DNA of 64,000 bases from Streptomyces sp. MZ04 (GTDB lineage: Bacteria > Actinomycetota > Actinomycetes > Streptomycetales > Streptomycetaceae). This document shows positions 1-64,000 of this stretch, in pieces. The stretch spans positions 1 through 64,000 of the forward strand of contig NZ_SRIC01000012.1 in NCBI RefSeq assembly GCF_004684775.1, written 5' to 3'. Every line of letters begins with the position of its first letter. Position 1 is the stretch's first letter. Below the pieces are notes generated by a model. The model was not told where the DNA came from. It saw only the letters and a list, made by a program, of their open reading frames with translations, and searched no databases. A program made the position numbers and the translations under genes.

Positions 1-165
1 GGCGGGAGGGGCGTGCGAAGGGTGTCCAGCATATGGACCGGAGCCGGTGATGCAAGCCGAAACGACCGCCTGACCTGCGGGTTAAGGTGATTTGATTTTC
101 TATCGGAATCTGGGGTCGACCGGAAAGCATCGGTGCTATAGGCGCGGGACATATGCGCCTGGCGA

Positions 166-831
166 TCAGCGGTCGCGCGGGGCCACCAGGCCGGACTCGT
201 AGGCCAGAACGACCAGTTGGGCGCGGTCGCGGGCGTGAAGCTTGGTCATGGCTCGGTTGACATGGGTCTTCGCGGTCAACGGGCTGATCACCATGCACCC
301 GGCGATCTCGTCGTTGGACAGGCCCTGCGCGACCAGGGCGACGGCCTCGCGCTCGCGATGGGTCAGGCCCTTCAACTCCGTTTCGCCGACGATGGCGTGG
401 GGCGGCTGCGTGACGTACCGGTCGATCAGCTTGCGGGTGATCGACGGTGCGAGCAGCGCGTCGCCGCGCGCGGCGACGCGCACCGCGTGCAGCAGGTCCT
501 CGGGCACGATGTCCTTGACGAGGAATCCCGCGGCGCCGGCGCGCAGCGCGTCGAAGACATACTCGTCGAAGCCGTAGTTGGTCAGGATCACGACGTGCAC
601 CCCGGCCAGGGCCGGGTCGGCGGCGATCTGCCGGGTCGCCTCGATGCCGTCGACGACGGGCATCTGAATGTCGACGAGCGCGATGTCGGGCAGGTGCTGT
701 CTGGCCAGCGCCACGCCCTCCTGCCCGTCGGCGGCCTCGGCCACCACCTCGATGTCGTCCTCGATGTCGAGGAGCGCGCGAAAGCCGCTGCGCAGGAGCG
801 GCTGGTCGTCGACCAGCAGGACACGGATCAC
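166..831 (-). CDS. NarL/FixJ-family response regulator
   Basis: DNA-binding response regulator of a two-component system. The receiver domain (about residues 1-120) has the acidic pair D8/D9, the phospho-acceptor D54 in VDIQMP, T84 and the conserved K106. A LuxR-type helix-turn-helix covers about 153-200 (LTHREREAVALVAQGLSNDE). Length of 221 aa is normal for the family. The start codon overlaps the stop of the histidine kinase by 4 bases (ATGA), so the two are translationally coupled partners. The signal and the targets are unknown; the divergent small membrane protein starting at 2141 is one candidate target. Confidence 0.95.
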   Translation of the reverse strand: MIRVLLVDDQPLLRSGFRALLDIEDDIEVVAEAADGQEGVALARQHLPDIALVDIQMPVVDGIEATRQIAADPALAGVHVVILTNYGFDEYVFDALRAGAAGFLVKDIVPEDLLHAVRVAARGDALLAPSITRKLIDRYVTQPPHAIVGETELKGLTHREREAVALVAQGLSNDEIAGCMVISPLTAKTHVNRAMTKLHARDRAQLVVLAYESGLVAPRDR

Positions 832-1952
832 GACATACGCTCCACGGGAAGCTCGGCCTGGACGCTGAAGCCGCCTTCGTCACGGGGTTCCGCGTGCAGG
901 CGGCCACCCAGGGCGGTCACGCGTTCGCGCATCCCGAGCAGCCCGACGCCGGGCACCGGGACGGAGTCCGGCGATGCCTTCCCGTCGTCGTCGACCCGTA
1001 TGGCCAGGGCGTCCGGCCGGTAATCGATCCGGACCGACGCCGTGTCGGCCGCGGCGTGCCGGGCGATGTTGGTGAGCGATTCCTGGACGATGCGGTAGGC
1101 GGTGCGGTCCACCGTGGCCGGCACATCGTGGCGTCGCCCTTCGATCGTCAGCGTCGCGTCCAGGCCGTTGCCACGGGCCCGTTCCACCAGCTCCGGGATG
1201 TGCGCGAGCCCGTGCGGCGGGGCCTTGCCGTCGTCGCGCAGCGCCTCCAGGGTCGCGCGCAGCTCCCGGGTCGCCTCACGGCCTGCGTCCCGGATCGCCA
1301 GGAGGGCCTCCGGCACCGCTTCGCCGCGCTTGCGGGCCACATGGACGGCGGCTTCCGACTGCACCTTGATGACCGAGATCTGATGGGTGAGCGAGTCGTG
1401 CAACTCCCGCGCGATGTGCAGCCGTTCCTCGTCGGCACGGCGCCGCGCGGTCTCCTCGCGGGTGCGTTCGGCTTCGTCGGCCCGCCGCTCGGCCTGCCGC
1501 AGCGCTTCCCCGGCGGCGCCGGCCGCGATCAGCCAGGCAATCTCCAGGGCGCCGCGGGCCCGTGCGTACGCCTCGCCCGTGTCGTGCAGGGAGACCAGGG
1601 CGGCGAGGGGGAGCGCTGCCAGCATCAGCACGCTCGCCACCACCGTGACGACGCGGTGTCCCGCCCGCATGGCCGCGTACACCGCGAACAAGAAGGCGAC
1701 GACCGGCACGTCGAAACCGGCCGCCTGATACCCCATCGCGCACAGCCCGGTGGCGGCCAGGACCGCGACCGGAGCCCGGCGGCCCGCACCGAGCGCGAGG
1801 CCGCTCGCTGCCAACAAGGTGTAGCCGAGCACGTCGAGATCCGCGGCGGAGTGCTGCTCGGACCGCCCGGCGATCAGCAGCGCCCCTGCCACGCAGACCG
1901 CGACCACCCCGTCCCTGACACCGGCGGGAACGCCGAACCGTCCTGTGCTCAT
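828..1952 (-). CDS. sensor histidine kinase (HisKA_3 type)
   Basis: Membrane sensor kinase paired with the overlapping response regulator. The N-terminal 145 residues are hydrophobic and contain about five membrane segments without an obvious extracellular sensor domain. A short coiled coil (150-178) leads to the phospho-acceptor helix with H185 in ARELHDSLTH. The ATPase domain shows the N box around N295 (QESLTNIARHA), a VDDDG motif and the GLLGMRER lid motif near 336. This is the usual arrangement of Streptomyces NarL-coupled kinases. The stimulus is not deducible. Confidence 0.94.
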   Translation of the reverse strand: MSTGRFGVPAGVRDGVVAVCVAGALLIAGRSEQHSAADLDVLGYTLLAASGLALGAGRRAPVAVLAATGLCAMGYQAAGFDVPVVAFLFAVYAAMRAGHRVVTVVASVLMLAALPLAALVSLHDTGEAYARARGALEIAWLIAAGAAGEALRQAERRADEAERTREETARRRADEERLHIARELHDSLTHQISVIKVQSEAAVHVARKRGEAVPEALLAIRDAGREATRELRATLEALRDDGKAPPHGLAHIPELVERARGNGLDATLTIEGRRHDVPATVDRTAYRIVQESLTNIARHAAADTASVRIDYRPDALAIRVDDDGKASPDSVPVPGVGLLGMRERVTALGGRLHAEPRDEGGFSVQAELPVERMS

Positions 1953-2140
1953 GCGGGCACCCTAGCCGGACGCCGTGGCGGGGGAGTCCGGCTGACGAAG
2001 GGGTGGACGCCTACCGCGTACGCAGTACTTCCGCGCCCCCTGCCACATCCGCGGCAGCACGAAGTGTCTGCGCCTGCGGGACGACCGGTGGCGCGCCCGG
2101 CGACAGGATCGGAGCCCTAACGAAGAATGAGGAGAAGGAC

Positions 2141-2506
2141 ATGATCTCGTCAGGACCCCTGATGACCGCCGCCGACGTGTACTCCATGAGTGCCGGACGC
2201 CTCGGGGCCACCACGGCAGCCGTGTTGGGGCTGATCGGCGTGGTCGCCGGCGGCCTTGCGCTGGCCCGCCCCGCCGGTCGCCTGGGCACAGGCACCGGGC
2301 GGCTCGGAGCCAACGCGGCTCTGGCGGCGGGGCTGATCGCCGTGACCCTGGGCGGTCTTGTCACGGCCACCGCCGACGGCGGCCTCGGTACCGGCAACGG
2401 CCTCGGCGGGGCCATCGTCGCCCTGGTGGTGGGCCTGATCGCCCTGGTACTCGGCGGCCTGGCCCAGGCCCGCGCCCGCCGCACGCGCCCGCTCACCCCA
2501 GCGTGA
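2141..2506 (+). CDS. small glycine/leucine-rich membrane protein, DUF6223-like
   Basis: A 121-aa protein with three hydrophobic segments separated by repeated small motifs (SAGRLGATTA, GTGRLGANAA, GGLGTGNGLG), each followed by a GLI-V-GGLA stretch, so it looks like an internal threefold repeat of a membrane helix. I recognise it as resembling DUF6223 proteins; no function is known. The frame is open further upstream, but the ATG at 2141 follows a strong GAGGAG ribosome site at 2129-2134 and the upstream part is not hydrophobic, so this start was chosen. It is divergent from the two-component operon and its 3' end overlaps the lyase gene by 14 bases. Confidence 0.75.
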   Translation: MISSGPLMTAADVYSMSAGRLGATTAAVLGLIGVVAGGLALARPAGRLGTGTGRLGANAALAAGLIAVTLGGLVTATADGGLGTGNGLGGAIVALVVGLIALVLGGLAQARARRTRPLTPA

Positions 2507-4937
2507 CGGTCACCCGCTGGGTGGCGCCCAAGGTGTCGCTGAGATCGCCGAACGTCAGCTTCAGCGAGGCGCCCGTCGTCGCGGAGGTGACGGTGGCGGG
2601 CTTGGACGTCACCGCGGACACGGCGCGGTTCCAGGTGAGCGTCAGGGACGTCTGCGCGCGCATCGGATCGCTGACGCAGACGACCGCGGTCCCGTCGGTG
2701 TTCTCGCTGATCTGGACAGAGCAGGGGGCGCTCGCGGTGAGCGGGCCCGCCGTGCCGCCGAACCAGAAGTTCACGCCGGTGAAGCCCTGCGACGGCACGG
2801 AAACGCCTTGCCGGTCATCGGAGTTGGCGAGGATCCGCAGCCAGCCGGTGTCCGCGGCGCGGGCCGCCGTCTGGGCGGCGGACGCGCCCGGCATCAGCTG
2901 ATAGGCGTACGTGCCGTTCGTCGGGGCGGTGCCGTGATCGACGTACAGCGTGAGGTACTTGCGGGCGATCGCGGTCGTGGCGCCGCCCTTGTTGATGTCG
3001 CTCCACTTGCCGGAGCGCTCCTCGCGCAGCGCCTTCACCGTCGCGCCGCCGGGGAAGACATAGCCGCCGTGGCCCCCGATGTGGGCCCACTTGGCGCCGG
3101 GCAGGGTCGCGGACCAGGGGGTGCTGGTCGGCTTGGTGACTCCGTCTACCTGGAAGGGAGTCGTACCCGTCGGGCCGAGGTTGCGGTTCTCGATCGTCGA
3201 CTCGATCGCCGCGCCGTCCGTGCAGACGATGCCGGCGCCCAGGCAGACGATCGTGTCGTCCAGGCAGAACCAGGACTTCTTCGCCCGCAGCGTGCTCTGC
3301 AGGCCCTTCAAGTACTGGCCGATGGCGGCCCGTTGACCGTCGCTCGCACCGCCCACCCACTTCACGTCCGGCAGCGACGCGCCCCAGTCGCCGCCCGCCG
3401 CGTCCGCGAGCGGCTTGCGGGAGGCCGTGATGCCGGGCAGCCGGTAGGGGTCGACGGTGGGCCAGAAGGCGTCGCTGTACTGGCCGTTGGCGTAGGTGTC
3501 GCCCCACCAGTAGAGCATTCCGGATCCGGTGTGCCAGCCGCGCAGATTCTCGCCGTTGCCCGTCTCGTAGTACGTGATGCGGGGGTCCGCCATGCTGATC
3601 GACGCCGCCCAGCCGGGGCGCCGGTGCGTGGCGCGCGCCATGTTGGTGAAGAGGCGGTGCCCGGTGGGCTCGGCGGCCGGGGTCACGGAGGCGTCGTCGT
3701 CAACTCCCTTCAGGCGGGCGAGACTTGTCAGGCCGAGCGAGGGGTCGCTCAGGGGCGGGCTGTAGTAGTCGCGGCGCATCCAGCCCTTGACCAGGCCGCG
3801 CCAGCGGGCGTTCTCCGCCGCGCTCGCGCCCTGACCGAGCAGCACGATCGCGGACATGATGGGGTGGCCGCGCAGATGGTCGTCGGCCTGGATCTTCTTG
3901 GCGTCGGATGCGGCGAGGCCGCGGCTGATGGCGCGGCCCGCGACGCCGTCCATGACGAGGCCGTTGTAGAGGAAGGGCGCCCAGGCCTTCTCGACGGCGT
4001 CGAAGACGATCTGCCGCTTGGCGTCGGTGACCTCCCAACTGGAGCCGCGCAGCAGCGAGAAGAGCATGCCGAGGCCGCCGAGCATCACCGATCCGTACGA
4101 GCCGGTGTAGGGCACGGTGGTGTGCTGGATGAACGAGCCGTCGGTGTAGAGCCCGTCGCCGGTCGTCACGTACGGGAAGACGGGGGACAGCGCGTCACGG
4201 GCCAGGGCGATCTTCGCCGAGCTGCCGCCGACGACCCCGCGCAGGGCGAGCACCCGGCACAGGTCCACGCGGTTGGCGCCGGTGCTCGTACCGGTGTAAC
4301 TGCCCACCGCGGAGTCGGGCACGAAGTGGTCGACGGCCTTGCAGTAGTTGGCCACTTGGGTCGCCGAGAGGTGGTCGTACATCAGGACGCAGACGTCGAG
4401 GAGATGCTGCGGGGCGCCTATCTGCCAGCTGTACCAGTTGCCGAACCGCGCCTGGTTCTCGTTGTAGACCTGTGTGTAGAGGTGGTCGAGGCCGGTGAGG
4501 ATGTCGGCCTTGAGGCCCGCGTCGCCGGTCAGGCCCGTGCCCTCCTGGCGGTAGGCCTGCGCCATGGTGTTGAGCCTGCTGTAGCCGGTCACCACGTTCG
4601 CCGAGTAGCCGTACGACTCCTGGTCGGTGTCCGGCTCGGGGTCGGCGTACGAGGCGTCGGGCCACAGGGATCCCGTCGCGGGCGCCATGGTGTTGCGCAA
4701 CTGCCGTGCCGTGGCGCCGAGTTCGGCGAGGCGGCTCTTGAAGGGCTCGGCTGTGGGGGAGAAGCCCTCGCCGAGGATGAGGGTGCGCCACTTGGCGCGC
4801 AGCGCCTCGTACGCGTCGGCGGCCGCCTCGTCGGCGGCCGCCGCCTCCGCGGAGGGCAGCAGACCCGAGGAGGTCAGGGCGAGCGCGGAGGCGCTGGTGG
4901 TGAGCAGGAAGGAGCGGCGGGACCAAGGAGAGTGCAT
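2493..4937 (-). CDS. secreted polysaccharide lyase family 8 (hyaluronate-lyase type)
   Basis: Extracellular eliminase that would cleave an acidic glycan such as hyaluronan, chondroitin or xanthan into unsaturated oligosaccharides. The chosen ATG follows GGAGACC and gives a 814-aa protein beginning with a Tat signal (SRRSFLLT, hydrophobic core, cut near SAEAAAAD). The N-terminal alpha/alpha toroid carries N222, H272 and Y281; their spacing (50 and 9 residues) is exactly that of the catalytic Asn/His/Tyr of streptococcal hyaluronate lyase. Beta-sandwich domains follow to the C terminus. It is transcribed alone. Two operator-like palindromes lie 50-105 bases upstream. The exact substrate is inferred; xanthan lyase is the main alternative. 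Confidence 0.93.
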   Translation of the reverse strand: MHSPWSRRSFLLTTSASALALTSSGLLPSAEAAAADEAAADAYEALRAKWRTLILGEGFSPTAEPFKSRLAELGATARQLRNTMAPATGSLWPDASYADPEPDTDQESYGYSANVVTGYSRLNTMAQAYRQEGTGLTGDAGLKADILTGLDHLYTQVYNENQARFGNWYSWQIGAPQHLLDVCVLMYDHLSATQVANYCKAVDHFVPDSAVGSYTGTSTGANRVDLCRVLALRGVVGGSSAKIALARDALSPVFPYVTTGDGLYTDGSFIQHTTVPYTGSYGSVMLGGLGMLFSLLRGSSWEVTDAKRQIVFDAVEKAWAPFLYNGLVMDGVAGRAISRGLAASDAKKIQADDHLRGHPIMSAIVLLGQGASAAENARWRGLVKGWMRRDYYSPPLSDPSLGLTSLARLKGVDDDASVTPAAEPTGHRLFTNMARATHRRPGWAASISMADPRITYYETGNGENLRGWHTGSGMLYWWGDTYANGQYSDAFWPTVDPYRLPGITASRKPLADAAGGDWGASLPDVKWVGGASDGQRAAIGQYLKGLQSTLRAKKSWFCLDDTIVCLGAGIVCTDGAAIESTIENRNLGPTGTTPFQVDGVTKPTSTPWSATLPGAKWAHIGGHGGYVFPGGATVKALREERSGKWSDINKGGATTAIARKYLTLYVDHGTAPTNGTYAYQLMPGASAAQTAARAADTGWLRILANSDDRQGVSVPSQGFTGVNFWFGGTAGPLTASAPCSVQISENTDGTAVVCVSDPMRAQTSLTLTWNRAVSAVTSKPATVTSATTGASLKLTFGDLSDTLGATQRVTVTLG

Positions 4938-4989
4938 GGGGTCTCCGATGGTGGTGGGAGGGGGGAGCCAGAAGGGGCCACGCGAGGAG

Positions 4990-5001
4990 CAAGCGCTTTC
5001 T
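4990..5001 (-). promoter_or_regulatory. LacI-type operator candidate upstream of the lyase
   Basis: On the minus strand this reads AGAAAGCGCTTG, a near palindrome around the AAGCGCTT core that is typical of LacI-family operators in actinomycetes. It lies about 53 bases before the lyase start codon. Ten bases (AAAGCGCTTG) are identical to the site upstream of the LacI gene at 52684. Confidence 0.5.
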
Positions 5002-5025
5002 AGCATGGGTGCGGGCCACCGCTCA

Positions 5026-5041
5026 ATAGGTCTAGACGTCT
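5026..5041. promoter_or_regulatory. DasR-responsive element (dre)-like palindrome
   Basis: ATAGGTCTAGACGTCT matches 12 of 16 positions of the dre consensus I recall for the GntR regulator DasR (ACTGGTCTAGACCACT), including the whole GGTCTAGAC core. DasR answers to amino-sugar phosphates derived from GlcNAc. The site is about 90 bases upstream of the lyase and also overlaps the region where the -35 element of the divergent hydrolase would lie. A GlcNAc-controlled lyase for a GlcNAc-containing glycan makes biological sense; binding is inference. Confidence 0.6.
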
Positions 5042-5062
5042 TCGCGCTGTAGCGTCGGGCCC

Positions 5063-5746
5063 ATGGAAGATCACGCGGTGGTGGATGTCGGCGACGTACG
5101 CCTGGCCTATCGGAGCTGGGGCGACCCGTACGGCGCTCCCGTCGTGCTGCTGCACGCGCTCGGCGGCTCATCGGCGGACTGGGACGAGGCCGGGCAGATG
5201 CTCGGCGAGGAATGGCGTGTGTACGCCCTTGACCTGCGCGGGCACGGCGAGAGCGACTGGCCCGACGAGTACTCGTTCGAGCTGATGTGTGAAGACGTGC
5301 TCGGCTTCCTCGACGAGCTCGACCTCGACCGCGTCGGCGTCGTCGGCCACTCCATGGGCGGCGTCGTCGCCTACCTCCTGGCCGAGGAGCATCCCGACCG
5401 CGTCGAGCGCCTCGTCCTGGAGGAGACGCCGCCGCCCTACCCGCGCGAACCGGTCGAGGCCGAGCGCCCCGACGGGCCCATCGACTACGACTGGCCCGTG
5501 GTCCCCGCCATCCGCGGCCAGGTCGACACCCCCGACCCGGAGTGGGCCGAGCGGCTCGGCGAGATCGTCGCGCCGACGCTGATCGTGGCGGGCGGACCGG
5601 ACAGCAGCATGTCGCAGGCGCGGATCCCCGACATGGCCGCGGCGATCCCGGACTCCCAGCTGATCACGATCCCGGTCGGGCACGCGGTGCACGAGGCGCA
5701 GCCGCGTCAGTTCGCGCAGCAGGTCAGCGAGTTCTTCAGCAGCTGA
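5063..5746 (+). CDS. alpha/beta-fold hydrolase
   Basis: A 227-aa alpha/beta hydrolase. The nucleophile elbow is GHSMGG (Ser at about 98), the oxyanion region is HALGGSSADW near residue 30, and the probable catalytic His is in VGHAVHEAQP near the C terminus; the acid is probably in the VAGGPDSSM strand. No signal peptide is seen, so it is cytoplasmic. Substrate is unknown. There is no clear ribosome site; TAGCGT ends 7 bases before the ATG, so the mRNA may be leaderless. It is divergent from the lyase and may share its operator region. Confidence 0.88.
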   Translation: MEDHAVVDVGDVRLAYRSWGDPYGAPVVLLHALGGSSADWDEAGQMLGEEWRVYALDLRGHGESDWPDEYSFELMCEDVLGFLDELDLDRVGVVGHSMGGVVAYLLAEEHPDRVERLVLEETPPPYPREPVEAERPDGPIDYDWPVVPAIRGQVDTPDPEWAERLGEIVAPTLIVAGGPDSSMSQARIPDMAAAIPDSQLITIPVGHAVHEAQPRQFAQQVSEFFSS

Positions 5747-5779
5747 CTTCGGCAGCTGACGGCGCGGGGCCATCGGCCG

Positions 5780-5819
5780 GGCGGGTGCGGCGCGCGGTCC
5801 GGCCGCGCCCGCACCCGCC
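5780..5819. terminator. bidirectional hairpin between convergent genes
   Basis: GGCGGGTGCGG-CGCG pairs with CGCGCCCGCACCCGCC (one bulged base) around a 10-base loop. It sits between the converging hydrolase and methyltransferase genes. No T tract follows, as is usual in Streptomyces. Confidence 0.65.
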
Positions 5820-5830
5820 GAATTCGGGGG

Positions 5831-6658
5831 TTACGCGGGCCGGGGCCGGGACTGGTAGAGGCGGGTGTAGTAGCGCCCGTCGGCCTCCAGGCCCGCCGGG
5901 TCGTCACCGGCCTTGCGCACCAGCTCGACGGCGCTGCGCTGTTCCTCCGGATCGCTGAACAGCCGCTGCGGATAGGTCCGTTCGGGATCGGTCTCGGTGG
6001 CGAGGCCATGGGCGTCGAGACTGGCCAGGATCTCCTGGAAGGGCACCGTGCGCAGCACGAACGCGCTCACCCAGACCGGCAGGGCCGTCGCGTCCAGGAG
6101 GGCGCCGAAGGTGCGGTGGGTGATGTAGCCGATGCCTCCGGTGACGGTGATCAGACCGACCCGGGCGACGGCGCGGCGCAGCTCGGCGCTGGGCGGGTGC
6201 CGTTCGAGGTTCTCGGCATACGCCTCGTCGAGCAATCCCACCTCGAGGGCGTAGCGCGTGGCGTTGTCGGCCGTGTCGAGGCCGATCACGGGGACCGCGT
6301 CCGCCCGCCTGCTCGAGGCGTAGAACTCCTTGTCGCACTCGATGAGTTCACCCCGGCTGAGGCCGTTGGTCGTGGGGCCGGTGTAGTGCGCGTACAGGTC
6401 GGCGAGCGAGAGGTCGTGGTTGAGGAGCGCCGCGTTGATCCCGTACGAGCAGCAGAGGTCGAGGACCGTGACGGGGAGCTGGGTGCCGCGTACCGCGGAC
6501 CGCTGGGCGAGCGTGCGCCGGAAGACGTCCTGGGCCTGGTGCGGTATCTCGTACTCAAGGGGGGAGAGCGTACGGAAGTAGGCGCGGGGGTCAGGCTCGT
6601 TGTAGATGTCGTCGAACCGGGTCTTGCCTGCCGCGGTGGTGGTCCGGGCACGGGTCAT
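5831..6658 (-). CDS. class I SAM-dependent methyltransferase-like protein
   Basis: A 275-aa protein with a Rossmann-type motif I (TVLDLCCSYGIN, about 64-75), followed by a variable central region and VGLITVTGGIGYITHRTF, which would be the motif for strands 4-5. This suggests a SAM-binding methyltransferase, but the Cys residues in motif I and the lack of a clear acceptor-site motif leave the substrate open. The N terminus (KTRFDDIYNEPDPRAYFRTL) is typical of a family of unnamed actinobacterial proteins. It stands alone, facing the hydrolase gene. A GGATGCC-type ribosome site precedes the ATG weakly. Confidence 0.7.
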   Translation of the reverse strand: MTRARTTTAAGKTRFDDIYNEPDPRAYFRTLSPLEYEIPHQAQDVFRRTLAQRSAVRGTQLPVTVLDLCCSYGINAALLNHDLSLADLYAHYTGPTTNGLSRGELIECDKEFYASSRRADAVPVIGLDTADNATRYALEVGLLDEAYAENLERHPPSAELRRAVARVGLITVTGGIGYITHRTFGALLDATALPVWVSAFVLRTVPFQEILASLDAHGLATETDPERTYPQRLFSDPEEQRSAVELVRKAGDDPAGLEADGRYYTRLYQSRPRPA

Positions 6659-6885
6659 GAGGCATCCTTCCTGGTGCTGGGCGGAGGATCTACGGCCGCG
6701 ATACGTCTACCCGACCCCTGGCTCGACCCGATAGACCTCCTGGCGGTTACCGGCCACATCGGCGGCCGTGCTTCCCTGCCGCCGAACCGGCCCGTGCCCT
6801 GGGGGCACTGGTCAAGGGCGGATCACGCGATGCGGTCCAAGGAAGCCTCCCAAGCTGGTTCAGGCCCGAACGGCTGGGACCTTGC

Positions 6886-7737
6886 CTATGCGGCGGTGGG
6901 CCGTTTGGGCATCGGCCCCGCCGCGGGGGCCGGTGGTGCGGGCGGCAGCGTCTGTGTCTGCTGTACCGGTGGCTGTGCCTGCTGGGCCCGTTCGAGGAAG
7001 CGTAGGAGTTCGACGGGGAAGGGCAGGACGAGGGTGGAGTTCTTCTCGGCGGCGACGGCGACGACGGTCTGCAGGAGGCGGAGCTGGAGAGCCGCGGGCT
7101 CCTCCGCCATCTGGTGCGCGGCCTCGGCGAGCTTCTTGGAGGCCTGCAGTTCGGCATCCGCGTTGATCACTCGCGCCCGGCGCTCACGGTCCGCCTCGGC
7201 CTGCCGGGCCATCGACCGCTTCATCGTCTCGGGCAGCGATACGTCCTTGATCTCGACCCGGTCGATCTGCACGCCCCACCCGATGGCGGGTGAGTCGATC
7301 ATCAGCGCCAGGCCCTGGTTGAGCTTTTCGCGGTTGGAGAGGAGATCGTCCAGGTCGCTCTTGCCGATGATCGAGCGCAGGGACGTCTGGGCCATCTGCG
7401 AGACCGCGAAGCGGTAGTCCTCGACCTGGACGACGGCCTCGGCAGCGTCGACGACCTTGAAGTAGATGACGGCGTCCACCCGGACCGTGACGTTGTCCCG
7501 CGTGATGCCGTCCTGCGCCGGGACCGGCATCGTCACGATCTGCATGTTCACCTTGTGCAGCCGGTCCACCATCGGCACGATCATCGTGAACCCGGGGGCG
7601 CGCACCGCACGCTGCAGCCGCCCGAGCCGGAGCACCACACCCCGCTCGTACTGCTTGACCACCCTGGCCGCCGCCCCCACGTACACCAATCCCGCGCACG
7701 CGGTCGCGGCCCCTGCTGCGAGCAGCTCTTCGACCAT
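6886..7737 (-). CDS. slipin / SPFH (stomatin-like) membrane protein
   Basis: Membrane-anchored SPFH-domain protein. One N-terminal membrane segment (about 5-25) is followed by the classical slipin block VVKQYERGVVLRLGRL and PGFTMIVPMVDRLHKV, then the conserved DGITRDNVTVRVDAVIYFKV and the GWGVQIDRVEIKDVSLPE segment, and ends with a coiled-coil region rich in Ala and Glu plus a Pro/Gln tail. Such proteins oligomerise at the membrane and are linked to lipid microdomains or proteolysis. The ATG giving MVEELL was preferred over an upstream start because a GGGGG ribosome site lies 5 bases before it. No nfeD-like partner gene is adjacent, which is somewhat unusual. Confidence 0.9.
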   Translation of the reverse strand: MVEELLAAGAATACAGLVYVGAAARVVKQYERGVVLRLGRLQRAVRAPGFTMIVPMVDRLHKVNMQIVTMPVPAQDGITRDNVTVRVDAVIYFKVVDAAEAVVQVEDYRFAVSQMAQTSLRSIIGKSDLDDLLSNREKLNQGLALMIDSPAIGWGVQIDRVEIKDVSLPETMKRSMARQAEADRERRARVINADAELQASKKLAEAAHQMAEEPAALQLRLLQTVVAVAAEKNSTLVLPFPVELLRFLERAQQAQPPVQQTQTLPPAPPAPAAGPMPKRPTAA

Positions 7738-7838
7738 GACGACCCCCTTTGTCTTCCGAGTCGTCGTCATTACCAAGATATGCCCTGGTTTGTCCATGGT
7801 CGAGCCCGCTGCCGCGCCCGCTGGCTAGGGTGGAGCCG

Positions 7839-8567
7839 GTGTTCACCTCTCAGGGACCCACACTCCGCGAACTGGCCGTGCAAGCCCTTTCCTCCATCGA
7901 GCGCGGCTACGACCTGCTGGCTCCGAAGTTCGACCACACCCCCTTCCGTACGCCCGACCGGATGCTGCACGCGGTCGCGGACACGCTGCGTGACCTCGGC
8001 CCGTTCGACGCGGGCCTGGACGTCTGCTGCGGGACCGGCGCGGGTGTCGAGACGCTGCGGCCGCTGTGCAGGGAGCGGGTCACCGGCGTCGACTTCAGCG
8101 CCGGGATGCTGGCGGCGGCCAGGGCCACCGTGCCTGGGCGGGGCGGCGGGCCACGCGTGGAGTGGGTGCGCGCCGACGCCCGTGCCCTGCCCTTCGCCGA
8201 TGCCTTCGACCTGGCGGTCAGCTTCGGCGCGTTCGGCCACTTCCTGCCCGCCGAGCGGCCACGCCTTTTCGCCGAGGTCTTCGGGGCGCTGCGGCCCGGC
8301 GGGATGTTCGCCTTCCCGATCGGCGCGCCGCCGCCCCGTACCGCGCCGCTCTACTGGGCGATGCTCGGCTTCGACGCGGTGATGCGGGTGCGCAACGCGC
8401 TGTGGCGGCCGCCGTTCGTCATGTACTACCGGACCTTCCCGCTGCGCGAGGTCCGCGAGGACCTGGTCCGCGCCGGGTTCACGGTGCGGCTGTATCCGCT
8501 GGAGGAGTTCGGCCGCCGGGCCGACGGCAGCCCCAACTGGCGGCTTGTCGTGGCCCGCAAGGGGTGA
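7839..8567 (+). CDS. SAM-dependent methyltransferase (UbiE/Methyltransf_11 type)
   Basis: A 242-aa class I methyltransferase. Motif I is LDVCCGTGAGVETL (about 48-61), followed by the acidic end of strand 2 in VTGVDFSAGM, the adenine-binding VRADARALPFADAFD and FGAFGHF, and a post-motif LRPGGMFAFPIG. The C-terminal region (YYRTFPLREVREDLVRAGF) is usual for the family. A GTG start was chosen because it begins the conserved part; GGAG lies only 3 bases before it, and TAGGGT ends 7 bases before it, so the transcript may start at the codon. Substrate is unknown. Confidence 0.85.
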   Translation: MFTSQGPTLRELAVQALSSIERGYDLLAPKFDHTPFRTPDRMLHAVADTLRDLGPFDAGLDVCCGTGAGVETLRPLCRERVTGVDFSAGMLAAARATVPGRGGGPRVEWVRADARALPFADAFDLAVSFGAFGHFLPAERPRLFAEVFGALRPGGMFAFPIGAPPPRTAPLYWAMLGFDAVMRVRNALWRPPFVMYYRTFPLREVREDLVRAGFTVRLYPLEEFGRRADGSPNWRLVVARKG

Positions 8568-8670
8568 GCACAGGGACAGCGCGCGCCATCCGAGCGGCTC
8601 AATCCCTGGTGCCTCGGGGCCGTCTTCGGCTGGTTGTGCGTGCGGGGCAGGAGAGGTGTAGAGATGAGGT

Positions 8671-9789
8671 GTGTCGCAGCGCCTCCTGCCGGTCCGTGGG
8701 TCGGCGCGAGCGAGTCGTGCGATGGTGGCCATCCCGATCGCGCTGATCGTGGCGGTCTCCGTGGTCGACGTCCTCGCACCGCCCGACATTCACCTGGGTC
8801 CTCTGCTGGTCGCGGCCCCGGCGATCACCGCCTCCTTCGGCGGCCCCTGGATGACGGGTCTGGTCGCCGCGCTCGCGGTGGTGGCCCAGGCGGTCATCGG
8901 GGTCATCCGGGACCGGGACGAGCTGTTCTCGGCGAACCATCAGGCGCAGATCATGGCCCTCATCCTGGTCGGCTCGAGCCTCGTGGTCTTCTGCGTGCTG
9001 CGCGAGCGCCGCGCCCGCGAGATGACACAGGTGCGGTACGTGGCCGAGACGGCCCAGCGTGTCGTCCTGCGGCCGCTGCCCAGGGAGATCGGACCGCTGC
9101 GCGTCGCCTCCCTCTATCTCGCCGCCGAAGCCGAGGCGCAGATCGGCGGCGATCTGTACGCGGCCGTCCGCACCGGCTCCGGCACCCGGCTGATCGTCGG
9201 CGACGTACGGGGCAAAGGCATGACCGCCGTCGATGAGGCCGCGCTGCTGCTCGGCGCGTTCCGGGCCGCCGCCCACCGTCAGGCGAGTCTGCGGGAACTG
9301 GTGACCTTTCTCGACGGAAGCGTGTGTGCCGGGGACGTGCCCGAACCCGGTGAGACGGACGAGTCCGACGAAACCTTCATCACCGCGACCGTCCTGGAGA
9401 TCCCCGACCACGGCAGTGGGGTCGGCATGATCGACTGCGGGCATCCACCGCCGGTCGTGCTGCGTGACGGCCGCGCCATGACGATGGACGCCGAGCGGCC
9501 GGCGCCTCCGCTGGGCCTGGGCGAGCTGGTGCGCGGGGGCTATCACGTCGACACGTTCACGTTCGAGGAGGGAGACCTCCTGCTGCTGTACACGGACGGC
9601 GTCAGCGAGGCCCGCGACGCCTCCGGCACCTTCTATCCGCTCACCGAGCGCATCGCGGGCTGGACCGAGACCGACCCCGAGGCGTTCCTGCGCCGCCTCC
9701 GGCGTGACCTGCTGCACCACGTCGGCGGACGCCTGGGCGACGACGCCGCCATGGTCGCCATCGAGCGCCCGCACCCGGCGCGGGCCTGA
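8671..9789 (+). CDS. membrane-bound PP2C/SpoIIE-type serine phosphatase
   Basis: A 372-aa protein with an N-terminal membrane region of about four helices (residues 13-110) and a cytoplasmic SpoIIE/RsbU phosphatase domain from about 120. The metal-binding motifs are visible as IGGDLYAAV, VGDVRGKGM, DCGHPPPV, YTDGVSEARD and GDDAAMVAIE. Proteins of this kind dephosphorylate anti-anti-sigma factors and feed sigma-factor partner switching; there is no PAS, GAF or kinase domain. The GTG follows GGAGAGG at 8650-8656. No anti-sigma partner is nearby, so the target is unknown. Confidence 0.92.
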   Translation: MSQRLLPVRGSARASRAMVAIPIALIVAVSVVDVLAPPDIHLGPLLVAAPAITASFGGPWMTGLVAALAVVAQAVIGVIRDRDELFSANHQAQIMALILVGSSLVVFCVLRERRAREMTQVRYVAETAQRVVLRPLPREIGPLRVASLYLAAEAEAQIGGDLYAAVRTGSGTRLIVGDVRGKGMTAVDEAALLLGAFRAAAHRQASLRELVTFLDGSVCAGDVPEPGETDESDETFITATVLEIPDHGSGVGMIDCGHPPPVVLRDGRAMTMDAERPAPPLGLGELVRGGYHVDTFTFEEGDLLLLYTDGVSEARDASGTFYPLTERIAGWTETDPEAFLRRLRRDLLHHVGGRLGDDAAMVAIERPHPARA

Positions 9790-9930
9790 GGAACGGCAGG
9801 CGCCGGGTGAGCCGAGAGAATCCCTGATCAAGACGATGGGACATGTTTCCGAGACATTGAACCATTACGCGGCTCATTCGATCTCCCTAATGTTGAGGAC
9901 ATCAACCCCGAACGACAAGGGAGAGTTCCC

Positions 9931-10854
9931 GTGCGTGCAGTTGTCCAGCATTCCTATGGCGGCCCCGAGGTCCTGGAGACCGTCGACATCGACCGGCCCG
10001 AGCCCCTCGGCGGGGAGGTGCTCATCCGCGTACGGGCCAGCGGCGTGAACCCCGTGGACATCGCCGTCAGGTCGGGGGTCTATCCGCTCCTCGGCGGGAC
10101 GTTCGGCGTGGGCTGGGACATCTCGGGAGTGGTGGAGGAGGCCGGTCCGGGCGCCCGGTTCAAGGTGGGCGACGAGGTGTTCGGGATGCCGTTCTTCCCG
10201 CGCGCCGCGACCGGCTATGCCGAGTACGTCGCCGCCCCCTCGCGGCAGGTCGCCCGCAAGCCCGCGTCGCTCGACCACGCGCAGGCGGCGGCCGTCCCGC
10301 TGGCCGCGCTGACGGCATGGCAGGGCCTGGTGGACGCCGCCCGCGTGAAGGCCGGCGACCGGGTCCTTGTCCACCGCGCCGCCGGGGGAGTCGGGCACTT
10401 CGCGGTGCAGATCGCGAAGGCGCGGGGCGCGCACGTCATCGCGCTGGCGAGCGAGCCGCGGCACGCGTTCCTCCGGGACCTCGGCGCCGACGAGGTGATC
10501 GACTACCGGGTCACCGACTTCACGGACGCGGTACGTGATCTCGACATCGTCTTCGACTCCAACGCGGACGGCGCGCGTTCGCTGAGCGTGCTGCGTCCCG
10601 GCGGCACGCTGGTCAGCATCATGGAGCACGGAAACAAGGAGCTCGCGGCCGAGGTCGAGGCGGCGGGGCGGCACTTCGCGGGTGTCATGGTCGAGCCCGA
10701 CTACGCGTCCCTCGAGGCGATCTCCGCCCTGATCGACGAGGGACGGATCCGGCCCCATGTGCAGGAGACGTTCCCGCTCGAAGAGGCGGGCAAGGCGCAT
10801 GAAGTGGTCGGCTCCGGCCGGGTGCAGGGCAAGGTCGTGCTCACCGTAGGGTGA
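9931..10854 (+). CDS. NADP-dependent zinc-less quinone oxidoreductase (MDR family)
   Basis: A 307-aa medium-chain reductase of the quinone oxidoreductase class. It has the GroES-like N-terminal domain (GGPEVLETVDI, VNPVDIAVRSG, DISGVVEEAG) and the nucleotide-binding domain with AAGGVGHFAVQIAKARGA in place of the zinc-enzyme motif. No structural zinc Cys cluster is present. GGGAG precedes the GTG start by 7 bases. The AraC regulator directly follows 4 bases after the stop codon and probably controls this gene. Substrate is unknown; electrophilic quinones or enones are typical. Confidence 0.9.
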   Translation: MRAVVQHSYGGPEVLETVDIDRPEPLGGEVLIRVRASGVNPVDIAVRSGVYPLLGGTFGVGWDISGVVEEAGPGARFKVGDEVFGMPFFPRAATGYAEYVAAPSRQVARKPASLDHAQAAAVPLAALTAWQGLVDAARVKAGDRVLVHRAAGGVGHFAVQIAKARGAHVIALASEPRHAFLRDLGADEVIDYRVTDFTDAVRDLDIVFDSNADGARSLSVLRPGGTLVSIMEHGNKELAAEVEAAGRHFAGVMVEPDYASLEAISALIDEGRIRPHVQETFPLEEAGKAHEVVGSGRVQGKVVLTVG

Positions 10855-10858
10855 AGGC

Positions 10859-11797
10859 GTGGACATCCTGACCGAGGCGTTGAGTTCGATGCGGACCGGG
10901 CTGCCGTCGTCCGTCCGCACCGACGGCCGCGCCCCCTGGGGGCTTCGGCTGCCGTCCGTCGCCGGGGCGGGCTTCCATGTGGTGCTGTACGGGACGTGCT
11001 GGCTGGTCCCGCTGGGCGACGGCCCGCCCCGTGAGGAGCCGATCGCCCTGAGCCCGGGTGATGTGGTCTTCCTGCGCGACGGGCGCGGCCACATCCTCTC
11101 CGACCACCCGTCCACACCGGCCGAGGAGGAGCGACCCGAGCAGTTCTGCGCCGGATCGCCGGTCGGCACGCTGAAACTGGGCGGCGACGGCGCGCTGACC
11201 AGCCTCCTGTGCGGCAACTACCACCTGGACCAGGGGCGGCCGCACCCCCTGGTGCGCCAGCTGCCCGAGGTGATCCATCTCCGGACGGGGCACGGCCGCC
11301 ACCCCGAGCTGAGCGCCGCCGTCCAACTGCTCGGGATGGAGCTGGAGAACCCGCGGATCGGCTCGTCCGGCATCGTCCCCGCGCTGATCGACTCGCTGCT
11401 GCTCTACATCCTGCGCGCCTGGCTGGAGGACCAGCCCCCGGCGGCCGCGCGGGGCTGGGCCGCGGCGCTCGGCGACTCGGCGGTCGCCCCGGCGCTCGCG
11501 GCCATCCACGAGGATCCCGCCGCCCAGTGGACCGTGGAGTCGCTCGCCGATCGGGCCGGGCTCTCGCGTGCGGCCTTCGCGCGGCGGTTCGCGGCGCTGG
11601 TCGGCGAGCCGCCCATGGCCTATCTGACCCGTTGGCGCATGACGACCGCGGCCCGGCTGCTGCGCGAGTCCGACATCCCACTGATCGCCGTCGCCACGCA
11701 AGCCGGCTACGGCTCCGATTTCGCGTTCGCCAAGGCGTTCAAGCGCGAGTACGGACTGGCCCCCGGCGGCTACCGCCGGCAGGCCCGAAGCGCCTGA
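10859..11797 (+). CDS. AraC-family regulator with N-terminal cupin
   Basis: A 312-aa transcription factor. The N-terminal 170 residues form the cupin-like ligand-binding domain (GFHVVLYGTCWLVPLG, LSPGDVVFLRDG), and the C-terminal 100 residues hold the double helix-turn-helix of AraC proteins (WTVESLADRAGLSRAAFARRF; DIPLIAVATQAGYGSDFAFAKAF). It begins 4 bases after the oxidoreductase gene and is likely cotranscribed. A GAAGG ribosome site and a TAGGGT hexamer both lie just before the GTG, so an extra leaderless promoter is possible. Confidence 0.9.
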   Translation: MDILTEALSSMRTGLPSSVRTDGRAPWGLRLPSVAGAGFHVVLYGTCWLVPLGDGPPREEPIALSPGDVVFLRDGRGHILSDHPSTPAEEERPEQFCAGSPVGTLKLGGDGALTSLLCGNYHLDQGRPHPLVRQLPEVIHLRTGHGRHPELSAAVQLLGMELENPRIGSSGIVPALIDSLLLYILRAWLEDQPPAAARGWAAALGDSAVAPALAAIHEDPAAQWTVESLADRAGLSRAAFARRFAALVGEPPMAYLTRWRMTTAARLLRESDIPLIAVATQAGYGSDFAFAKAFKREYGLAPGGYRRQARSA

Positions 11798-11903
11798 CGG
11801 CACGTGCGGGGCCGCGGATCCCGGTTGACCACCCCGGAGGCAAAGCCCTAGGTTCGGTGAACGCGTGTTCACCAGCGTTTTCCTAACCACGGGGGTCTCA
11901 GGA

Positions 11904-12926
11904 ATGGGTCGTGCACCAGACGTTTCGCCGTACCTCGCACAGCACGCGGAGAAGCCTGACCCGCTTCCCGCTCTGCCGCACGACGCCGCCCTGTACGTCG
12001 AGTTGCCCCTCGACTGCGCCGAGCGGGAACGGATCCGCGCCGCCGTGCCGGGACCGGTGTGGTTCGCCGAGCCCGACTCGGCGTCTCTCGACGACGCGCG
12101 AGCCCTCGCCGCCTCCCACATCGCCCTCGGCAATCCCCGCCCGGAGTGCGTGGCCGGGGCTCCCGAGCTGCGCTGGCTGCAACTCGCATCGGTCGGCATC
12201 GACAGCTACCTCGGCCTCGACTGGCCGGTCCTCGAACAGCGCCTGACCGTCACCAACCTCGGCGGTCTCTTCGCCGAGCCCGTCGCCGAGACCTGCCTCG
12301 CCGGGATACTCGCGCTGTACCGCGGCATCGACGTCCTTGCCGGGCTGCGGGCCGACGAGACCTGGGCACGCCACGACGTACGCCCCGGACTGCGCCTGCT
12401 CGGCGACGCCGACGTCCTCATCCTGGGCCGGGGCGCCATCGCCCGGCGCCTCGCCGGACTCCTCGCCCCCTTCGGCTGCACGGTGTCGCACTTCGCCCGC
12501 GGCGACGGCGACCTGCGCACCCGCGAGGAACTCGACGCCCGGCTGCCCCAGTTCGACATCGTCGTGGGCCTCCTTCCCGGTACGGAGGAGACCGCCGACC
12601 TCTTCGACGAGCGCCGCATCGGCCTGCTGCGCCCCGGCGCGGTCTTCGTGAACGCCGGCCGCGGCACGCTCGCCGACGAGGACGCCCTGGTCACCGCCCT
12701 CGCCTCCGGCCGCCTCGGCGGCGCCGTCCTCGACGTCACCCGCGAGGAGCCGCTACCCGCCGGGCACGCCTTGTGGAGCTGCCCCAACGTGATCCTCACC
12801 CAGCACACCGGGGGCGGCTCGCGCGGCGAGACCCAGCAGGTGCTCGACCTGTTCCTGGACAACTGGCGGCGGCTGACCACCGGAGCACCGCTGCTCAACA
12901 CCGTGCGGTGGGACCGGGGGTTCTGA
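11904..12926 (+). CDS. D-isomer-specific 2-hydroxyacid dehydrogenase
   Basis: A 340-aa NAD(P)-dependent enzyme interconverting a D-2-hydroxyacid and a 2-oxoacid. The nucleotide motif is LILGRGAIARRLAGLL (about 169-184). The catalytic triad is visible as Arg in NAGRGTLADE, Glu in REEPLPAGH and His in LTQHTGGGSRGE. The frame is open to 11865, but the ATG at 11904 gives a family-like N terminus; the GGGGG at 11891 is the likely ribosome site. It faces the siderophore operon and its 3' end runs into a tandem-repeat spacer. A link to siderophore building blocks is possible but not shown. Confidence 0.88.
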   Translation: MGRAPDVSPYLAQHAEKPDPLPALPHDAALYVELPLDCAERERIRAAVPGPVWFAEPDSASLDDARALAASHIALGNPRPECVAGAPELRWLQLASVGIDSYLGLDWPVLEQRLTVTNLGGLFAEPVAETCLAGILALYRGIDVLAGLRADETWARHDVRPGLRLLGDADVLILGRGAIARRLAGLLAPFGCTVSHFARGDGDLRTREELDARLPQFDIVVGLLPGTEETADLFDERRIGLLRPGAVFVNAGRGTLADEDALVTALASGRLGGAVLDVTREEPLPAGHALWSCPNVILTQHTGGGSRGETQQVLDLFLDNWRRLTTGAPLLNTVRWDRGF

Positions 12927-13008
12927 GGCCGCGGGTTCTGGGGCCGCGGGTTCTGGGGCCGGGGGTGGGACCGGCGCTCAGAGCGTTCAGAGCGTTCAGA
13001 GCGTTCAG
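12914..13008. repeat. two short tandem repeats in the convergent spacer
   Basis: Two exact 15-bp units (CCGCGGGTTCTGGGG) at 12929-12958 follow an imperfect third copy that contains the dehydrogenase stop codon. Three exact 9-bp units (AGCGTTCAG) occupy 12982-13008 and run into the stop codon of the decarboxylase gene. Both are probably slippage products; no hairpin terminator is seen here. Confidence 0.85.
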
Positions 13009-14207
13009 AGGAAGTGGAAGCCCGGCCGCGGGTGCATGAGGAAGTCGTGGTGCGAGATGTTCCACGCGTACGCACCCGCGAGCCCGAACACCACCCGGTC
13101 GCCCGCCCGCAGTCCGGGCGCCGCGACCCGCCGTGCGAGCACGTCCTTGGGCGTGCACAGCTGGCCCGCGAACGTCACCCGGTCCTGCCGCGCCTCGGAC
13201 CGGGGCCAGGGGTGCGGCCACGGCGCGCGCGTCGGCAGCACCGCGCAGGGCTGGTCGTGTCCCTTGGCCGCGGGGGTGCGCAGGTGATGGGTGCCGCCGC
13301 GCACCACCGCGAATTCCTCGCCGTGGCTCCGCTTCACGTCCAGGACCTCGGTGGCGTACCAGCCGCAGTACGCGGTGAGCGCGCGCCCCGGCTCGATGCG
13401 CAGCGTCAACTCGGGGTGCGCGGCGCAGAGTTCGGCGAGGCCCTGACCGTACCGAGCCCAGTCGAAGCGGGCCTCGGGGTCGGCGTAGTCCACGCCCATC
13501 CCGCCGCCGACGTTGACCTCGGTGAGCCGGATGCCGTGCCGCCGTGCGAGCGCCTGCGACCAGGCGACGACGGACGCGGCCACCGCGAGCTGCTGCGGCG
13601 CGTCGAGCCCGCTGGCCAAGTGGGCGTGGACGCCGACGAGTTCGAGGCACTCGAGATCGCCGGACGCGAAGGCGGCGACCGCGTCGTCCGCCTCCGCCGG
13701 GTCCAGACCGAAGGGCGTGGGGCGTCCGCCCATCGCCAGTGAACTGCCCGCGAGCGCCTCGGCGTCCAGGGGGAGGTTGAACCGCAGCAGGACGTCGACG
13801 CGGGTCTCCGGGGCCACGCGGGCGGCCAGCGCGGCGAGCATCCGCAGTTCGTACGCGCTCTCCACATGGAAGCGCCGCACGCCGAGATCCAGTGCCGCCG
13901 CGATCTCGTCCGGGGTCTTCCCGGGGCCGCCGAAGGCCAGCGGGCGCCCGGCCACCGCCTTGGCGACATGGGCGAGTTCGCCGCCCGACGAGACCTCGTA
14001 GCCGTCGACGTACGGCGAGAGCGCGGCCAGGATCTCCGGCTCCGGGTTGGCCTTGGCGGCGTAGTAGAGCTCCACCTGCGGGGGCAGCGTCTCGCGTACG
14101 GCGGCGGCATGGGTGCTCAGCGCCGACAGGTCGTACAGATAGGCGGGCAGTTCCCCGCCGGCGAGGGAGAGGGCACGGTCACGTACGACCGAGGGGGGAG
14201 TGGTCAT
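13005..14207 (-). CDS. type III PLP-dependent decarboxylase (DAP/ornithine decarboxylase fold)
   Basis: A 400-aa PLP enzyme of the alanine-racemase-fold decarboxylases. K52 in YYAAKANPEPEI should form the Schiff base; later motifs are HLASGLDAP, EVNVGGGMGVDY and RIEPGRAL for PLP phosphate binding, and GQLCTPKDVL with the active-site Cys of the partner subunit. It is the last gene of the siderophore operon and overlaps the preceding synthetase gene by 4 bases. In staphyloferrin B synthesis SbnH, of the same family, decarboxylates a citryl-amino acid intermediate; a similar role, or supply of a diamine, is inferred. Confidence 0.88.
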   Translation of the reverse strand: MTTPPSVVRDRALSLAGGELPAYLYDLSALSTHAAAVRETLPPQVELYYAAKANPEPEILAALSPYVDGYEVSSGGELAHVAKAVAGRPLAFGGPGKTPDEIAAALDLGVRRFHVESAYELRMLAALAARVAPETRVDVLLRFNLPLDAEALAGSSLAMGGRPTPFGLDPAEADDAVAAFASGDLECLELVGVHAHLASGLDAPQQLAVAASVVAWSQALARRHGIRLTEVNVGGGMGVDYADPEARFDWARYGQGLAELCAAHPELTLRIEPGRALTAYCGWYATEVLDVKRSHGEEFAVVRGGTHHLRTPAAKGHDQPCAVLPTRAPWPHPWPRSEARQDRVTFAGQLCTPKDVLARRVAAPGLRAGDRVVFGLAGAYAWNISHHDFLMHPRPGFHFL

Positions 14208-16027
14208 CCGGCGGCGCTCCAGGGGACGTCGGGGCGGGCACCGAGGTCCCGCACATGCTCGGTGAGCGGAAACGGAGAGGTGAGGCGGACATAGCCCGCG
14301 TCCCGGTCGGCCTTGCGCTCCCAGCGGGTGAGCAGATTGGCCTTGGCGGGCAGTGGCACCCCGGCGAGCAGCGCGCTCAGGCGCGGCGGGCAGCCGTGCG
14401 CGGTGGCGAACTCCCGCAGGGTGGACCGCACTTGGGACCAGAGTGCGGGTTCGGTGTGCGGGTGGAGGTCGGCGAGCGCGGCGAGCAGCTCGGCGACATG
14501 GTTGACCAGGAGGCAGTAGATGACGCGGTCCCAGCCGCGCTGTGCGTCGTACGTCATCGGGCCCGCGACCTCGGGCGGCAGCGCGGCCAGGGTGTCCGCG
14601 TGGCGCTCGGGCAGGAGCTTGGTGCCCTCCAGGTCGCGGAAGAGCACCTGGGCGGGCATGCCGTCCTCGTCGACGCAGACGAGGACGTTCTGCAGATGCG
14701 GCTCGAGCACCAGGCCGTGGTCGAAGTATGCGGCGAGCACGGGCGGCAGCAGGAGCCGCAGGTAGGCACCCCACCACTGGAGGGCGCGCTCGGGCCCCGC
14801 GCCGTCCAGGAGGCGGGAGATGTGGCCGGGCCCCGTCGGGTACTCGTCCGCCACGGCCCCGGCGAGCAGCGGCGTCGTCCCCGGCCGGAGCCGCCCGGCG
14901 AGCCCTTCACGGACGATCACCCCGAAGCCTTCCAGGAGGGCGAGGTCGGGCCGGCCGTCCGGGCCCGGCAGCGCGAGGCTGCGGTAGGCCGGTTCGCGGA
15001 GCACGGCGCTGCCGGGGAAGCGGACGGCCAGGTCGTCCAGGGCGCCTTCGAGTACGCGGGTGAGCGCGACGGCGCCCGACAGTTCGTAACTGGCGTTCTT
15101 GCGCAGGCAGTTGGTGATGCGGATGTTGAGGCTGAACTTGAGGAAGGTGCCGCCGTCGTACAGCGTGCGCACCGAAGCGGTGGCCGCGAAGGGGGAGCGT
15201 CCGGTCCCCAGGTCGACGACGTCCGCGCGGTCGAGGGCGGCGCGCAGACCGGGGTGGTCGCGCAGCAGATCGTACTGCCAGGGGTGCACGGGAAGGAGCC
15301 GGTAGCCGTCCGGCACGTCGCCCAGGCGGTCGAGGGGAGCGGCGGCGTCCGGCCGCGCGGTCTCCTCGGCGACGAGGTGCTCCCGTACGGCGAGGTGGCG
15401 CAGCGGGAAGGCGGCCGCGGTCTCGGGAGCGTACGCGGACCAGTCGGACAGGTCGCCGCCGCGGGCCTTGGGCGTGGGGTGGAAGCGGTGGCCGAACAGC
15501 AGGGAACGCTCGGAGGCGAGGTAGCCCGCAAGCCACTTCGGGGACTGGTCGCCGACGGGGGCGGGCGCCGGGCGTTCGGCGGCGATCGCGGCGCTGACCC
15601 CTTCGTGGCTGGAGGCGATCTGCTCAAGGAACTCTTCGTTGCTGACGCCCGTACGCAGGAACAGCTCGGCGTGCGTGTACTCGGCCAGGCGCGGCCAGTC
15701 CACCCCCACCCAGCGGCCGTCGCGCTGCTCGGTCACCGGTCCTGTGAAGCGGTGGGCGCCGAGCAGGGAGGCGCGGCGCAGCGCCACGCGCAGCAGGACC
15801 CCGCGGCGCGGCAGCCGCAGCAGGAGGTTGCCGTCGACCACGGCGGTCTGGTGCTCGGGGCCCGAGACCTCGCGCAGCAGACAGTTGAGCAGGGTGTGCG
15901 TCACGGCCTGGTCGGCGCTGGGCAGACCGGTGGGCGCGGCGGCCCCGGCGAGCGCGGCGCCGGACGGGGAAGGCGGGGCGGGCGGCCCCCAGGACTGGGC
16001 GGGGAACGTGCCGGTCGGCAAGGACAT
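14204..16027 (-). CDS. IucA/IucC-family siderophore synthetase (NIS-B)
   Basis: A 607-aa NRPS-independent siderophore synthetase that adenylates a carboxylate and transfers it to an amine or alcohol. ATP-site motifs are GHRFHPTPKARGG (179-191), LPVHPWQYD (about 245-253) and KFSLNIRITNCLRKN (297-311); the metal-binding and carboxylate region shows LEPHLQNVLV and FRDLEGTKL. All expected residues are intact. The C-terminal ferric-reductase-like part (FhuF-type tail, after 500) is also present. The ATG follows CTGGAG; the start at 16030 (TTG) was not preferred. It lies between the MFS exporter and the decarboxylase. Confidence 0.93.
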   Translation of the reverse strand: MSLPTGTFPAQSWGPPAPPSPSGAALAGAAAPTGLPSADQAVTHTLLNCLLREVSGPEHQTAVVDGNLLLRLPRRGVLLRVALRRASLLGAHRFTGPVTEQRDGRWVGVDWPRLAEYTHAELFLRTGVSNEEFLEQIASSHEGVSAAIAAERPAPAPVGDQSPKWLAGYLASERSLLFGHRFHPTPKARGGDLSDWSAYAPETAAAFPLRHLAVREHLVAEETARPDAAAPLDRLGDVPDGYRLLPVHPWQYDLLRDHPGLRAALDRADVVDLGTGRSPFAATASVRTLYDGGTFLKFSLNIRITNCLRKNASYELSGAVALTRVLEGALDDLAVRFPGSAVLREPAYRSLALPGPDGRPDLALLEGFGVIVREGLAGRLRPGTTPLLAGAVADEYPTGPGHISRLLDGAGPERALQWWGAYLRLLLPPVLAAYFDHGLVLEPHLQNVLVCVDEDGMPAQVLFRDLEGTKLLPERHADTLAALPPEVAGPMTYDAQRGWDRVIYCLLVNHVAELLAALADLHPHTEPALWSQVRSTLREFATAHGCPPRLSALLAGVPLPAKANLLTRWERKADRDAGYVRLTSPFPLTEHVRDLGARPDVPWSAAG

Positions 16028-16049
16028 CAACGGCTCCAGCGGATGCGGA

Positions 16050-17252
16050 CTAGCGGCGGAACGTGGCGGGAAGGGCGGCGGCGATCAGGGCCACCAGGGC
16101 GATCACGGTGCCGGTCAGGACGGGCGCGGACGGGCCGAACAGGCTGCTGCCGGCGGCCGCGGCGAGGCCGGCGGCGACCGCGCCTCCTTTGGAGACGAGC
16201 TCGAGCGAGCCGAACATCCCGCCCGGCGGGCGGCCTTTGGCGCAGTCGGCGGCCAGCACGGACAGGCTGACGAGGCCCAGCGTGAGCCCGGCGCCGAGCA
16301 GCAGCCGCACGCCGACGAAGGCGGGCAGTGAATCGGCGGCGCCGTGCCCGGCGAGGCCGAGCGCGACCAGGGCGAACCCGGCGGCGATCCCCGGTCCGGG
16401 GCGGCGCTCGAAGAGCCGGTGCACCCGCATCGCGAAGAGCAGGTAGCACAGGTGCGGCAGGGCGAAGAGCGCGCCGGACGCGACCGGGGAGACGCCGGGT
16501 ATTCGGTCCTCGATCAGCGCGATCAGATAGGGGAAGGAGATGACGGTGGAGAAGACGAAGGCGAACTCGAAGGCGTAGAGCGCGGTGAGGGGGGTGAGCG
16601 GTCCTTCGGCGTCCTGCCTCCCGGTCACGGCCGCTTCGGCGGGCTCCGCACCCGGTTCCGGGAGCAGGGCGAGCATCGCGGCGGCGGCCAGCGGCAGGAC
16701 GGCAAGGAGCGCGTACTGGCGGTGCGGCGAGATCCACGGTGCCAGCGAGCCGACGGCGATCGGCGCGAGCACGAGGGCGGCGCGCGCCGCACCCTGCATC
16801 AGCGTCAGCGCCCTGGACAGGCTCGGGCCCGTGAGCGCGGCGGCCAGAAAGCCGTTGGACGCGGCGAACGTGCCCCCGAGGATGCCCTGGAGGACCAGCG
16901 CCGCGGTGAACGCGCCGAGCGAGTCGGCCCAGCCCGCGAGCAGGAACGAGACGGCGAGGCCCAGTTGGGCCCGCAGCAGCAGCCGTTTTCGGCCGTAGCG
17001 GTCGGCGGCACGGCCCCACAGCGGGGCGCCGAGCGCGCCGAACACGGTCGGTACGACGTACAGGAGCCCGGCCCAGCGGGCGGTCGCGTCACCGAGCCCC
17101 GGCAGGATCTCGGTGAGGAACGGCGGCAGTCCGAGCGCGGCGAACGACGCCACGAAGTAGCAGGCGGCGACGGCGTGCACCTGCCGCCGCCCGAACTCGG
17201 CCCCCACTGCCGGGCCGTCCGTGAGTGCGCGCGGTGACGAAGCGGTGGCCAT
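16050..17252 (-). CDS. MFS transporter, probable siderophore exporter
   Basis: A 400-aa major facilitator with 12 predicted membrane helices and the loop 2-3 motif GAPLWGRAADRYGRKRLLL (about 75-93). It sits between the two synthetase genes with translational overlaps, the usual place for the exporter of an NIS siderophore (SbnD-like). The ATG shares one base with the upstream stop (TGATG); a GTG one codon earlier is equally usable. Export of the siderophore is inferred from context only. Confidence 0.9.
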   Translation of the reverse strand: MATASSPRALTDGPAVGAEFGRRQVHAVAACYFVASFAALGLPPFLTEILPGLGDATARWAGLLYVVPTVFGALGAPLWGRAADRYGRKRLLLRAQLGLAVSFLLAGWADSLGAFTAALVLQGILGGTFAASNGFLAAALTGPSLSRALTLMQGAARAALVLAPIAVGSLAPWISPHRQYALLAVLPLAAAAMLALLPEPGAEPAEAAVTGRQDAEGPLTPLTALYAFEFAFVFSTVISFPYLIALIEDRIPGVSPVASGALFALPHLCYLLFAMRVHRLFERRPGPGIAAGFALVALGLAGHGAADSLPAFVGVRLLLGAGLTLGLVSLSVLAADCAKGRPPGGMFGSLELVSKGGAVAAGLAAAAGSSLFGPSAPVLTGTVIALVALIAAALPATFRR

Positions 17253-19069
17253 CACGAAGTTCCCCTTCGTAGAAGGTAGTTGGGGCCTGTCGTGTAGTGC
17301 TTGTTGATGTCGGCGGCACCGGAGCGCTCCTTGGAGAGCAGGGTGCCCGCGGTGACCATCGCCTTGACGGGCAGCTCCGCCGCGTCCAGGACGTGCGTGC
17401 GCAGCGGCGCTCCCGGCTCTCCGGGGCCCGTGCCGAGCCGCGCGACCGCCTCCGCGAGCCGGTCGCGCACGAGCCGCAGCAACCGGTCCAGCGGGGCGTG
17501 GCCGTGCCGGGCGAGCCCGAAGGCGTAGGCGCCCGCGCAGAGATGGACGGTGATGGTGGTGAACAGGTCGAGCACGGGCCCGTCGCCGTCGACGAAGATC
17601 CTCGCGTCGTCGAACTCCCTTGGATCGGGGGCCTGTTCGCCCATGACGTCACGGAGCCGGGCGTGGTGGATGCGCGGCCCGTCGTTGTCCTTGAGCAGCA
17701 GCCGCAGGCGAGTCCGCCCCGGTGCCTCCTCGTCCAGGACCAGCGAGATGTTCTGCTGGTGCGACTCCAGGGCGATGCCGTAGGCGAAGAGGGTGGTCTG
17801 CCAGTCGAAGAGCAGGGTGAGTGCGGCGTCGAGGAGGGCGAGTGGATCGCCGCCGTGGAACCGCTCGGCGAGCCGGTCGATCAGCAGCGGTCCCGCACCG
17901 CCGGGCACCGGGCACAGCAGGGCGGCCATCGGCACGACGACGGCTTCGTCGAGGCCGGCCGGATACCGGCGCAGGAGCACGGCGAGCAGTTCGTGCCCGG
18001 CGTGCGCGTAACGCGTCTCGTCGGCGTGCAGGACGACGCCCTGGAAGCGCGGTTCACGGGCGATGACGCTCTCGATGAGCCGCTGGCCCGCGGCGCCGTC
18101 GACGAGCGTGCCGGGTTTGATGGTGCGCCGGTTGCGCAGCCCCAAGGTGGCGGTGGCGAGCGGCAGTTTGAGGTGGTGCGAGGCGTCCGCGGTGCGGGCG
18201 ACGGTCCGCATCGACAGGGTCGGTACGACGTCGGGGCCTGGCCCGTCAAGGAGCTCGGCCCGCCCGTCGAGCCCCGCCGCGCGCAGCGCGTCCCGCAGGG
18301 GGCCGCCGACGGTCAACGGGTGCACGGGGAAGAGGTAGTGGCTCCCCTCGTACTGCGGCAGGCCCGCGGCCAGGGGCGACAGCCAGGTGTCGGTGCCGCC
18401 GCCCACGGTGACGTCCTCCCGCGGCACGGCGAGACGGCGCAGCGCGAAGCGTGGATGGAACTCGGGTGCGTACGACCGGAGTTGGGCGACGGACAGTCCG
18501 GATCGGCCGCGCGAGGTCGGATAGACCGGGTGATCGGCCCGCGCGGCGAGGGTGTCGTATCCGAGCCCGGCGGCGAGACCGGTCCAGGTGGCCGGGTCCT
18601 TGCCGAACCGGTCGGTGAGGAGGCCGTCGACCTCCTCGCGTGTCTCGGCGTGCAGCCGCACGGCGTCGAGCGCCAGCCCGCACTCCTCGGCGAAGGCGTC
18701 GAACCCGGCGCGGTCCGCCGGATCCGCGAGATCGCGGAGTGCGGCCATGACGGTGTGCGCGTCGCCGAGTTCGGAGCCGTCGGACTCCCGCAGGAGCAGG
18801 GGGAGCCGGGCGGCGTACACGCCTTGGAAACCGTCCTCGTGCACCGCCATCAGTAAGGCGTCACCGGTCGCCGCGCCCCGCGCCGGAAGGGCGAGCCGCA
18901 GCCGCAGCCGCAGCCACAGGCCGTCCGGCCGCCGAACGGGCTCGCTGCGGGTGCGCCACCCCACGACGTCCTCCCGCAGGAGGGTGCTCAGGACGCGGAG
19001 CAGGAGGTCCGTCCCGGTCCCGGCGGCAGGAGCCAGGTCCGTGGGCGCCAGGTCCGTGGGGCGCGTCAC
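17252..19069 (-). CDS. IucA/IucC-family siderophore synthetase (NIS-A), atypical ATP loop
   Basis: A 605-aa NIS synthetase and the second gene of the biosynthetic operon, overlapping the ATP-grasp gene by GTGA. It retains FPVHPLTVGG (about 247-256), DASHHLKLPLA (about 297), ALESHQQNISL (about 426) and LLLKDNDGPRIHH. The first ATP-contacting loop reads DHPVYPTSRGRSGLS (179-193), where the family normally has HPxHPxxKxR: the second His is Tyr and the Lys is Arg. It may thus be kinetically different or specialised. The two synthetases of this operon are not close paralogues and should act on different carboxyl groups. Confidence 0.9.
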   Translation of the reverse strand: MTRPTDLAPTDLAPAAGTGTDLLLRVLSTLLREDVVGWRTRSEPVRRPDGLWLRLRLRLALPARGAATGDALLMAVHEDGFQGVYAARLPLLLRESDGSELGDAHTVMAALRDLADPADRAGFDAFAEECGLALDAVRLHAETREEVDGLLTDRFGKDPATWTGLAAGLGYDTLAARADHPVYPTSRGRSGLSVAQLRSYAPEFHPRFALRRLAVPREDVTVGGGTDTWLSPLAAGLPQYEGSHYLFPVHPLTVGGPLRDALRAAGLDGRAELLDGPGPDVVPTLSMRTVARTADASHHLKLPLATATLGLRNRRTIKPGTLVDGAAGQRLIESVIAREPRFQGVVLHADETRYAHAGHELLAVLLRRYPAGLDEAVVVPMAALLCPVPGGAGPLLIDRLAERFHGGDPLALLDAALTLLFDWQTTLFAYGIALESHQQNISLVLDEEAPGRTRLRLLLKDNDGPRIHHARLRDVMGEQAPDPREFDDARIFVDGDGPVLDLFTTITVHLCAGAYAFGLARHGHAPLDRLLRLVRDRLAEAVARLGTGPGEPGAPLRTHVLDAAELPVKAMVTAGTLLSKERSGAADINKHYTTGPNYLLRRGTS

Positions 19070-20316
19070 GGGGTGATCTCCCAGTGCTGAGCGGCGAGGA
19101 AGTCCGCCACGGCGCGGTCCACCGCCGACTGGTCGGTGCCGGTGGCGCGCACGACACCGAGGAAGTCACGGTTGGTGCCGTACAGCTCGTGCCGCTCGCC
19201 GACCCGGCGCAGCGGACGGTACGTCAACTGAACCCCGTCGAGTGTCACTTCACTCGCGGACGGGGCCGCCGTCAGGGTTCCCGCGCGCTGGGCGCACGGA
19301 TAGTCGAGCCGGGCTCTGCCGTCGGCGCGCGCGCCCAGATCGGCGGGCAGCGGCTCGCCCAGATGCGTACGGAGGATGTGCTCGAAGAGCGGGATGCCGA
19401 GGAGCTGCGCGAGGAGCAGATCGCACTGGTCGCCGATGGCGCGGTAGTTGACCTCTATGAGCCGCGCCCGGCCGTCCGCCACCACGAACTCCGTGTGGCA
19501 GGCGCCGAACCCGACGCCCAGCGCGTCGAGTTGGGCGAGAACCTGCGCGACCACCGGCTCCGGATGCGCGGGTTCGAAGGCGAGCCGCTCCTCGATGAAG
19601 TACGGCGGCGGGGACACGTCCGTGCGGAAGCCGCCCAGGACGTGCCGCAGCCGGCCGTCGCCGAGGGTCTCCAGGGTGCACAGCTCCCCGGTGAGATACT
19701 CCTCGACGACCAGCGCGGCGCCGGGGCGCCTCGCCTGTATCTCCGCGCACCGCTTCACGAGCTGGTCGGGCCCGTCGACCAGGACCACGTCCTCGCTCGC
19801 CACGCCCTCACGGGGTTTGAGCACGCACGGGTACGGCACGTCGAGGGCGGTGAGCTCCGCCGGATCCTGCCCCGCGGCGAGCTCCGCCGACCACACCGCG
19901 TCGGCGCCCGCGGCGGCGAGATGGCGGCGCATCTGCGCCTTGTCCTTGGTGCGCAGCGCCGCCCGCCAGTCCTTGCCGGGCAGCCCGAAGTACTCGGCGG
20001 CCAGGGCGGTCTGGGTCTGCAGGTGGTCGCTGTTGGTGAAGATGGCGTCGGGGGTGTGGTGCGTCGAGATCCGGCTGATGACGGCGCGGAAATCGCGTAC
20101 GTCGCACTCCAGGATCTCCAGGTCCGGGTGTCCGGGCAGAGGAGACTCGGACTGATGTGCCTCGGTCCGATGTGCCTCGGTCCGATGTGCCTCGGTCCGA
20201 TGGGACTCGGGCTGATCGGTGAGGAGGGTGACGTCGAGGCCGAGTCGGCGGGCGGCGGGCAGAAAGCCTTCGGTGACCGAGTCGGTGGGGTTGCGGGCAA
20301 GGACGTACAGCCGCAT
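19066..20316 (-). CDS. ATP-grasp ligase, first gene of the siderophore biosynthetic operon
   Basis: A 416-aa ATP-grasp enzyme, expected to activate a carboxylate as acyl phosphate and join it to an amine. The N-terminal pre-grasp domain (MRLYVLARNPTDSVTEGF) is followed by FTNSDHLQTQTALAAEYFGLPG, the ATP-binding VPYPCVLKPREGVASEDVV, ALVVEEYLTGELCTLE and the metal-binding ARLIEVNYRAIGDQ. A repeat HRTEA x3 lies in residues 43-60. The ATG was preferred over a GTG 12 bases upstream because it opens the conserved region. Its place at the head of an NIS operon suggests an amide-forming step, for example adding an amino acid; the substrate is unknown. Confidence 0.88.
   Translation of the reverse strand: MRLYVLARNPTDSVTEGFLPAARRLGLDVTLLTDQPESHRTEAHRTEAHRTEAHQSESPLPGHPDLEILECDVRDFRAVISRISTHHTPDAIFTNSDHLQTQTALAAEYFGLPGKDWRAALRTKDKAQMRRHLAAAGADAVWSAELAAGQDPAELTALDVPYPCVLKPREGVASEDVVLVDGPDQLVKRCAEIQARRPGAALVVEEYLTGELCTLETLGDGRLRHVLGGFRTDVSPPPYFIEERLAFEPAHPEPVVAQVLAQLDALGVGFGACHTEFVVADGRARLIEVNYRAIGDQCDLLLAQLLGIPLFEHILRTHLGEPLPADLGARADGRARLDYPCAQRAGTLTAAPSASEVTLDGVQLTYRPLRRVGERHELYGTNRDFLGVVRATGTDQSAVDRAVADFLAAQHWEITP
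20154..20198. repeat. 15-bp tandem repeat inside the ATP-grasp gene
   Basis: Three exact 15-bp units (GATGTGCCTCGGTCC) with imperfect copies on each side. The unit length keeps the frame and encodes HRTEA repeats on the minus strand in a loop between the pre-grasp strands, so copy number can vary without breaking the gene. Confidence 0.9.
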
Positions 20317-20368
20317 GGGCGAGTCCACTTCCGGGTGTGAACGCGAGTGCGTGGGTGCGTGGGAGGGA

Positions 20369-20400
20369 ACGGGGACGGCCTTGTGAGGGGCCGTCCCCGT
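20369..20400 (-). terminator. 12-bp perfect hairpin between uptake and biosynthesis genes
   Basis: ACGGGGACGGCC pairs perfectly with GGCCGTCCCCGT around an 8-base loop. It lies between the stop codon of the binding lipoprotein and the ATP-grasp start, both on the minus strand. It may end the uptake operon or give partial read-through into the biosynthetic operon. No separate iron box was found between the two operons, so read-through would explain common iron control. Confidence 0.75.
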
Positions 20401-20408
20401 GACAAGTG

Positions 20409-21416
20409 CTACTTCTTGGGGAGTTCGACGCCGGTGGCCTTCGCCACGTCCTCGAGGACGTGCTCAGCGGCCTGGACGCCGATGCCCGACATCCACGTCT
20501 CGTCCGGCACGGTGAAGACCTTGTCCTGCTTGACGGCCTTCAGGTCCTTCCAGACGGGGTTGGACGTGACGTCCTTCTTCTGGGTCTTGTCCGGCGCGTC
20601 GGCGACGGTCACGAAGATCAGGTCGGCCTCGGCCTTGTCGATCTGCTCGGGGCTGACGTCCAGCATCGGCTTCTCGGGGTCGGCCGAGTTCTGCGATGCG
20701 GGGCGGGTCAGGCCGATGTCGTTCAGGACGATGCCGCTGTAGGAGGACTTCTGGTAGAGCCGGGTCGGGCCCGCGATGAAGCGGACGACCGAGGCCGACG
20801 GCATCTTCCCGTCGTACTTCTTCTTGATGGACTCGCCCAGGGCCTTGGCGCGCGCCTCGTAGCTCTTCATCGCGGCGTCGGCCTGCTTCTCCTTGCCGAG
20901 CGCCTTGGCGTGGACCTTCAGGTTCTCCTTCCAGGGGGCACCCGTCGTCTCGGTGAAGACGGTCGGGGCGATCGCCTTGAGCTTGTCGTAGACCTTCTCG
21001 TGGCGGACCTTGGAGGACAGGATCAGGTCGGGCTTGAGGGAGGCGATCAGCTCCAGGTTCGGCTCCTCCATCGGGCCGACGTCCTTCACCCCGCCGATCT
21101 TGTCCTTGAGGTACGAGGGGAAGCCGCCCGCGGTCTTGAAGTGCGGGGAGACCGCGCCGACCGGCTTGATGCCGAGCAGCGTGACGTCGTCGAGCTCGCC
21201 GGTGTCGAGCACGACGACCTTCTCCGGGCTCGCGGGGATCTCGGTGCTGCCCATCGCGTGCTTGATGGTGCGCGGGAAACCGGCGTCGGCGGCGGAGTCC
21301 GACGTGCTCTTGCCGTCCTTGTCGGAGTCGCCGCCGCACGCGGCGAGCGTGCCGGTGCCGAGCGCCACGGTGAGCAGGACGGCACTGAGCCTGCGGGTGA
21401 GACTTCGGTTGGTCAT
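20409..21416 (-). CDS. iron-siderophore substrate-binding lipoprotein
   Basis: A 335-aa ABC-type binding protein of the FecB/CeuE class. The signal peptide ends in the lipobox LAAC with C27 as the lipid anchor, followed by a charged linker. The ligand-binding fold is recognisable by KVVVLDTGELDDVTLLGIKPVGA, LELIASLKPDLILSS and the C-terminal lobe (WKDLKAVKQDKVFTVPDETW). It should capture the ferric siderophore outside the cell for the two FecCD permeases upstream in the same operon. AAGGGA is the likely ribosome site, 12 bases before the ATG, so translation may be weak relative to the family. Confidence 0.93.
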   Translation of the reverse strand: MTNRSLTRRLSAVLLTVALGTGTLAACGGDSDKDGKSTSDSAADAGFPRTIKHAMGSTEIPASPEKVVVLDTGELDDVTLLGIKPVGAVSPHFKTAGGFPSYLKDKIGGVKDVGPMEEPNLELIASLKPDLILSSKVRHEKVYDKLKAIAPTVFTETTGAPWKENLKVHAKALGKEKQADAAMKSYEARAKALGESIKKKYDGKMPSASVVRFIAGPTRLYQKSSYSGIVLNDIGLTRPASQNSADPEKPMLDVSPEQIDKAEADLIFVTVADAPDKTQKKDVTSNPVWKDLKAVKQDKVFTVPDETWMSGIGVQAAEHVLEDVAKATGVELPKK

Positions 21417-21454
21417 GAGGGTTGGGTTCCCTTGCTGTGAGCGGAGGTTGGGGC

Positions 21455-21572
21455 GGGACAGGCGGGACAGGCGGGACAGGCGGGACTGACAGGACAGAGA
21501 CGGGACAGGCGGGACTGACAGGACAGAGACGGGACTGACGGGACTGACGGGATGAACGGGACGAACGGGACG
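21455..21572. repeat. GGGACAGGC/GGGACTGAC minisatellite between ATPase and lipoprotein genes
   Basis: The 157-base spacer is almost wholly made of short direct repeats. GGGACAGGC occurs three times in a row near 21455; a 29-bp unit is repeated head to tail at 21481-21509 and 21510-21538; shorter GGGACTGAC and GGGACGAAC copies follow. It could affect mRNA folding between two cotranscribed genes or simply reflect slippage. Confidence 0.88.
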
Positions 21573-21573
21573 A

Positions 21574-22431
21574 TCAGGCGGGGACGGCCGGATCGTCGTC
21601 CGAGGTGTGCCGGGCGGCTCTGCCCTTCGGCACGACCAGCGGGGTGCCGGTCTCCGGGTCGGGGATGACCCGGCAGTCGACGTCGAACACGTCCTTGACG
21701 AGGTCGGCGTCGAGTACGTCGGCGGGCGCCCCGGCGGCGGCAAGGCGGCCGTCCTTGAGGACGACCAGATGGTCCGCGTACCGGGCGGCCTGCCCGAGGT
21801 CGTGCAGCACCATCACCACGGTGCGGCCCGCCTCGGCGTGCAGATCGGCCACCAGGTCGAGTACGTCGAGCTGGTGCCGCAGATCGAGGAAGGTGGTCGG
21901 CTCGTCCAGGAGCAGCAACTCGGTGTCCTGGGCCAGTGCGAGGGCGATCCAGGCGCGCTGGCGCTGACCGCCGGAGAGCCGGTCCACGGACTGGTCGCGC
22001 AGCTCGGAGGTGCCGGTGCGCTCCAACGCCTCGTCCACCGCGGCCTGGTCGGCCTTGGACCAGGGGCTGAGGAAGGTCTGGTGGGGGTAGCGGCCCAGGC
22101 GTACGAGCGCTTCGACGGTGATGGCGTCGGGCGTGACCGGCTGCTGCGGCAGCAGACCCATCCGGCGGGCCAGCGCCCGCGCCGACATGCGGTGGATGTC
22201 GGCGCCGTCCAGGGCGACACTGCCGCCGGCCGGGGCGAGCAGCCGCGTCAGGCCTCTGAGCAGGGTGGACTTGCCGCAGGCGTTGGGGCCGACGATCGCG
22301 GTGACGGCGCCGCCGGGCAGGGTGACGTCGAGGCCGCCGACGACGACCTTCTCGCCGTAGCGCAGGTCGAGGCCGTGCGTGGAGAGCTGGTTGGCGGGGG
22401 ACGTCCGCGTGGACGTCTGGGTGGGGCTCAT
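21574..22431 (-). CDS. ferric-siderophore ABC transporter ATPase (FepC/FecE type)
   Basis: A 285-aa ATPase. Walker A is GPNACGKST (about 44-52, with Ala-Cys in place of the usual Gly-Ala-Gly pair), Q loop LLPQQPVTPDAITVEALV, signature LSGGQRQRAW, Walker B LLLLDEPTTFLDL and switch His in LHDLGQAARYAD. The DPETGTPLVVP end is usual for siderophore importers. The ATG overlaps the permease stop codon by 4 bases. It powers uptake through the two FecCD permeases. Confidence 0.94.
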   Translation of the reverse strand: MSPTQTSTRTSPANQLSTHGLDLRYGEKVVVGGLDVTLPGGAVTAIVGPNACGKSTLLRGLTRLLAPAGGSVALDGADIHRMSARALARRMGLLPQQPVTPDAITVEALVRLGRYPHQTFLSPWSKADQAAVDEALERTGTSELRDQSVDRLSGGQRQRAWIALALAQDTELLLLDEPTTFLDLRHQLDVLDLVADLHAEAGRTVVMVLHDLGQAARYADHLVVLKDGRLAAAGAPADVLDADLVKDVFDVDCRVIPDPETGTPLVVPKGRAARHTSDDDPAVPA

Positions 22432-23483
22432 GCGGCACTCCGGTTGACGGGCCTGCTCTGTCGGATCATCAGCACAAGGAGCCAGGGGGCGCCGAGCGTC
22501 GCGGTGACCACGCCGACCGGAAGCCCGGAGACCGGCAGCAGATGTTGGACGATCAGGTCCGACGCGAGCAGCAGGATCGCTCCCGTCAGACCGGTGAGTG
22601 CGAGCGTCCCGGGCGTCGGCGGGCCCGCGACGAACCGCACCAGGTGCGGGACCGCGAGCGCGACGAACGCCACGGGGCCGGTGAGCGCGGCGGCCAGCGA
22701 GGCCAGGACGATGGCGGTGACCAGGAGTTGGAGCCGCGAGGCGGACGTGTTCAGGCCGAGGCCGCCCGCCGACTCGTCGCCCAGGTCCAGGACGGCGAGC
22801 CGTCGCTGCAGGCCGAAGGCGGCCATGAGCGCGAGCGCCATCGTGCCCCCGGCGGCCCACACCTCGGTCCAGTTCCGCCCGTAGAGCGATCCGGTGGTCC
22901 ACTGCAGGGCGGAGCTCGCGAGTTCGGCGGGGAAGCGCACGACCATGAGGTTCACGGCGGCGGCCAGGCCCGCCTGGACGGCGAGGCCGACGAGCACGAG
23001 CCGGGTGACGGTGAGCCCCGAGCGCCAGCCGAACACCCCGAGCAGCAGCGCGGCGAGCATCCCGCCGCCGAGCGCGGCCACCGGGATGAGCGTCTGCGAG
23101 GCCCCGGTGGCGAGGAGCACGACGGCGCCGAAGGAGGCGCCGCCGGTCACGCCCATCACGTCCGGTGAGGCGAGGGGATTGCGGAACACCCGCTGCAGCA
23201 GCGACCCGGCGATCCCGAGCCCGACGCCGGCGATGACCGCGGCGGTCATCCGGGGCGCCCGGAATTCCTGTACGACGAGGACGTCACCGGGGTCGCCGAG
23301 ACCGACGAGGCCGCGCAGCGCGACGGAGGCGGACAGCGGCATCTGCCCGGTGGTGAGGGCGAGTGTGACGAGGACGAAGAGGACGGCGATGCCGGGGACG
23401 GCGAGCAGCGTGATGCGGCGCCGCTGCCTGGCCCGCGCCCCGGTCGGCGCGGCCTTGACGTCACGTACGGCGAGGACGGTCAT
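22428..23483 (-). CDS. FecCD-family iron-siderophore permease 2
   Basis: A 351-aa inner-membrane permease with about nine to ten helices. The FecCD signatures EFRAPRMTAAVIAGVGLGIAG, RNPLASPDVMGVTGGASFGA and GPVAFVALAVPHLVRFVAG are present, the last being the loop that contacts the ATPase. The start overlaps the stop of permease 1 (ATGA). A 25-residue basic N-terminal extension (RARQRRR) precedes the first helix. It forms the heterodimeric channel with permease 1. Confidence 0.93.
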   Translation of the reverse strand: MTVLAVRDVKAAPTGARARQRRRITLLAVPGIAVLFVLVTLALTTGQMPLSASVALRGLVGLGDPGDVLVVQEFRAPRMTAAVIAGVGLGIAGSLLQRVFRNPLASPDVMGVTGGASFGAVVLLATGASQTLIPVAALGGGMLAALLLGVFGWRSGLTVTRLVLVGLAVQAGLAAAVNLMVVRFPAELASSALQWTTGSLYGRNWTEVWAAGGTMALALMAAFGLQRRLAVLDLGDESAGGLGLNTSASRLQLLVTAIVLASLAAALTGPVAFVALAVPHLVRFVAGPPTPGTLALTGLTGAILLLASDLIVQHLLPVSGLPVGVVTATLGAPWLLVLMIRQSRPVNRSAA

Positions 23484-24499
23484 CGGGCCACCTTCCGGGC
23501 GAGGACCGCGAGCAGCGGTGCGCCGAGGAAGGCGCTGACGATGCCGACCTCGAGTTCGGAGGGGCGTACGACGACCCGGCCGAGCACATCGGCGGCGAGC
23601 AGGAGCAGCGGCCCGGCGATGAGGCAGCCCGGCACGAGCAGCCGGTGGTCGGAGCCGACCGCGAGCCGCACCAGGTGCGGGGCGGCGAGCCCGATGAAGG
23701 CGACGGGGCCGGCGACCGCGACCGCCGAACCGGCGAGCAGCACGACCGCGATGCCGCCGACCACCCGGATCCTGGCGACGGGCACGCCGAGCGCCTGTGC
23801 CGAATCGTCGCCCAGGGCGAGGGCGTTGAGGGCGGGCGAGATCGCGAGGGCGATGACCAGACCGATGACGAGGGTGGGAAGCACCGGCCAGAGCACGTCG
23901 AGGGTGCGCCCGGACAGCGATCCCGCGAGCCAGAAGCGCGCCTCGTCCAGGGTGCGTTCGCTGGCCAGCATCACGGCCTGGGTCCAGGAGAGGAGCACCA
24001 TCTGCAGGACCACACCGCCGAGGGCGAGCCGCACCGGGTCGAGATCGCCGGCCCGGCGGGCAAGGAGCTGCGCCAGCATTCCGGCCCCGGCGGCTCCGGC
24101 GAAGGCGAACCACAAGTACTCGATGGGCTGGGTGAGATGAAGGGCGTAGATCGCGACGACGACCGCGAAGCCCGCGCCCGCGTTGATGCCGAGCGTGGTC
24201 GGTGAGGCGAGCGGGTTGCGGGTGATGCCCTGGGCGACCGCTCCGGCCACGCCGAGGGCGGCGCCCACCGCGAGCGCGACGACGGTGCGCGGCAGCCGCA
24301 GCCCCGTGACCACGATCGCGTCCCTTCCGTGGGCGTCGCCGAAGAGGGCGTCGGCCACTGTGGACAGCGGCACCGGGCGTGACCCGAGGGCCAGGCTCAG
24401 CGCGGCACACAGCACCAACGCGCCGAATCCGGCGAGGAGCAGAGGGATCCGCCGTGCGGAGAGGTTGCCTGGTGGGGCACCCCGATCGATCTTGGACAC
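23480..24499 (-). CDS. FecCD-family iron-siderophore permease 1
   Basis: A 339-aa permease, first gene of the uptake operon. It shows LRLPRTVVALAVGAALGVAGAV, RNPLASPTTLGINAGAGFAV and GPVAFIGLAAPHLVRLAVG. The frame can be extended to a TTG at 24538, but that stretch carries the iron box and a TTGACA -35 element, so the GTG at 24499 was chosen. No ribosome site precedes it, and a -10-like TAAACT ends 8 bases upstream, so the mRNA may be almost leaderless. Transcription should be shut by DmdR/IdeR under high iron. Confidence 0.92.
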   Translation of the reverse strand: MSKIDRGAPPGNLSARRIPLLLAGFGALVLCAALSLALGSRPVPLSTVADALFGDAHGRDAIVVTGLRLPRTVVALAVGAALGVAGAVAQGITRNPLASPTTLGINAGAGFAVVVAIYALHLTQPIEYLWFAFAGAAGAGMLAQLLARRAGDLDPVRLALGGVVLQMVLLSWTQAVMLASERTLDEARFWLAGSLSGRTLDVLWPVLPTLVIGLVIALAISPALNALALGDDSAQALGVPVARIRVVGGIAVVLLAGSAVAVAGPVAFIGLAAPHLVRLAVGSDHRLLVPGCLIAGPLLLLAADVLGRVVVRPSELEVGIVSAFLGAPLLAVLARKVAR

Positions 24500-24510
24500 G
24501 GGGGTGGAGT

Positions 24511-24529
24511 TTAGGTTAGGTATACCTAA
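24511..24529. promoter_or_regulatory. iron box (DmdR/IdeR operator) of the uptake operon
   Basis: TTAGGTTAGGTATACCTAA matches nearly all positions of the actinobacterial iron box (TWAGGTWAGSCTWACCTWA). It lies between a minus-strand TTGACA (24538-24533) and a TAAACT hexamer, so the repressor would cover the promoter spacer. Confidence 0.92.
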
Positions 24530-24615
24530 GGTTGTCAACTCACTGTGAATGACTTGTTACCTGTGGCGGTGACATGGGGGGCGCACCGCGCAAAAGGAGG
24601 CGCAGCGCGGAAAAA

Positions 24616-24634
24616 TAAGGTAAGCCTTGCCTTG
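24616..24634. promoter_or_regulatory. second iron box, in front of the siderophore reductase
   Basis: TAAGGTAAGCCTTGCCTTG fits 17 of 19 positions of the same consensus. It is 58 bases upstream of the reductase GTG and 87 bases from the first box, so each divergent promoter has its own operator. Confidence 0.85.
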
Positions 24635-24691
24635 TTGCTCGCGGATCAGTTCCGGCGTGCGACCGATGTTCCTGCCCTCCGAGGAGTACGA

Positions 24692-25609
24692 GTGCCGCTG
24701 ACCGTGGCCCCGGTGATGGCGCCGACCGCCACCGCGCCGAGCCCCGCCGTCCTGAGCCCCGCCGTCCTGAGCCCCGCCGTCCTGAGCCCCGCCACCCTGA
24801 TCGCCGCGACCTACCGGCGGCTCGCCGCGCGGTGCGAGACGCTCGCGGTCACGGTCGCGAAACGTGACTCCACGGCACGTCAAGGGTGGCTCACCGGCGC
24901 GGAGTTGGCGGAACATCCGGAGGCGCTCGCGGCCTTTGTGGCGGCCGAGGCCGACCGGATCCGCGCGGGCCACGCCCACACGCCACGGCCGGACGTCGCG
25001 GCGTCCCGCGCGCTGCACGACTACCTCTGGTCCGTCTCGCTGCTGATGAGCGGCGCCTGGTACCTGGAGCGGCGCGTGCCGCGCGTCCGGCCCGAGGACG
25101 TGCGGGTCGACCTGGCGACCGGGGCCTTCGAGGTCGTCCCCGGCTCCTTCGCCTGCTTCCCCGACGACCCGGCCGCCGGACTCCCCGGCGTCCGGGTGCT
25201 GCCGGACGAGGAGTCGCTGCGCACCGAACTGCGCGCGGCGGTGGTCGCCCACATGCGGCCGCTGCTCGACGCGATCGGCCCTCAACTGCGGCGCGGACCA
25301 CGGGCGTTGTGGGGCATGGCCGGTGACGACCTGATCTCCGGGATCTGGTACGTGGGGCGGATGCTCGGCCAGGAGGAGGAGTCGCTGCGGGCCGTAGACG
25401 CGCTGCTCCCCGGGCCCGTCGCGCCCTTCCCTGGCGGCGCCGCCTTCCGGCATCTGACGACCCGTGACGGGATGCGCCACCCCACCCGGACACGTCTGGG
25501 CTGCTGCCTCTACTACACGATCCCGGCGGCCGAAGCGTGCGGAACCTGCCCCCGCGTCTGCGACTCCGAGCGGCTGCGCAGGGTGGAGGCCGAACGGGCC
25601 GGGGCGTGA
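24692..25609 (+). CDS. (2Fe-2S) ferric-siderophore reductase (FhuF-like)
   Basis: A 305-aa cytoplasmic protein expected to reduce the imported ferric siderophore and release iron. The C terminus carries C271-C272-x10-C283-x2-C286, the FhuF-type [2Fe-2S] binding pattern, plus an extra C290. The upstream region holds the conserved DYLWSVSLLMSGAWYLERRVPR and FAC blocks. The GTG was chosen because GAGGAG lies 6 bases before it; a longer reading from 24545 would translate through the iron box and promoter. An Ala/Pro-rich N terminus contains four LSPAV-type repeats. It is divergent from the uptake operon. Confidence 0.88.
   Translation: MPLTVAPVMAPTATAPSPAVLSPAVLSPAVLSPATLIAATYRRLAARCETLAVTVAKRDSTARQGWLTGAELAEHPEALAAFVAAEADRIRAGHAHTPRPDVAASRALHDYLWSVSLLMSGAWYLERRVPRVRPEDVRVDLATGAFEVVPGSFACFPDDPAAGLPGVRVLPDEESLRTELRAAVVAHMRPLLDAIGPQLRRGPRALWGMAGDDLISGIWYVGRMLGQEEESLRAVDALLPGPVAPFPGGAAFRHLTTRDGMRHPTRTRLGCCLYYTIPAAEACGTCPRVCDSERLRRVEAERAGA
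24739..24798. repeat. 15-bp tandem repeat inside the reductase gene
   Basis: Three exact units (GAGCCCCGCCGTCCT) and a fourth imperfect one keep the reading frame and encode LSPAV repeats just before the folded part of the reductase. Confidence 0.9.
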
Positions 25610-25630
25610 CGCGCGGTAGATCGTGTCCGA

Positions 25631-25700
25631 GCCGACGTCTCCGCGCCGATGCCCCCGCGCCGATGCCCCCGCGCCGATGTCGCCGCGCCGACGTCCCCGC
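25631..25700. repeat. five 14-bp tandem units between reductase and oxygenase genes
   Basis: Five head-to-tail 14-bp units of the form GCCGAYGYCNCCGC fill most of the 131-base spacer; the second and third are identical. Because 14 is not a multiple of three, this array is not coding. The oxygenase ribosome site follows 30 bases later. Confidence 0.85.
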
Positions 25701-25740
25701 CCCCCTAGCATCACGTCGACGCCCACGACAGGAGCCGCCC

Positions 25741-26823
25741 ATGTCCCGGTCCACGACTGAGCCCTCCAGGCCGTTCGCGGTGCCCGTCATCGACATCGCT
25801 CCGTACGTGGTGGACGGCGGCCAGGAGGCCGAACGGGCCCGTGTGGCACGGGAGATCGACGACGCCTGCGCCCGCGTCGGCTTCGTCCAGATCCTCGGCC
25901 ACGGCATCCCCGACGCGACCCTGGACGGCCTGACCGGCGCCGTGGACGGCTTCTTCGGGCTGCCCCTATCGGAGAAGAAGGCCTACCGGGTCGCCGGGGC
26001 GAACCGCGGCTACAGCCCACCGAAGAGTGAATCGCTCAGCCTGAGCCTCGGCGTCGAGTCCGCCGCGCGCATGAACGACTTCTTCGAGGCCTTCAACATC
26101 GGCACGGAAGCCCGCTCGTTCCCCGAACTCGACCTGTCCGAGGACGACTACGGGCTCAACATCTGGCCCGCCGAGGTCCCCGGCTTCGAACCGGCGGTGC
26201 GGGGCTACTTCGAGCAGGCGGGCCGGGTGGCCCGCACCCTCACCCGGATCTTCGCCGACGCCCTGGGGGAGCGGCCCGACTTCTTCGAGGCGCTCACCGA
26301 CCACTCCATCGACGTACTGCGCATGAACAACTACGCGCTGCCGGAAGGCACCGTCGCCCTCGACGGTGACCTGATCGGCATGAGTGAGCACACCGACTTC
26401 GGCCTGGTCACCGTGTTGTGGGCGGACCAGATCGCCGGGCTGCAGGTGCTCGGGACCGACCAGGTCTGGCACGACGTCACCCCCGTCGACGGCGCGCTCC
26501 TGGTCAACCTCGGCGATCTGACCGCCCGGCTCACCAACGACCGCTGGATGTCCACGCTGCACCGCGTCAAGCCGCCGATCGTCGACGGCGGCATCGTCCG
26601 GCGGCGCTCCGTCGCGTACTTCCACGACGGCAATGTCGACGCGGTCATCTCCACCCTGCCCAGCCATCTGGACGCCGCCGACTCACTGGCCTACGAACCG
26701 ATCCTCGTGCGCGACCACATCAAGGCGAAGCTCGCGGGCTCCCGGCAGGGCAAGGCGAACGCGGCGGCCGTGCGGGAGGCGGCGCGGGTGCTCGCCGCAG
26801 CCGAACGGGAGGAGCGGGCCTGA
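25741..26823 (+). CDS. isopenicillin-N-synthase-family 2-oxoglutarate/Fe(II) oxygenase
   Basis: A 360-aa non-heme iron dioxygenase. The N-terminal DIOX_N part (VPVIDIAPYV, GFVQILGHGIPD) is followed by the double-stranded beta-helix core with iron ligands H217, D219 (SEHTDFG) and H274 (STLHRV), and R288/S290 for 2-oxoglutarate or substrate carboxylate binding. AGGAG lies 6 bases before the ATG. It sits just downstream of the siderophore locus but after a repeat spacer and without an iron box, so a role in siderophore tailoring is only a possibility. Substrate is unknown. Confidence 0.9.
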   Translation: MSRSTTEPSRPFAVPVIDIAPYVVDGGQEAERARVAREIDDACARVGFVQILGHGIPDATLDGLTGAVDGFFGLPLSEKKAYRVAGANRGYSPPKSESLSLSLGVESAARMNDFFEAFNIGTEARSFPELDLSEDDYGLNIWPAEVPGFEPAVRGYFEQAGRVARTLTRIFADALGERPDFFEALTDHSIDVLRMNNYALPEGTVALDGDLIGMSEHTDFGLVTVLWADQIAGLQVLGTDQVWHDVTPVDGALLVNLGDLTARLTNDRWMSTLHRVKPPIVDGGIVRRRSVAYFHDGNVDAVISTLPSHLDAADSLAYEPILVRDHIKAKLAGSRQGKANAAAVREAARVLAAAEREERA

Positions 26824-26836
26824 ACGGCCGGTCGCG

Positions 26837-27568
26837 TCAGGCCTGTTCGCGGGCCGCGCGGATCGCCTCCACGGCCTGGACGATGTTCGCCTCGGCGGCC
26901 GCCTTGTCGATGCCAAGGCCCGTGAGCGCGCCCGCTCCGTCCTCCGCCTCGAGCAGCGCGAGCAACAGGTGCTCCGTACCGATGTAGTTGTGGCCGAGGC
27001 GCAGCGCCTCACGGAAGGTGAGTTCGAGGACCTTCCGTGCGGGCGCGTCGTACGGGATGAGGTCGGGCACCTCGCCGACCGCCGGCGGCAGGGCCTCGGT
27101 GAGACTTTCGCGTACGGCGTCGAGCGCCACGCCCTGGGCGACGATCGCCTGCGCGGCGAGCGCGTCCGGTTCGGTCAGCAGGCCGAGCGCGAGATGCGCG
27201 GTGCCGATCTCGGCGTTGCCTCCGGCCCGCGCCTCCTCCTGCGAGGCCATGACCACCTTCCTGGCCCGCTCGGTGAAGCGGCTGAATCCCTGCCCGGGAT
27301 CGAGATCCGACGCCTCGCCGGGATCCTTGGGCACGAACCTCTTCTGGGCGGCCTGCCGGGTGACTCCCATGCTCTTGCCGATGTCCGTCCAGGAGGCGCC
27401 CGAGCGCCGGGCCTGGTCCACGAAGTGGCCGATGAGATGGTCGGCGACGTCGCCGAGGTGATCCGCGGCGATGACGGCGTCGGTGAGCTGGTCGAGGGCG
27501 TCGGTGTGGACCTTCTTGATGGCGTCGATCAGGTCGTCGAGACGGATGGGGTGCGAGGGCTGCGTCAT
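26837..27568 (-). CDS. Clp N-terminal-domain protein with helix-turn-helix
   Basis: A 243-aa protein joining a helix-turn-helix (ASWTDIGKSMGVTRQAAQKRF, 58-78) to a double Clp-N repeat (about 97-240, with NAEIGTAHLALGLLTEPD and HNYIGTEHLLLALLEAED). It lacks ATPase domains, so it is not a Clp unfoldase; it may be a DNA-binding sensor that uses the Clp-N fold to recognise proteins or modified residues. Two 19-bp palindromes sit at its promoter, suggesting autoregulation. The ATG lies 6 bases after TACGGT with no ribosome site, so a leaderless mRNA is likely. It converges on the oxygenase gene with only 13 bases between. Confidence 0.85.
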   Translation of the reverse strand: MTQPSHPIRLDDLIDAIKKVHTDALDQLTDAVIAADHLGDVADHLIGHFVDQARRSGASWTDIGKSMGVTRQAAQKRFVPKDPGEASDLDPGQGFSRFTERARKVVMASQEEARAGGNAEIGTAHLALGLLTEPDALAAQAIVAQGVALDAVRESLTEALPPAVGEVPDLIPYDAPARKVLELTFREALRLGHNYIGTEHLLLALLEAEDGAGALTGLGIDKAAAEANIVQAVEAIRAAREQA

Positions 27569-27569
27569 G

Positions 27570-27617
27570 TGTCAACCGTAGGTTGACAGCCCTTCGACCG
27601 TCAACCCTGGGTTGACA
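27570..27617. promoter_or_regulatory. paired 19-bp palindromes at the Clp-N/HTH promoter
   Basis: TGTCAACCGTAGGTTGACA (27570-27588) and CGTCAACCCTGGGTTGACA (27599-27617) share the plan TGTCAACC-N3-GGTTGACA with centres 29 bases apart. On the minus strand the upstream site supplies a TTGACG -35 and the downstream one contains the TACGGT -10 region (spacer 18), so a dimer at each site would block the promoter. Confidence 0.8.
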
Positions 27618-27641
27618 CTTCGGGTCACTCCGATCAACCGG

Positions 27642-28292
27642 TCACTCCGACCAAGGGGAGTTCCGGATCACGTCGACGAAGTCGCCGCGGGCGTGGCCGG
27701 GGACGAAGTGCGCGAGGACATCGGCCTTCACATTGCCGAAGGTGGTCTCCGGCTTGGGCGCGACACCCTCGGTGAACGCCTCCAGGATGCGCCGCTTGAA
27801 GTCGGGGCGGGGGTGCAGCGCGGTGATCGCGGCACGGTCGTCGGCGGTCAGGTCGTCGTAGCCGATGCCCAGGACGTCGTACTCGACTCCGGCGGTGACC
27901 AGCGCGACCTCCGGCTCCATGAACTCGGGGATGCCCGGCGTCGTGTGGAGGGCGATGGCCGTCCACACCCGGCGCACGCTGTCCTCGGGGACACCGTGCC
28001 CGCGCAGGAAGCGCCGCGCCTCGTCCGCGCCGTCCACCTCGAAGCGGCGGCCGCTGCCGTGGAACCGCTCGCCCAGGCCCAGGTCGTGGAACATCGCCCC
28101 GATGTAGAGCAGTTCGGGATCGAAGCTCAGCTCGCGTCGCCCGCCCTGCAGGCTGCCGAACCAGAAGACGCGGCGGGAGTGGTGGTAGAGCAGTTCGCTC
28201 GTCGTGTCCCGCACCAGTTCGGTGGCCGCGGCGGCGAGCGCGGTGTCGGGGACGCGGACCCCGGCGACGGTGAAGGTATCGGTGGCGGTCAT
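27642..28292 (-). CDS. HD-domain hydrolase (cyanamide-hydratase-like)
   Basis: A 216-aa HD-superfamily protein with H38 (LLYHHSRRVFWFG), the H69-D70 pair (AMFHDLGLG), a further His in AIALHTTPGIPEF and Asp in GYDDLTADD, enough to bind a metal. The overall pattern resembles the cyanamide-hydratase/isocyanide-hydrolysing HD group, but the substrate is not certain. AGGAG lies 7 bases before the ATG; an upstream extension of the frame was rejected. It is divergent from the GlxA-like regulator that may control it. Confidence 0.8.
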   Translation of the reverse strand: MTATDTFTVAGVRVPDTALAAAATELVRDTTSELLYHHSRRVFWFGSLQGGRRELSFDPELLYIGAMFHDLGLGERFHGSGRRFEVDGADEARRFLRGHGVPEDSVRRVWTAIALHTTPGIPEFMEPEVALVTAGVEYDVLGIGYDDLTADDRAAITALHPRPDFKRRILEAFTEGVAPKPETTFGNVKADVLAHFVPGHARGDFVDVIRNSPWSE

Positions 28293-28443
28293 GGTGGTGC
28301 TCCTGTCTTCGGCGGTGGGCGGGACACCGGAACACCTCGGCGTCCGGTGGGATCCAGCCTGCTCGCGACGCACACCCCACGGCCATGTCCCTGCGGACAG
28401 GTACCCCACACATCTGGACACGCTCTCCGGCTACGGTGAACCC

Positions 28444-29430
28444 GTGCCGCAGCAGCCGGGCCGACCCCGCCCTCACCACGTGTACGTCCTCGCCTTCGAC
28501 GGCGTACGCCTGCTCGACGTCGCCGCACCGCTGGAGGTCTTCGCCACCGCCGCCCGCTACACCGGCGGCGGTTACGTGGTGCGGGTCTGCACCCCCGACG
28601 GCCAGGACGTCACGACCTCGACCGGACTGCGCATCGCGGCCGACCTGGCCGCGGCCGATGTGCGCCGCGCGGACACCCTGATCGTGCCGGGCCACGCCGA
28701 ACACGTCACGTTCGCGGGACGGGCCGAACTCATCGAGCTGGTCGGCCAACTGGCCGACAGGGCAGGGCGGTTGGCCTCCGTGTGCACGGGGGCGTTCGTG
28801 CTCGCCGCCGCGGGGCTGCTGCGCGGGCGCCGGGCGACGACGCATTGGGAGCACGCGGCGCGGCTCGCCCGGCTGTACCCGGACACCGACGTGACGGCGG
28901 ATGCCATCTACGTCCAGGACGGCCCGGTCTTCACGTCGGCCGGGGTCACCGCGGGCATCGACGTGTGTCTGGCCCTGGCCGAGCAGGACCACGGCCCCGA
29001 CCTCGCCCGCCGGGTCGCCCGTGACCTCGTCGTCTTCCTGCAACGGCCGGGCGGGCAGTCCCAGTTCTCCGCCGCCTCGCGCACCCCGGCGACCAGCCAC
29101 CCGGTGCTCCGCCCGCTCCTGGACGCGATCGCCGCCGACCCGGCGGCCGACCACCGCCTCGCCGCCCTGGCCGCGAAGGCCGCGGTCAGCCCCCGCCACC
29201 TGACCCGCCTCTTCAACCGGCAGCTCGGCACCACCCCGGCCGCGTACGTGGAGTCCCTCCGCTTCGAGGCCGCCCGCATGCTGCTCGAACGGGGCTCCAG
29301 TGTCACGGACGCGGCCGAGCGCAGCGGCCTCGGCAGCGACGAGACACTGCGCAGGGCCTTCGCACGGCACTTGGGGACGACACCGTCGGCGTACGCGGCG
29401 CGCTTCCGTACGACAGCGGTCAGGGCGTGA
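28444..29430 (+). CDS. GlxA-type regulator: DJ-1/PfpI domain plus AraC HTH
   Basis: A 328-aa transcription factor. The N-terminal 190 residues form a DJ-1/PfpI (class I glutamine amidotransferase-like) domain with the nucleophile elbow ASVCTGAFVLAAAG, and the C-terminal 100 residues an AraC double helix-turn-helix (RLAALAAKAAVSPRHLTRLF; SVTDAAERSGLGSDETLRRAF). The GTG was chosen because TACGGT ends exactly 6 bases before it, which suggests a leaderless mRNA; upstream in-frame sequence lacks domain similarity. It is divergent from the HD hydrolase and its end overlaps the next, convergent gene by 11 bases. Confidence 0.9.
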   Translation: MPQQPGRPRPHHVYVLAFDGVRLLDVAAPLEVFATAARYTGGGYVVRVCTPDGQDVTTSTGLRIAADLAAADVRRADTLIVPGHAEHVTFAGRAELIELVGQLADRAGRLASVCTGAFVLAAAGLLRGRRATTHWEHAARLARLYPDTDVTADAIYVQDGPVFTSAGVTAGIDVCLALAEQDHGPDLARRVARDLVVFLQRPGGQSQFSAASRTPATSHPVLRPLLDAIAADPAADHRLAALAAKAAVSPRHLTRLFNRQLGTTPAAYVESLRFEAARMLLERGSSVTDAAERSGLGSDETLRRAFARHLGTTPSAYAARFRTTAVRA

Positions 29431-30400
29431 CGAGGCCAGGTTCCTCGGGGGTGCCGGCTTCCTCGGGGGTGTCGGCGACCAGGCTGCCCGGGCTGACCCC
29501 GTGGGTCCGTTTGAACGCCGTGCTGAAGGCGAAGGCGTTGGTGTAGCCGACCCGGCGGGCGGCCGCGGACACGGTCGTCCCGGGCCGTCGCAGCAGGTCC
29601 GCGGCGAGATCCATCCGCCGGCGCGTCAGGTAGGCCAGGGGCGGTGTGCCCACGGCCTCGGTGAAGCGGCGTGCGAACGCCGCGCGGGACACCCCCGCCT
29701 CGGCGGCCAGGTCGGCAACGGCCCATGCCCGTACGGGATCGCGGTGCATGGCGCGGAGCGCGGGCCCGGCGACCGGGTCGCCCAGGGCCCGGTACCAGGC
29801 GGGGGCCCGCGCCTCCGGCCGTTCGAACCACTCCCGCATCGCGCTCACGAGCAGCAGGTCCAGGAGCCGGTCAAGGACGAGCTGCTGCCCCGGGCGGCTG
29901 ACGGCCAGCTCCTCGGTGAGCAGGGTCAGGGCGGTGGAAGGGCCGTCCGGCCGGGCGGGCACCACGCACACGTCGGGCAGGGCGTCGAGCAGAAGCCGCC
30001 CGACGTCGCCGCCCCCGTCATAGGCGCCGGTCACCAACGAGACCGGCGCATCGTGTGCCTCGCCGAAAAGACGCGGCCCCAGCCGGGGGCTTTCGGCCTC
30101 CGGGACGGGACGGCCGTCGGTCACGCCGGTGCAGTGCCGCGCCGCGTGGATCGTCACCTGGGGCGGGGTGTCGGGTGCGTCGGCGACCCGGTGCGGGTGG
30201 GGGCCGCGGACGATCGCGATGTCCCCGGCCGACAGTTGCCGGGGTTCGGCGCGGTCCGGGACGACCCACGCGTCACCGCGCAGCAGCACGTACAGCGACA
30301 ACGGGGCGGCGTCGGCGTTGGCCCAGCACCACGGGGGAGCGGTCATCGACTGGCGCAGGACGGCGCCGTTCGCCCGGACGCCGCGCAGCAGGTCGGTCAT
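29420..30400 (-). CDS. AraC-family regulator with cupin_6-type sensor
   Basis: A 326-aa regulator of the same build as the one at 10859: cupin-like domain (SLYVLLRGDAWVVPD, LSAGDIAIVRGPHPHRV) and C-terminal HTH pair (WAVADLAAEAGVSRAAFARRF; TVSAAARRVGYTNAFAFSTAF). It ends with an acidic tail containing EEAGTPEEPG. It is divergent from an NmrA-like reductase gene that is the natural regulatory target. A GTG three codons upstream is an alternative start. Confidence 0.88.
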   Translation of the reverse strand: MTDLLRGVRANGAVLRQSMTAPPWCWANADAAPLSLYVLLRGDAWVVPDRAEPRQLSAGDIAIVRGPHPHRVADAPDTPPQVTIHAARHCTGVTDGRPVPEAESPRLGPRLFGEAHDAPVSLVTGAYDGGGDVGRLLLDALPDVCVVPARPDGPSTALTLLTEELAVSRPGQQLVLDRLLDLLLVSAMREWFERPEARAPAWYRALGDPVAGPALRAMHRDPVRAWAVADLAAEAGVSRAAFARRFTEAVGTPPLAYLTRRRMDLAADLLRRPGTTVSAAARRVGYTNAFAFSTAFKRTHGVSPGSLVADTPEEAGTPEEPGLVTP

Positions 30401-30490
30401 CGGATCCACGCGCGGAGCGTAGACGATCACGAAGGGAAGCGAGAGGGGCGCCCATGGTCCGGGCGGCTTCCGTGGACTTGGCTGGACGCC

Positions 30491-31363
30491 ATGGACCACA
30501 TCTCTTCTTCTCCTGACACGGCAACCGACACAGCGCGGACCTTCCTCGTCCTCGGCGCGACCGGCAAGACCGGCAGCCTGGTCGCCGGGGGACTGCGCGG
30601 CCGCGGCCACCGGGTGCGAGGCGCCTCCCGGTCGGGTGATGTGCGTTTCGACTGGGACGCACCGCGCGGCTGGGGGCCGGTGCTCGACGGCGTCGACGGC
30701 GTGTACGTCGTGACGCCGATGGACCCTGCATTCCGCGCGGAGAACATTGCCTCCTTCGTCGCCCGCGCCGAAGCGGCCGGAGTGCGCCGGCTGGTGCTGC
30801 TGTCCGGGCTCAGCGCCGGGTACGGCAGCGCGCCGATGCTCTCGCGCGAGGAACCGGTCAGGGCCGCCGCCGTCGACTGGACGATCCTGCGACCGGGGGC
30901 CTTCCAGCAGAACCTTGCCGCCGCGCCCTACCCGCAGGCCGTGCGCACGGGCGAGCTGCGGCTGCCGCTGGGTCCGCGGCCGGGCCCCCGCTGCGCGTAC
31001 ATCGATGTCGCCGACATCGCGGAGGTGGCCGCGACAGTCCTGACCGGCGACGGCCACGCGGGACAGACGTACGACCTGTCCGGGCCGCAGGCCCTCACCT
31101 TCCCCGACGTCCTTGCGACGATCGGCGCCGAGACGGGACGGAGCGTCGGCTACCGCGACATCCCCGCCGGGGAATGGACGGCGCAGATGCACGCGGCGGG
31201 CGTCGGCGATGACCAGCTCGGCTGGTCGCTGGAGACCTTCGAGGCGCTCAGGCGCGGGGAGTACGCGCATCTCCATGACGGGGTGCGGCGCGTGCTCGGG
31301 CGGGAGCCGAGCCCCTTCGCCCGGTTCGCCAAGGCCGCCGCGGCGGCCGGCGCGTGGTCCTGA
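30491..31363 (+). CDS. NmrA-like NAD(P)-binding protein
   Basis: A 290-aa atypical short-chain dehydrogenase. The nucleotide motif is FLVLGATGKTGSLVAGGL (about 18-35), followed by GVYVVTPMDP and VDWTILRPGAFQQNL, typical of the NmrA/QorB group, which often lacks the Tyr-Lys catalytic pair. It may act as a redox-sensing protein or a quinone reductase. It is divergent from an AraC regulator with 90 bases between. Confidence 0.86.
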   Translation: MDHISSSPDTATDTARTFLVLGATGKTGSLVAGGLRGRGHRVRGASRSGDVRFDWDAPRGWGPVLDGVDGVYVVTPMDPAFRAENIASFVARAEAAGVRRLVLLSGLSAGYGSAPMLSREEPVRAAAVDWTILRPGAFQQNLAAAPYPQAVRTGELRLPLGPRPGPRCAYIDVADIAEVAATVLTGDGHAGQTYDLSGPQALTFPDVLATIGAETGRSVGYRDIPAGEWTAQMHAAGVGDDQLGWSLETFEALRRGEYAHLHDGVRRVLGREPSPFARFAKAAAAAGAWS

Positions 31364-31377
31364 GCGGCTCGAAGGTC

Positions 31378-32139
31378 TCAACGCTGCGCGCGGTGCGTAC
31401 CCGGTGTGTGCCCGAAGGCCCGGCGGAACACGTCGATGAAGGCGCTGCTGGACGCCCATCCGCAGCGCTGCGCGACGACGGTGACCGGCGCGCCCTCGGC
31501 CAGCAGCCGCAGCGCGTGGTGCAGGCGCAACTGGGTGCGCCACTGCGGGAAGCTCATGCCGAGTTCGGACCGGAAGAGCCGGGTCAGGGTGCGCTCGCCG
31601 ACCCCGGCCACGGAGCCGAGCTGGGCCAGGGTCCGGCGGTCGGCAGGGTCGTCGCGCAGGAGGGCGCACACGTCGGCCAGGCGGGGATCCTTGGCGGCGG
31701 GTACGTGGACGGGCCGCTGGGGGGAGTGGCGGAGCTGGTCGAGCAGGACGGCCCGCAGCCGGAGCCGTTCGGCGGTCGGCGCCGCGGTGGCCTCGGTTTC
31801 GGGCCGCCGGGTGTACTCGATGATCAGCTCGCGGAGCAGCGGGGCGACCTCGATGACGGCGGGGCGGTCAAGCCGCAGCGGATTGTCCGGGACCGGAAGG
31901 CCGACCAGGTGGAGGTCGGTGGCGCCGTAGGCGCGATGTTCGTGGACCGTGCCGGCCGGGATCCAGATGGCGCGGGTGGCGGGGGCGATCCAGCTGCCCG
32001 TGTCGGTGGTGACGGACAGGACGCCGCGGCCCGCGTACACGATCTGGTGCTCGTCGTGCCGGTGCGCGTCGACCTCCGCGCCCGCGGCCAGCGGGAGCAG
32101 GCGGGTTCTCGCGCGAGGGGAGTGGCGGATGTTCGACAC
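31378..32139 (-). CDS. AraC-family regulator with N-terminal cupin barrel
   Basis: A 253-aa regulator with a true small cupin (EVDAHRHDEHQIVYAGRG, with the His pair; PAGTVHEHRAYG) followed by a C-terminal AraC HTH (RRTLAQLGSVAGVGERTLTRLF; PVTVVAQRCGWASSSAFIDVF). It converges on the NmrA-like gene (14-base gap) and is divergent from the MalY-like gene, its probable target. The GTG has no clear ribosome site. Confidence 0.88.
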   Translation of the reverse strand: MSNIRHSPRARTRLLPLAAGAEVDAHRHDEHQIVYAGRGVLSVTTDTGSWIAPATRAIWIPAGTVHEHRAYGATDLHLVGLPVPDNPLRLDRPAVIEVAPLLRELIIEYTRRPETEATAAPTAERLRLRAVLLDQLRHSPQRPVHVPAAKDPRLADVCALLRDDPADRRTLAQLGSVAGVGERTLTRLFRSELGMSFPQWRTQLRLHHALRLLAEGAPVTVVAQRCGWASSSAFIDVFRRAFGHTPGTHRAQR

Positions 32140-32282
32140 AAGCCGTCAATTTATCGGAAGCGGGAAGATCGCGGCCGAGCCGATGATCGAGATGTGACGC
32201 CGCCACGTGGCTACGGCGCCCTCCCCCCCTCCTCCTTCCGTCCCCACTCGAACGCGCTTCACCACACCAGGAGTTCACCACC

Positions 32283-33488
32283 ATGCGCACGGAACACCTC
32301 CCCATCGACCCCGTCGCGCGGCTGCGCGAGCGCCGCAGCGCGAAGTGGCGGACCTTCCCGGACGACGTACTGCCCCTCCCCGTCGCGGAGATGGACTTCC
32401 CGCTGGCCGAACCCGTGGCCGAGGTCCTCCGTGCGGCGATCGACCGCTCGGACACCGGATACGCGGCGCCGACCCGCGACCTCGCGGAGGCGGTCGCGCG
32501 CTACGCCCGGCGCGCCTGGCAATGGGACATCGACCCCGACGGCGTGCGCACCGTCGCCGACGTAGGGATGGGCATCGTCGAGGTTCTGCGCCGCGTCACA
32601 GGACCGGGGGACGGCGTGGTGATCAGCCCGCCCGTGTACGAACCGTTCTCCTGGTGGATACGGGAGGTCGGCGCCCACGTCGTCGAGGCGCCGCCGGTGG
32701 ACGGGCCGCACGGATGGTGCCTCGACCTGGACGCCCTGGAGCGCGCCTTCTCGGCGGGAGCCACGGCGTACCTCCTGTGCAACCCGCACAATCCCATGGG
32801 CCTGGTGCACCGGCGCGACGACCTGGCGGCGCTCGCCGAACTGGCCGACCGGTACGGCGTGTACGTCCTGTCCGACGAGATCCACGCGCCGCTCGTGCTC
32901 CCCGGAGCCCGGTTCGTCCCCTTCCTGTCCGTGTCGGACGCGGCGCGACGCCGGGGGTTCGCCTTCCTGTCGGCCAGCAAGGGCTGGAACCTGGCCGGGC
33001 TGAAGGCGGCCACCGTCATCACCGCCGACCCCGCACCGCAGCGCTACGTCGACCGGCTCTCGCCGCATTCGCTCTACCGCACCGGCCACCTGGGCGTCCT
33101 GGCCACGGTGGCCGCGTTCGACGAGGGCGGCCCCTGGCTCGCCGACGCCCTGGACATCCTCGACCACAACCGCGGGCTCCTGGACGACCTCCTCGCGGAG
33201 CTGCTCCCCGCCGTCCGCCACCGGCGGCCCGAGGCCGGTTTCCTGGCCTGGCTGGACTTCCGCGCCCTCGGCTGGGGCGACGACCCCGCCGCCCACATCC
33301 TCGACACCGCCCGCGTCGCCCTCAACGCGGGCCACCGCTACGGCACTTCGGGCATCGGCCACGCCCGGCTCAACTTCGCCTGCTCCCCGGAGACCCTCAC
33401 CGAGGCCGTCACCCGGATTGCAGAGGCCGCTGAGCACCCGGCCGGCGCACCATGTAGACGTCGATCGGATCCTGCTCCTCGACGCTGA
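32283..33488 (+). CDS. MalY/PatB-family PLP-dependent C-S lyase or aminotransferase
   Basis: A 401-aa fold-type I PLP enzyme related to cystathionine beta-lyase PatB/MalY. Conserved blocks are DFPLAEPVAEVL, YAAPTRDLAEAVARY, LLCNPHNPMGLVHRRDDL, YVLSDEIHAPLVLPG and the Schiff-base Lys in FLSASKGWNLAGLKAA. It should cleave cystathionine or cysteine conjugates to pyruvate, ammonia and a thiol. CAGGAG lies 8 bases before the ATG. Its last 27 codons overlap the 3' end of the convergent Zur-GNAT gene by 80 bases, and the tail after RIAEAAEHP looks non-native. Confidence 0.9.
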   Translation: MRTEHLPIDPVARLRERRSAKWRTFPDDVLPLPVAEMDFPLAEPVAEVLRAAIDRSDTGYAAPTRDLAEAVARYARRAWQWDIDPDGVRTVADVGMGIVEVLRRVTGPGDGVVISPPVYEPFSWWIREVGAHVVEAPPVDGPHGWCLDLDALERAFSAGATAYLLCNPHNPMGLVHRRDDLAALAELADRYGVYVLSDEIHAPLVLPGARFVPFLSVSDAARRRGFAFLSASKGWNLAGLKAATVITADPAPQRYVDRLSPHSLYRTGHLGVLATVAAFDEGGPWLADALDILDHNRGLLDDLLAELLPAVRHRRPEAGFLAWLDFRALGWGDDPAAHILDTARVALNAGHRYGTSGIGHARLNFACSPETLTEAVTRIAEAAEHPAGAPCRRRSDPAPRR

Positions 33489-34404
33489 ACCCGTGGCGTT
33501 CGTACAGCCGCCTTGCGGCGCTGCCTTGCAGGACGTTCAGGCGGACGAGGTCGCCGGCGGCGTCGGTCCGCTCGAGCAGCGACCGCAGGACGGCGGAGCC
33601 GAGGCCCCGGCCCTGGAGGGCGGGGTCGAGATAGAAGTGCTCGAGCCACTGCCCGTCATCGTCGGGACGCAGCGTGACGCAGCCCGCGAAGGCGCCGTCG
33701 GCGACGATGACCGAGGTGTGCCGGGGCGAGAAGGAGTCCCGCAGCCGCTGGCGCACCCGGCAGGCGTCGAACCGGCCGAGCCGCTCCAGATCCGGGCGCA
33801 TCACCGTCGCCCGCAGCTCGGCGATCACCTCGACGTCCGTGGGCTCGGCGGCCCGCAGGGCCCAGGCCGGGGCGGGCAGCGACACCGGCGGCTCGTCTGT
33901 ACGCGCGTTCATGGCCGCAGTATCCCTGGTCGGCGACTGACGGCACGGAGTGGTCTCATCGGCCGCCTGGCAGCGGGCGCAGACGCCGCTCAGTTCGAGG
34001 GTGTGCTCGAGCCCGGCGAAGCCGGTGCTCTCGCCGAGGCGCTCGGCCCACCGCTCCACGACCTCGGCGTCGACCGGCTGACTGCGGCCGCAGCAGCGGC
34101 AGATCAGGTAGTGGCCGTGCTCGTCCGTGGGCCGCTGCAGATACAGCCGCTCGCCGCCTTCGTCGCGTACGACGTCGACGAGTCCCGCGCGGCCCAGCTC
34201 GCGCAGGGTGCGGTAGACCGTGGTCAGCCCGACCGCGCTGCCGGAGGCGGTCATCAGGGCGTGCAGCTCCTGCGCGGAGACGAAGTCCTGGCAGCGGCCC
34301 AGCGTCTCGAGGACGGCGGTGCGCTGCCGCGTCCTGCGCAGGCCCCGCTCGGCGGCACGGGTGTCCCGCGCGGCCGGCGGTGCCGCCGTCCGGGCATGGC
34401 TCAT
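33409..34404 (-). CDS. Zur-like Fur-family regulator fused to a GNAT acetyltransferase
   Basis: A 331-aa protein with two domains in one uninterrupted frame. Residues 1-148 are a full Fur/Zur repressor: winged helix with GLTTVYRTLREL, the metal-site His residues in DEHGHYLICRCC, and two structural-zinc pairs C102/C105 and C142/C145. A linker (about 149-180) with an internal Met166 leads to a complete GNAT domain (181-331) with motif A LQGRGLGSAVLRSL. AAGGAG is an ideal ribosome site. The usual Streptomyces Zur ends near residue 140, so the C-terminal enzyme is an addition. A Zur-like box lies in the promoter. The GNAT substrate is unknown. Confidence 0.88.
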   Translation of the reverse strand: MSHARTAAPPAARDTRAAERGLRRTRQRTAVLETLGRCQDFVSAQELHALMTASGSAVGLTTVYRTLRELGRAGLVDVVRDEGGERLYLQRPTDEHGHYLICRCCGRSQPVDAEVVERWAERLGESTGFAGLEHTLELSGVCARCQAADETTPCRQSPTRDTAAMNARTDEPPVSLPAPAWALRAAEPTDVEVIAELRATVMRPDLERLGRFDACRVRQRLRDSFSPRHTSVIVADGAFAGCVTLRPDDDGQWLEHFYLDPALQGRGLGSAVLRSLLERTDAAGDLVRLNVLQGSAARRLYERHGFSVEEQDPIDVYMVRRPGAQRPLQSG

Positions 34405-34445
34405 GGGGGCTCCTTGGCGGAACGGTGCCGGGTGGAGCCCCCATG
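34402..34445 (-). promoter_or_regulatory. 12-bp perfect inverted repeat covering the Zur-GNAT ribosome site and start
   Basis: CATGGGGGCTCC and its exact complement GGAGCCCCCATG flank a 20-base loop. In the mRNA the 3' arm contains GGAG of the ribosome site and the start codon, so the hairpin would hide both. Whether the transcript includes the 5' arm depends on the start point: if the -10 is TAGCAT (34448-34443), most of the arm would be lost. Confidence 0.6.
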
Positions 34446-34450
34446 CTAAA

Positions 34451-34465
34451 TGAACACGGTTTTCA
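34451..34465. promoter_or_regulatory. Zur-box-like operator
   Basis: TGAACACGGTTTTCA agrees with 12 of 15 positions of the Streptomyces Zur box TGAAAATGATTTTCA. It fills the spacer between a TCGACT -35-like and a TAGCAT -10-like hexamer on the minus strand, 47 bases upstream of the Zur-GNAT start. Confidence 0.7.
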
Positions 34466-34519
34466 AGTCGATGCCGGTCGACGACCGCCGACCAGGGATG
34501 TCGCCGTCCGGCGGACGAC

Positions 34520-35788
34520 CTAGCTCGCCTGCTTCTCGTACCCCACGAGCCGCACGCACACGGTCAGGCCCTCGATGGCCTGCTCCAGCTCCGCGAGGCC
34601 CGGGTAGCTGGGCGCGATGCGGATGGTGGCGTCGCGCGGGTCCTCCCCGTACGGGTGGGTGGCGCCGGCCGGGGTCAGCACGATGCCGGCGTCGGCGGCA
34701 CGGCGCACGACCTCCTTCGCGCAGCCGTCCGGCACCTCGAGGGTGACGAAGTAGCCGCCCTTGGGGTCGGTCCACCGGGCCAGGCCGGTGGAGCCGAGCT
34801 CGGCGTCCAGGATCCGGGCAACCGTCTCGAACTTCGGCTGGAGCAGGGCGCGCTGCCGCTCCATGTGGGCGCGCACACCGTCGGCGTTCCGCAGGAACAG
34901 GACGTGCCGCAGCTGGTTGATCTTGTCCGGGCCGATCGACCGCTTGGCGTTGTTGGCGAGCAGCCACTGCACGTTCGCCGGGGACGAGCCGAAGAAGGCG
35001 ACACCCGCGCCCGCGGCGGTGACCTTCGAGGTGGAGCCGAACACGAACGCGCGGTCGGCGTGGCCCGCGTCCGCGCAGGCGGCGAGCAGATCGGCGATCT
35101 CGGCGGGCTCGTCGGTGAGGTGGTGGGCGGCGTACGCGTTGTCCCAGAAGATCCGGAAGTCCGGTGCGGCGGTCTCCATGCGGGCCAGGCGCGCCACGGT
35201 CTCGTCGCTGTACGTGACACCGTCGGGGTTGCTGTACTTCGGGACGCACCAGATGCCCTTGACCGCCGGGTTCTCGGCGACGAGGCGCTCCACGACATCC
35301 ATGTCCGGGCCATCGGCCGTCATCGGCACCGGGATCATGTCGATCCCGAAGCGCTGGCAGAGCGCGAAGTGGCGGTCGTAGCCGGGCACCGGACACAGGA
35401 ACGCGATCCGCTCCTGCTCCACCCAGCGGGACTCCGCCCCCGGCACCACGCCGAGCAGGGCGTGCACCAGGCAGTCGTGCATCAGCTCCAGGCTGGAGTT
35501 GCCGAGCGCGAGCAGCTGCCCGGCGGGCACCTGCAGCACACCGGCGAAGATCTCCCGCAGCTCGGGCAGGCCCTGCAGACCGCCGTAATTGCGTACGTCC
35601 GTGCCGTCGGCGGCGGTGTGCCGCCCGCCCGGCAGGCTCAGCAGGTCGTCGGAGAGGTCGAGCTGCTCGGGCGCCGGCTTGCCGCGCGTGAGGTCGAGCT
35701 TGAGCCCGCGGGCGACAAGGGCCTCGTAGTCCCGCAGGGCCCGCTCGCGGAGCCCGCTCAGGGCGTCGGCGCTCAGCTCGGTGGTCAT
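34520..35788 (-). CDS. class I/II aminotransferase (PLP)
   Basis: A 422-aa fold-type I aminotransferase. Visible blocks are LTRGKPAPEQLDLSDDLL, RNYGGLQGLPELREIF, IWCVPKYSNPDGVTYSDE and the PLP Lys in FVFGSTSKVTAAGAGVAFF; the C-terminal Arg lies in DATIRIAPSYP. This pattern belongs to the MocR-less aminotransferase group common in actinobacteria; the amino donor and acceptor are unknown. GAGAGGAC precedes the ATG by 8 bases. It lies upstream of the Zur-GNAT gene on the same strand, but a separate promoter follows it. Confidence 0.9.
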   Translation of the reverse strand: MTTELSADALSGLRERALRDYEALVARGLKLDLTRGKPAPEQLDLSDDLLSLPGGRHTAADGTDVRNYGGLQGLPELREIFAGVLQVPAGQLLALGNSSLELMHDCLVHALLGVVPGAESRWVEQERIAFLCPVPGYDRHFALCQRFGIDMIPVPMTADGPDMDVVERLVAENPAVKGIWCVPKYSNPDGVTYSDETVARLARMETAAPDFRIFWDNAYAAHHLTDEPAEIADLLAACADAGHADRAFVFGSTSKVTAAGAGVAFFGSSPANVQWLLANNAKRSIGPDKINQLRHVLFLRNADGVRAHMERQRALLQPKFETVARILDAELGSTGLARWTDPKGGYFVTLEVPDGCAKEVVRRAADAGIVLTPAGATHPYGEDPRDATIRIAPSYPGLAELEQAIEGLTVCVRLVGYEKQAS

Positions 35789-35914
35789 GGGTGTGTCCTC
35801 TCACTGCTGGTGGCGCGGCCCGTACTGGCACCGGGGCTTCCGTACTGCCTGCCGAGGATACAAACCGGCATGGCCGGGCACGCCCGCCGGGGCGTCTCGG
35901 CCTACCCTCGGGGA

Positions 35915-36271
35915 ATGGTGCAGAGCGCGGCTCAAGACGTCACCGGCTATCTGGCCGAGGTGCCCGACGGGCACAGGGCCGCCCTGACGAGGCTGCGGCA
36001 GCTCTGCCTGGCGGAGCTGCCGGGCTTCGACGAGGTCATGGCGTACGGGATGCCCGCGTACGAGCGTGGCGGCACCGCCGAGATCGCCTTCGCGAGCCAG
36101 AAGCAGTACGTCTCCTTCTACCTTCTGCGCGGCGAGGTGCGCGAGGCCTTCGAGGAGCGTCTCGCCGGACACGACATGGGCAAGGGCTGCCTGCGGTTCC
36201 GCAAGCCGGAGAGCATCGACTTCGAGCTGGTGCGGGACCTGCTCAGGGCGACGGCGGCGCTGCCGGGGTGA
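35915..36271 (+). CDS. DUF1801 (YdhG-like) protein
   Basis: A 118-aa small protein of the DUF1801/iron-chaperone-like fold: LAEVPDGHRAALTRLRQLCLAELPGFDEVMAYGMPAYERGG is the family signature start, followed by IAFASQKQYVSFYLLR and GKGCLRFRKPESIDFELVRDLL. Function is unknown. There is no ribosome site at normal distance; TACCCT ends 6 bases before the ATG, so a leaderless mRNA is likely. The 3' end overlaps the convergent DUF4345 gene by 29 bases. Confidence 0.85.
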   Translation: MVQSAAQDVTGYLAEVPDGHRAALTRLRQLCLAELPGFDEVMAYGMPAYERGGTAEIAFASQKQYVSFYLLRGEVREAFEERLAGHDMGKGCLRFRKPESIDFELVRDLLRATAALPG

Positions 36272-36668
36272 CCCGGGCGCCCTGAAGCGCCTTCTCCTCG
36301 GCGTCCGCGAGCCAGAAGAGCAGCGGCGAGACGACCAGTTCGACGACGGTCAGCATCACCTGGAACGCGTGCGGCCACCCCTCCACGGCCAGCGAAAGCA
36401 GCCGCCCGATCGCGCCCAGCAGGAACACCCCGGTCAGTACCCGCACCGCCGCCGCGGGGATCGGCGACTGCCGGGCCGCCCAGAGCCAGGCGAGGCCGTA
36501 CCCGGCGAAGATCGCGCCGAAGAACCGCCCGAGACTGTCGATCGTCGGCCCGGCCGAGCTCTCGCCCGGGATCGAGGCGTTTCCGAGCAGTACGTGGAAG
36601 AGGCCGATCGCCACGCACGCGTACCCCATCACGAGTACGAGCCCGCGGAGCGCCTTGGCTCTGGTCAT
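36243..36668 (-). CDS. DUF4345-type integral membrane protein
   Basis: A 141-aa protein with four predicted helices (about 9-28, 47-64, 72-90 and 99-120) and the GRFFGAIFAGYGLAWLWAAR block that characterises DUF4345. No catalytic residues are evident. It is divergent from a TetR repressor with two related palindromes between them, so it is probably the target of that repressor. Confidence 0.8.
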   Translation of the reverse strand: MTRAKALRGLVLVMGYACVAIGLFHVLLGNASIPGESSAGPTIDSLGRFFGAIFAGYGLAWLWAARQSPIPAAAVRVLTGVFLLGAIGRLLSLAVEGWPHAFQVMLTVVELVVSPLLFWLADAEEKALQGARVTPAAPPSP

Positions 36669-36690
36669 GACTTACCGCCCCTGCCACTAG

Positions 36691-36742
36691 TAGACACATA
36701 TCTATCAGGCAGGCTAGGGGACACTACTAGACATGTGTCAAG
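36691..36742. promoter_or_regulatory. paired operator candidates of the TetR/DUF4345 divergent promoters
   Basis: TAGACACATATCTA (36691-36704) and TAGACATGTGTCAA (36729-36742, with the perfect core GACATGTGTC) are related near-palindromes. The second ends just before TATGCT, the -10-like hexamer 6 bases upstream of the TetR GTG, so binding there would silence the regulator. Confidence 0.7.
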
Positions 36743-36754
36743 TATGCTGCGGTC

Positions 36755-37363
36755 GTGCCTCCCCGTCAGCGACTCAGTCCCGCCGATCGCCGCGCCCAGC
36801 TCCTCGCCGTCGCCGCGCGGCTCTTCGCGGCGCACCCGTACGACGACGTGCTGATGGAGAGCGTCGCCGAGCACGCCGGAGTCTCCCGCGCGCTGCTCTA
36901 CCAGCACTTCCCCAACAAGCGTGACCTCTTCGCCGCGCTCTACAAGGAGGTGTCCGAGCAACTGCTGGCCAAGTCCCGGTTCGACCCCGCGGACACCCTC
37001 GTCGAGCAGCTCGTCGAGGGCCTGGACGCGCATATCGAGTACTTCGCGGAGAACCGCAACACCGTCCTCGCGGCGAACCGGGTCCTGGCGGGCGACCGCC
37101 TGGTCCAGACGATCATGGCCGACGAACTCGACGCCCTGCGCGAGCGGTTGCTCGGCGTGCTCCCGCTCGCCGACGATGCCACCAGGCGGGCCGTGTCGGG
37201 CGTCCTGAAGAGCTGGCTGGTCTTCGTCCAGGTGCTGTGCGTGGACTGGCTCACCGAGGAGACCTGTACGCGTACCGAACTGCGCGACGTGTGCGTCGGC
37301 GCCGTTCTGGGCGCCCTGCGGCCGCTGCTCGACGAGGACCCGGCCCCGGAGTGGCCGCGCTGA
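36755..37363 (+). CDS. TetR-family transcriptional regulator
   Basis: A 202-aa repressor. The N-terminal DNA-binding domain (RRAQLLAVAARLFAAHPYDDVLMESVAEHAGVSRALLYQHFPNK in outline, residues 12-56) is classical; the C-terminal ligand domain (60-202) is helical. The GTG has no ribosome site but TATGCT ends 6 bases upstream, so the mRNA may be leaderless. It very likely controls itself and the divergent DUF4345 gene. Confidence 0.92.
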   Translation: MPPRQRLSPADRRAQLLAVAARLFAAHPYDDVLMESVAEHAGVSRALLYQHFPNKRDLFAALYKEVSEQLLAKSRFDPADTLVEQLVEGLDAHIEYFAENRNTVLAANRVLAGDRLVQTIMADELDALRERLLGVLPLADDATRRAVSGVLKSWLVFVQVLCVDWLTEETCTRTELRDVCVGAVLGALRPLLDEDPAPEWPR

Positions 37364-37406
37364 CGGCGGACGGGGCGGCTACGCACCGGGCGGCTACGAT
37401 CCGCGC

Positions 37407-37790
37407 ATGTCGCGCAGCGAGAAGAAGGCCCGGCGCCTGGTCGTCGACGGGAACGTCTACCTGTGGACGCTGGGGCACACGCACCACGCGCTGGGCGACG
37501 GACGGTACGAGGACTGCTGCGAAGTGCTCGCCGTCAGGCGGTTTCGGGCCAGTGGGCGGCTGCGTGTGCTCTTCCGGGAGGGCCCCGGCCGGTTCGTCCC
37601 CGACGGGCATCTGCACTCCGGGGCGGTCGGCACCGAAGGCGGCGGATTCCTCAACCTGCACGAGCCCGGCACCGCCAGGGCCCTGCTCGACGCGGCGCTG
37701 GCCCAGGGCTGGGCACCCGACGATCCCGCCGTCCGGGAGCTGGACGGCTGGACCCTGTTCGAGGCCGTGGCCACCCGCCGTCGCGCGTAA
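37407..37790 (+). CDS. hypothetical protein, 127 aa
   Basis: Not recognised. A basic N terminus (SRSEKKARR) precedes a compact beta-rich sequence (LVVDGNVYLWTLGHTHH, RLRVLFREGPGRFVPDGHLHSG, GFLNLHEPGTARALLDAALAQGW) that resembles the many small Streptomyces proteins found near integral kinase-less regulators. No signal peptide or membrane segment. TACGAT ends 6 bases before the ATG, so it may be leaderless. Coding bias supports a real gene. Confidence 0.65.
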   Translation: MSRSEKKARRLVVDGNVYLWTLGHTHHALGDGRYEDCCEVLAVRRFRASGRLRVLFREGPGRFVPDGHLHSGAVGTEGGGFLNLHEPGTARALLDAALAQGWAPDDPAVRELDGWTLFEAVATRRRA

Positions 37791-37847
37791 GATCGCGCAC
37801 CCGACGTCGGCGCGCATGGGGGCCGGCGCAGAGTTCTGGAGCGTGAC

Positions 37848-38282
37848 ATGGACGACGCGACGGCGAAGCGGCTCGGCGCGGGGAAGTATCTGCTGGTCAG
37901 CAGCTACCGCAAGAACGGCACCCTGGCGCCGACCCCGGTCTGGGTGGTCCAGGACGGCACGGCGCTGGGTGTCTGGACGGTCGCGGACTCCTGGAAGGCC
38001 AAGCGGATCCGCAACCGCGCCGACGTCCTGGTCGGCCCCTGCGATGCGCGGGGCAACCCCACCGGCGAGCAGATCCCCGCCACCGCCGAGATCTGCGACG
38101 CCGAACGGACGGCCCGCTACCGCACCCTCATCACCCGCAAGTACGGCCTGATGGGCAGGCTGACCCTGCTCGGCAGCAGGCTCCGGCGCGGTCTCGGCGG
38201 GACGGTGGGGATCCGCGTCACGCTGACGGAGGGCACCGAGGGCACGGATCCCGCCCAGGTCACCGACGCGTCGCCGAGCTGA
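37848..38282 (+). CDS. PPOX-class F420-dependent flavin-fold protein
   Basis: A 144-aa split-barrel protein of the pyridoxamine-oxidase-like class: LGAGKYLLVSSYRKNGTLAPTPVWVVQDG, WTVADSWKAKRIRNRADVLVGPCDARGNPTG and IPATAEIC are the F420/FMN-binding family pattern. It may reduce a small substrate with F420H2. GGAG lies 6 bases before the ATG. Its 3' end overlaps the convergent TPR gene by 23 bases. Confidence 0.88.
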   Translation: MDDATAKRLGAGKYLLVSSYRKNGTLAPTPVWVVQDGTALGVWTVADSWKAKRIRNRADVLVGPCDARGNPTGEQIPATAEICDAERTARYRTLITRKYGLMGRLTLLGSRLRRGLGGTVGIRVTLTEGTEGTDPAQVTDASPS

Positions 38283-39321
38283 ACTCCGCACCCGCCGCAG
38301 CGCCTGCCTTCGCGTCGATCTCCGCCCGGAAGGCGATGGTCGTCTCGCGGGCGTGCCGCAGGCCGATCCGGGTGAAGTCCCGCTCGAGGCCGTCGAGTTC
38401 GGCCAGCGTCTCGGTCCGGTCGCGGCCCAGCCGGGCGCGCGACTTCACCAGGCCGAGTCGGGAGAGAGCCATGCCGCGCGGCTCCCGCATGGTGCGGAAC
38501 TCCTCGAGCGCGATGGCGTACATCTCGCGCGCCGCGCCGTAACTCCCGTCCCGGTAGAGCACGTTGCCGCGCATCTTGTGGTTGTAGGCGAGTGCGCTCG
38601 CCAGATCCATGGCGCGGCAGATCACCTCCGCCTCGGACAGAAGGGCCAGTGCCCGCTCCGCCTCGCCCCGCAGCGACAGGACGTCGGCGACCCCGCGCAG
38701 CGACCAGGCGCGCCCCCGAGCGTCCTGCGCGTCGGTCGCGATCCGGACGCACTCGGTGAACAGCTCGAGGGCCTCGGCGTGGTCGCCGGCGTTGCGCCGC
38801 ATCTGCGCTATGCCGGACATCGCCCACACCATGTGCCGCGCCTCGCCGTGCGCCCGCCCCTGTTCGAGCAACTGCTCGTGCAGCGCCGCGACGGCCGCGT
38901 AATCCCCCTGGATACGTCCCGTCTCGGCGAGCCCGGCCAGCGCGTAGCCATGGGCGAGCCGTTCCCCGCTGTCGGCCGCGAGCGTGACCCCCCAGGCAAG
39001 CAGCCGCCGGGCGAGCCGCAGTTGCCCGCACTGGCGGGCGAGCGTGCCGCCGCTCCACAGCGCCCAGGCCATGGCGCCCGCGTCCCCCGCCCCCCGCGCG
39101 CTGCGGTAACTCTCCCGCCAGGCGGCGCGCGCCTCGTCCACCCGGCCGAGCCGCCGCCCCGCCTCGGCGAGGGCGAGTGCGGCACGCGCCCTCGCCAGGG
39201 CGGTGTCCGCCTGGGAGAGGGCGCGGCCCGCGGCCGCGTGCACCTCCTCGTAGGAGGAGTTCACGCCGAGCGCCGAGCCCAGTTCCCCCTGGTACTCGGG
39301 CGCGAATGCCTTGCCGTGCAT
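38260..39321 (-). CDS. tetratricopeptide-repeat protein
   Basis: A 353-aa all-helical protein of about eight TPR units, for example ADTALARARAALALAEAGRRLGRVDEARAAW, GEARHMVWAMSGIAQMRRNAGDHAEALELF and GSYGAAREMYAIALEEFRTMREPRGMALS in outline. There is no DNA-binding or enzyme domain, so it is probably a protein-interaction scaffold, like the C-terminal halves of SARP or BTAD regulators. GAGAGG lies 11 bases before the ATG. An inverted repeat lies at its promoter. Confidence 0.82.
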   Translation of the reverse strand: MHGKAFAPEYQGELGSALGVNSSYEEVHAAAGRALSQADTALARARAALALAEAGRRLGRVDEARAAWRESYRSARGAGDAGAMAWALWSGGTLARQCGQLRLARRLLAWGVTLAADSGERLAHGYALAGLAETGRIQGDYAAVAALHEQLLEQGRAHGEARHMVWAMSGIAQMRRNAGDHAEALELFTECVRIATDAQDARGRAWSLRGVADVLSLRGEAERALALLSEAEVICRAMDLASALAYNHKMRGNVLYRDGSYGAAREMYAIALEEFRTMREPRGMALSRLGLVKSRARLGRDRTETLAELDGLERDFTRIGLRHARETTIAFRAEIDAKAGAAAGAEFSSATRR

Positions 39322-39337
39322 AGATCCAAGACCTCTC

Positions 39338-39372
39338 GATCAACTCCGTACGCCGGTCTCCGTACGTTGATC
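39338..39372. promoter_or_regulatory. inverted repeat at the TPR-gene promoter
   Basis: GATCAAC and GTTGATC flank two copies of CCGTACG, giving a 35-base dyad 17-51 bases upstream of the TPR start codon. It could be an operator; the regulator is unknown. Confidence 0.45.
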
Positions 39373-39500
39373 AAGAAGCTACGAGCGGTGCGCGGTGCGG
39401 CGAATCCCTCCGCGTATGGGTCATGCCGTACGACTCCAGGGCTACGGGCGGGGCCCATGGTCATCATCGGGACGTACGGGGGAGTGGGGGTCCGCGGCCG

Positions 39501-40664
39501 TCAGTCGGTGTCCTGCGCGGGCGCGGGCGTGGAGTCGAAGGCGGGCATGTCGTCGAAGACGGCGACGGCATCGGAAGCGGCGGCAGCGGCAGCGGAGGTC
39601 GCGGCACCGGCGGCGGCCGAGCCCCCCGTCGCGGCCTGCAGAGCCGAGATGCACGCGGCGATCGACTGCTGCAGCTCCTCGAGGCGCAGCAGCATGTCGT
39701 CCTCGTAGATGTCGTCGACCTCGGCGTCGTCGAAGGTCAGCTCCTCGAAGACCTTCGTGGCCTTCTGCAGGCTGTTGTAGAACTTCGCGCGGCGCTCCTG
39801 GACCCGCAGCTGCGGATCGCTCTGGACGGTCTGGGCGACCAGGTCCTTCACGGTGTCGTACGCCTCGCGGGCCCACTCGCCGGAGTCCTCGCCGTCGTCG
39901 AGCTCGTCGATGAGGGACAGATGCCGCTCGGCCTCCTCCTTCAGCTCGGCGGGCGCGTCGATGAGTTGGCCCGCCGGGGTCTTGACCTGCCCCTTGTCGA
40001 CGATCTGGCGTACGTAGTCGACCCGGTCGCCCGCCTTGGCCTCGGCCGCGACCGCCTTCTTGAGGTCGTCGGCGCGGACGATGTCACGGACGAGCTCCGT
40101 GCGCAGCGCCGGGTCATCGTCGAGCCGGTCCATCAGCGCCTTCCGCGCCGCTTCCGCGGTGCCGGGGTCGGCGAGGATCGCGGCCCTGAGCGCCGTCGGG
40201 TTCTCGGCGACCTCCAGAGCCTTGGTCGGGCGGATGCCCTCGGCCTCGGCGGCCTCCGTGATCGCGTTGCCGCGCGGGGTGAGGGCACTGGACCGGGCCG
40301 AGTAGTACGTCAACCAGGCGTCGGCGTCCGGGAGTTCGATGTCGACGCCGGGCGTGAGGGTCTCGAAGTGGGGTACGAGACCGTCGTCGGCGGCCTTGTC
40401 CCAAGCCTTGTAGTAGCGCATGACGCGCTCGGCGGAGCAGCCCGCCAGCTCGCTGAACTCCTTCGCCGACACCTTCGGCGTCTCGTCGGCGCCCTGCTCC
40501 TGAGGGCTCTGCCCGCCGGGCCGCACACTGCGCGCGACCTTCAGGGCGAAGGCCCAGCCGCCGGTCCGGGCGTAGGCCCCGAACTCGCGGGCGTCCCGGG
40601 CCACCGGGTCGGGAACCTCGGCGGGCGGGACGGCGGCTTCAGACGGCGCGATGGCGAGAGTCAC
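39501..40664 (-). CDS. hypothetical 387-aa helical protein with HTH-like N-terminal part
   Basis: Function not recognised. An N-terminal segment (VSAKEFSELAGCSAERVMRYYKAWDKAADDG, around 62-92) resembles a helix-turn-helix, followed by a conserved-looking YYSARSSALTPRGNAITEAAEAEGIRP, a long charged helical region with TELVRDIVRADDLKKAV, and an Ala-rich tail ending in an acidic DDMPAFDSTPAPAQDTD. No signal peptide. The GTG follows AGGAG by 8 bases. A nucleoid or partition-related DNA-binding role is possible, but that is a guess. Confidence 0.7.
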   Translation of the reverse strand: MTLAIAPSEAAVPPAEVPDPVARDAREFGAYARTGGWAFALKVARSVRPGGQSPQEQGADETPKVSAKEFSELAGCSAERVMRYYKAWDKAADDGLVPHFETLTPGVDIELPDADAWLTYYSARSSALTPRGNAITEAAEAEGIRPTKALEVAENPTALRAAILADPGTAEAARKALMDRLDDDPALRTELVRDIVRADDLKKAVAAEAKAGDRVDYVRQIVDKGQVKTPAGQLIDAPAELKEEAERHLSLIDELDDGEDSGEWAREAYDTVKDLVAQTVQSDPQLRVQERRAKFYNSLQKATKVFEELTFDDAEVDDIYEDDMLLRLEELQQSIAACISALQAATGGSAAAGAATSAAAAAASDAVAVFDDMPAFDSTPAPAQDTD

Positions 40665-41033
40665 GAAAAGTTCTCCTGGATGGTGATGACAACTATCTGA
40701 GAGCTGACTCGCCACCTTATCGCCTCTATTGGGCTGGTATAAGGGCGAGTTGTTTATGCCGGAACCACTGGCCCATGGTGCGGAGTCAAGGCTTCCGGCA
40801 CGGCCGGCTTCTCCGGGGGGCCTACACGAGGTGATCACATCTCCTCCCCGAGGATGACCCTGTGCATACGGCACTACAGCGCCCGTGGGCCGATAGTCCG
40901 ACTCAGAGTCGGACTTCCCCGGCCGATCCGGCCCGGATATTAGAGGGGAACCTGCTGACCGCCCTGACGTGCACCGATGTGACGCCGGGCACAGTCACCC
41001 TGCCTGCCAATCCCGACGGGGGTCTCTTTCGCC
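40665..41033. other. 369-base intergenic region between divergent genes
   Basis: No gene is seen. It is less GC-rich than its surroundings. It holds an imperfect inverted repeat near the hypothetical gene (CTCGCCACCTTAT at 40708-40720 and ATAAGGGCGAG at 40739-40749), the perfect palindrome at 40895-40915 and a TATTAGAGGGGA stretch near 40938 that may be part of the exporter leader. Confidence 0.7.
40895..40915. promoter_or_regulatory. perfect 21-bp palindrome upstream of the MmpL exporter
   Basis: Arms AGTCCGACTC and GAGTCGGACT are perfectly complementary around a single central A. The form and size suit a TetR- or MarR-type dimer. No regulator gene is adjacent, so the repressor would act from elsewhere. 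Confidence 0.7.
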
Positions 41034-43262
41034 GTGGCTACATTCCTCTACAAGCTGGGCCGCCTCGCCTTCCGGCGACGCCGCTATGTGGCATTGATGT
41101 GGGTGGTGCTGCTGGTCGGCGTCGGATTCTCCGCGTCCGCCGCACCCGCACCACCCGAAGACTCCTTCTCCATGCCGGGGACGGAGTCCCAGAAGGCCTT
41201 CGACCTCCTCGACGAGAAGTTCCCCGCGGCCAGCGCCGAGGGCGCCACGGCCCGCGTCGTCATCCGCGCCCCCGAGGGCGAGAAGCTGACCGAGTCCGGC
41301 CCCAAGGCCGACGTCGAGAAGCTGGTCAAGACACTGGGCGCCGGTCCGCAGGTCTCCGAGGTCGCCGACCCGTACAAGGCGAACGCCGTCAGCAAGGACG
41401 GCACCACCGCGTACGCGTCCGTCACGTACAAGGTCAACGCCCAGGAGCTCACGGACAAGGCGCGCGACGCGCTGACCAAGGCCACCGACGACACCCGTAA
41501 GACGGGCTACACCGTCGAGACCGGTGGCGACGCGGTCATGGCCGAGCAGGAGATGGGCGGCTCCGCCGAACTCATCGGCATCGCGGTCTCCGCGGTCGTC
41601 CTGATCATCACCTTCGGCTCGATGATCGCCGCGGGCATGCCGCTCCTCACCGCCATCATCGGCGTGGGCATCGGGGTCTCCGGCATCGCCGCGCTCGGCA
41701 GCCTCCTCGACCTCTCGGCCACGACGTCGACGCTCGCGATGATGATCGGCCTCGCCGTCGGCATCGACTACGCCCTCTTCATCGTCTCCCGTTACCGAGC
41801 GGAGATAGCCGACGGCCGCGAGCCGGAGGACGCGGCGGGCCGCGCCACCGGCACCGCCGGTTCCGCCGTGGTGTTCGCCGGACTCACCGTCATCGTCGCG
41901 CTGTCCGGCCTGGCGATCGTCAACATCCCGATCCTCACCAAGATGGGCCTGGCCGCGGCGGGCACCGTCGCGATCGCCGTCCTCATCGCCCTCACCATGA
42001 TCCCCGCGCTGCTCGGCTTCGCGGGCAAGAAGGTGCTGCGCCGCAAGGACCGCAAGAAGCCCGCGTCCGAACTGCGGGACCCGAACGCCAAGCCGAAGCT
42101 GGGCACCCGCTGGGCGCGCTTCGTGCTGCGCCGGCCGCTGCCGGTGCTGCTGCTCGCCGTGGTCGGCCTCGGAACCGCCGCCGTACCGATGGGGAGCCTG
42201 GAGCTCGGCCTTCCGGACGAGGGCACGTCGGCGCCGGACACCACGCAGCGCAAGGCGTACGACATGCTGTCCGAGTCCTTCGGCGCGGGCTTCAACGGCC
42301 CGCTGATGGTCACCGTCGACAAGGACAAGGGTGCGGGCGCCGCCGCCGCTGCCGACACGGTCGGCAAGGAGATCGCCAAGATCGACGGCGTCGCGGCCGT
42401 GACGCCGGCGCAGGCCAACAAGAACGACGACACCGCGATCTTCAACGTCGTACCGAAGACCGGTCCGAGCGACCACAAGACCGAGGAAGCGGTCAAGACG
42501 ATCCGCTCGACCGTCGACGGACTCGGGGACAAGACCGGATCCGAGGTCCTGGTCACCGGCGCGACCGCCATGACCATCGACTTCTCGCAGACCCTGGACG
42601 ACGCGCTCCTGCCCTACCTGGGCCTCGTCGTCGGCCTGGCCTTCCTGCTCCTGATGCTGGTCTTCCGCTCGGTCCTCGTACCGCTCAAGGCGGCACTCGG
42701 CTTCCTCCTCTCGGTGGCCGCAGCGCTCGGCGCCGTCGTCGCGGTCTTCCAGTGGGGCTGGCTCGCCGACATCGTCGGCGTGGACCAGCCGGGCCCGATC
42801 ATGAGCATGATGCCGATCTTCATGATCGGCGTGGTCTTCGGTCTCGCGATGGACTACGAGGTCTTCCTCGTGACGCGGATGCGTGAGGCGTACGTCCACG
42901 GGGAGCGGCCCGGCGAGGCCGTCGTCACCGGCTTCACCCACGGCGGACGCGTCGTCGCCGCCGCGGCGGTCATCATGATCAGCGTCTTCTCCGGCTTCAT
43001 CCTGGAGAACGACGACATGATCAAGATGATGGGCTTCGGCCTGGCCATCGCCGTCCTCTTCGACGCCTTCGTCGTCCGCATGGCGATCGTCCCCGCCGTC
43101 CTCGCCCTCCTGGGCAAGTCGGCGTGGTGGCTGCCGAAGTGGCTCGACCGCCTGCTCCCCAACGTCGACGTGGAGGGCGAGAAGCTGCACAAGCAGCTGG
43201 GCGACGTCCCGTCGGCCCCGCACGCCGACCACGACAGGGAGCTGGAGTCCGTACGCGGCTGA
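41034..43262 (+). CDS. MMPL/RND-family membrane transporter
   Basis: A 742-aa exporter of the actinobacterial MmpL class with 11-12 helices. Two extracytoplasmic porter loops follow helices 1 and 7. The proton-relay Asp-Tyr pairs are visible as GIDYALFIVSRYR (about 242) and AMDYEVFLVTRMR (about 608). Substrates are usually lipids or lipophilic drugs. The GTG opening ATFLYKLGRLAFRRRR was chosen; GGGGG lies 12 bases upstream. A perfect palindrome 120 bases upstream may regulate it. Confidence 0.92.
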   Translation: MATFLYKLGRLAFRRRRYVALMWVVLLVGVGFSASAAPAPPEDSFSMPGTESQKAFDLLDEKFPAASAEGATARVVIRAPEGEKLTESGPKADVEKLVKTLGAGPQVSEVADPYKANAVSKDGTTAYASVTYKVNAQELTDKARDALTKATDDTRKTGYTVETGGDAVMAEQEMGGSAELIGIAVSAVVLIITFGSMIAAGMPLLTAIIGVGIGVSGIAALGSLLDLSATTSTLAMMIGLAVGIDYALFIVSRYRAEIADGREPEDAAGRATGTAGSAVVFAGLTVIVALSGLAIVNIPILTKMGLAAAGTVAIAVLIALTMIPALLGFAGKKVLRRKDRKKPASELRDPNAKPKLGTRWARFVLRRPLPVLLLAVVGLGTAAVPMGSLELGLPDEGTSAPDTTQRKAYDMLSESFGAGFNGPLMVTVDKDKGAGAAAAADTVGKEIAKIDGVAAVTPAQANKNDDTAIFNVVPKTGPSDHKTEEAVKTIRSTVDGLGDKTGSEVLVTGATAMTIDFSQTLDDALLPYLGLVVGLAFLLLMLVFRSVLVPLKAALGFLLSVAAALGAVVAVFQWGWLADIVGVDQPGPIMSMMPIFMIGVVFGLAMDYEVFLVTRMREAYVHGERPGEAVVTGFTHGGRVVAAAAVIMISVFSGFILENDDMIKMMGFGLAIAVLFDAFVVRMAIVPAVLALLGKSAWWLPKWLDRLLPNVDVEGEKLHKQLGDVPSAPHADHDRELESVRG

Positions 43263-43297
43263 GCCCCTGACGCTCCCTGAGGAGCAACGCAACCCCA

Positions 43298-43335
43298 CGT
43301 CAGCCCGGTGCCCGATCCTGGTCACCGGGCTGACG
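43298..43335. terminator. 13-bp bidirectional hairpin terminator
   Basis: CGTCAGCCCGGTG pairs perfectly with CACCGGGCTGACG around a 12-base loop, between the converging transporter and dehydrogenase genes. Confidence 0.8.
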
Positions 43336-43352
43336 CCTGTCCGGGGGTGAGC

Positions 43353-44387
43353 TCACCGGTTGCCGAACTCATGGGTCCGGACAGGGCCACCTGTGGTGAC
43401 GGACCGGATGGCCGCGAGGGCGATGACGAGTGCTGCCCTGGCGTCCTCTCCGGTGGCGTGGGGGGTGCGGCCCGTGCGGACGCAGTCGGCGAAGTCGGCC
43501 AGCTCGGCGACGTAGGCGTCGTGGAAGAGTTCCTGGTCGTACGTCACACATTCGGCGGCCGCGCCTGCGGGGCCGTACGCGGTCATGTGGGTGCGGTGTA
43601 TGTCGCCCACGGTCGTCATACCGGCCGAGCCGAAGACCTCGCCCCGCACGTCGTAGCCGTACACCGCCTGGAAGTTGGCCTCGGCGGTGGCTATCGCGCC
43701 GTTGTCGAAACGGATGGTCACCACGGCGGTGTCGAGCAGGCCGCCGCCCTTGAAGTCGGGGCGCACCAGGGCGTCGGCCATCGCGGACACCTCGACGGCC
43801 TCGGCGCCCGGGTTGAGCCAGCGCAGGGCGTCGAAGTCATGGATGAGTGTCTCCAGGAAGATCGTCCACGGCGGGATCGTGGCCGGGTCGGCCAGCTTCG
43901 GGTCGCGGGTGAGTGAGCGCATCAGCTGGGGCGTTCCGATGCCGCCGGACGTGATCAGATCGCGTCCCGCGCGGAACCCGCGGTCGTATCGACGGTTGAA
44001 GCCGACCTGCAGCGGGACGCCGGCCCCGTGCGCCGCGCGGATGGCACGGTCGGCGCCGTCCAGGGTGACCGCCATGGGCTTCTCGCAGTAGACGGCCTTG
44101 CCGGCGGAAGCCGCCGCCGCGACGAGATCGCTGTGGGTTCGGGCGGGGGTGGCGACCACCACGGCCTCGATCTCCGGGACGGTCAGCAGCTGTTCGATGT
44201 CCGCCACCGGATTCGGGCAGCCGAGCCGATCCGCGAGGCGCTGTGCGACACCGGGTACGGGGTCGGCGACGGCGGCGAGTCGTGCTCCAGGGATGCGCCT
44301 GGCGAGACTTTCCGCGTGGAAGGCGCCCATCCGCCCGGCGCCGATGAGTCCGATGGCGACGGGCTGCCCGGAAGTGCTGCTGGTCAT
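43353..44387 (-). CDS. Gfo/Idh/MocA dehydrogenase, inositol 2-dehydrogenase-like
   Basis: A 344-aa NAD(P)-dependent polyol or sugar dehydrogenase. The Rossmann motif is IGLIGAGRMGAFHAESL; the catalytic Lys lies in YCEKPMAVTLDGA; the C-terminal domain has GFNRRYDRGF and FLETLIHDFDALRWL with the His-Asp pair. This pattern is closest to myo-inositol 2-dehydrogenase (IolG). It follows the TIM-barrel isomerase gene by 36 bases, forming a two-gene operon under the LacI regulator divergent to it. Substrate is inferred from the inositol genes at the right end of the window. Confidence 0.9.
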   Translation of the reverse strand: MTSSTSGQPVAIGLIGAGRMGAFHAESLARRIPGARLAAVADPVPGVAQRLADRLGCPNPVADIEQLLTVPEIEAVVVATPARTHSDLVAAAASAGKAVYCEKPMAVTLDGADRAIRAAHGAGVPLQVGFNRRYDRGFRAGRDLITSGGIGTPQLMRSLTRDPKLADPATIPPWTIFLETLIHDFDALRWLNPGAEAVEVSAMADALVRPDFKGGGLLDTAVVTIRFDNGAIATAEANFQAVYGYDVRGEVFGSAGMTTVGDIHRTHMTAYGPAGAAAECVTYDQELFHDAYVAELADFADCVRTGRTPHATGEDARAALVIALAAIRSVTTGGPVRTHEFGNR

Positions 44388-44423
44388 GACGGTCTCCGTG
44401 GTGTTGACGGTCGCTCGGGGTGG

Positions 44424-45203
44424 TCAGCGCAGGAAGGCGGAGCGGAATCGTTCCAGGGCGACGGTGTCGTCGCCGGAGGCCCATGCCTCCATCGCGACGG
44501 TGCCCTCGTAGCCCAGGTCCGCGAGCGCCCGTGCGATCAGCGGGTAGTTGATCTCCCCGGTTCCGGGCTCGCAGCGGCTGGGGACGTCCGCGACCTGGAT
44601 CTCGCCGACGAGGCCGGAGCCGACCGCGCGGTGCAGCAGCTCGATGAGGTTTCCCTCGCCGATCTGCGCGTGGTAGAGGTCCAGGTTCATCCGCAGACCG
44701 GGCCGGTCGACGGCCTCGACCAGGGCCAGCGTGTCCTCGGCTCTGGCGAAGGGCACGCCGGGGTGGTCGACGGCCGTGTTGAGGTTCTCCAGCACGAAGG
44801 TGACCCCGTGACGCTCGCCGAGGTCGGCCAACTGTGTCAGCGTGCGGTGCGCGGCAACCCACATGGGGCCGGTGGTCCTGTGGACCGGCCGCACCGGCAG
44901 GCCTCTGCCGTCAAGGCCGGTGCCGTGCAGGTTCAGCCGGGGACAGCCGAGCCGCTGAGCCACCTCGACCGACTCTTCGGCGGTGCGCAGCAGCTCGGCC
45001 GCACCGTCCTCGTCGGTGAGGGTGCCGCGGACGTACCCCGTCATCGACGAGAACACGGCCCCGGTGCGGGCGAGTACCGCGATGTCGTGCCGCGTCCAGT
45101 CCCATATCTCGACCTGGAAGCCGAGGTCGTGGATACGGCGGACCCGCTCCTCGGCCGGCAGCTCGGTGAACACCATCTCGGCGCACACAGCCAGTTGGAA
45201 CAT
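44424..45203 (-). CDS. hydroxypyruvate-isomerase-like TIM barrel (OtnI/Hyi family)
   Basis: A 259-aa AP-endonuclease-2-type TIM barrel. The metal and catalytic motifs are TFVLENLNTAVDHPG, LRMNLDLYHAQIGEGN, IQVADVPSRCEPGTGEINY and GTVAMEAWAS, which match the hydroxypyruvate isomerase/2-oxo-tetronate isomerase group. In polyol pathways these act on ketose acids or keto-inositols. It is the first gene of the operon and is divergent from a LacI regulator; an operator lies 22 bases upstream of the ATG. Confidence 0.88.
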   Translation of the reverse strand: MFQLAVCAEMVFTELPAEERVRRIHDLGFQVEIWDWTRHDIAVLARTGAVFSSMTGYVRGTLTDEDGAAELLRTAEESVEVAQRLGCPRLNLHGTGLDGRGLPVRPVHRTTGPMWVAAHRTLTQLADLGERHGVTFVLENLNTAVDHPGVPFARAEDTLALVEAVDRPGLRMNLDLYHAQIGEGNLIELLHRAVGSGLVGEIQVADVPSRCEPGTGEINYPLIARALADLGYEGTVAMEAWASGDDTVALERFRSAFLR

Positions 45204-45224
45204 TGCCTCACCGGACCCCTCGGA

Positions 45225-45313
45225 CTAGAACGTTCTAGATGCGCCCACTCAGTACGGCATCACCGGGCGCCCGAAGTCAACAATTTCGGACCGTCGAATC
45301 TAGAACGTTCTAG
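45225..45313. promoter_or_regulatory. two identical LacI operators in the divergent promoter
   Basis: CTAGAACGTTCTAG occurs twice, exactly, at 45225-45238 and 45300-45313, centres 75 bases (about seven helical turns) apart. One faces each divergent gene. Repression with a DNA loop by the adjacent LacI protein is plausible. Confidence 0.85.
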
Positions 45314-45375
45314 TCTCGGTGGTGCGCGTGTGCTCTATCCTTGCCGACCAGGACCGGCTCGATCAGGGAGACCAC

Positions 45376-46398
45376 GTGGCGCAGCACCCCGGAGCCCGGG
45401 AAGGGAAGCGGCCGACGCTTGCCGACGTGGCCGCGTACGCAGGCGTCTCCACAGCGCTGGTCTCCATCGTCATGCGCGACGCGAAGGGAGCCAGCGCCCA
45501 GACCCGGGAGCGCGTCCTGCAGGCGGCGAAGGACATCGGCTACCGGCCCGACACCCGTGCCCGCATGCTGCGCCGCAGCCGCTCACGGCTCCTCGGCGTG
45601 CAGTTCGGCCTGCACAATCCGTTCCACTCCGACCTCGTGGAGGGTATCTACGCGGCTGCCGAGAAGGCCGGTTACGACGTCGCCCTGAGCGCGGTGGCCC
45701 CGAGCCGCAGCGAGCAGCGGGCCGTGGAGATGCTGCTGGCCGACCGCTGCGAGGCCGTGATCCTGCTCGGCCCGCAGGCTCCGGCCGCCCAACTGGCCGA
45801 ACTCGTCGGCCGACTGCCCGTCGTCGCGGTCGCGAGGCGGCTGCGTGAGCCGTCCGCGGATGTCGTACGGACCGCCGATGCCGAGGGCGTCCGTCTGGCC
45901 GTGGACCATCTCGTGGAGCTCGGCCACCAGGACATCGTGCACATCGACGGCGGCAAGGCCCCCGGTGCCTCCGACCGCCGCCGTGGCTACCGCACCGCCA
46001 TGCGTCGCCACGGACTGGCCGAGCACATCAACGTCCTGCCCGGCGGCCTGACCGAGGAGGAAGGCGCCGCCGCCGCCCGCGACGTCCTCACGACCCGCCC
46101 TCGGCCCACCGCCGTCATCGCCTTCAACGACCACTGTGCCACCGGCGTACTCGACGTCTTTCTCCGCTCCCGCGTCCGGGTACCCGCCGACATCTCCGTC
46201 GTCGGCTTCGACGACAGCCGGCTGGCGCGCCTGTCCCACGTCAGCCTCACCACCGTCGGCCAGGACGCCGCGCGCATCGCCGAACTGGCGGTGGCGCGCG
46301 CGGTCGCGCGGCTGGACGGCGAGCACGTGCCGGACCGGGAGATCGTCGTCCCCCCACGGTTCGTCATCCGCCGCACCACAGCGGCCCGTCCCGGCTGA
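45376..46398 (+). CDS. LacI-family regulator 1
   Basis: A 340-aa repressor: HTH and hinge (PTLADVAAYAGVSTALVSIVMR, ASAQTRERVLQAA), then a periplasmic-binding-like effector domain (LLGVQFGLHNPFHSDLVEGIY, VGFDDSRLARLSHVSLTTVGQD). GGGAG lies 6 bases before the GTG. It should bind the two identical palindromes upstream and control the isomerase-dehydrogenase operon. It is a close relative of the LacI proteins at 48388 and 52684. Confidence 0.93.
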   Translation: MAQHPGAREGKRPTLADVAAYAGVSTALVSIVMRDAKGASAQTRERVLQAAKDIGYRPDTRARMLRRSRSRLLGVQFGLHNPFHSDLVEGIYAAAEKAGYDVALSAVAPSRSEQRAVEMLLADRCEAVILLGPQAPAAQLAELVGRLPVVAVARRLREPSADVVRTADAEGVRLAVDHLVELGHQDIVHIDGGKAPGASDRRRGYRTAMRRHGLAEHINVLPGGLTEEEGAAAARDVLTTRPRPTAVIAFNDHCATGVLDVFLRSRVRVPADISVVGFDDSRLARLSHVSLTTVGQDAARIAELAVARAVARLDGEHVPDREIVVPPRFVIRRTTAARPG

Positions 46399-46585
46399 GT
46401 CCCCGTCAGCGGCCTTGTGCGGGCTGGGAGAGCGGACCGGTAACGATCGTCGGAGCTTTGATCATCCGGGAGTCGCAGTGCGATTCCTGCCCGGGACGGA
46501 CGCTCGGGCGGGTAGTGGCGCAGAGACTGGAGTGGTTGATTCCCCTTCCCGCCGGATGCACGGCGAGACAGAAGGTTCCGTACCC

Positions 46586-47041
46586 ATGGCTATGCGCACC
46601 CGCAAGGTAGTTGTCATTCTGATGGGCACCGTGTGTGTGCTGGTCGTGGCCGTTTCGGTGATGGTGGTCGGGGCCCATTTGCTCACCGGCGGCTACCACA
46701 TGCGGGCGGACAGGTTCGATACTGGTGCGGAGGCGAAGAGCGCGCGCGAATCGATGCCTCGCTGGCTGCCCGACGGAGCCAAGGACATCTCATGGAACTG
46801 GGCGACGACCGGTCGGGAGCGGAAGCTCAAGGCGACTCTGCCCTCCGGCGCGCTGCCTCAGGGGTGCACGGCCGGACGGCCGGACAGGACCCCGGAGGTT
46901 CCGGAGGTCAAGGCCGGCTGGTTTCCCAAGGACGCGGCAAAGAAGGCGGCCGCCCGGTGCGGTAGCGGCACATTCACGTACTACGCCTACCTGGACCGCC
47001 GCACCCTCATCGCCTGGCTGAACACGCCCGACGAGGGCTAG
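46586..47041 (+). CDS. hypothetical membrane-anchored protein, 151 aa
   Basis: Not recognised. One N-terminal hydrophobic segment (about 7-31, KVVVILMGTVCVLVVAVSVM) would anchor the protein, with an outward-facing soluble domain containing two Cys (CTAG and ARCGSG) that could form a disulfide, and a conserved-looking YYAYLDRRTLIAWLN end. The motif PDGAKDISWNWATTGRERK suggests a small beta domain. A start 24 bases or so upstream (MHGETEG) is possible. Confidence 0.7.
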   Translation: MAMRTRKVVVILMGTVCVLVVAVSVMVVGAHLLTGGYHMRADRFDTGAEAKSARESMPRWLPDGAKDISWNWATTGRERKLKATLPSGALPQGCTAGRPDRTPEVPEVKAGWFPKDAAKKAAARCGSGTFTYYAYLDRRTLIAWLNTPDEG

Positions 47042-47120
47042 CGGCCCTCCCTGCCCGCCCGCACCGAGGCGGGGGACGCGGTCCTCGGCTGGGCCAGGTC
47101 CGGGGCGGGCCGACGGCCCT

Positions 47121-48113
47121 TCAGCGGGTTCCGTTGCGGGCGTAGTCCGCGATCTGCGCCACGTTCTTCTTGGTGACGATGTACGGTCCGGTCGGCACGG
47201 TCTCGTCCGCGCCGAGGACGTTCCCATTGGTCCGGTACAGCCACAGCGTGTCGATCGCCTCGTAGCCCTGCAGGTACGGCTGCTGGTCGACGGTGAACAG
47301 GACGCTGCCGTCCTTCAGCGAGGGGATCAGATCCTTGCCGAGGCCGAACGTGGCCACCTTGGCGGGACCGTCGGCAGCCCGCACTGACTTCGCCACGGCG
47401 ATGCCGTGCGGCGAGTTGAGGGTGACCACGGCATCTATGGCGCGGTCCGTTCTGAGCTTGGCGGTGACGATCGACACGAACTGGGCCATGTCCTCGCCGT
47501 TCGCGTAGAGCTTCTCGGTCCGCCCCTCGAACGTCTTCTCCAAGCCGGCGCAGCGCGCCTCCAGTTGGACCTGCCCCTGAGCCTGGAGCACGCACAGGGC
47601 GTGCTTCGCACCGGCCTTGTTCAGCTCCCTGCCCGCCTTCTCGCCGGCCGTCTCCTCGGGTTCCCCGAAATACATCATGGCGCTGGTCTTCTGCCAGGCG
47701 TCGTCCCCGGCGTTGAAGGCGACCACCGGGATTCCGGCGGCCTCGGCCTTCTTGAGAGCTCCCGCCAGCGCGGTGGGGTTCGGCAGCGTCACCGCGATGC
47801 CGTCCACCTTGCTGTCGATGGCGTTCTGTATCAGTGCGGCCTGCTTGGGCACCTCGACGGCGTTCGAGTAGACGAGCCGGACGTTGTCCTTGGCGGCGGC
47901 CGCCGTCGCACCCTTGCGTATGACGTCGAAGAACGTGTCGCCGGCCGGGGCGTGGGTGATCATCGCGATCTTCATGCGTGGCGTGTCGGCACGGCCGGCC
48001 ACCGAGGTCCGCTCCTGCTCCTGCTTGCCGCCCGAGCTGCTGCATCCGGTCGCCGCCGCCAGCAGGAGCGCGGCTGCCGACACCGTCAGCGGACGCTTGC
48101 GGGAATGCCTCAT
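47121..48113 (-). CDS. sugar-binding ABC lipoprotein 1 (orphan)
   Basis: A 330-aa periplasmic-binding-protein-like lipoprotein of the RbsB/CUT2 class. The lipobox is AATGC with C24; the ligand fold starts at MKIAMITHAPAGDTFFDVIRKGA. It is clearly paralogous to the lipoprotein at 54034. No permease or ATPase gene is adjacent, so it may feed the CUT2 transporter at 55044-57030 with another sugar. It is divergent from LacI regulator 2, with the operator pair in between. Confidence 0.9.
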   Translation of the reverse strand: MRHSRKRPLTVSAAALLLAAATGCSSSGGKQEQERTSVAGRADTPRMKIAMITHAPAGDTFFDVIRKGATAAAAKDNVRLVYSNAVEVPKQAALIQNAIDSKVDGIAVTLPNPTALAGALKKAEAAGIPVVAFNAGDDAWQKTSAMMYFGEPEETAGEKAGRELNKAGAKHALCVLQAQGQVQLEARCAGLEKTFEGRTEKLYANGEDMAQFVSIVTAKLRTDRAIDAVVTLNSPHGIAVAKSVRAADGPAKVATFGLGKDLIPSLKDGSVLFTVDQQPYLQGYEAIDTLWLYRTNGNVLGADETVPTGPYIVTKKNVAQIADYARNGTR

Positions 48114-48300
48114 GTGCTCTCACTCTCGTTTCCACCGGGCTCTGTTGAGGGGCCTGCCGTGGTGGCGGCAACAACCGGACAGCTGCGAGGGGGGATTCGC
48201 CGGGCACACCGGAACGGCCCCGGACAGACTGCTGGGAGGGGTCCACGCCTACCGGCCCACGTCATGCCGCGCATCGCGGCCGGGCCTCACGAGCACTTCG

Positions 48301-48342
48301 TATTGGAGCGCTCTAGTCGCGTTACTATTGAGCGCTCCAATA
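48301..48342. promoter_or_regulatory. paired GAGCGCTC operators between lipoprotein 1 and LacI 2
   Basis: TATTGGAGCGCTCTAG and TATTGAGCGCTCCAATA share the GAGCGCTC core, centres 24 bases apart, ending 46 bases before the LacI-2 start. The same core recurs at the promoter of the desaturase operon, so LacI 2 probably controls both. Confidence 0.8.
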
Positions 48343-48387
48343 CGCGATGTCAATACCCGCCGCAATCGAGCCGAGGAGACAGCTCCC

Positions 48388-49437
48388 GTGACGCAGGACG
48401 CCGAGGCACGTACGGGCAGGCGCCCCACGCTGGAGGACGTCGCGGCGCATGCGGGGGTGTCACGGGCGCTGGTGTCCCTCGTCGTGCGAGGAGCGCCGGG
48501 CGCCAGCGCGAAGACGCGGGACCGGGTGCTGAAGGCCGCGGCCGAGCTGGGCTACCGGCGGGACGCCAGGGCGCGGCTGCTCGCGAGCAACCGCTCCGAG
48601 CTGGTCGGCGTGGTGTTCGGCATGGCCGGCACCTTCCACTTCGAGCTCCTGGACGGCCTCTACGCGGCAGCGGAGGGTGCCGGGTACGAACTCATCCTCA
48701 GCGCACTGACCCCCGGCCGTGACGAGCGGCGTGCCGTCGAGACGCTCCTGGACTTCCGGTGCGAGGCGTTGATCCTGCTCGGCCCGGAAACGCCCGCCCC
48801 CGAAGTGCCCGGCGAACTGCCCGTGGTCGTCGTCGGCTGGCGGGTCAAGGAGCCGTCGGTCGACGTCGTCCGGACCTCGGACGACGAGGGGATGCGGCAG
48901 GCGGTGGATCACCTGGTGGCCCTCGGGCACCGGCAGATCGCCCACATCGACGGCGGCCGTGGCCCCGTGTCGGTGCTCCGCCGCCGCGGATACCGCGCCG
49001 CCATGCGCCGACACGGCCTGGGCGGGCATCTGCGGGTCGTTCCCGGCGGGCAGGCCCAGGACGCGGGAGCCGCGGCCGCCCGGACCTTCCTGGAGACCGG
49101 CCAGCTGCCCACCGCTGTCATCGCGTACAACGACGATGTCGCGACCGGCCTGCTCGAGTCGTTCATCCGCGCCGGCGTCGCCGTTCCTGACGACGTGTCC
49201 ATCGTCGGGTGGGACGACAGCCGGCTCGCGCGCCTCCCGCACGTCGACCTGACGACGGTGGGCCAGGACGCGCACCGTATGGCGGGCCTCGCCCTGGCGC
49301 GCGCCCTGGCGAGGCTCGAAGGCAGGGAGGTCTCCGAGCGGGAGATCGTGCTGGCTCCGCACCTGGTCGTGCGAGGGACGACGGCCGCAGTGGCCGGGCA
49401 GAAGTGGCAGCCGAGCGCACCGGAGCGAGGCCGGTAA
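48388..49437 (+). CDS. LacI-family regulator 2
   Basis: A 349-aa repressor: HTH PTLEDVAAHAGVSRALVSLVVR, hinge SAKTRDRVLKAAAELGYRRD, effector domain with GTFHFELLDGLYAAAEG and VGWDDSRLARLPHVDLTTVGQD. GAGGAG lies 9 bases before the GTG. It sits between lipoprotein 1 (divergent) and the desaturase operon (downstream), both of which carry GAGCGCTC palindromes. Confidence 0.93.
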   Translation: MTQDAEARTGRRPTLEDVAAHAGVSRALVSLVVRGAPGASAKTRDRVLKAAAELGYRRDARARLLASNRSELVGVVFGMAGTFHFELLDGLYAAAEGAGYELILSALTPGRDERRAVETLLDFRCEALILLGPETPAPEVPGELPVVVVGWRVKEPSVDVVRTSDDEGMRQAVDHLVALGHRQIAHIDGGRGPVSVLRRRGYRAAMRRHGLGGHLRVVPGGQAQDAGAAAARTFLETGQLPTAVIAYNDDVATGLLESFIRAGVAVPDDVSIVGWDDSRLARLPHVDLTTVGQDAHRMAGLALARALARLEGREVSEREIVLAPHLVVRGTTAAVAGQKWQPSAPERGR

Positions 49438-49512
49438 CCAGGCGGGGGACCCGTCGTCCGAGACGCCTGTCGGCCCGGCCGCCGACGCTCAGGGCCGCTC
49501 TCGCCCGGCGGC

Positions 49513-49652
49513 GCGAGAGCCTGCCCCCTGCCGTCACCTCTCCGCCGTCGCCCTCCGCCGTCGCGTCGCCCGTCGCGCTGCGGCGAGAGCCTGCCCCCTG
49601 CCGTCACCCCTCCGCCGTCGCCCTCCGCCGTCGCGTCGCCCGTCGCGCTGCG
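49513..49652. repeat. 70-bp tandem duplication
   Basis: Two head-to-tail copies (49513-49582 and 49583-49652) differ at one position (T at 49539, C at 49609). The near identity shows a recent event just upstream of the desaturase promoter. Confidence 0.92.
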
Positions 49653-49661
49653 GCGGGGGCC

Positions 49662-49716
49662 TTGACATCGCCTTTTGGAGCGCTCCATAATCCACTCCAA
49701 TTTAGAGCGCTTTAAA
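49662..49716 (+). promoter_or_regulatory. promoter and LacI operators of the oxygenase operon
   Basis: TTGACA (49662-49667) and CATAAT (49686-49691) are separated by 18 bases and form a near-consensus promoter. The perfect palindrome GGAGCGCTCC fills the spacer, and a second palindrome TTTAGAGCGCTTTAAA (49701-49716) covers the expected transcription start. Strong inducible expression under LacI 2 is inferred. Confidence 0.82.
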
Positions 49717-49910
49717 AGAGGCGATGGCCGCTGACCGGCGGCCGGACGCCGTCGTCGGACGGCGCGTCGGGCAGCGTGAGCACCGCCCTCGGACTTCGGC
49801 ACCAGCCACGGTCGCCCATGCGGCTCACGGCGGGTGAGGAGGACGCCGCCGACGCCGCCCTCCTTGGCGCTACGCGGAGAACGCGGCTGGGAGAAGAGAG
49901 GTTCACGATC

Positions 49911-51008
49911 ATGGGTAAGGAACGTCTCCAGCGATACATCCTCGACGGTCCGGAAGGCGATCGCGCGGTCGCCGCCGGGCTCGCCGACGGCGACTGGTTC
50001 CGCAGTGATGTGCCGCGCGCACGTCTGAAGGAGTTGATGCGCCGCTCCGACTACCCGGCGATCCGTGACACGGCCGTCTGGCTCGGTGCCCTCGTCGTGT
50101 CCGGCCTGCTCGGGTCCGCGCTCTGGGGCGGCTGGCTCGCCGTCCCGTTCTTCCTGGTCTACGGAGTGCTCTATGGCTCGGCGTCGGACGCCCGCTGGCA
50201 CGAGTGCGGTCACGGCACGGCGTTCAGGACCCGATGGATGGACGACACCGTGTACCGGCTCGCCTCGTTCATGTGCATGAAGGATCCGACCATTTGGCGC
50301 TGGAGCCACACCCGCCACCACACCGACACCCTGGTGGTCGGCCGGGACCCCGAGATCGTGGCGATGCGGCCCGCCCGCCTCGCCCGGATTCTGGCGAACC
50401 TCTTCGGGCTCGTCGATGTGCCCCTGGCCTTCCGCGACATGGCCCTGCACGCGTGCGGACGACTCACCGCGCAGGAGAAGACGTTCGTTCCGTCCGACGA
50501 GCAGGCGAAGGTCTTCCACACCGCGCGGCTCTCATTGGTGCTGTACACGGCCACGGTCGTGATGTGCTTCGCGACCGGCTCCCTGTTGCCGGTGATGCTC
50601 ATCGGCGGCCCCCGGCTCTACGGCGCCTGCATGCTCTACGTATACAGCCTCACGCAGCACGCGGGGCTGGGGGAGAACGTGCTCGACCACCGGCTCAACA
50701 CCCGTACCGTCCGGATGAACCGGATCAACCGGTTCCTGTACTGGAACATGAACTACCACGTCGAACACCACATGTTCCCGATGATCCCGTACCACCGGCT
50801 GCCCGAGCTGCACGAGGAGATCAAGCACGACCTCGCAGCTCCGTACCCGTCGATCTGGGCGGCATACAAGGAGATCGTCCCCGCCATCCTGCGTCAGCTC
50901 AAGGACCAGACGTACTACGTCCGTCGGGAGCTGCCCGCCGGGGCCGCGCCGTTCCCCGCGCAGGACGACGGACGCGCGCTCCCGCTCCCCATGAGAGGAA
51001 CTGCCTGA
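49911..51008 (+). CDS. fatty-acid-desaturase-fold di-iron oxygenase
   Basis: A 365-aa membrane di-iron enzyme with four to five helices. The His boxes are H97ECGH101, H133TRHH137 and H283VEHH287, with TQHAGLGENVLDHRLNTRTVRMN before the third. The family includes acyl desaturases and hydroxylases. It is followed immediately by its own Rieske ferredoxin and reductase, so it has a dedicated electron supply, which is more like a catabolic hydroxylase than a housekeeping acyl-lipid desaturase. GAGAGG lies 9 bases before the ATG. Context (LacI operators, sugar transport, inositol enzymes) suggests oxidation of a polyol derivative; that is inference. Confidence 0.88.
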   Translation: MGKERLQRYILDGPEGDRAVAAGLADGDWFRSDVPRARLKELMRRSDYPAIRDTAVWLGALVVSGLLGSALWGGWLAVPFFLVYGVLYGSASDARWHECGHGTAFRTRWMDDTVYRLASFMCMKDPTIWRWSHTRHHTDTLVVGRDPEIVAMRPARLARILANLFGLVDVPLAFRDMALHACGRLTAQEKTFVPSDEQAKVFHTARLSLVLYTATVVMCFATGSLLPVMLIGGPRLYGACMLYVYSLTQHAGLGENVLDHRLNTRTVRMNRINRFLYWNMNYHVEHHMFPMIPYHRLPELHEEIKHDLAAPYPSIWAAYKEIVPAILRQLKDQTYYVRRELPAGAAPFPAQDDGRALPLPMRGTA

Positions 51009-51009
51009 C

Positions 51010-51324
51010 ATGCCCGAGTGGATCGCTGTGTGCGGTGTCGATGACATCGACCTGGAAGACGTCGTGCCGTTCCGTCACGAAGGGAACGACTACGCCGTAT
51101 ACCGCTCGCCCGACAACACCTTCTTCGCCACCGCGGGGCACTGCACCCATGAACGGCAACTCCTGTGCGACGGGCTTGTCATGGACGGCGTCATCGAATG
51201 CCCCAAGCACAACGGCCGGTTCGACTACACCACCGGCCGTGCCCAGGGTGCCCCTGCGATGACCGATCTGCCGACCTACCAGGTCAAGATCGAGGCCGGT
51301 ACCGTCCACATAGAGATCGGATGA
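51010..51324 (+). CDS. Rieske-type [2Fe-2S] ferredoxin
   Basis: A 104-aa small Rieske protein with ligands C45-x-H47 (GHCTHE) and C64-x2-H67 (ECPKHNGRFD). It should carry electrons from the reductase encoded next to the di-iron enzyme before it. It starts 1 base after the desaturase stop codon, with GAGAGGAACTG as ribosome site, and overlaps the reductase start by 4 bases. Confidence 0.95.
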   Translation: MPEWIAVCGVDDIDLEDVVPFRHEGNDYAVYRSPDNTFFATAGHCTHERQLLCDGLVMDGVIECPKHNGRFDYTTGRAQGAPAMTDLPTYQVKIEAGTVHIEIG

Positions 51325-52562
51325 GTACCGTGCCGGGCCTCGTCGTCGTCGGCGGCGGCGAGTGCGGGGCCCGCGCGGCGTTCGCGCTGCGCGAGGCGGG
51401 GTGGAAGGGGCCGGTCACCCTGGTCGGCGCGGAGGACATGCTGCCGTACGAGCGGCCGCCGCTTTCGAAGTCCGCCCTGACCGCGGCCCACCTGCCCGCA
51501 CCCGTGACCATCCGGGACTCCGATGCACTGAAAGACGCGGACATCACCTTCGTCGGGGGCGCCCCGGCGGTGGACATCGACCGCGATGTCCACAAGGTCG
51601 AACTGGCCGACGGACAGCGCATCAGGTACGAGCGGCTGCTGCTGGCCACTGGGGCGAGAGCGCGCCGGCTGCCTCTCGGCGGTGCGGCCGTGGCCGATGT
51701 CCATTACCTGCGCAGCCACGTCGACGCGCTGGCGCTGCGAAAGCGGCTGCGGCCCGGCGCGCGCATCGGTGTCATCGGCGCGGGCTTCCTCGGTCTGGAG
51801 GTGGCGGCCAGTGCGGCGAGCCGCGGTTGCGCGGTCACGGTCGTCGAGGCCGCGCCGCAGCCGATGAGCCGCGCCGTGCCCGCTCCGCTCGCCGCCACCG
51901 TCGCCGCTCGACACGCACATGCCGGTGTCGACATCCGGTGCGGCGTCGCCGTCGTCGCCCTGCGGGCTCGGGGCGACGACGTGGAGATCCGGCTCACCAC
52001 GGGCGACCCGCTCGTGTGCGACACGGTGATGGCCGGCGTCGGCGCCGTCCCGGACACCGCGCTCGCCGAGAAGGCCGGGCTCGCCGTCGAGAACGGAGTG
52101 CGCGTCGACGCACGCCTGACGACATCGGATCCCGACATCTTCGCCGCAGGCGACTGCTGCTCCTTCCCGCACCCGCTCTACGACAACCGGCGTGTCCGCC
52201 TGGAGAGTTGGCGCAACGCCCAGGACCAGGGCGTGGCGGTGGCGCGCGCCATGCTGGGTGCGGACGAGCCGTTCACAGCCGTGCCGTGGTTCTGGTCGGA
52301 CCAGTACGACCTGACCCTGCAGATCGCCGGTCTGCCCGACGCGGCCGTGACCGAGACCGTGCGCCGGCGGCCGGACGGCGTCGAGGTCCGGTACGGCATC
52401 GGAGCGGACGGCCGGCTGCTCGCCGCCAGTGCGGTGGGTCCCGGCAACGCGGTGTCCAAGGACATCCGCCTGGCCGAGACGCTCATCTCGCGACGGGCGA
52501 CCCCGGCCCCGGAGGCCCTGGCCGACCCCGTGGTCAGCCTCAAGGCGCTGTTGAGGGGGTGA
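51321..52562 (+). CDS. FAD-dependent ferredoxin reductase (ONFR type)
   Basis: A 413-aa reductase of the oxygenase-coupled class. FAD motif VVVGGGECGARAAFALREAG at the N terminus, PYERPPLSKS, LLLATGARARRLPL, the NAD motif IGVIGAGFLGLEVAASA, and IFAAGDCCSFPH for FAD; the C-terminal domain has WFWSDQYDLTLQIAGLP. It passes electrons from NAD(P)H to the Rieske ferredoxin. The three genes form one translationally coupled unit. Confidence 0.94.
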   Translation: MSTVPGLVVVGGGECGARAAFALREAGWKGPVTLVGAEDMLPYERPPLSKSALTAAHLPAPVTIRDSDALKDADITFVGGAPAVDIDRDVHKVELADGQRIRYERLLLATGARARRLPLGGAAVADVHYLRSHVDALALRKRLRPGARIGVIGAGFLGLEVAASAASRGCAVTVVEAAPQPMSRAVPAPLAATVAARHAHAGVDIRCGVAVVALRARGDDVEIRLTTGDPLVCDTVMAGVGAVPDTALAEKAGLAVENGVRVDARLTTSDPDIFAAGDCCSFPHPLYDNRRVRLESWRNAQDQGVAVARAMLGADEPFTAVPWFWSDQYDLTLQIAGLPDAAVTETVRRRPDGVEVRYGIGADGRLLAASAVGPGNAVSKDIRLAETLISRRATPAPEALADPVVSLKALLRG

Positions 52563-52586
52563 CGGGGTGACCGGTGGCGCGGGGAC

Positions 52587-52600
52587 CTAAAGCGCTTGAA
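52587..52600 (+). promoter_or_regulatory. LacI-type operator candidate in front of LacI 3
   Basis: CTAAAGCGCTTGAA is a near palindrome around AAGCGCTT, 84 bases before the LacI-3 start and 25 bases after the reductase stop codon. It may serve for autoregulation. Confidence 0.6.
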
Positions 52601-52683
52601 TTCCTGTTAATCTGCGTGCGATCTCTACGGGCGTCGAGCGGGGGTTCTTGTCTGAGCGGCGGCGAATGGGCGGGGGAGGGAAC

Positions 52684-53736
52684 ATGGATGAGCCGGGGCG
52701 CGGCCTCGGCGGCAACGGCCCCCGTCCGCGACTGGAGGACGTCGCCGCCCTGGTGGGGCTGTCGTCGGCGACGGTCTCCCTCGTCCTCAGGAGCGCGCCC
52801 GGTCCCAGCGCGCAGACCCGTGAGCGGGTCTTGGGGGCCGCGCTGCGACTCGGCTACCGCCCCGACCGGACGGCGAGTCTGCTCGCGCGTCGGCGCTCCC
52901 GGCTGCTCGGCGTCATGGTCGACATCCGCAACACCTTCCACACCGAACTGGTCGAGCATCTCTACGCCGCGGCAGAGGAGTTCGGCTATGACCTCTCCCT
53001 CAGTACCCTGACCCGCGCCCGTGGCGAGCCCGAGGCCATCGAGACGCTCCTCGACTCGCGGGCCGAGGCGCTGATCCTCCTCGGGGCCGAGGCCTCCGCC
53101 GCACGCCTGGCCTCACTCGACCGGCACCTGCCGGTAGTCGTCGTCGGGCGGGGGATCGCCAACGCCGAACTGGACGTCGTGCGGACCTCGGACGAGGAGG
53201 GCTTGGACCGGGCGGTGGAGCATCTGGTGCGCCTGGGGCACCGTGACATCGCCTTCATCGACGGTGGCGGAGGGGTCGTCGCGGTGGACCGGCGCCGGGG
53301 CTACCGCACGGCGATGGGGCGGCACCGGCTCGCCGATCGGATCAGGATCCTCCCCGGCTCCCACACGGAGGAAGCCGGGGCGCGGTCGGCGGAACGGCTG
53401 CTCGACGAGGGCGAGCTGCCGAGCGCGGTCGTGGCATCCAACGACCGCTGTGCCGTGGGGCTCTTCAGTGCCCTGACCCGTGCGGGCATCGACGTGCCTG
53501 GCGCCGTCTCCGTGATCGGCTACGACGACAGCGTGCTGTCCCGGCTCGCCGTCTTCGGCCTCACCACCGTCAGCCAGAACCCGGAGGAACAGGCGCACCG
53601 CGCGGTGGCGGCGGCCGTCGAGCGGCTCGACGGCGACCGCTCGACCCGCCGCGAGATCGTCCTGGTCCCGCGCCTGATCGTCCGCGGCAGCACGGCCGCC
53701 CCCGGAGGACAAGGGCCGGGGGCGCGGCGCGCATAG
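52684..53736 (+). CDS. LacI-family regulator 3
   Basis: A 350-aa repressor: HTH PRLEDVAALVGLSSATVSLVLR, hinge SAQTRERVLGAALRLGYRPD, effector domain VMVDIRNTFHTELVEHLYAAAEE and IGYDDSVLSRLAVFGLTTVSQN. The ATG was chosen after GGAGGGA; a TTG at 52648 would add 12 residues. It probably governs the following ABC transporter operon and itself. It is paralogous to the two other LacI proteins. Confidence 0.93.
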   Translation: MDEPGRGLGGNGPRPRLEDVAALVGLSSATVSLVLRSAPGPSAQTRERVLGAALRLGYRPDRTASLLARRRSRLLGVMVDIRNTFHTELVEHLYAAAEEFGYDLSLSTLTRARGEPEAIETLLDSRAEALILLGAEASAARLASLDRHLPVVVVGRGIANAELDVVRTSDEEGLDRAVEHLVRLGHRDIAFIDGGGGVVAVDRRRGYRTAMGRHRLADRIRILPGSHTEEAGARSAERLLDEGELPSAVVASNDRCAVGLFSALTRAGIDVPGAVSVIGYDDSVLSRLAVFGLTTVSQNPEEQAHRAVAAAVERLDGDRSTRREIVLVPRLIVRGSTAAPGGQGPGARRA

Positions 53737-53858
53737 CGGCGGGAGGCCGGCCGGGAAGCCTGGGCCGCGCGCGACGCCAACGCCCCGGCAGGGGGCGGCC
53801 GGACATGTCCGGCGCGCGCTGCCGACGGTCGCCATGCCTCGCCGACCCACCGTGTCAC

Positions 53859-53894
53859 GTCAGGATGAATTATTGTCCTGACAAACTCTTGACA
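53859..53894 (+). promoter_or_regulatory. inverted repeat and -35 element of the sugar ABC operon
   Basis: GTCAGGA (53859-53865) and TCCTGAC (53876-53882) form a dyad with a 10-base AT-rich loop, overlapped by TTGTCCTGACAA, directly before TTGACA (53889-53894). It does not look like the LacI sites, so a different regulator may add control. The -10 element is not clear. Confidence 0.5.
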
Positions 53895-54033
53895 TGGCAT
53901 CTCTGCCTGGAGTTGGCTCACTCTCCACGGCGCGCCGCTCGCTCCCCTCTGTGGAGGCGGCCGCACCGGCCGAGCCGTGACTCGGCATCTGAGGGCTTCT
54001 CCCCACCCCGCTCACCCATGAGGTGCAGGACAG

Positions 54034-55044
54034 ATGAACCGTATGAGATCTCGTAAGACGACTGTCATAGCCGCCGCCTGCACGGCAGGTGTTCTCCTCG
54101 CAGCCGGTTGCAGCAGCAGCGCCGGTGGCAAGAAGGCCGAGGAAGAAGGGAACCCGGTCTCGGCGGGCAAGGCCAACACGCCCCGGATGAAGATCGCGAT
54201 GATCACCCACGCCCCTCCGGGCGACACGTTCTGGGACCTCATCCGCAAGGGCGCCAAGGCGGCAGCGGCGAAGGACAACGTCGAACTCGTCTACTCCAGC
54301 GACCCCAACGCCGCCACCCAGGCCAATCTGATCCAGAACGCCGTGGACCAGAAGGTCGACGGCATCGCCATCACCCTGGCCAAGCCGGACGCGATGAAGG
54401 ACGCGATTGCCAAGGCACGTAAGGCGGGCATCCCGGTCGTCGGCTTCAACGCCGGTCTTGACGCCTGGAAGCAGCAGGACCTGCTCTCCTACTTCGGACA
54501 GGACGAGAAGGTGGCCGGCCAGGCGTTCGGCGAGCGGCTGAACAAGCTCGGGGCCAAGCACAACATCTGCGTCATCCAGGACCAGGGCCACGTCGCCCTC
54601 GAAGCCCGCTGTGCCGGTGTCAAGAAGACGTTCAAGGGCACCACGGAGAACCTGTACGTGAACGGCACCGACATGCCGTCGGTGAAGGCGACCATCGCCG
54701 CGAAGCTCAAGCAGAACTCCAAGATCGACTACGTGGTCACGCTCGGTGCGCCGATCGCCCTCACCGCGGTGCAGTCGGTCGCCGACGCCGGCGGCAAGGC
54801 GAAGGTCGCCACGTTCGACCTCAACAAGGACCTGGTCCGCGCCGTGCAGGACGGCGCCGTCGAGTTCGCCGTCGACCAGCAGCCATACCTCCAGGGGTAC
54901 CTGGCCGTCGACGGCCTCTGGCTCAACAAGTCCAACGGCAACTTCAGCGGCGGCGGCGCGGCCCCCGTGCTGACCGGTCCCGCCTTCGTCGACAAGGACA
55001 ACGTCGACGCCATCGCGAAGTTCGCCTCGAAGGGCACCCGGTGA
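54034..55044 (+). CDS. sugar-binding ABC lipoprotein 2
   Basis: A 336-aa CUT2-type binding lipoprotein. Lipobox LLAAGC with C25, then a flexible GGKKAEEEG linker and MKIAMITHAPPGDTFWDLIRKGAK; it is paralogous to lipoprotein 1 with the same opening motif. It delivers a sugar or polyol to the permease and ATPase encoded directly downstream (TGATG overlap). GCAGGA is the ribosome site. Confidence 0.93.
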   Translation: MNRMRSRKTTVIAAACTAGVLLAAGCSSSAGGKKAEEEGNPVSAGKANTPRMKIAMITHAPPGDTFWDLIRKGAKAAAAKDNVELVYSSDPNAATQANLIQNAVDQKVDGIAITLAKPDAMKDAIAKARKAGIPVVGFNAGLDAWKQQDLLSYFGQDEKVAGQAFGERLNKLGAKHNICVIQDQGHVALEARCAGVKKTFKGTTENLYVNGTDMPSVKATIAAKLKQNSKIDYVVTLGAPIALTAVQSVADAGGKAKVATFDLNKDLVRAVQDGAVEFAVDQQPYLQGYLAVDGLWLNKSNGNFSGGGAAPVLTGPAFVDKDNVDAIAKFASKGTR

Positions 55045-56138
55045 TGACCCAACCCCAGACAGCCACGTCGGCTGTACCCGTGCCTCCCGTGCCTCCCTTG
55101 CCTCCCGCGCCTCCCACTGTGCAGAGGGACGGCCGAACTGCCGAGCGTTCACTGACGCGCAGGCTGATGGCCCGTCCGGAGATCGGCGCGCTCATCGCCG
55201 CCGTCGGTGTCTACGTCTTCTTCTTCGCGGTCGCCCCGTCGTTCCGCGAGGCGGGCTCCGTCGCCACCGTGCTCTACCAGGCATCGGTCATGGGCATCAT
55301 GGCGCTGCCCGTGGCGCTCCTGATGATCGGCGGCGAGTTCGACCTGTCCGCGGGCGTCGCCGTCACCACGTCGGCGCTCACCGCCAGCATGCTCAGTTTC
55401 CAGCTGTCGGCGAATGTGTGGACCGGGGTTTTCGTCGCGCTCCTCGTGTCGCTCGCCATCGGCGCGTTCAACGGCTTTCTGCTGATGAAGACGGGACTGC
55501 CCAGCTTTCTGATCACGCTCGGTACGTTCCTGATACTGCAGGGCGCCAACCTGGCCATCACCAAGATGTTCACCGGCAACGTCGCCACCGATTCGATCAG
55601 CGACATGGACGGCTTCGGCCAGGCCAAGTCCCTCTTCGCCTCGGAGGTCGGCATCGCCGGGATCGACGTCAAGATCACCGTGCTCTGGTGGCTGGTCTTC
55701 GCCGCGGCCGCCACCTGGCTGCTGCTGCGCACCAAGTTCGGCAACTGGATCTTCGCCGTCGGCGGCAACAAGGACAGCGCCCGCGCCGTCGGGGTCCCGG
55801 TGAACCTCACCAAGATCGCACTGTTCATGGGGGTGGGCGCAGGCGCCTGGTTCGTCGGCATGCACCTGCTGTTCGCCTTCAACACCGTGCAGTCCGGCGA
55901 GGGTGTCGGCAACGAGTTCCTCTACATCATCGCGGCGGTCATCGGCGGTTGCCTGCTCACGGGCGGCTACGGCTCGGCGGTCGGGGCGGTCCTGGGCGCC
56001 GTCATCTTCGGCATGGTGTCCCAGGGCATCGTCTACGCCAACTGGAACCCCGACTGGTTCAAGGCCTTCCTGGGCGTGATGCTCCTGCTCGCCGCACTCG
56101 TCAATCTGTGGGTCCGCCGCCAGGCGACCAGGAGGTGA
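55044..56138 (+). CDS. CUT2-type sugar ABC permease (RbsC-like)
   Basis: A 364-aa permease with about ten helices and a Pro-rich cytoplasmic N terminus (PVPPVPPLPPAPPT). The family blocks ALPVALLMIGGEFDLSAG, FNGFLLMKTGLPSFLITLGT and NEFLYIIAAVIGGCLLTGGYG are clear. It pairs with itself in the membrane and with the half-size ATPase. A GTG one codon earlier could also start translation. Confidence 0.93.
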   Translation: MTQPQTATSAVPVPPVPPLPPAPPTVQRDGRTAERSLTRRLMARPEIGALIAAVGVYVFFFAVAPSFREAGSVATVLYQASVMGIMALPVALLMIGGEFDLSAGVAVTTSALTASMLSFQLSANVWTGVFVALLVSLAIGAFNGFLLMKTGLPSFLITLGTFLILQGANLAITKMFTGNVATDSISDMDGFGQAKSLFASEVGIAGIDVKITVLWWLVFAAAATWLLLRTKFGNWIFAVGGNKDSARAVGVPVNLTKIALFMGVGAGAWFVGMHLLFAFNTVQSGEGVGNEFLYIIAAVIGGCLLTGGYGSAVGAVLGAVIFGMVSQGIVYANWNPDWFKAFLGVMLLLAALVNLWVRRQATRR

Positions 56139-56142
56139 TCGC

Positions 56143-57030
56143 ATGACAACGGAGAAGTCCGCACCCCACGAGTCCACGCCCGAGGAAGCCGGACCCATCG
56201 TCGAGCTCAAGAGCATCGGCAAGTCCTACGGCAACGTCCGTGCGCTGCACGGCGTCGACCTGGCGGTCGAGCCGCGGCAGGTGACGTGCGTCCTCGGCGA
56301 CAACGGCGCCGGCAAGTCCACTCTCATCAAAACCATCTCCGGGCTGCACCAGCACACCGAAGGCGACTACCTCATCGACGGCAAGCCGGTGCATCTCAGC
56401 ACCCCGCGCCAAGCCCTCGACCGCGGCATCGCCACCGTGTACCAGGACTTGGCCACCGTGCCGTTGATGCCGGTATGGCGGAACTTCTTCCTCGGCTCGG
56501 AACTCACCCGAGGCCCCTGGCCGTTGCGCCGCCTGGACATCGAGCGAATGAAGGAGACCGCGGACCACGAGCTGCGCAACATGGGCATCGTGCTCGACAA
56601 CCTCGACCAGCCCATCGGCACTCTCTCAGGTGGCCAGCGCCAGTCCGTGGCCATCGCCCGGGCCGTCCACTTCGGCGCCCGTGTGCTCATCCTCGACGAG
56701 CCCACGGCCGCACTCGGCGTCAAACAGTCCGGTGTCGTGCTGAAGTACGTCGCAGCCGCCCGCGAGCGCGGCCTCGGTGTCATCTTCATCACCCACAATC
56801 CGCACCACGCCTACATGGTCGGCGACCACTTCGCCGTACTGCGGCTCGGCACCCTCGACCTGAGCGCCTCCCGCGATCAGGTCACCCTCGACGAACTCAC
56901 CCATCACATGGCCGGCGGTGCCGAACTCGCCGCGCTGAAGCACGAACTCGCCCAGGTACAGGGCATCGACGTCGAAGAACTCCCGGAGGAATCCACGTCC
57001 CTGCGGGCCGCTTCGGCAGCCAGTCCCTGA
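56143..57030 (+). CDS. half-size sugar ABC transporter ATPase
   Basis: A 295-aa ATPase of the CUT2 family with one nucleotide-binding domain instead of the usual two (RbsA, MglA are about 500 aa). Walker A GDNGAGKSTLIK (about 48-59), signature LSGGQRQSVAIAR, Walker B VLILDEPTAALG, switch His in ITHNPHHAYMVG. The C-terminal extension is acidic. It should act as a homodimer, like FrcA-type proteins. The ATG lies 4 bases after the permease stop, with AGGAGG in the overlap. Confidence 0.93.
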   Translation: MTTEKSAPHESTPEEAGPIVELKSIGKSYGNVRALHGVDLAVEPRQVTCVLGDNGAGKSTLIKTISGLHQHTEGDYLIDGKPVHLSTPRQALDRGIATVYQDLATVPLMPVWRNFFLGSELTRGPWPLRRLDIERMKETADHELRNMGIVLDNLDQPIGTLSGGQRQSVAIARAVHFGARVLILDEPTAALGVKQSGVVLKYVAAARERGLGVIFITHNPHHAYMVGDHFAVLRLGTLDLSASRDQVTLDELTHHMAGGAELAALKHELAQVQGIDVEELPEESTSLRAASAASP

Positions 57031-57057
57031 CGGGGAACTCCACGAGCATCCATGTCT

Positions 57058-57106
57058 CCGGACAGCAACGGCCAGGTCCACATCGGACCTGGCCGTTGCT
57101 GTTCGG
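57058..57106 (+). terminator. very strong hairpin terminator after the sugar ABC operon
   Basis: An 18-base arm (57062-57079, ACAGCAACGGCCAGGTCC) pairs perfectly with 57085-57102 around a 5-base loop; four more pairs (one G-T) extend the stem to 22. There is no T tract. Confidence 0.9.
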
Positions 57107-57233
57107 ACCGTGGCCCGATCCGGTGAGGCCCGACGAGCAGGAGCCGGAACATCCCTCCCGAGGCGGATTGCTCTGACGAAGGTCACGGCTTGGCTGGGTG
57201 CCCGCCAACCGTCCGTACACCAAGCGAGGTCCA

Positions 57234-57821
57234 GTGCAGATCACTTCGCAAGCCCCCCACGCGCCGCGCTCGCACGCGCGCTCCAAGCGGCTGTTCAGGG
57301 GGCGCAACATCGTTGTGACCCTCGGTTCGGCCACCGCCGCCGTGGGTCTCAGTGTCGGTTTCGCCTCGGCCGCGATCACCCCGGGTGGCGCGGAGGAACA
57401 CGCGCGATCAGCGGCTTTCGACGCCCCCGGGAGGGAGGGCCCCAGCCCCGAGGCGAAGGTGATCGCGCTCGTCAACAAGGAGCGTGACAAGGCTGGTTGC
57501 TCACCCTTGACCAAGAACGCCGAACTCACTGAAGCCGCCCATGACTACAACGAGGTCATGGCCGAAACCGGCGTCCTGTCCCACACCGGCCCCGACGGGT
57601 CCACTCCGCAGAGCCGCGCCGAAGCCGCCGGCTACACCGCGTACGTCGGCGAGAACATAGCGGAGGGGTATCCGGACGCGGAATCGGTCATGGAGGGCTG
57701 GATGGACAGCCCTGGTCACAGGGCGAACATCCTCAACTGCGACTACAAGGAGATTGGCGTCGACGCCAATTTCGCGGACAACGGTCCCTGGTGGATCCAG
57801 GACTTCGGCACCGGCTCCTGA
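57234..57821 (+). CDS. secreted CAP (SCP/PR-1) domain protein
   Basis: A 195-aa exported protein. A basic N-terminal region (HARSKRLFRGRN) precedes a hydrophobic signal segment (IVVTLGSATAAVGLSVGFASAA), cut after the Ala-rich end. The CAP domain (about 72-195) has LVNKERDKAGCSPLTKN, the cavity His in LSHTGPDGSTPQSRAEAAGY, ENIAEGYPDAESVMEGWMDSPGHRANIL and the Cys pair. CAP proteins bind metals or lipids; the bacterial role is unknown. The GTG was chosen because of GAGG 6 bases upstream; an earlier GTG at 57198 is possible. It lies between two polyol-gene blocks but has no clear functional link. Confidence 0.85.
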   Translation: MQITSQAPHAPRSHARSKRLFRGRNIVVTLGSATAAVGLSVGFASAAITPGGAEEHARSAAFDAPGREGPSPEAKVIALVNKERDKAGCSPLTKNAELTEAAHDYNEVMAETGVLSHTGPDGSTPQSRAEAAGYTAYVGENIAEGYPDAESVMEGWMDSPGHRANILNCDYKEIGVDANFADNGPWWIQDFGTGS

Positions 57822-57852
57822 GGACCCGCCTCCGCAGCCGTCGCCGAGCAGT

Positions 57853-57889
57853 CGTGGCCCCGCACTCGACTTGCGGGTGCGGGGCCACG
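57853..57889. terminator. 13-bp bidirectional hairpin terminator
   Basis: CGTGGCCCCGCAC pairs perfectly with GTGCGGGGCCACG around an 11-base loop, between the CAP gene and the convergent end of the inositol operon. Confidence 0.85.
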
Positions 57890-57901
57890 TGGGGGGGGGA
57901 G

Positions 57902-58900
57902 TCAGAGAGCGGCCGCGGCGCCGTGCAGGTTCTTGGCGGCGAGGGCGAGCCCCTCGGTCTGGGAGAAGGCGGCGTCTTCGTGCTCGATGTTGACGGCCAT
58001 GTCCGGGTCGATCTCGGCCAGTGCGCGAAGGAACTCGGTCCAGAAGGGCACGTCGTTGCCCAGGCCGACGGCGACGAACTTCCAGGCTGGGTTCTCCGGC
58101 CAGGCGTTGCACCAGAAGCCGATGCCGGTGGGCACCTTGCCCTCGGCGTCCGCGGGCACGCGCGTGAACGAGGTGTCCAGGACACCGCGGATGTCCGCGC
58201 CGGGGCACAGCGTGGCGTCCTTCGCGGCGGCGTGGAACACCAGCGGGCCGAGCCACTTGATGGAGGCGACGATGTCCATGCCCTGCCACATCAGGTGGGA
58301 GGGGTCCATCTCGGCGCCGAGGTTGGTCGCGCCGGCCTCGTCGACGAGCCGCTTGAGGGTGACCGGTGAGAACACCACGTTGTGCGGGTGCATCTCGATG
58401 GCGACCCTGACGTCGTTCTCGCGGGCGAGTGCGTCGATCTCCTTCCAGAACTCGACGGCCACGCCCCACTGGTAGTCGAGTACGTCCAGGTAGACGCCGT
58501 CCCAGGGATTGACGACCCAGGAGGGGTACTTGGCTTCGGGGTCGGATCCCGGAGTGCCGGACATGGTCACGACGTGCTTCACGCCGAGCAGCCCCGCGAG
58601 CCGAACGGTGCGGCGCAGGTCGTCGGCGTGCTTCGGCCCGACGCCCGGGAGCGGGTTGAGCGGATTGCCGTTGCAGTTGAGCCCGGTCAGTTCCATCCCG
58701 CGTTCGGCGAAGGCCGCCAGGTACTCCTCGCGCGCGGTGGCCGAGGACAGCAGCAGGTCGACCGGGCAGTGCGGGGCGGGGATGAACCCACCGGTGTTGA
58801 CCTCGACGGAGGTCAGGCCGTTGTCCTTGAGGATGTCGAGGGCCTCGGTCAGGGGCAGGTCGTGCAGACAGGCGGTGTAGGCGCCGAGCTTGAGGGCCAT
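57902..58900 (-). CDS. sugar phosphate isomerase/epimerase-like TIM barrel
   Basis: A 332-aa AP-endonuclease-2-type TIM barrel. Metal-binding Glu/Asp/His motifs lie in VRVAIEMHPHNVVFSP, NLGAEMDPSHLMWQGMD and VFHAAAKDATLC, and VNIEHEDAAFSQTEG is near the C terminus. It is the last gene of the five-gene minus-strand operon and would epimerise, isomerise or dehydrate a keto-inositol (IolE-, IolI- or IolH-like). Longer than the isomerase at 44424, with which it shares only the fold. Confidence 0.88.
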   Translation of the reverse strand: MALKLGAYTACLHDLPLTEALDILKDNGLTSVEVNTGGFIPAPHCPVDLLLSSATAREEYLAAFAERGMELTGLNCNGNPLNPLPGVGPKHADDLRRTVRLAGLLGVKHVVTMSGTPGSDPEAKYPSWVVNPWDGVYLDVLDYQWGVAVEFWKEIDALARENDVRVAIEMHPHNVVFSPVTLKRLVDEAGATNLGAEMDPSHLMWQGMDIVASIKWLGPLVFHAAAKDATLCPGADIRGVLDTSFTRVPADAEGKVPTGIGFWCNAWPENPAWKFVAVGLGNDVPFWTEFLRALAEIDPDMAVNIEHEDAAFSQTEGLALAAKNLHGAAAAL

Positions 58901-58931
58901 GGTTGTTCTGCTCCTTCGTTCGATACGGGGG

Positions 58932-60128
58932 TCAGCGGGCGGACGGGACCGCAACGCCGGTGCCGCCATTGCGGGAGGACTCGACGACGGCCTGGATGAT
59001 CTCCATCGTGCGCAGACCGTCGGCGAACGTGGCGCAGGCCGGGCGTGGGTCGGCGACGCCCGCGACCTGGTCGAGGAAGGCCCGGGCCTGGTACGTGAAC
59101 ATCTCGGCGTTGCCGCCTCCCACACCCGGCGCCTCCATCGGGTAGCCGCCGGCGAAGTACGGCAGCTGCGGGCCGGCGATGATCTGGCGGGCTCCTCGGG
59201 TGCGGGCCTCGGGCTGGGCGTCGTCGAGGACGTACTCAGCAGGCCGGTGCTGGTCGAACGCGGCCCGGCCGCCAAGTCCCAGCACGTCGAAGGCGAGCCC
59301 GTTGGGCAGGCCGAAGGCGGTCCGTGACAACGAGAAGGTGCCCACGAGACCGGACTCGAAGCGAGCGGTGAACGACGCGGTGTCCTCGTTCTCGACCTCG
59401 CCGAACTCGTCCGAGACGGGCGCGGCGTTGTGCCCGACGACCGCGCCAAGCGGCAAGGGCCGCTTGGTGATCTGTGTCGAAAGGGAGGCGCCGGAGACCG
59501 CGGCGATGGGTCCCGCGACGTACTCGGCGGCGTCGATCACGTGCGCGCCGACGTCCCCGAGTGCGCCGGAGCCGGGGCCGCCCTTGAATCGCCAGCTCAG
59601 TGGCCCGTTCGGGTCGGTCGCGTAGTCGCACCAGTACCGGCCGCTGAACAGCGTGAGGTCACCCAGCTCGCCGTTGCGGACATGATCGCGGATCCCGGCG
59701 ATGGCGGGAGAACGGCGGAAGGTGTACCCGACGGCGGTCACCACATCGGTGGCGCGCTCCAACTCGGCCATCGCACGGGCGTCTTCGAGCGAGCCGGCCA
59801 GCGGCTTCTCGCACAGCACGTGCTTGCCCGCGGCGACGAGCGCCTCGGCGATCGGGCGGTGCAGATGGTTGCCGACGACGATGCTGACGGCGTCGATCGT
59901 CGGGTCCTCGGCGACGGCCTCCCAGCTCGCAAGCGCCTTCTCGTACCCGTAGCGGCGGGCGGCGTCCTCGCCGAGTTCGACATGGGCATCGGCTATCGCG
60001 GCCAGCCGGACCGGCGGCAGGCCGGCGCCGAAGACCGTGTTGACGTTGCGGTAGCCGGCGGCGTGGCTGCGGCCGGCCATGCCGGCTCCGATCACCGCGA
60101 CGGAGAGAGGCTTGCTGGACGTAGACAT
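58932..60128 (-). CDS. Gfo/Idh/MocA-family dehydrogenase 2
   Basis: A 398-aa polyol or sugar dehydrogenase. Rossmann motif VAVIGAGMAGRSHAAGYRN, catalytic Lys in LCEKPLAGSLEDARAM, C-terminal FKGGPGSGALGDVGAHVIDAAEYV with the catalytic Asp/His. It differs clearly from the one at 43353 and may act on a different inositol isomer or on a scyllo- or methyl-inositol. The ATG follows GAAGGG; a TTG start 5 codons upstream is less likely. Confidence 0.9.
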   Translation of the reverse strand: MSTSSKPLSVAVIGAGMAGRSHAAGYRNVNTVFGAGLPPVRLAAIADAHVELGEDAARRYGYEKALASWEAVAEDPTIDAVSIVVGNHLHRPIAEALVAAGKHVLCEKPLAGSLEDARAMAELERATDVVTAVGYTFRRSPAIAGIRDHVRNGELGDLTLFSGRYWCDYATDPNGPLSWRFKGGPGSGALGDVGAHVIDAAEYVAGPIAAVSGASLSTQITKRPLPLGAVVGHNAAPVSDEFGEVENEDTASFTARFESGLVGTFSLSRTAFGLPNGLAFDVLGLGGRAAFDQHRPAEYVLDDAQPEARTRGARQIIAGPQLPYFAGGYPMEAPGVGGGNAEMFTYQARAFLDQVAGVADPRPACATFADGLRTMEIIQAVVESSRNGGTGVAVPSAR

Positions 60129-60180
60129 GGCTGTGCCCTTCAAGGGGATCGAGGAGGTGAAGAAGGTGGCGGATGCGGGA

Positions 60181-61623
60181 TCAGGCGGCGAACTGCCGAC
60201 GGAAGTGGGACTCGATGGCTTCCATCGAGCGGCCGCGTGTCTCGGGAACGGTGCGGACGTAGAAGACGAACGTGGCGGCGTTGATCGCGGCGAAGATCAG
60301 GAACGTGGTTCCGCCGATCGCGTCGATCAGTGGCGGGAACGCCAGAGTGACCAAGAAGTTGGCCATCCAGGTGCCGAAGACGGCCGTGCCCATCGCGAAG
60401 CCGCGCAGGCGCAGCGGGAAGATCTCCGAGAGCATCAGCCAGAACACGGTCGCGATGCAGCCCTGCATGAACAGCAGGAAGCTCAGCATGGACGCGAGCA
60501 CGAGGTAGCTGCGGGCGGCCGACTCGGGCAGGACCAGGAAACAGAAGGCGATCAGCAACAGCGAGACGGTGACGCCGACCTGACCGGTCAGCAGCATCGG
60601 GCGACGGCCGAACCGGCCCAGCAGCCACATGCCGGTGGAGACCGCGAGGACGGCCACGACGCCGTTGGCGATGGTGGCGGTGAGCGCGGCCTGGGTGCCG
60701 AGGCCCGTGTCCAGCAGGATCGTCGGCGCGAAGTACATGATCGAGTTGACGCCGGTGAGCTGGGTGAGGGCGGCGAGGCCGAACCCGAACGTCACGACGC
60801 GCCGTAGCCACGGCGTGCCCAGACTCCGCCATCCCGCCCGCGGCTCGTGGGCGTCGGCGGTCACCCGGCTCTTGATCTCCGCGAACTCCGCGTCGACGAC
60901 CCGCTCGTCACGGATCCGGGCCAAGGTGCGGGCCGCGTCATCGAATCGACCGCGAGAGGCCAGCCAGCGGGGTGACTCGGGCACGAACAGCATCCCGAGC
61001 CACAGCAGAACGGCCGGGACCGTGGCGAGCCCGAGCATCCAACGCCACACGCCACCCTCGCCCGCGGTCCGGGCGATGACCGCGTTGGAGGTGTAGGCGA
61101 CGAGTTGACCCGTCACGATCATGAGCTCGTTCTGGGTCACGAGGCGGCCGCGGTGCTCGGCGGGAGCCAGCTCGGCGATGAACACCGGCACTGTCGCGGA
61201 CGCGCCGCCCACGGCGAGCCCGAGCAGTCCGCGGAACAGCACCAGCACGGTGAGATCAGGTGCGAGCGCGGTACCCAGCGCGCCGATGAAGAACAGCAGG
61301 GCGAGCCCGAGGATCGCCCGCTTGCGCCCGTAGCGGTCGCTGAGACGGCCGCCGAAAAGAGCCCCGCATGCGGCTCCGAGCACCAGGGACGACGCGACGA
61401 TCCCCTCGGTCAGCGGGCTGAGCCCGAGACCACCCCGCTCGGGTGAGAGGGACATGAAAGGAAGCGCTCCGGAGATGACGCCGGTGTCGTATCCGAACAG
61501 GAGCCCGCCGAAGGTGGCGATGACGGTGATGGTCCGCAGCCGCCGGTAGACGTGGGGAGACGTGTCGTCTCTGACGGTGCTGCTCGGCGCGGGGGCATGG
61601 GGGGTGTCGTCCCTGACGTCCAT
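60181..61623 (-). CDS. MFS sugar porter, IolT-like
   Basis: A 480-aa sugar/H+ symporter with 12 helices. Family signatures GGLLFGYDTGVISGALPF, GGRLSDRYGRKRAIL, PVFIAELAPAEHRGRLVTQNEL, VPESPRWLASRGR, QLTGVNSIMYFAPTI and VPETRGRSMEAIE are all present. In an operon with iolD and mmsA it most likely imports inositol. GGGAGG lies 6 bases before the ATG; gap to the mmsA stop is 15 bases. Confidence 0.94.
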   Translation of the reverse strand: MDVRDDTPHAPAPSSTVRDDTSPHVYRRLRTITVIATFGGLLFGYDTGVISGALPFMSLSPERGGLGLSPLTEGIVASSLVLGAACGALFGGRLSDRYGRKRAILGLALLFFIGALGTALAPDLTVLVLFRGLLGLAVGGASATVPVFIAELAPAEHRGRLVTQNELMIVTGQLVAYTSNAVIARTAGEGGVWRWMLGLATVPAVLLWLGMLFVPESPRWLASRGRFDDAARTLARIRDERVVDAEFAEIKSRVTADAHEPRAGWRSLGTPWLRRVVTFGFGLAALTQLTGVNSIMYFAPTILLDTGLGTQAALTATIANGVVAVLAVSTGMWLLGRFGRRPMLLTGQVGVTVSLLLIAFCFLVLPESAARSYLVLASMLSFLLFMQGCIATVFWLMLSEIFPLRLRGFAMGTAVFGTWMANFLVTLAFPPLIDAIGGTTFLIFAAINAATFVFYVRTVPETRGRSMEAIESHFRRQFAA

Positions 61624-61638
61624 GGCCGCCTCCCAGGG

Positions 61639-63132
61639 TTAGTCGGAGGTGGGGAAGTCGAAGCCCGCGGCGGCGTGCTGCTGTGTGCGGCGCGGCCAGC
61701 GGGTGGTGACGACCTTGGGGCGGGTGTAGAAGCGGACACCTTCGGCGCCGTGCACGGGGGAGTCGCCGATGAGGGAGTCCTTCCAGCCGCCGAAGGAGTA
61801 GTACGACATCGGCACGGGCACCGGCACGTTGACGCCGATCATCCCGACGGTGACGTGGCGCTGGAAGCGGCGGGCGGCCTCGCCGCTGTCGGTGAACAGG
61901 GCGGTGCCGTTGCCGTACGGATTGGCGTTGATGAGGGCGATCGCCTCGTCGAGGGTGTCGACGCGGACGACGGCGAGGACCGGCCCGAAGAGCTCTTCCC
62001 GGTAGGCGTCCATGTCGGTGGTGACATGGTCGAGCAGGGATGGCCCGGTGAAGAAGCCGTCCTCGTGGCCTTCGACCTTGAGGCCGCGCCCGTCGACGAC
62101 GACCGTCGCGCCCTGCAGGGACGCGGTACCGACGGCGTTCTCGACGCGTTCCTGGGCGGCCTTGGTGATCAGCGGGCCCATGTCGGTGCCGGGTGCGTCG
62201 CCGGGGCCGACGGTCACCTCGCGGGCCTTGCGCTCCAGGATCTCGACGAGCCCGTCGGCCGCGTCGCCGACCGCGACGGCCACGGAGACGGCCATGCAGC
62301 GTTCGCCCGCCGATCCATAGGCGCCGGCGGTGATGTGGTTCGCGGCGAACTCCAGGTCGGCGTCGGGCAGGACGACGGCGTGGTTCTTGGCGCCGCCGAG
62401 CGCCTGGACGCGCTTGCCGTGCGAAGTGGCCAGCTCGTGGACGTACTTGGCGATCGGTGTGGAGCCGACGAAGGAGACGGCGGAGATGCCGGGGTGGGTG
62501 AGGATCGCGTCGACCGCGTCCTTGCCGCCGTGCACGACATTGAACACACCGTCGGGCAGCCCGGCCTCGCGGTACAGCTCGGCGACGAAGTTCGCGGCGG
62601 ACGGGTCGCGTTCGCTGGGCTTGAGGATGAAGGTGTTGCCGGTCGCGATGGCGATGGGGTGCATCCACAGGGGCACCATGGCGGGGAAGTTGAAGGGGGT
62701 GATGCCGGCGACGACGCCCAGCGGCCGGCGGAAGTTGTGCACGTCGACGCCGCGCGACACCTGGTCGGAGAAGCTGCCCTTCAGTACGTCCCCGAGGCCG
62801 CACGCGAACTCGACGACCTCGCGTCCGCGCACGATCTCGCCGCGCGCGTCGTCGACGGTCTTGCCGTGCTCGGCGGAGATGATCCGGCCCAGCTCCTCCT
62901 CGTGCCGGCCGAGCAGATCCCGGAAAGCGAACATCACCTGGGTCCGCTGAGACAGGGACGACTCGGACCAGGCCTCGAAGGCCGGCCAGGCGGCGATGAC
63001 GGCGGCGTCCACATCGGCGAGCCCGCCGAGTACGACGCGGGCCGTCTCCCGCCCGGTGGCCGGATTGAACACCGGAACGGTGTCCGCGCCGGCGGCGGGA
63101 GAGCCGCCGAGCCAGTGCTGGATGGTCTTCAC
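61639..63132 (-). CDS. mmsA: CoA-acylating methylmalonate-semialdehyde dehydrogenase
   Basis: A 497-aa aldehyde dehydrogenase that converts malonate semialdehyde (in inositol breakdown) or methylmalonate semialdehyde to acetyl- or propionyl-CoA. The N terminus (KTIQHWLGGSPAAG) is typical of MmsA/IolA; the central EITPFNFP-like block reads GVVAGITPFNFPAMVPLWMHPIA, and the nucleophile is the Cys in GSAGERCMAVSVAV, with HNFRRPLG before. The GTG was chosen by family alignment; AGGAC lies 8 bases upstream. It follows iolD by 11 bases. Confidence 0.95.
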   Translation of the reverse strand: MKTIQHWLGGSPAAGADTVPVFNPATGRETARVVLGGLADVDAAVIAAWPAFEAWSESSLSQRTQVMFAFRDLLGRHEEELGRIISAEHGKTVDDARGEIVRGREVVEFACGLGDVLKGSFSDQVSRGVDVHNFRRPLGVVAGITPFNFPAMVPLWMHPIAIATGNTFILKPSERDPSAANFVAELYREAGLPDGVFNVVHGGKDAVDAILTHPGISAVSFVGSTPIAKYVHELATSHGKRVQALGGAKNHAVVLPDADLEFAANHITAGAYGSAGERCMAVSVAVAVGDAADGLVEILERKAREVTVGPGDAPGTDMGPLITKAAQERVENAVGTASLQGATVVVDGRGLKVEGHEDGFFTGPSLLDHVTTDMDAYREELFGPVLAVVRVDTLDEAIALINANPYGNGTALFTDSGEAARRFQRHVTVGMIGVNVPVPVPMSYYSFGGWKDSLIGDSPVHGAEGVRFYTRPKVVTTRWPRRTQQHAAAGFDFPTSD

Positions 63133-63143
63133 GTGGGGGGTCC

Positions 63144-64000
63144 TTACAGGTAGTGGCGCTGCGACTGCTTGTGGGTGACGTAGGTCTCGTACGCGGAGCG
63201 CGTGGACTCCAGGGCGGAGGTCTGGCTCACCGGCACGTCCCACCAGCCGTGGGCGGGCGGATTGGGTCCGTAGAGGTCGGTCTCGACGTGGACGACGGTG
63301 GTGCGGTCGGTGCCCTTCGCCTTCTCCATGGCGGTGCGGAAGTCGTCCACGGTGGCGGCGTGCAGGACGTCGGCGCCGAGCGATGCGGCATTGGCGGCGA
63401 GGTCGACGGGCAGGACATCGCCGTCGAGTCGGCCCGAAGTCCCGTCGCGATAGCGGTACTTGGTGCCGAAGCGCTGGGAGCCGAGGGCTTCGGAGAGTGC
63501 GCCGATGGAGGCGAAGCCATGGTTCTGGACCAGGACGATGATGACCTTCAGGCCTTCGGAGACCATGGTCACGATTTCCTGGGCCATCATCAGATACGAG
63601 CCGTCACCGACGAGTACGACGACCTCGCGCGAGGGATCGGCCATCTTCACGCCGAGACCGGCGGCGACCTCGTAGCCCATGCAGGAGTAGGCGTACTCGA
63701 CGTGGTAGGCCTTGGGGTCGCAGGCCCGCCACAGCTGCTGGAGGTCACCGGGCATGGACCCGGCCGCGTTGATGACCACGTCACGGTCGTCCAGGACGTC
63801 ACGGAGCGCGCCGAGGATCGTCGTCTGCGCCGGCAGCTCGCCGGTGTTGCGGTCGGGAGCGAAGCACTCCTCCTCGATCTCCCCTGTCCGGGCGATGAGT
63901 TGACGCATGTGCTCCCGGTACTCCTCCTCGACCTCCCAGTCGGTCAGCGCGCCGGCGAGGGCCTGGATGCCGAGGCGGGCGTCGGCGATCAGGGGTTCGG
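63144..64000 (-). CDS. iolD: 3D-(3,5/4)-trihydroxycyclohexane-1,2-dione hydrolase, 5' end missing
   Basis: C-terminal 285 or so residues of a thiamine-diphosphate enzyme; the frame remains open to the window edge. The TPP motif is VVLVGDGSYLMMAQEIVTMVSEG...NHGF, with GYEVAAGLGVKMAD and RYRDGTSGRLDGDVLPVDLAANAASLGA before and after, as in IolD. It opens the cyclohexane ring in myo-inositol degradation. It is the upstream member of the operon iolD-mmsA-porter-dehydrogenase-isomerase; further iol genes are expected beyond the right edge. Confidence 0.93.
   Translation of the reverse strand, partial: EPLIADARLGIQALAGALTDWEVEEEYREHMRQLIARTGEIEEECFAPDRNTGELPAQTTILGALRDVLDDRDVVINAAGSMPGDLQQLWRACDPKAYHVEYAYSCMGYEVAAGLGVKMADPSREVVVLVGDGSYLMMAQEIVTMVSEGLKVIIVLVQNHGFASIGALSEALGSQRFGTKYRYRDGTSGRLDGDVLPVDLAANAASLGADVLHAATVDDFRTAMEKAKGTDRTTVVHVETDLYGPNPPAHGWWDVPVSQTSALESTRSAYETYVTHKQSQRHYL

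Follow-up and report, generated by a model that had tools for sequence, protein, structure and literature searches.

The window, that is, the whole stretch of 64,000 nucleotides of Streptomyces sp. MZ04 DNA that was analysed, carries a three-gene operon, mocDEF, with three lacI genes around it and genes for inositol uptake and breakdown alongside (Table 1). A coupled operon of a desaturase-fold enzyme, a Rieske ferredoxin and an ONFR-type reductase had been proposed in a sequence-only reading of this DNA, and the domain matches (PF00487, PF00355 and Pyr_redox_2 with Reductase_C, respectively) bear this out: a gap of 1 nt separates mocD from mocE, and mocE and mocF overlap in an ATGA. Since GAGAGG precedes the ATG at 49911 and the same start was called in two relatives, translation of mocD likely begins there (365 amino acids), downstream of the GTG at 49776.

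Table 1. Features of the mocDEF locus (positions in the window;. denotes no strand)
Feature	Position	Strand	Evidence
IolG-type Gfo/Idh/MocA inositol dehydrogenase	43353..44387	-	PF01408; TIGR04380 iolG 316 bits, below cut-off of 355
TIM-barrel isomerase/epimerase beside iolG	44424..45203	-	PF01261; hydroxypyruvate isomerase type, below cut-off
Two LacI-type palindromes, around CTAGAACGTTCTAG	45224..45314	.	45224-45239 and 45299-45314; between TIM barrel and first lacI
LacI regulator 0	45319..46398	+	PF00356 + PF13377
CUT2 substrate-binding protein, myo-inositol type	47121..48113	-	4RU1 E 3.7e-101; rhizopine SBP 169.6 bits, cut-off 420
Promoter of 47121 binding protein	48303..48353	-	TTGACA-18-AATAGT, 10/12; operators 48303-48316, 48327-48340
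LacI regulator 1	48388..49437	+	PF00356 + PF13377; probable GTG start, 48388
mocD promoter with two LacI operators	49662..49716	+	TTGACA-18-CATAAT (49662-49691), 11/12 match; LacI-type palindromes 49674-49689 (over -10) and 49701-49716
mocD, membrane di-iron oxygenase	49911..51008	+	PF00487, 136 bits; ORF open from 49776
mocE, Rieske [2Fe-2S] ferredoxin	51010..51324	+	PF00355
mocF, NAD(P)H ferredoxin reductase, ONFR-type	51321..52562	+	PF07992 (Pyr_redox_2) + PF14759 (Reductase_C)
LacI regulator 2	52648..53736	+	Pfam; 63% to P. acaciae lacI of corresponding cluster
CUT2 substrate-binding protein, myo-inositol type	54034..55044	+	4RU1 E 7e-114, 60% identity
ABC permease	55041..56138	+	PF02653
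ABC ATPase, single domain	56143..57030	+	PF00005
TIM-barrel protein, iol-like operon	57902..58900	-	PF01261 79.4 bits; no NCBIfam match
Gfo/Idh/MocA dehydrogenase 2	58932..60143	-	PF01408; levoglucosan dehydrogenase as top NCBIfam model, 264.6 bits (cut-off 650)
MFS sugar porter	60181..61623	-	PF00083; TIGR00879 above cut-off
mmsA (iolA)	61639..63243	-	TIGR01722 690 bits, above cut-off; start uncertain
iolD, running past window end	63144..64000	-	PF02775 TPP-enzyme domain + position

MocD has the PF00487 superfamily domain with all three His boxes. These boxes had been called intact, and indeed all eleven of the His-box and Asp-His positions examined show no variation across 46 of 46 MocD rows. 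The protein is 57% identical to MocD of R. etli CIAT 652 in the alignment (59.7% in the tblastn match) and 49-57% identical to five Rhizobium/Sinorhizobium rows. MocE is 52-63% identical to seven MocE rows, the same range applying to five Rhizobium/Sinorhizobium rows, and scores 127.2 bits with the MocE model TIGR02377, 9 bits short of the cut-off of 136.15; MocF, a relative of putidaredoxin reductase, is 46-53% identical to five MocF rows. Judged by its sequence, the trio is a homologue of MocDEF, with MocD, MocE and MocF in the same order.

No sequence relative of MocD was found in the PDB at an E value of 1. The top fold matches of its predicted model (mean pLDDT 79) were 8xks_K (Z 18.1) and 8xqw_M (Z 17.5), chains of chloroplast motor complexes, and the AlkB-AlkG alkane monooxygenase was matched with Z scores of 11.7 (8f6t) and 11.4 (8sbb); the arrangement of helices in a bundle can by itself produce a Z of 11.7. 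Going by the model, MocD and AlkB-AlkG may have the membrane di-iron oxygenase fold in common. AlkB-AlkG is a known fusion of an oxygenase with its redox partner, as are the MocD-MocE fusions mentioned below; the AlkG partner is a rubredoxin. The two systems differ in the Rieske ferredoxin on the MocD side and the alkane substrate on the AlkB side.

The near-consensus promoter and LacI palindromes noticed earlier in front of mocD were both recovered. A search of 6 kb gave two promoter-like sites where 0.1 would be expected, and the promoters of mocD and of the binding-protein gene at 47121 carry a LacI operator pair of one type. LacI 1 is a candidate regulator of both mocDEF and this binding protein. 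A wide LacI 1 regulon was rejected: only 25 sites with at most 2 mismatches were found in the genome versus 18 for the reversed pattern, so that sites outside the locus are not above background.

The sugar genes claimed in the earlier reading (two Gfo/Idh/MocA dehydrogenases, an MFS porter, mmsA and two PF01261 TIM-barrel proteins) were all identified, and the iolD call stands on the strength of its TPP-enzyme domain and its position. Past the end of the window, the same contig continues with iolB (IolB above cut-off) and a Cgl0159-type aldolase-like gene (PF22649, 395 bits). Since the predicted model of the binding protein is weak (mean pLDDT 62), assignment of the binding-protein type rests on the sequence match to 4RU1, described in PMC10747050 as a verified myo-inositol transporter. 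The genes iolC and iolE-like are located elsewhere in the genome, which has another iol set, an iolE-iolC-aldolase-iolB-iolD-mmsA cluster, on contig C576. Compared with the actinobacterial iol operon with a CUT2 inositol transporter of the 4RU1 family, the locus has the same iolD, iolB, Cgl0159-type, mmsA, Gfo/Idh and ABC transporter genes; it differs in being a second iol set of its genome, to which mocDEF has been added.

Papers citing the original work on rhizobial mocCABRDEF (Bahar et al. 1998) describe the conversion of the rhizopine 3-O-methyl-scyllo-inosamine (3-O-MSI) to scyllo-inosamine (SI) as a MocDEF step, attributed to MocD, with the inositol pathway downstream. Like the rhizobial locus, the window encodes MocD, MocE and MocF in that order; it differs in its actinobacterial host, in having LacI genes without MocR, in its myo-inositol-type binding proteins and in possessing its own iolD, iolB and mmsA. 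True rhizopine catabolism, with the trio demethylating 3-O-MSI as in rhizobia, would be in line with the MocDEF homology, with the fact that the NCBIfam rhizopine SBP model is the best one for both binding proteins (below cut-off in either case), and with the moc locus of R. leguminosarum A1, where Gfo/Idh genes and a TIM barrel of the iolE type are likewise present. However, both binding proteins strongly match the myo-inositol-binding protein 4RU1, and a tblastn search of the whole window for MocR gave a best E value of 0.33 over 18 residues; MocR was found at none of the best 80 of at least 585 MocD loci. In the tree, MocD of the window belongs to a five-row actinobacterial clade (support 100/98), and three MocR-linked MocDs fall within a rhizobial clade (100/100) that excludes it; regarding two separate origins of the MocR type, a single clade was not rejected by the AU test (p 0.502). 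Because of the lack of MocR and the separation in the tree, we set the rhizopine assignment aside as quite unlikely.

Rhizobia also have clusters of mocDEF with a FixV-type lacI, for which a link to an inositol derivative is suggested in PMC3538637; they have in common with the window a lacI next to mocDEF and a TIM-barrel protein. R. leguminosarum 3841 likewise has mocDEF of the LacI type. LacI 1 and LacI 2 of the window are of another LacI subfamily: LacI proteins of R. etli and S. meliloti gave no blastp match to either at 1e-5, and some of the LacI set match LacI 0 at 34-46%. Since a LacI subfamily common to rhizobia and the window is thus not supported, LacI control seems to have been paired with mocDEF separately. 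Upstream of mocD at eight plasmid loci, one of them MocR-type, a search for 16-base palindromes with a central CG (7/8 pairs) gave none.

We next consider the neighbourhoods of the best 80 of at least 585 confirmed MocD loci, which are mostly rhizobial. A gene within ca. 10 kb was counted at an E value of 1e-15 with at least 28% identity over at least 60% of the query, and Gfo/Idh, TIM-barrel, IolC or IolD genes were counted as inositol-type. As controls, 40 regions of other desaturases were chosen by the investigators from matches in 20 genomes, the regions coming from 17 of them; five (L144, L146, L154, L157 and L164) were removed because they contain second MocD copies (47-55% identity), and a MocD-like sequence (31%) occurs in three of the 35 kept and a MocF-like one in one of them. 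An inositol-type or one-carbon (C1) gene lies within ca. 10 kb at 70 of these best 80 MocD loci and at 0 of 35 controls. After dereplication at 80% MocD identity, which left 24 representatives of 84 loci (the 80 plus L096-L099), the linkage is 15/24 versus 0/35. The signal in the best 80 consists largely of Gfo/Idh (37) and TIM-barrel (45) genes, both broad families, with IolD and IolC proper above threshold at two loci each. Neither signal is present at ten of the 80 (L011, L013, L027, L031, L046, L051, L058, L062, L081 and L090), five of which (L013, L027, L051, L081 and L090) are truncated by the end of a contig.

These counts bear on whether MocD might be a common desaturase of fatty acids or a hydroxylase of lipids, located near sugar genes by chance. 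Such an enzyme would have the FA_desaturase fold that Pfam assigns, and among the loci whose neighbours were named by Pfam, that of S. ureilyticus, the nearest relative by tree path, has mocDEF near thioesterase-type, CoA-ligase-type and aldo/keto reductase genes and no inositol gene within 10 kb. On the other hand, the linkage described above is absent from the 35 other-desaturase regions, the curated NCBIfam desaturase model DesB gives MocD 47.9 bits versus a cut-off of 500, and the Asp-His motif typical of MocD is missing from three other desaturases. By neighbourhood (as counted for inositol-type and C1 genes), family scores and motif, a lipid enzyme was rejected as extremely improbable.

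The neighbourhood search that had been proposed, for the trio beside iol genes, was positive outside rhizobia as well: mocD lies within iol operons at L014, L097 and L098. The first, from an actinobacterial MAG, reads mocDEF-iolB-iolE-iolC-Cgl0159-Gfo-iolD-SDR on a single strand. The P. acaciae locus contains iolD, an ABC transporter, LacI, Gfo/Idh, a TIM barrel, mocD (75%) and mocE. In two actinobacterial genomes, a MocD-MocE fusion is encoded between iolD and iolG. MocD is fused to MocE in L093, L094 and L095. A linked MocF is absent from the P. acaciae locus and from the fusion loci. Four further genomes of the phylum sample had a match: two in iol operons and one ending on a short contig; the fourth, L096, shows no iol gene in 19 kb, only an MmsA-like match at 30% and, adjoining, a luciferase-type monooxygenase. 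Of other genes compared, the MMPL gene is 83% identical to one on a Streptomyces plasmid; 28 of 61 plasmid records with DNA matches belong to Streptomyces, and an aspartate aminotransferase is 72% identical in S. ureilyticus, 70.6% in a Nonomuraea record and 65% in P. acaciae.

Demethylation or hydroxylation of some other sugar or cyclitol, e.g., a methylated monosaccharide or an aminocyclitol, would account for the resemblance of the second Gfo/Idh protein to levoglucosan dehydrogenase and for the hydroxypyruvate isomerase type of the first TIM barrel. At the mocDEF locus of Burkholderia, a gene for xylose isomerase lies close to iolG, and xylA2 adjoins mocDEF of P. syringae. We consider this unlikely in view of the mmsA, iolD, iolB and two inositol-type binding-protein genes around the trio and of the three loci with mocD inside iol operons. 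The great rarity of mocD (1/297 genomes of the family, 2/394 of the class and 5/396 of the phylum, this genome counted) could also indicate a horizontally acquired relic, intact-looking yet unused. This appears very improbable, as the open frames, motif residues, promoter and operators are all intact and MocD is a member of the actinobacterial clade.

The apparent lack of a formaldehyde-detoxifying gene had been raised against a demethylase. Within the window, the C1 genes PanB-like, PurU and FolD, linked at part of the LacI(FixV-type)-mocDEF loci, indeed have no convincing match, and a genome search for PanB-like genes gave a single weak match (37%), which is interrupted by one TGA. Nevertheless, the objection is eased, because relatives carry these genes next to mocDEF (PanB-like at 42, PurU at 8 and FolD at 5 of the best 80 of at least 585 MocD loci) and because two mycothiol-dependent formaldehyde dehydrogenases, over cut-off, are encoded outside the window in this genome. 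Among three MocR-type (rhizopine) loci examined, both annotated ones contain PanB-like and PurU genes.

Since a MocDEF-related set adjoins genes for inositol uptake and breakdown, the trio is probably a LacI-controlled MocDEF system that O-demethylates an O-methyl-inositol such as pinitol. Gene content, family, operators and conserved context are established from sequence, while the reaction, its substrate, the inducer and the assignment of each LacI to its operators are inferred. The sequence-only reading had suggested the same reaction as a feed into the inositol pathway; genomic context in two phyla strengthens that part, while the rhizobial MocDEF precedent had been missed. The cyclitol would be imported by the CUT2 ABC transporter and/or the MFS porter. 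Electrons would pass from NAD(P)H via MocF and the Rieske protein MocE to MocD, which would hydroxylate the methyl carbon, and collapse of the hemiacetal would yield free inositol and formaldehyde. Inositol may then be oxidized to inosose by the IolG/MocA-type dehydrogenases and broken down via IolD, IolB, the aldolase and MmsA, with iolC and iolE-like genes contributing from elsewhere in the genome. Formaldehyde would go to the mycothiol-dependent dehydrogenases, and in many relatives via folate to formate by the linked PanB-like, FolD and PurU proteins. Repression of mocDEF and one binding protein by LacI 1 would be lifted by the methylated inositol or a product.

It is quite possible, if short of probable, that most natural MocDEF systems are general O-demethylases of O-methyl-inositols (pinitol, ononitol and their kin), often with the linked PanB-like/FolD/PurU folate route for formaldehyde. 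Rhizopine use would then be a later offshoot in which LacI was swapped for MocR, and FixV, a nitrogen-fixation regulator of Mesorhizobium loti and a LacI homologous to the mocDEF-linked rhizobial regulators, would sense a plant O-methyl-inositol; the locus studied here would represent this group in actinobacteria, equipped with operators and an iol set of its own. Legumes contain pinitol and related O-methyl-inositols in abundance. According to PMC5789663, no other listed component of Mimosa pudica root exudate reaches the concentration of pinitol (145 uM vs 0.73 uM inositol), and Mimosa root exudate raises mocDEF, iolB, iolC and mmsA in R. mesoamericanum, mocDEF by only 1.5-2.1 fold; the authors read this as rhizopine catabolism. 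In the open-access literature, with subscription journals lying mostly outside the search, we found no paper naming bacterial genes that demethylate O-methyl-inositols. If the proposed function is true, mocDEF would mark out bacteria of soil and rhizosphere as users of methyl-inositols, many genes annotated as "fatty acid desaturase" or "rhizopine oxygenase" would gain a testable function, and MocD would be a membrane di-iron enzyme with a highly polar substrate and a Rieske partner to which it can be fused.

The mocD, mocE and mocF genes lie in the first 64,000 bases of a 66,839-base contig (genome size 9.1 Mb). Their frames are intact and the genes are coupled, which bears out the sequence-only reading of an operon for a desaturase-fold protein, a Rieske ferredoxin and an ONFR-type reductase. 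The more likely start of mocD is at 49911 rather than at 49776. MocD has a single match as MocD in its own genome, where two other desaturase-family genes are also present. A tblastn search of plasmids with MocD retrieved 284 records, mostly from Rhizobium and Sinorhizobium, and 246 of them cover at least 80% of the protein. Since one hit among the plasmid matches listed is annotated as mocD, and since the ferredoxin scores best with the model of the MocE family (127.2 bits, slightly under the cut-off of 136.15), the trio was named MocDEF. Passages of published work either name MocD as the oxygenase that turns the rhizopine 3-O-methyl-scyllo-inosamine into scyllo-inosamine or call mocDEF rhizopine-catabolic and rhizopine-inducible (PMC2593844, PMC10107442, PMC5132102). 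The window trio is a further form of the MocDEF kind and is very rare: with its own genome counted, it occurs in 1 of 297 genomes of the family, 2 of 394 of the class and 5 of 396 of the phylum.

A predicted MocD model (mean pLDDT 79) matched best two chains of chloroplast motor complexes (Z 18.1 and 17.5), whose titles do not identify the chains, followed by AlkB-AlkG (Z 11.7). These matches are compatible with a membrane di-iron oxygenase and silent on its substrate.

Gene neighbourhoods within ca. 10 kb were compared at 80 MocD loci (the best of at least 585 confirmed, one genome per species, rhizobia dominating) and at regions around other desaturases. A search of 20 genomes, that of the window among them, gave 40 of the latter in 17 genomes; removal of five with second MocD copies left 35. 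The supposed association of the trio with inositol genes held: an inositol-type gene was found at 63 MocD loci (Gfo/Idh 37, TIM barrel 45, IolD 2, IolC 2) and a C1 gene at 42 (PanB-like 42, PurU 8, FolD 5). At least one of the two types was present at 70/80 loci versus 0/35 controls. Because rhizobia dominate the sample and two broad families supply most of the inositol signal, the C1 genes and the dereplicated figures (inositol-type 11/24, C1 9/24, either 15/24) are fairer evidence. MocE adjoins MocD in 75 of the 80 loci, MocF follows downstream in 69, and a divergent lacI lies no more than 1.5 kb from mocD in 67. R. leguminosarum 3841 is likewise of the LacI type. Second MocD copies, 47-55% identical to the window protein, were seen in the five removed regions (L144, L146, L154, L157, L164) and at L031 (48%, ca. 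2 kb from the first copy), and perhaps serve another methylated substrate.

The window trio is probably not simply the rhizopine system of rhizobia. MocR, the rhizopine-locus regulator, has no match anywhere in the window and was found at none of these best 80 loci; only 14 plasmid records carry it at ≥80% identity, versus the 246 with nearly full-length MocD. In a 49-row tree, a 22-row rhizobial-type clade (support 100/100) holds three MocR-linked MocDs as well as LacI-linked ones, whereas the window MocD groups with those of Streptomyces ureilyticus, Pseudonocardia acaciae and two actinobacterial MAGs (100/98).

Among actinobacterial relatives, one MAG (L014) carries on a single strand mocD, mocE, mocF, iolB, iolE, iolC, a Cgl0159-type aldolase-like gene, Gfo/Idh, iolD and an SDR gene. 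In P. acaciae (L012), iolD and ABC genes are followed by lacI on the opposite strand, Gfo/Idh, TIM barrel, mocD and mocE; identity to the window is 55% for the binding protein, 62% for the permease, 67% for the ATPase, 63% for lacI and 75% for mocD. Natural MocD-MocE (desaturase-Rieske) fusions occur in actinobacterial genomes (L093, L094, L095). At two loci (L097, L098) the gene for a fused protein is flanked by iolD and iolG, and upstream lie iolC and genes of an ABC transporter that resemble those of the window. Against the inositol link, no inositol gene was found on the 10.7 kb contig of the third fusion (L095/L099) or within 10 kb of S. ureilyticus mocDEF, and no iol gene within 19 kb in L096. 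In two of these loci, both lacking inositol genes, mocD has a luciferase-type monooxygenase gene as a close neighbour (L011, 8311-9285; L092, 2513-3571), so part of the MocDs may belong to another pathway.

Features of the mocDEF region (window positions)
Feature	Position	Strand	Remark
LacI 0 gene	45319-46398	+	
CUT2-type binding-protein gene	47121-48113	-	
Predicted LacI operator pair	48303-48340		similar to the mocD pair; overlies promoter upstream of 47121 gene
LacI 1 gene	48388-49437	+	
70-base GC-rich unit	49513-49662		2.1 copies, 96% matches; its end is the start of the mocD -35 box
Predicted LacI operator pair	49674-49716		overlies mocD promoter
mocD	49911-51008	+	
mocE	51010-51324	+	
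mocF	51321-52562	+	
LacI 2 gene	52648-53736	+	
CUT2-type binding-protein gene	54034-55044	+	
CAP-domain (PF00188) protein gene	57198-57821		between ABC transporter genes and iol-like operon

The 54034 and 47121 binding proteins match 4RU1 with E-values of 7e-114 and 3.7e-101, respectively; a passage of PMC10747050 gives 4RU1 as a verified myo-inositol transporter. The first operator stands at an equal distance from the -35 box at the mocD and 47121 promoters, and of the 25 sites in the genome that differ from the operator at no more than two positions, three fall in these two intergenic stretches. The similar operator pairs at both promoters point to one LacI regulon that would cover uptake and demethylation. 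Upstream of LacI 0 there are two copies of a different palindrome type.

As had been noted from sequence, the window lacks formaldehyde-detoxifying genes of the C1 types PanB-like, PurU and FolD. Elsewhere in the genome, two mycothiol-dependent formaldehyde dehydrogenases and one PurU score above cut-off. Another contig of this genome (C576, L180) holds a further cluster of iol genes (iolE-type, iolC, aldolase-like, iolB, iolD and mmsA; iolC above cut-off, the iolE-type gene below), so the window iol genes are an extra set. A PanB-like protein follows mocDEF in many rhizobia (L002-L005, L009, L190 and others; the copy in L004 scores under the PanB cut-off), and we know of no function assigned to it. 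It may deal with formaldehyde jointly with PurU and FolD; linkage of these three genes suggests that in relatives the one-carbon unit would be carried by folate.

According to passages of PMC5789663, root exudate of Mimosa pudica contains 145 μM pinitol and 0.73 μM inositol and raises mocDEF expression in R. mesoamericanum 1.5-2.1 fold, with iolB, iolC and mmsA also up; the authors propose rhizopine use. In our reading of these passages, pinitol demethylation fits at least as well. In M. loti, according to passages of PMC3538637, nifA2 is activated by FixV, a homologue of the lacI that adjoins mocDEF in other rhizobia, with an inositol derivative as the possible signal; because the window LacI 1 and LacI 2 belong to a subfamily other than the FixV type, this evidence is limited to the rhizobial branch. 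The best-supported function of the window mocDEF, which gene context makes fairly probable, is O-methyl-inositol demethylation, with pinitol as a guess at the specific substrate, one among several candidates.
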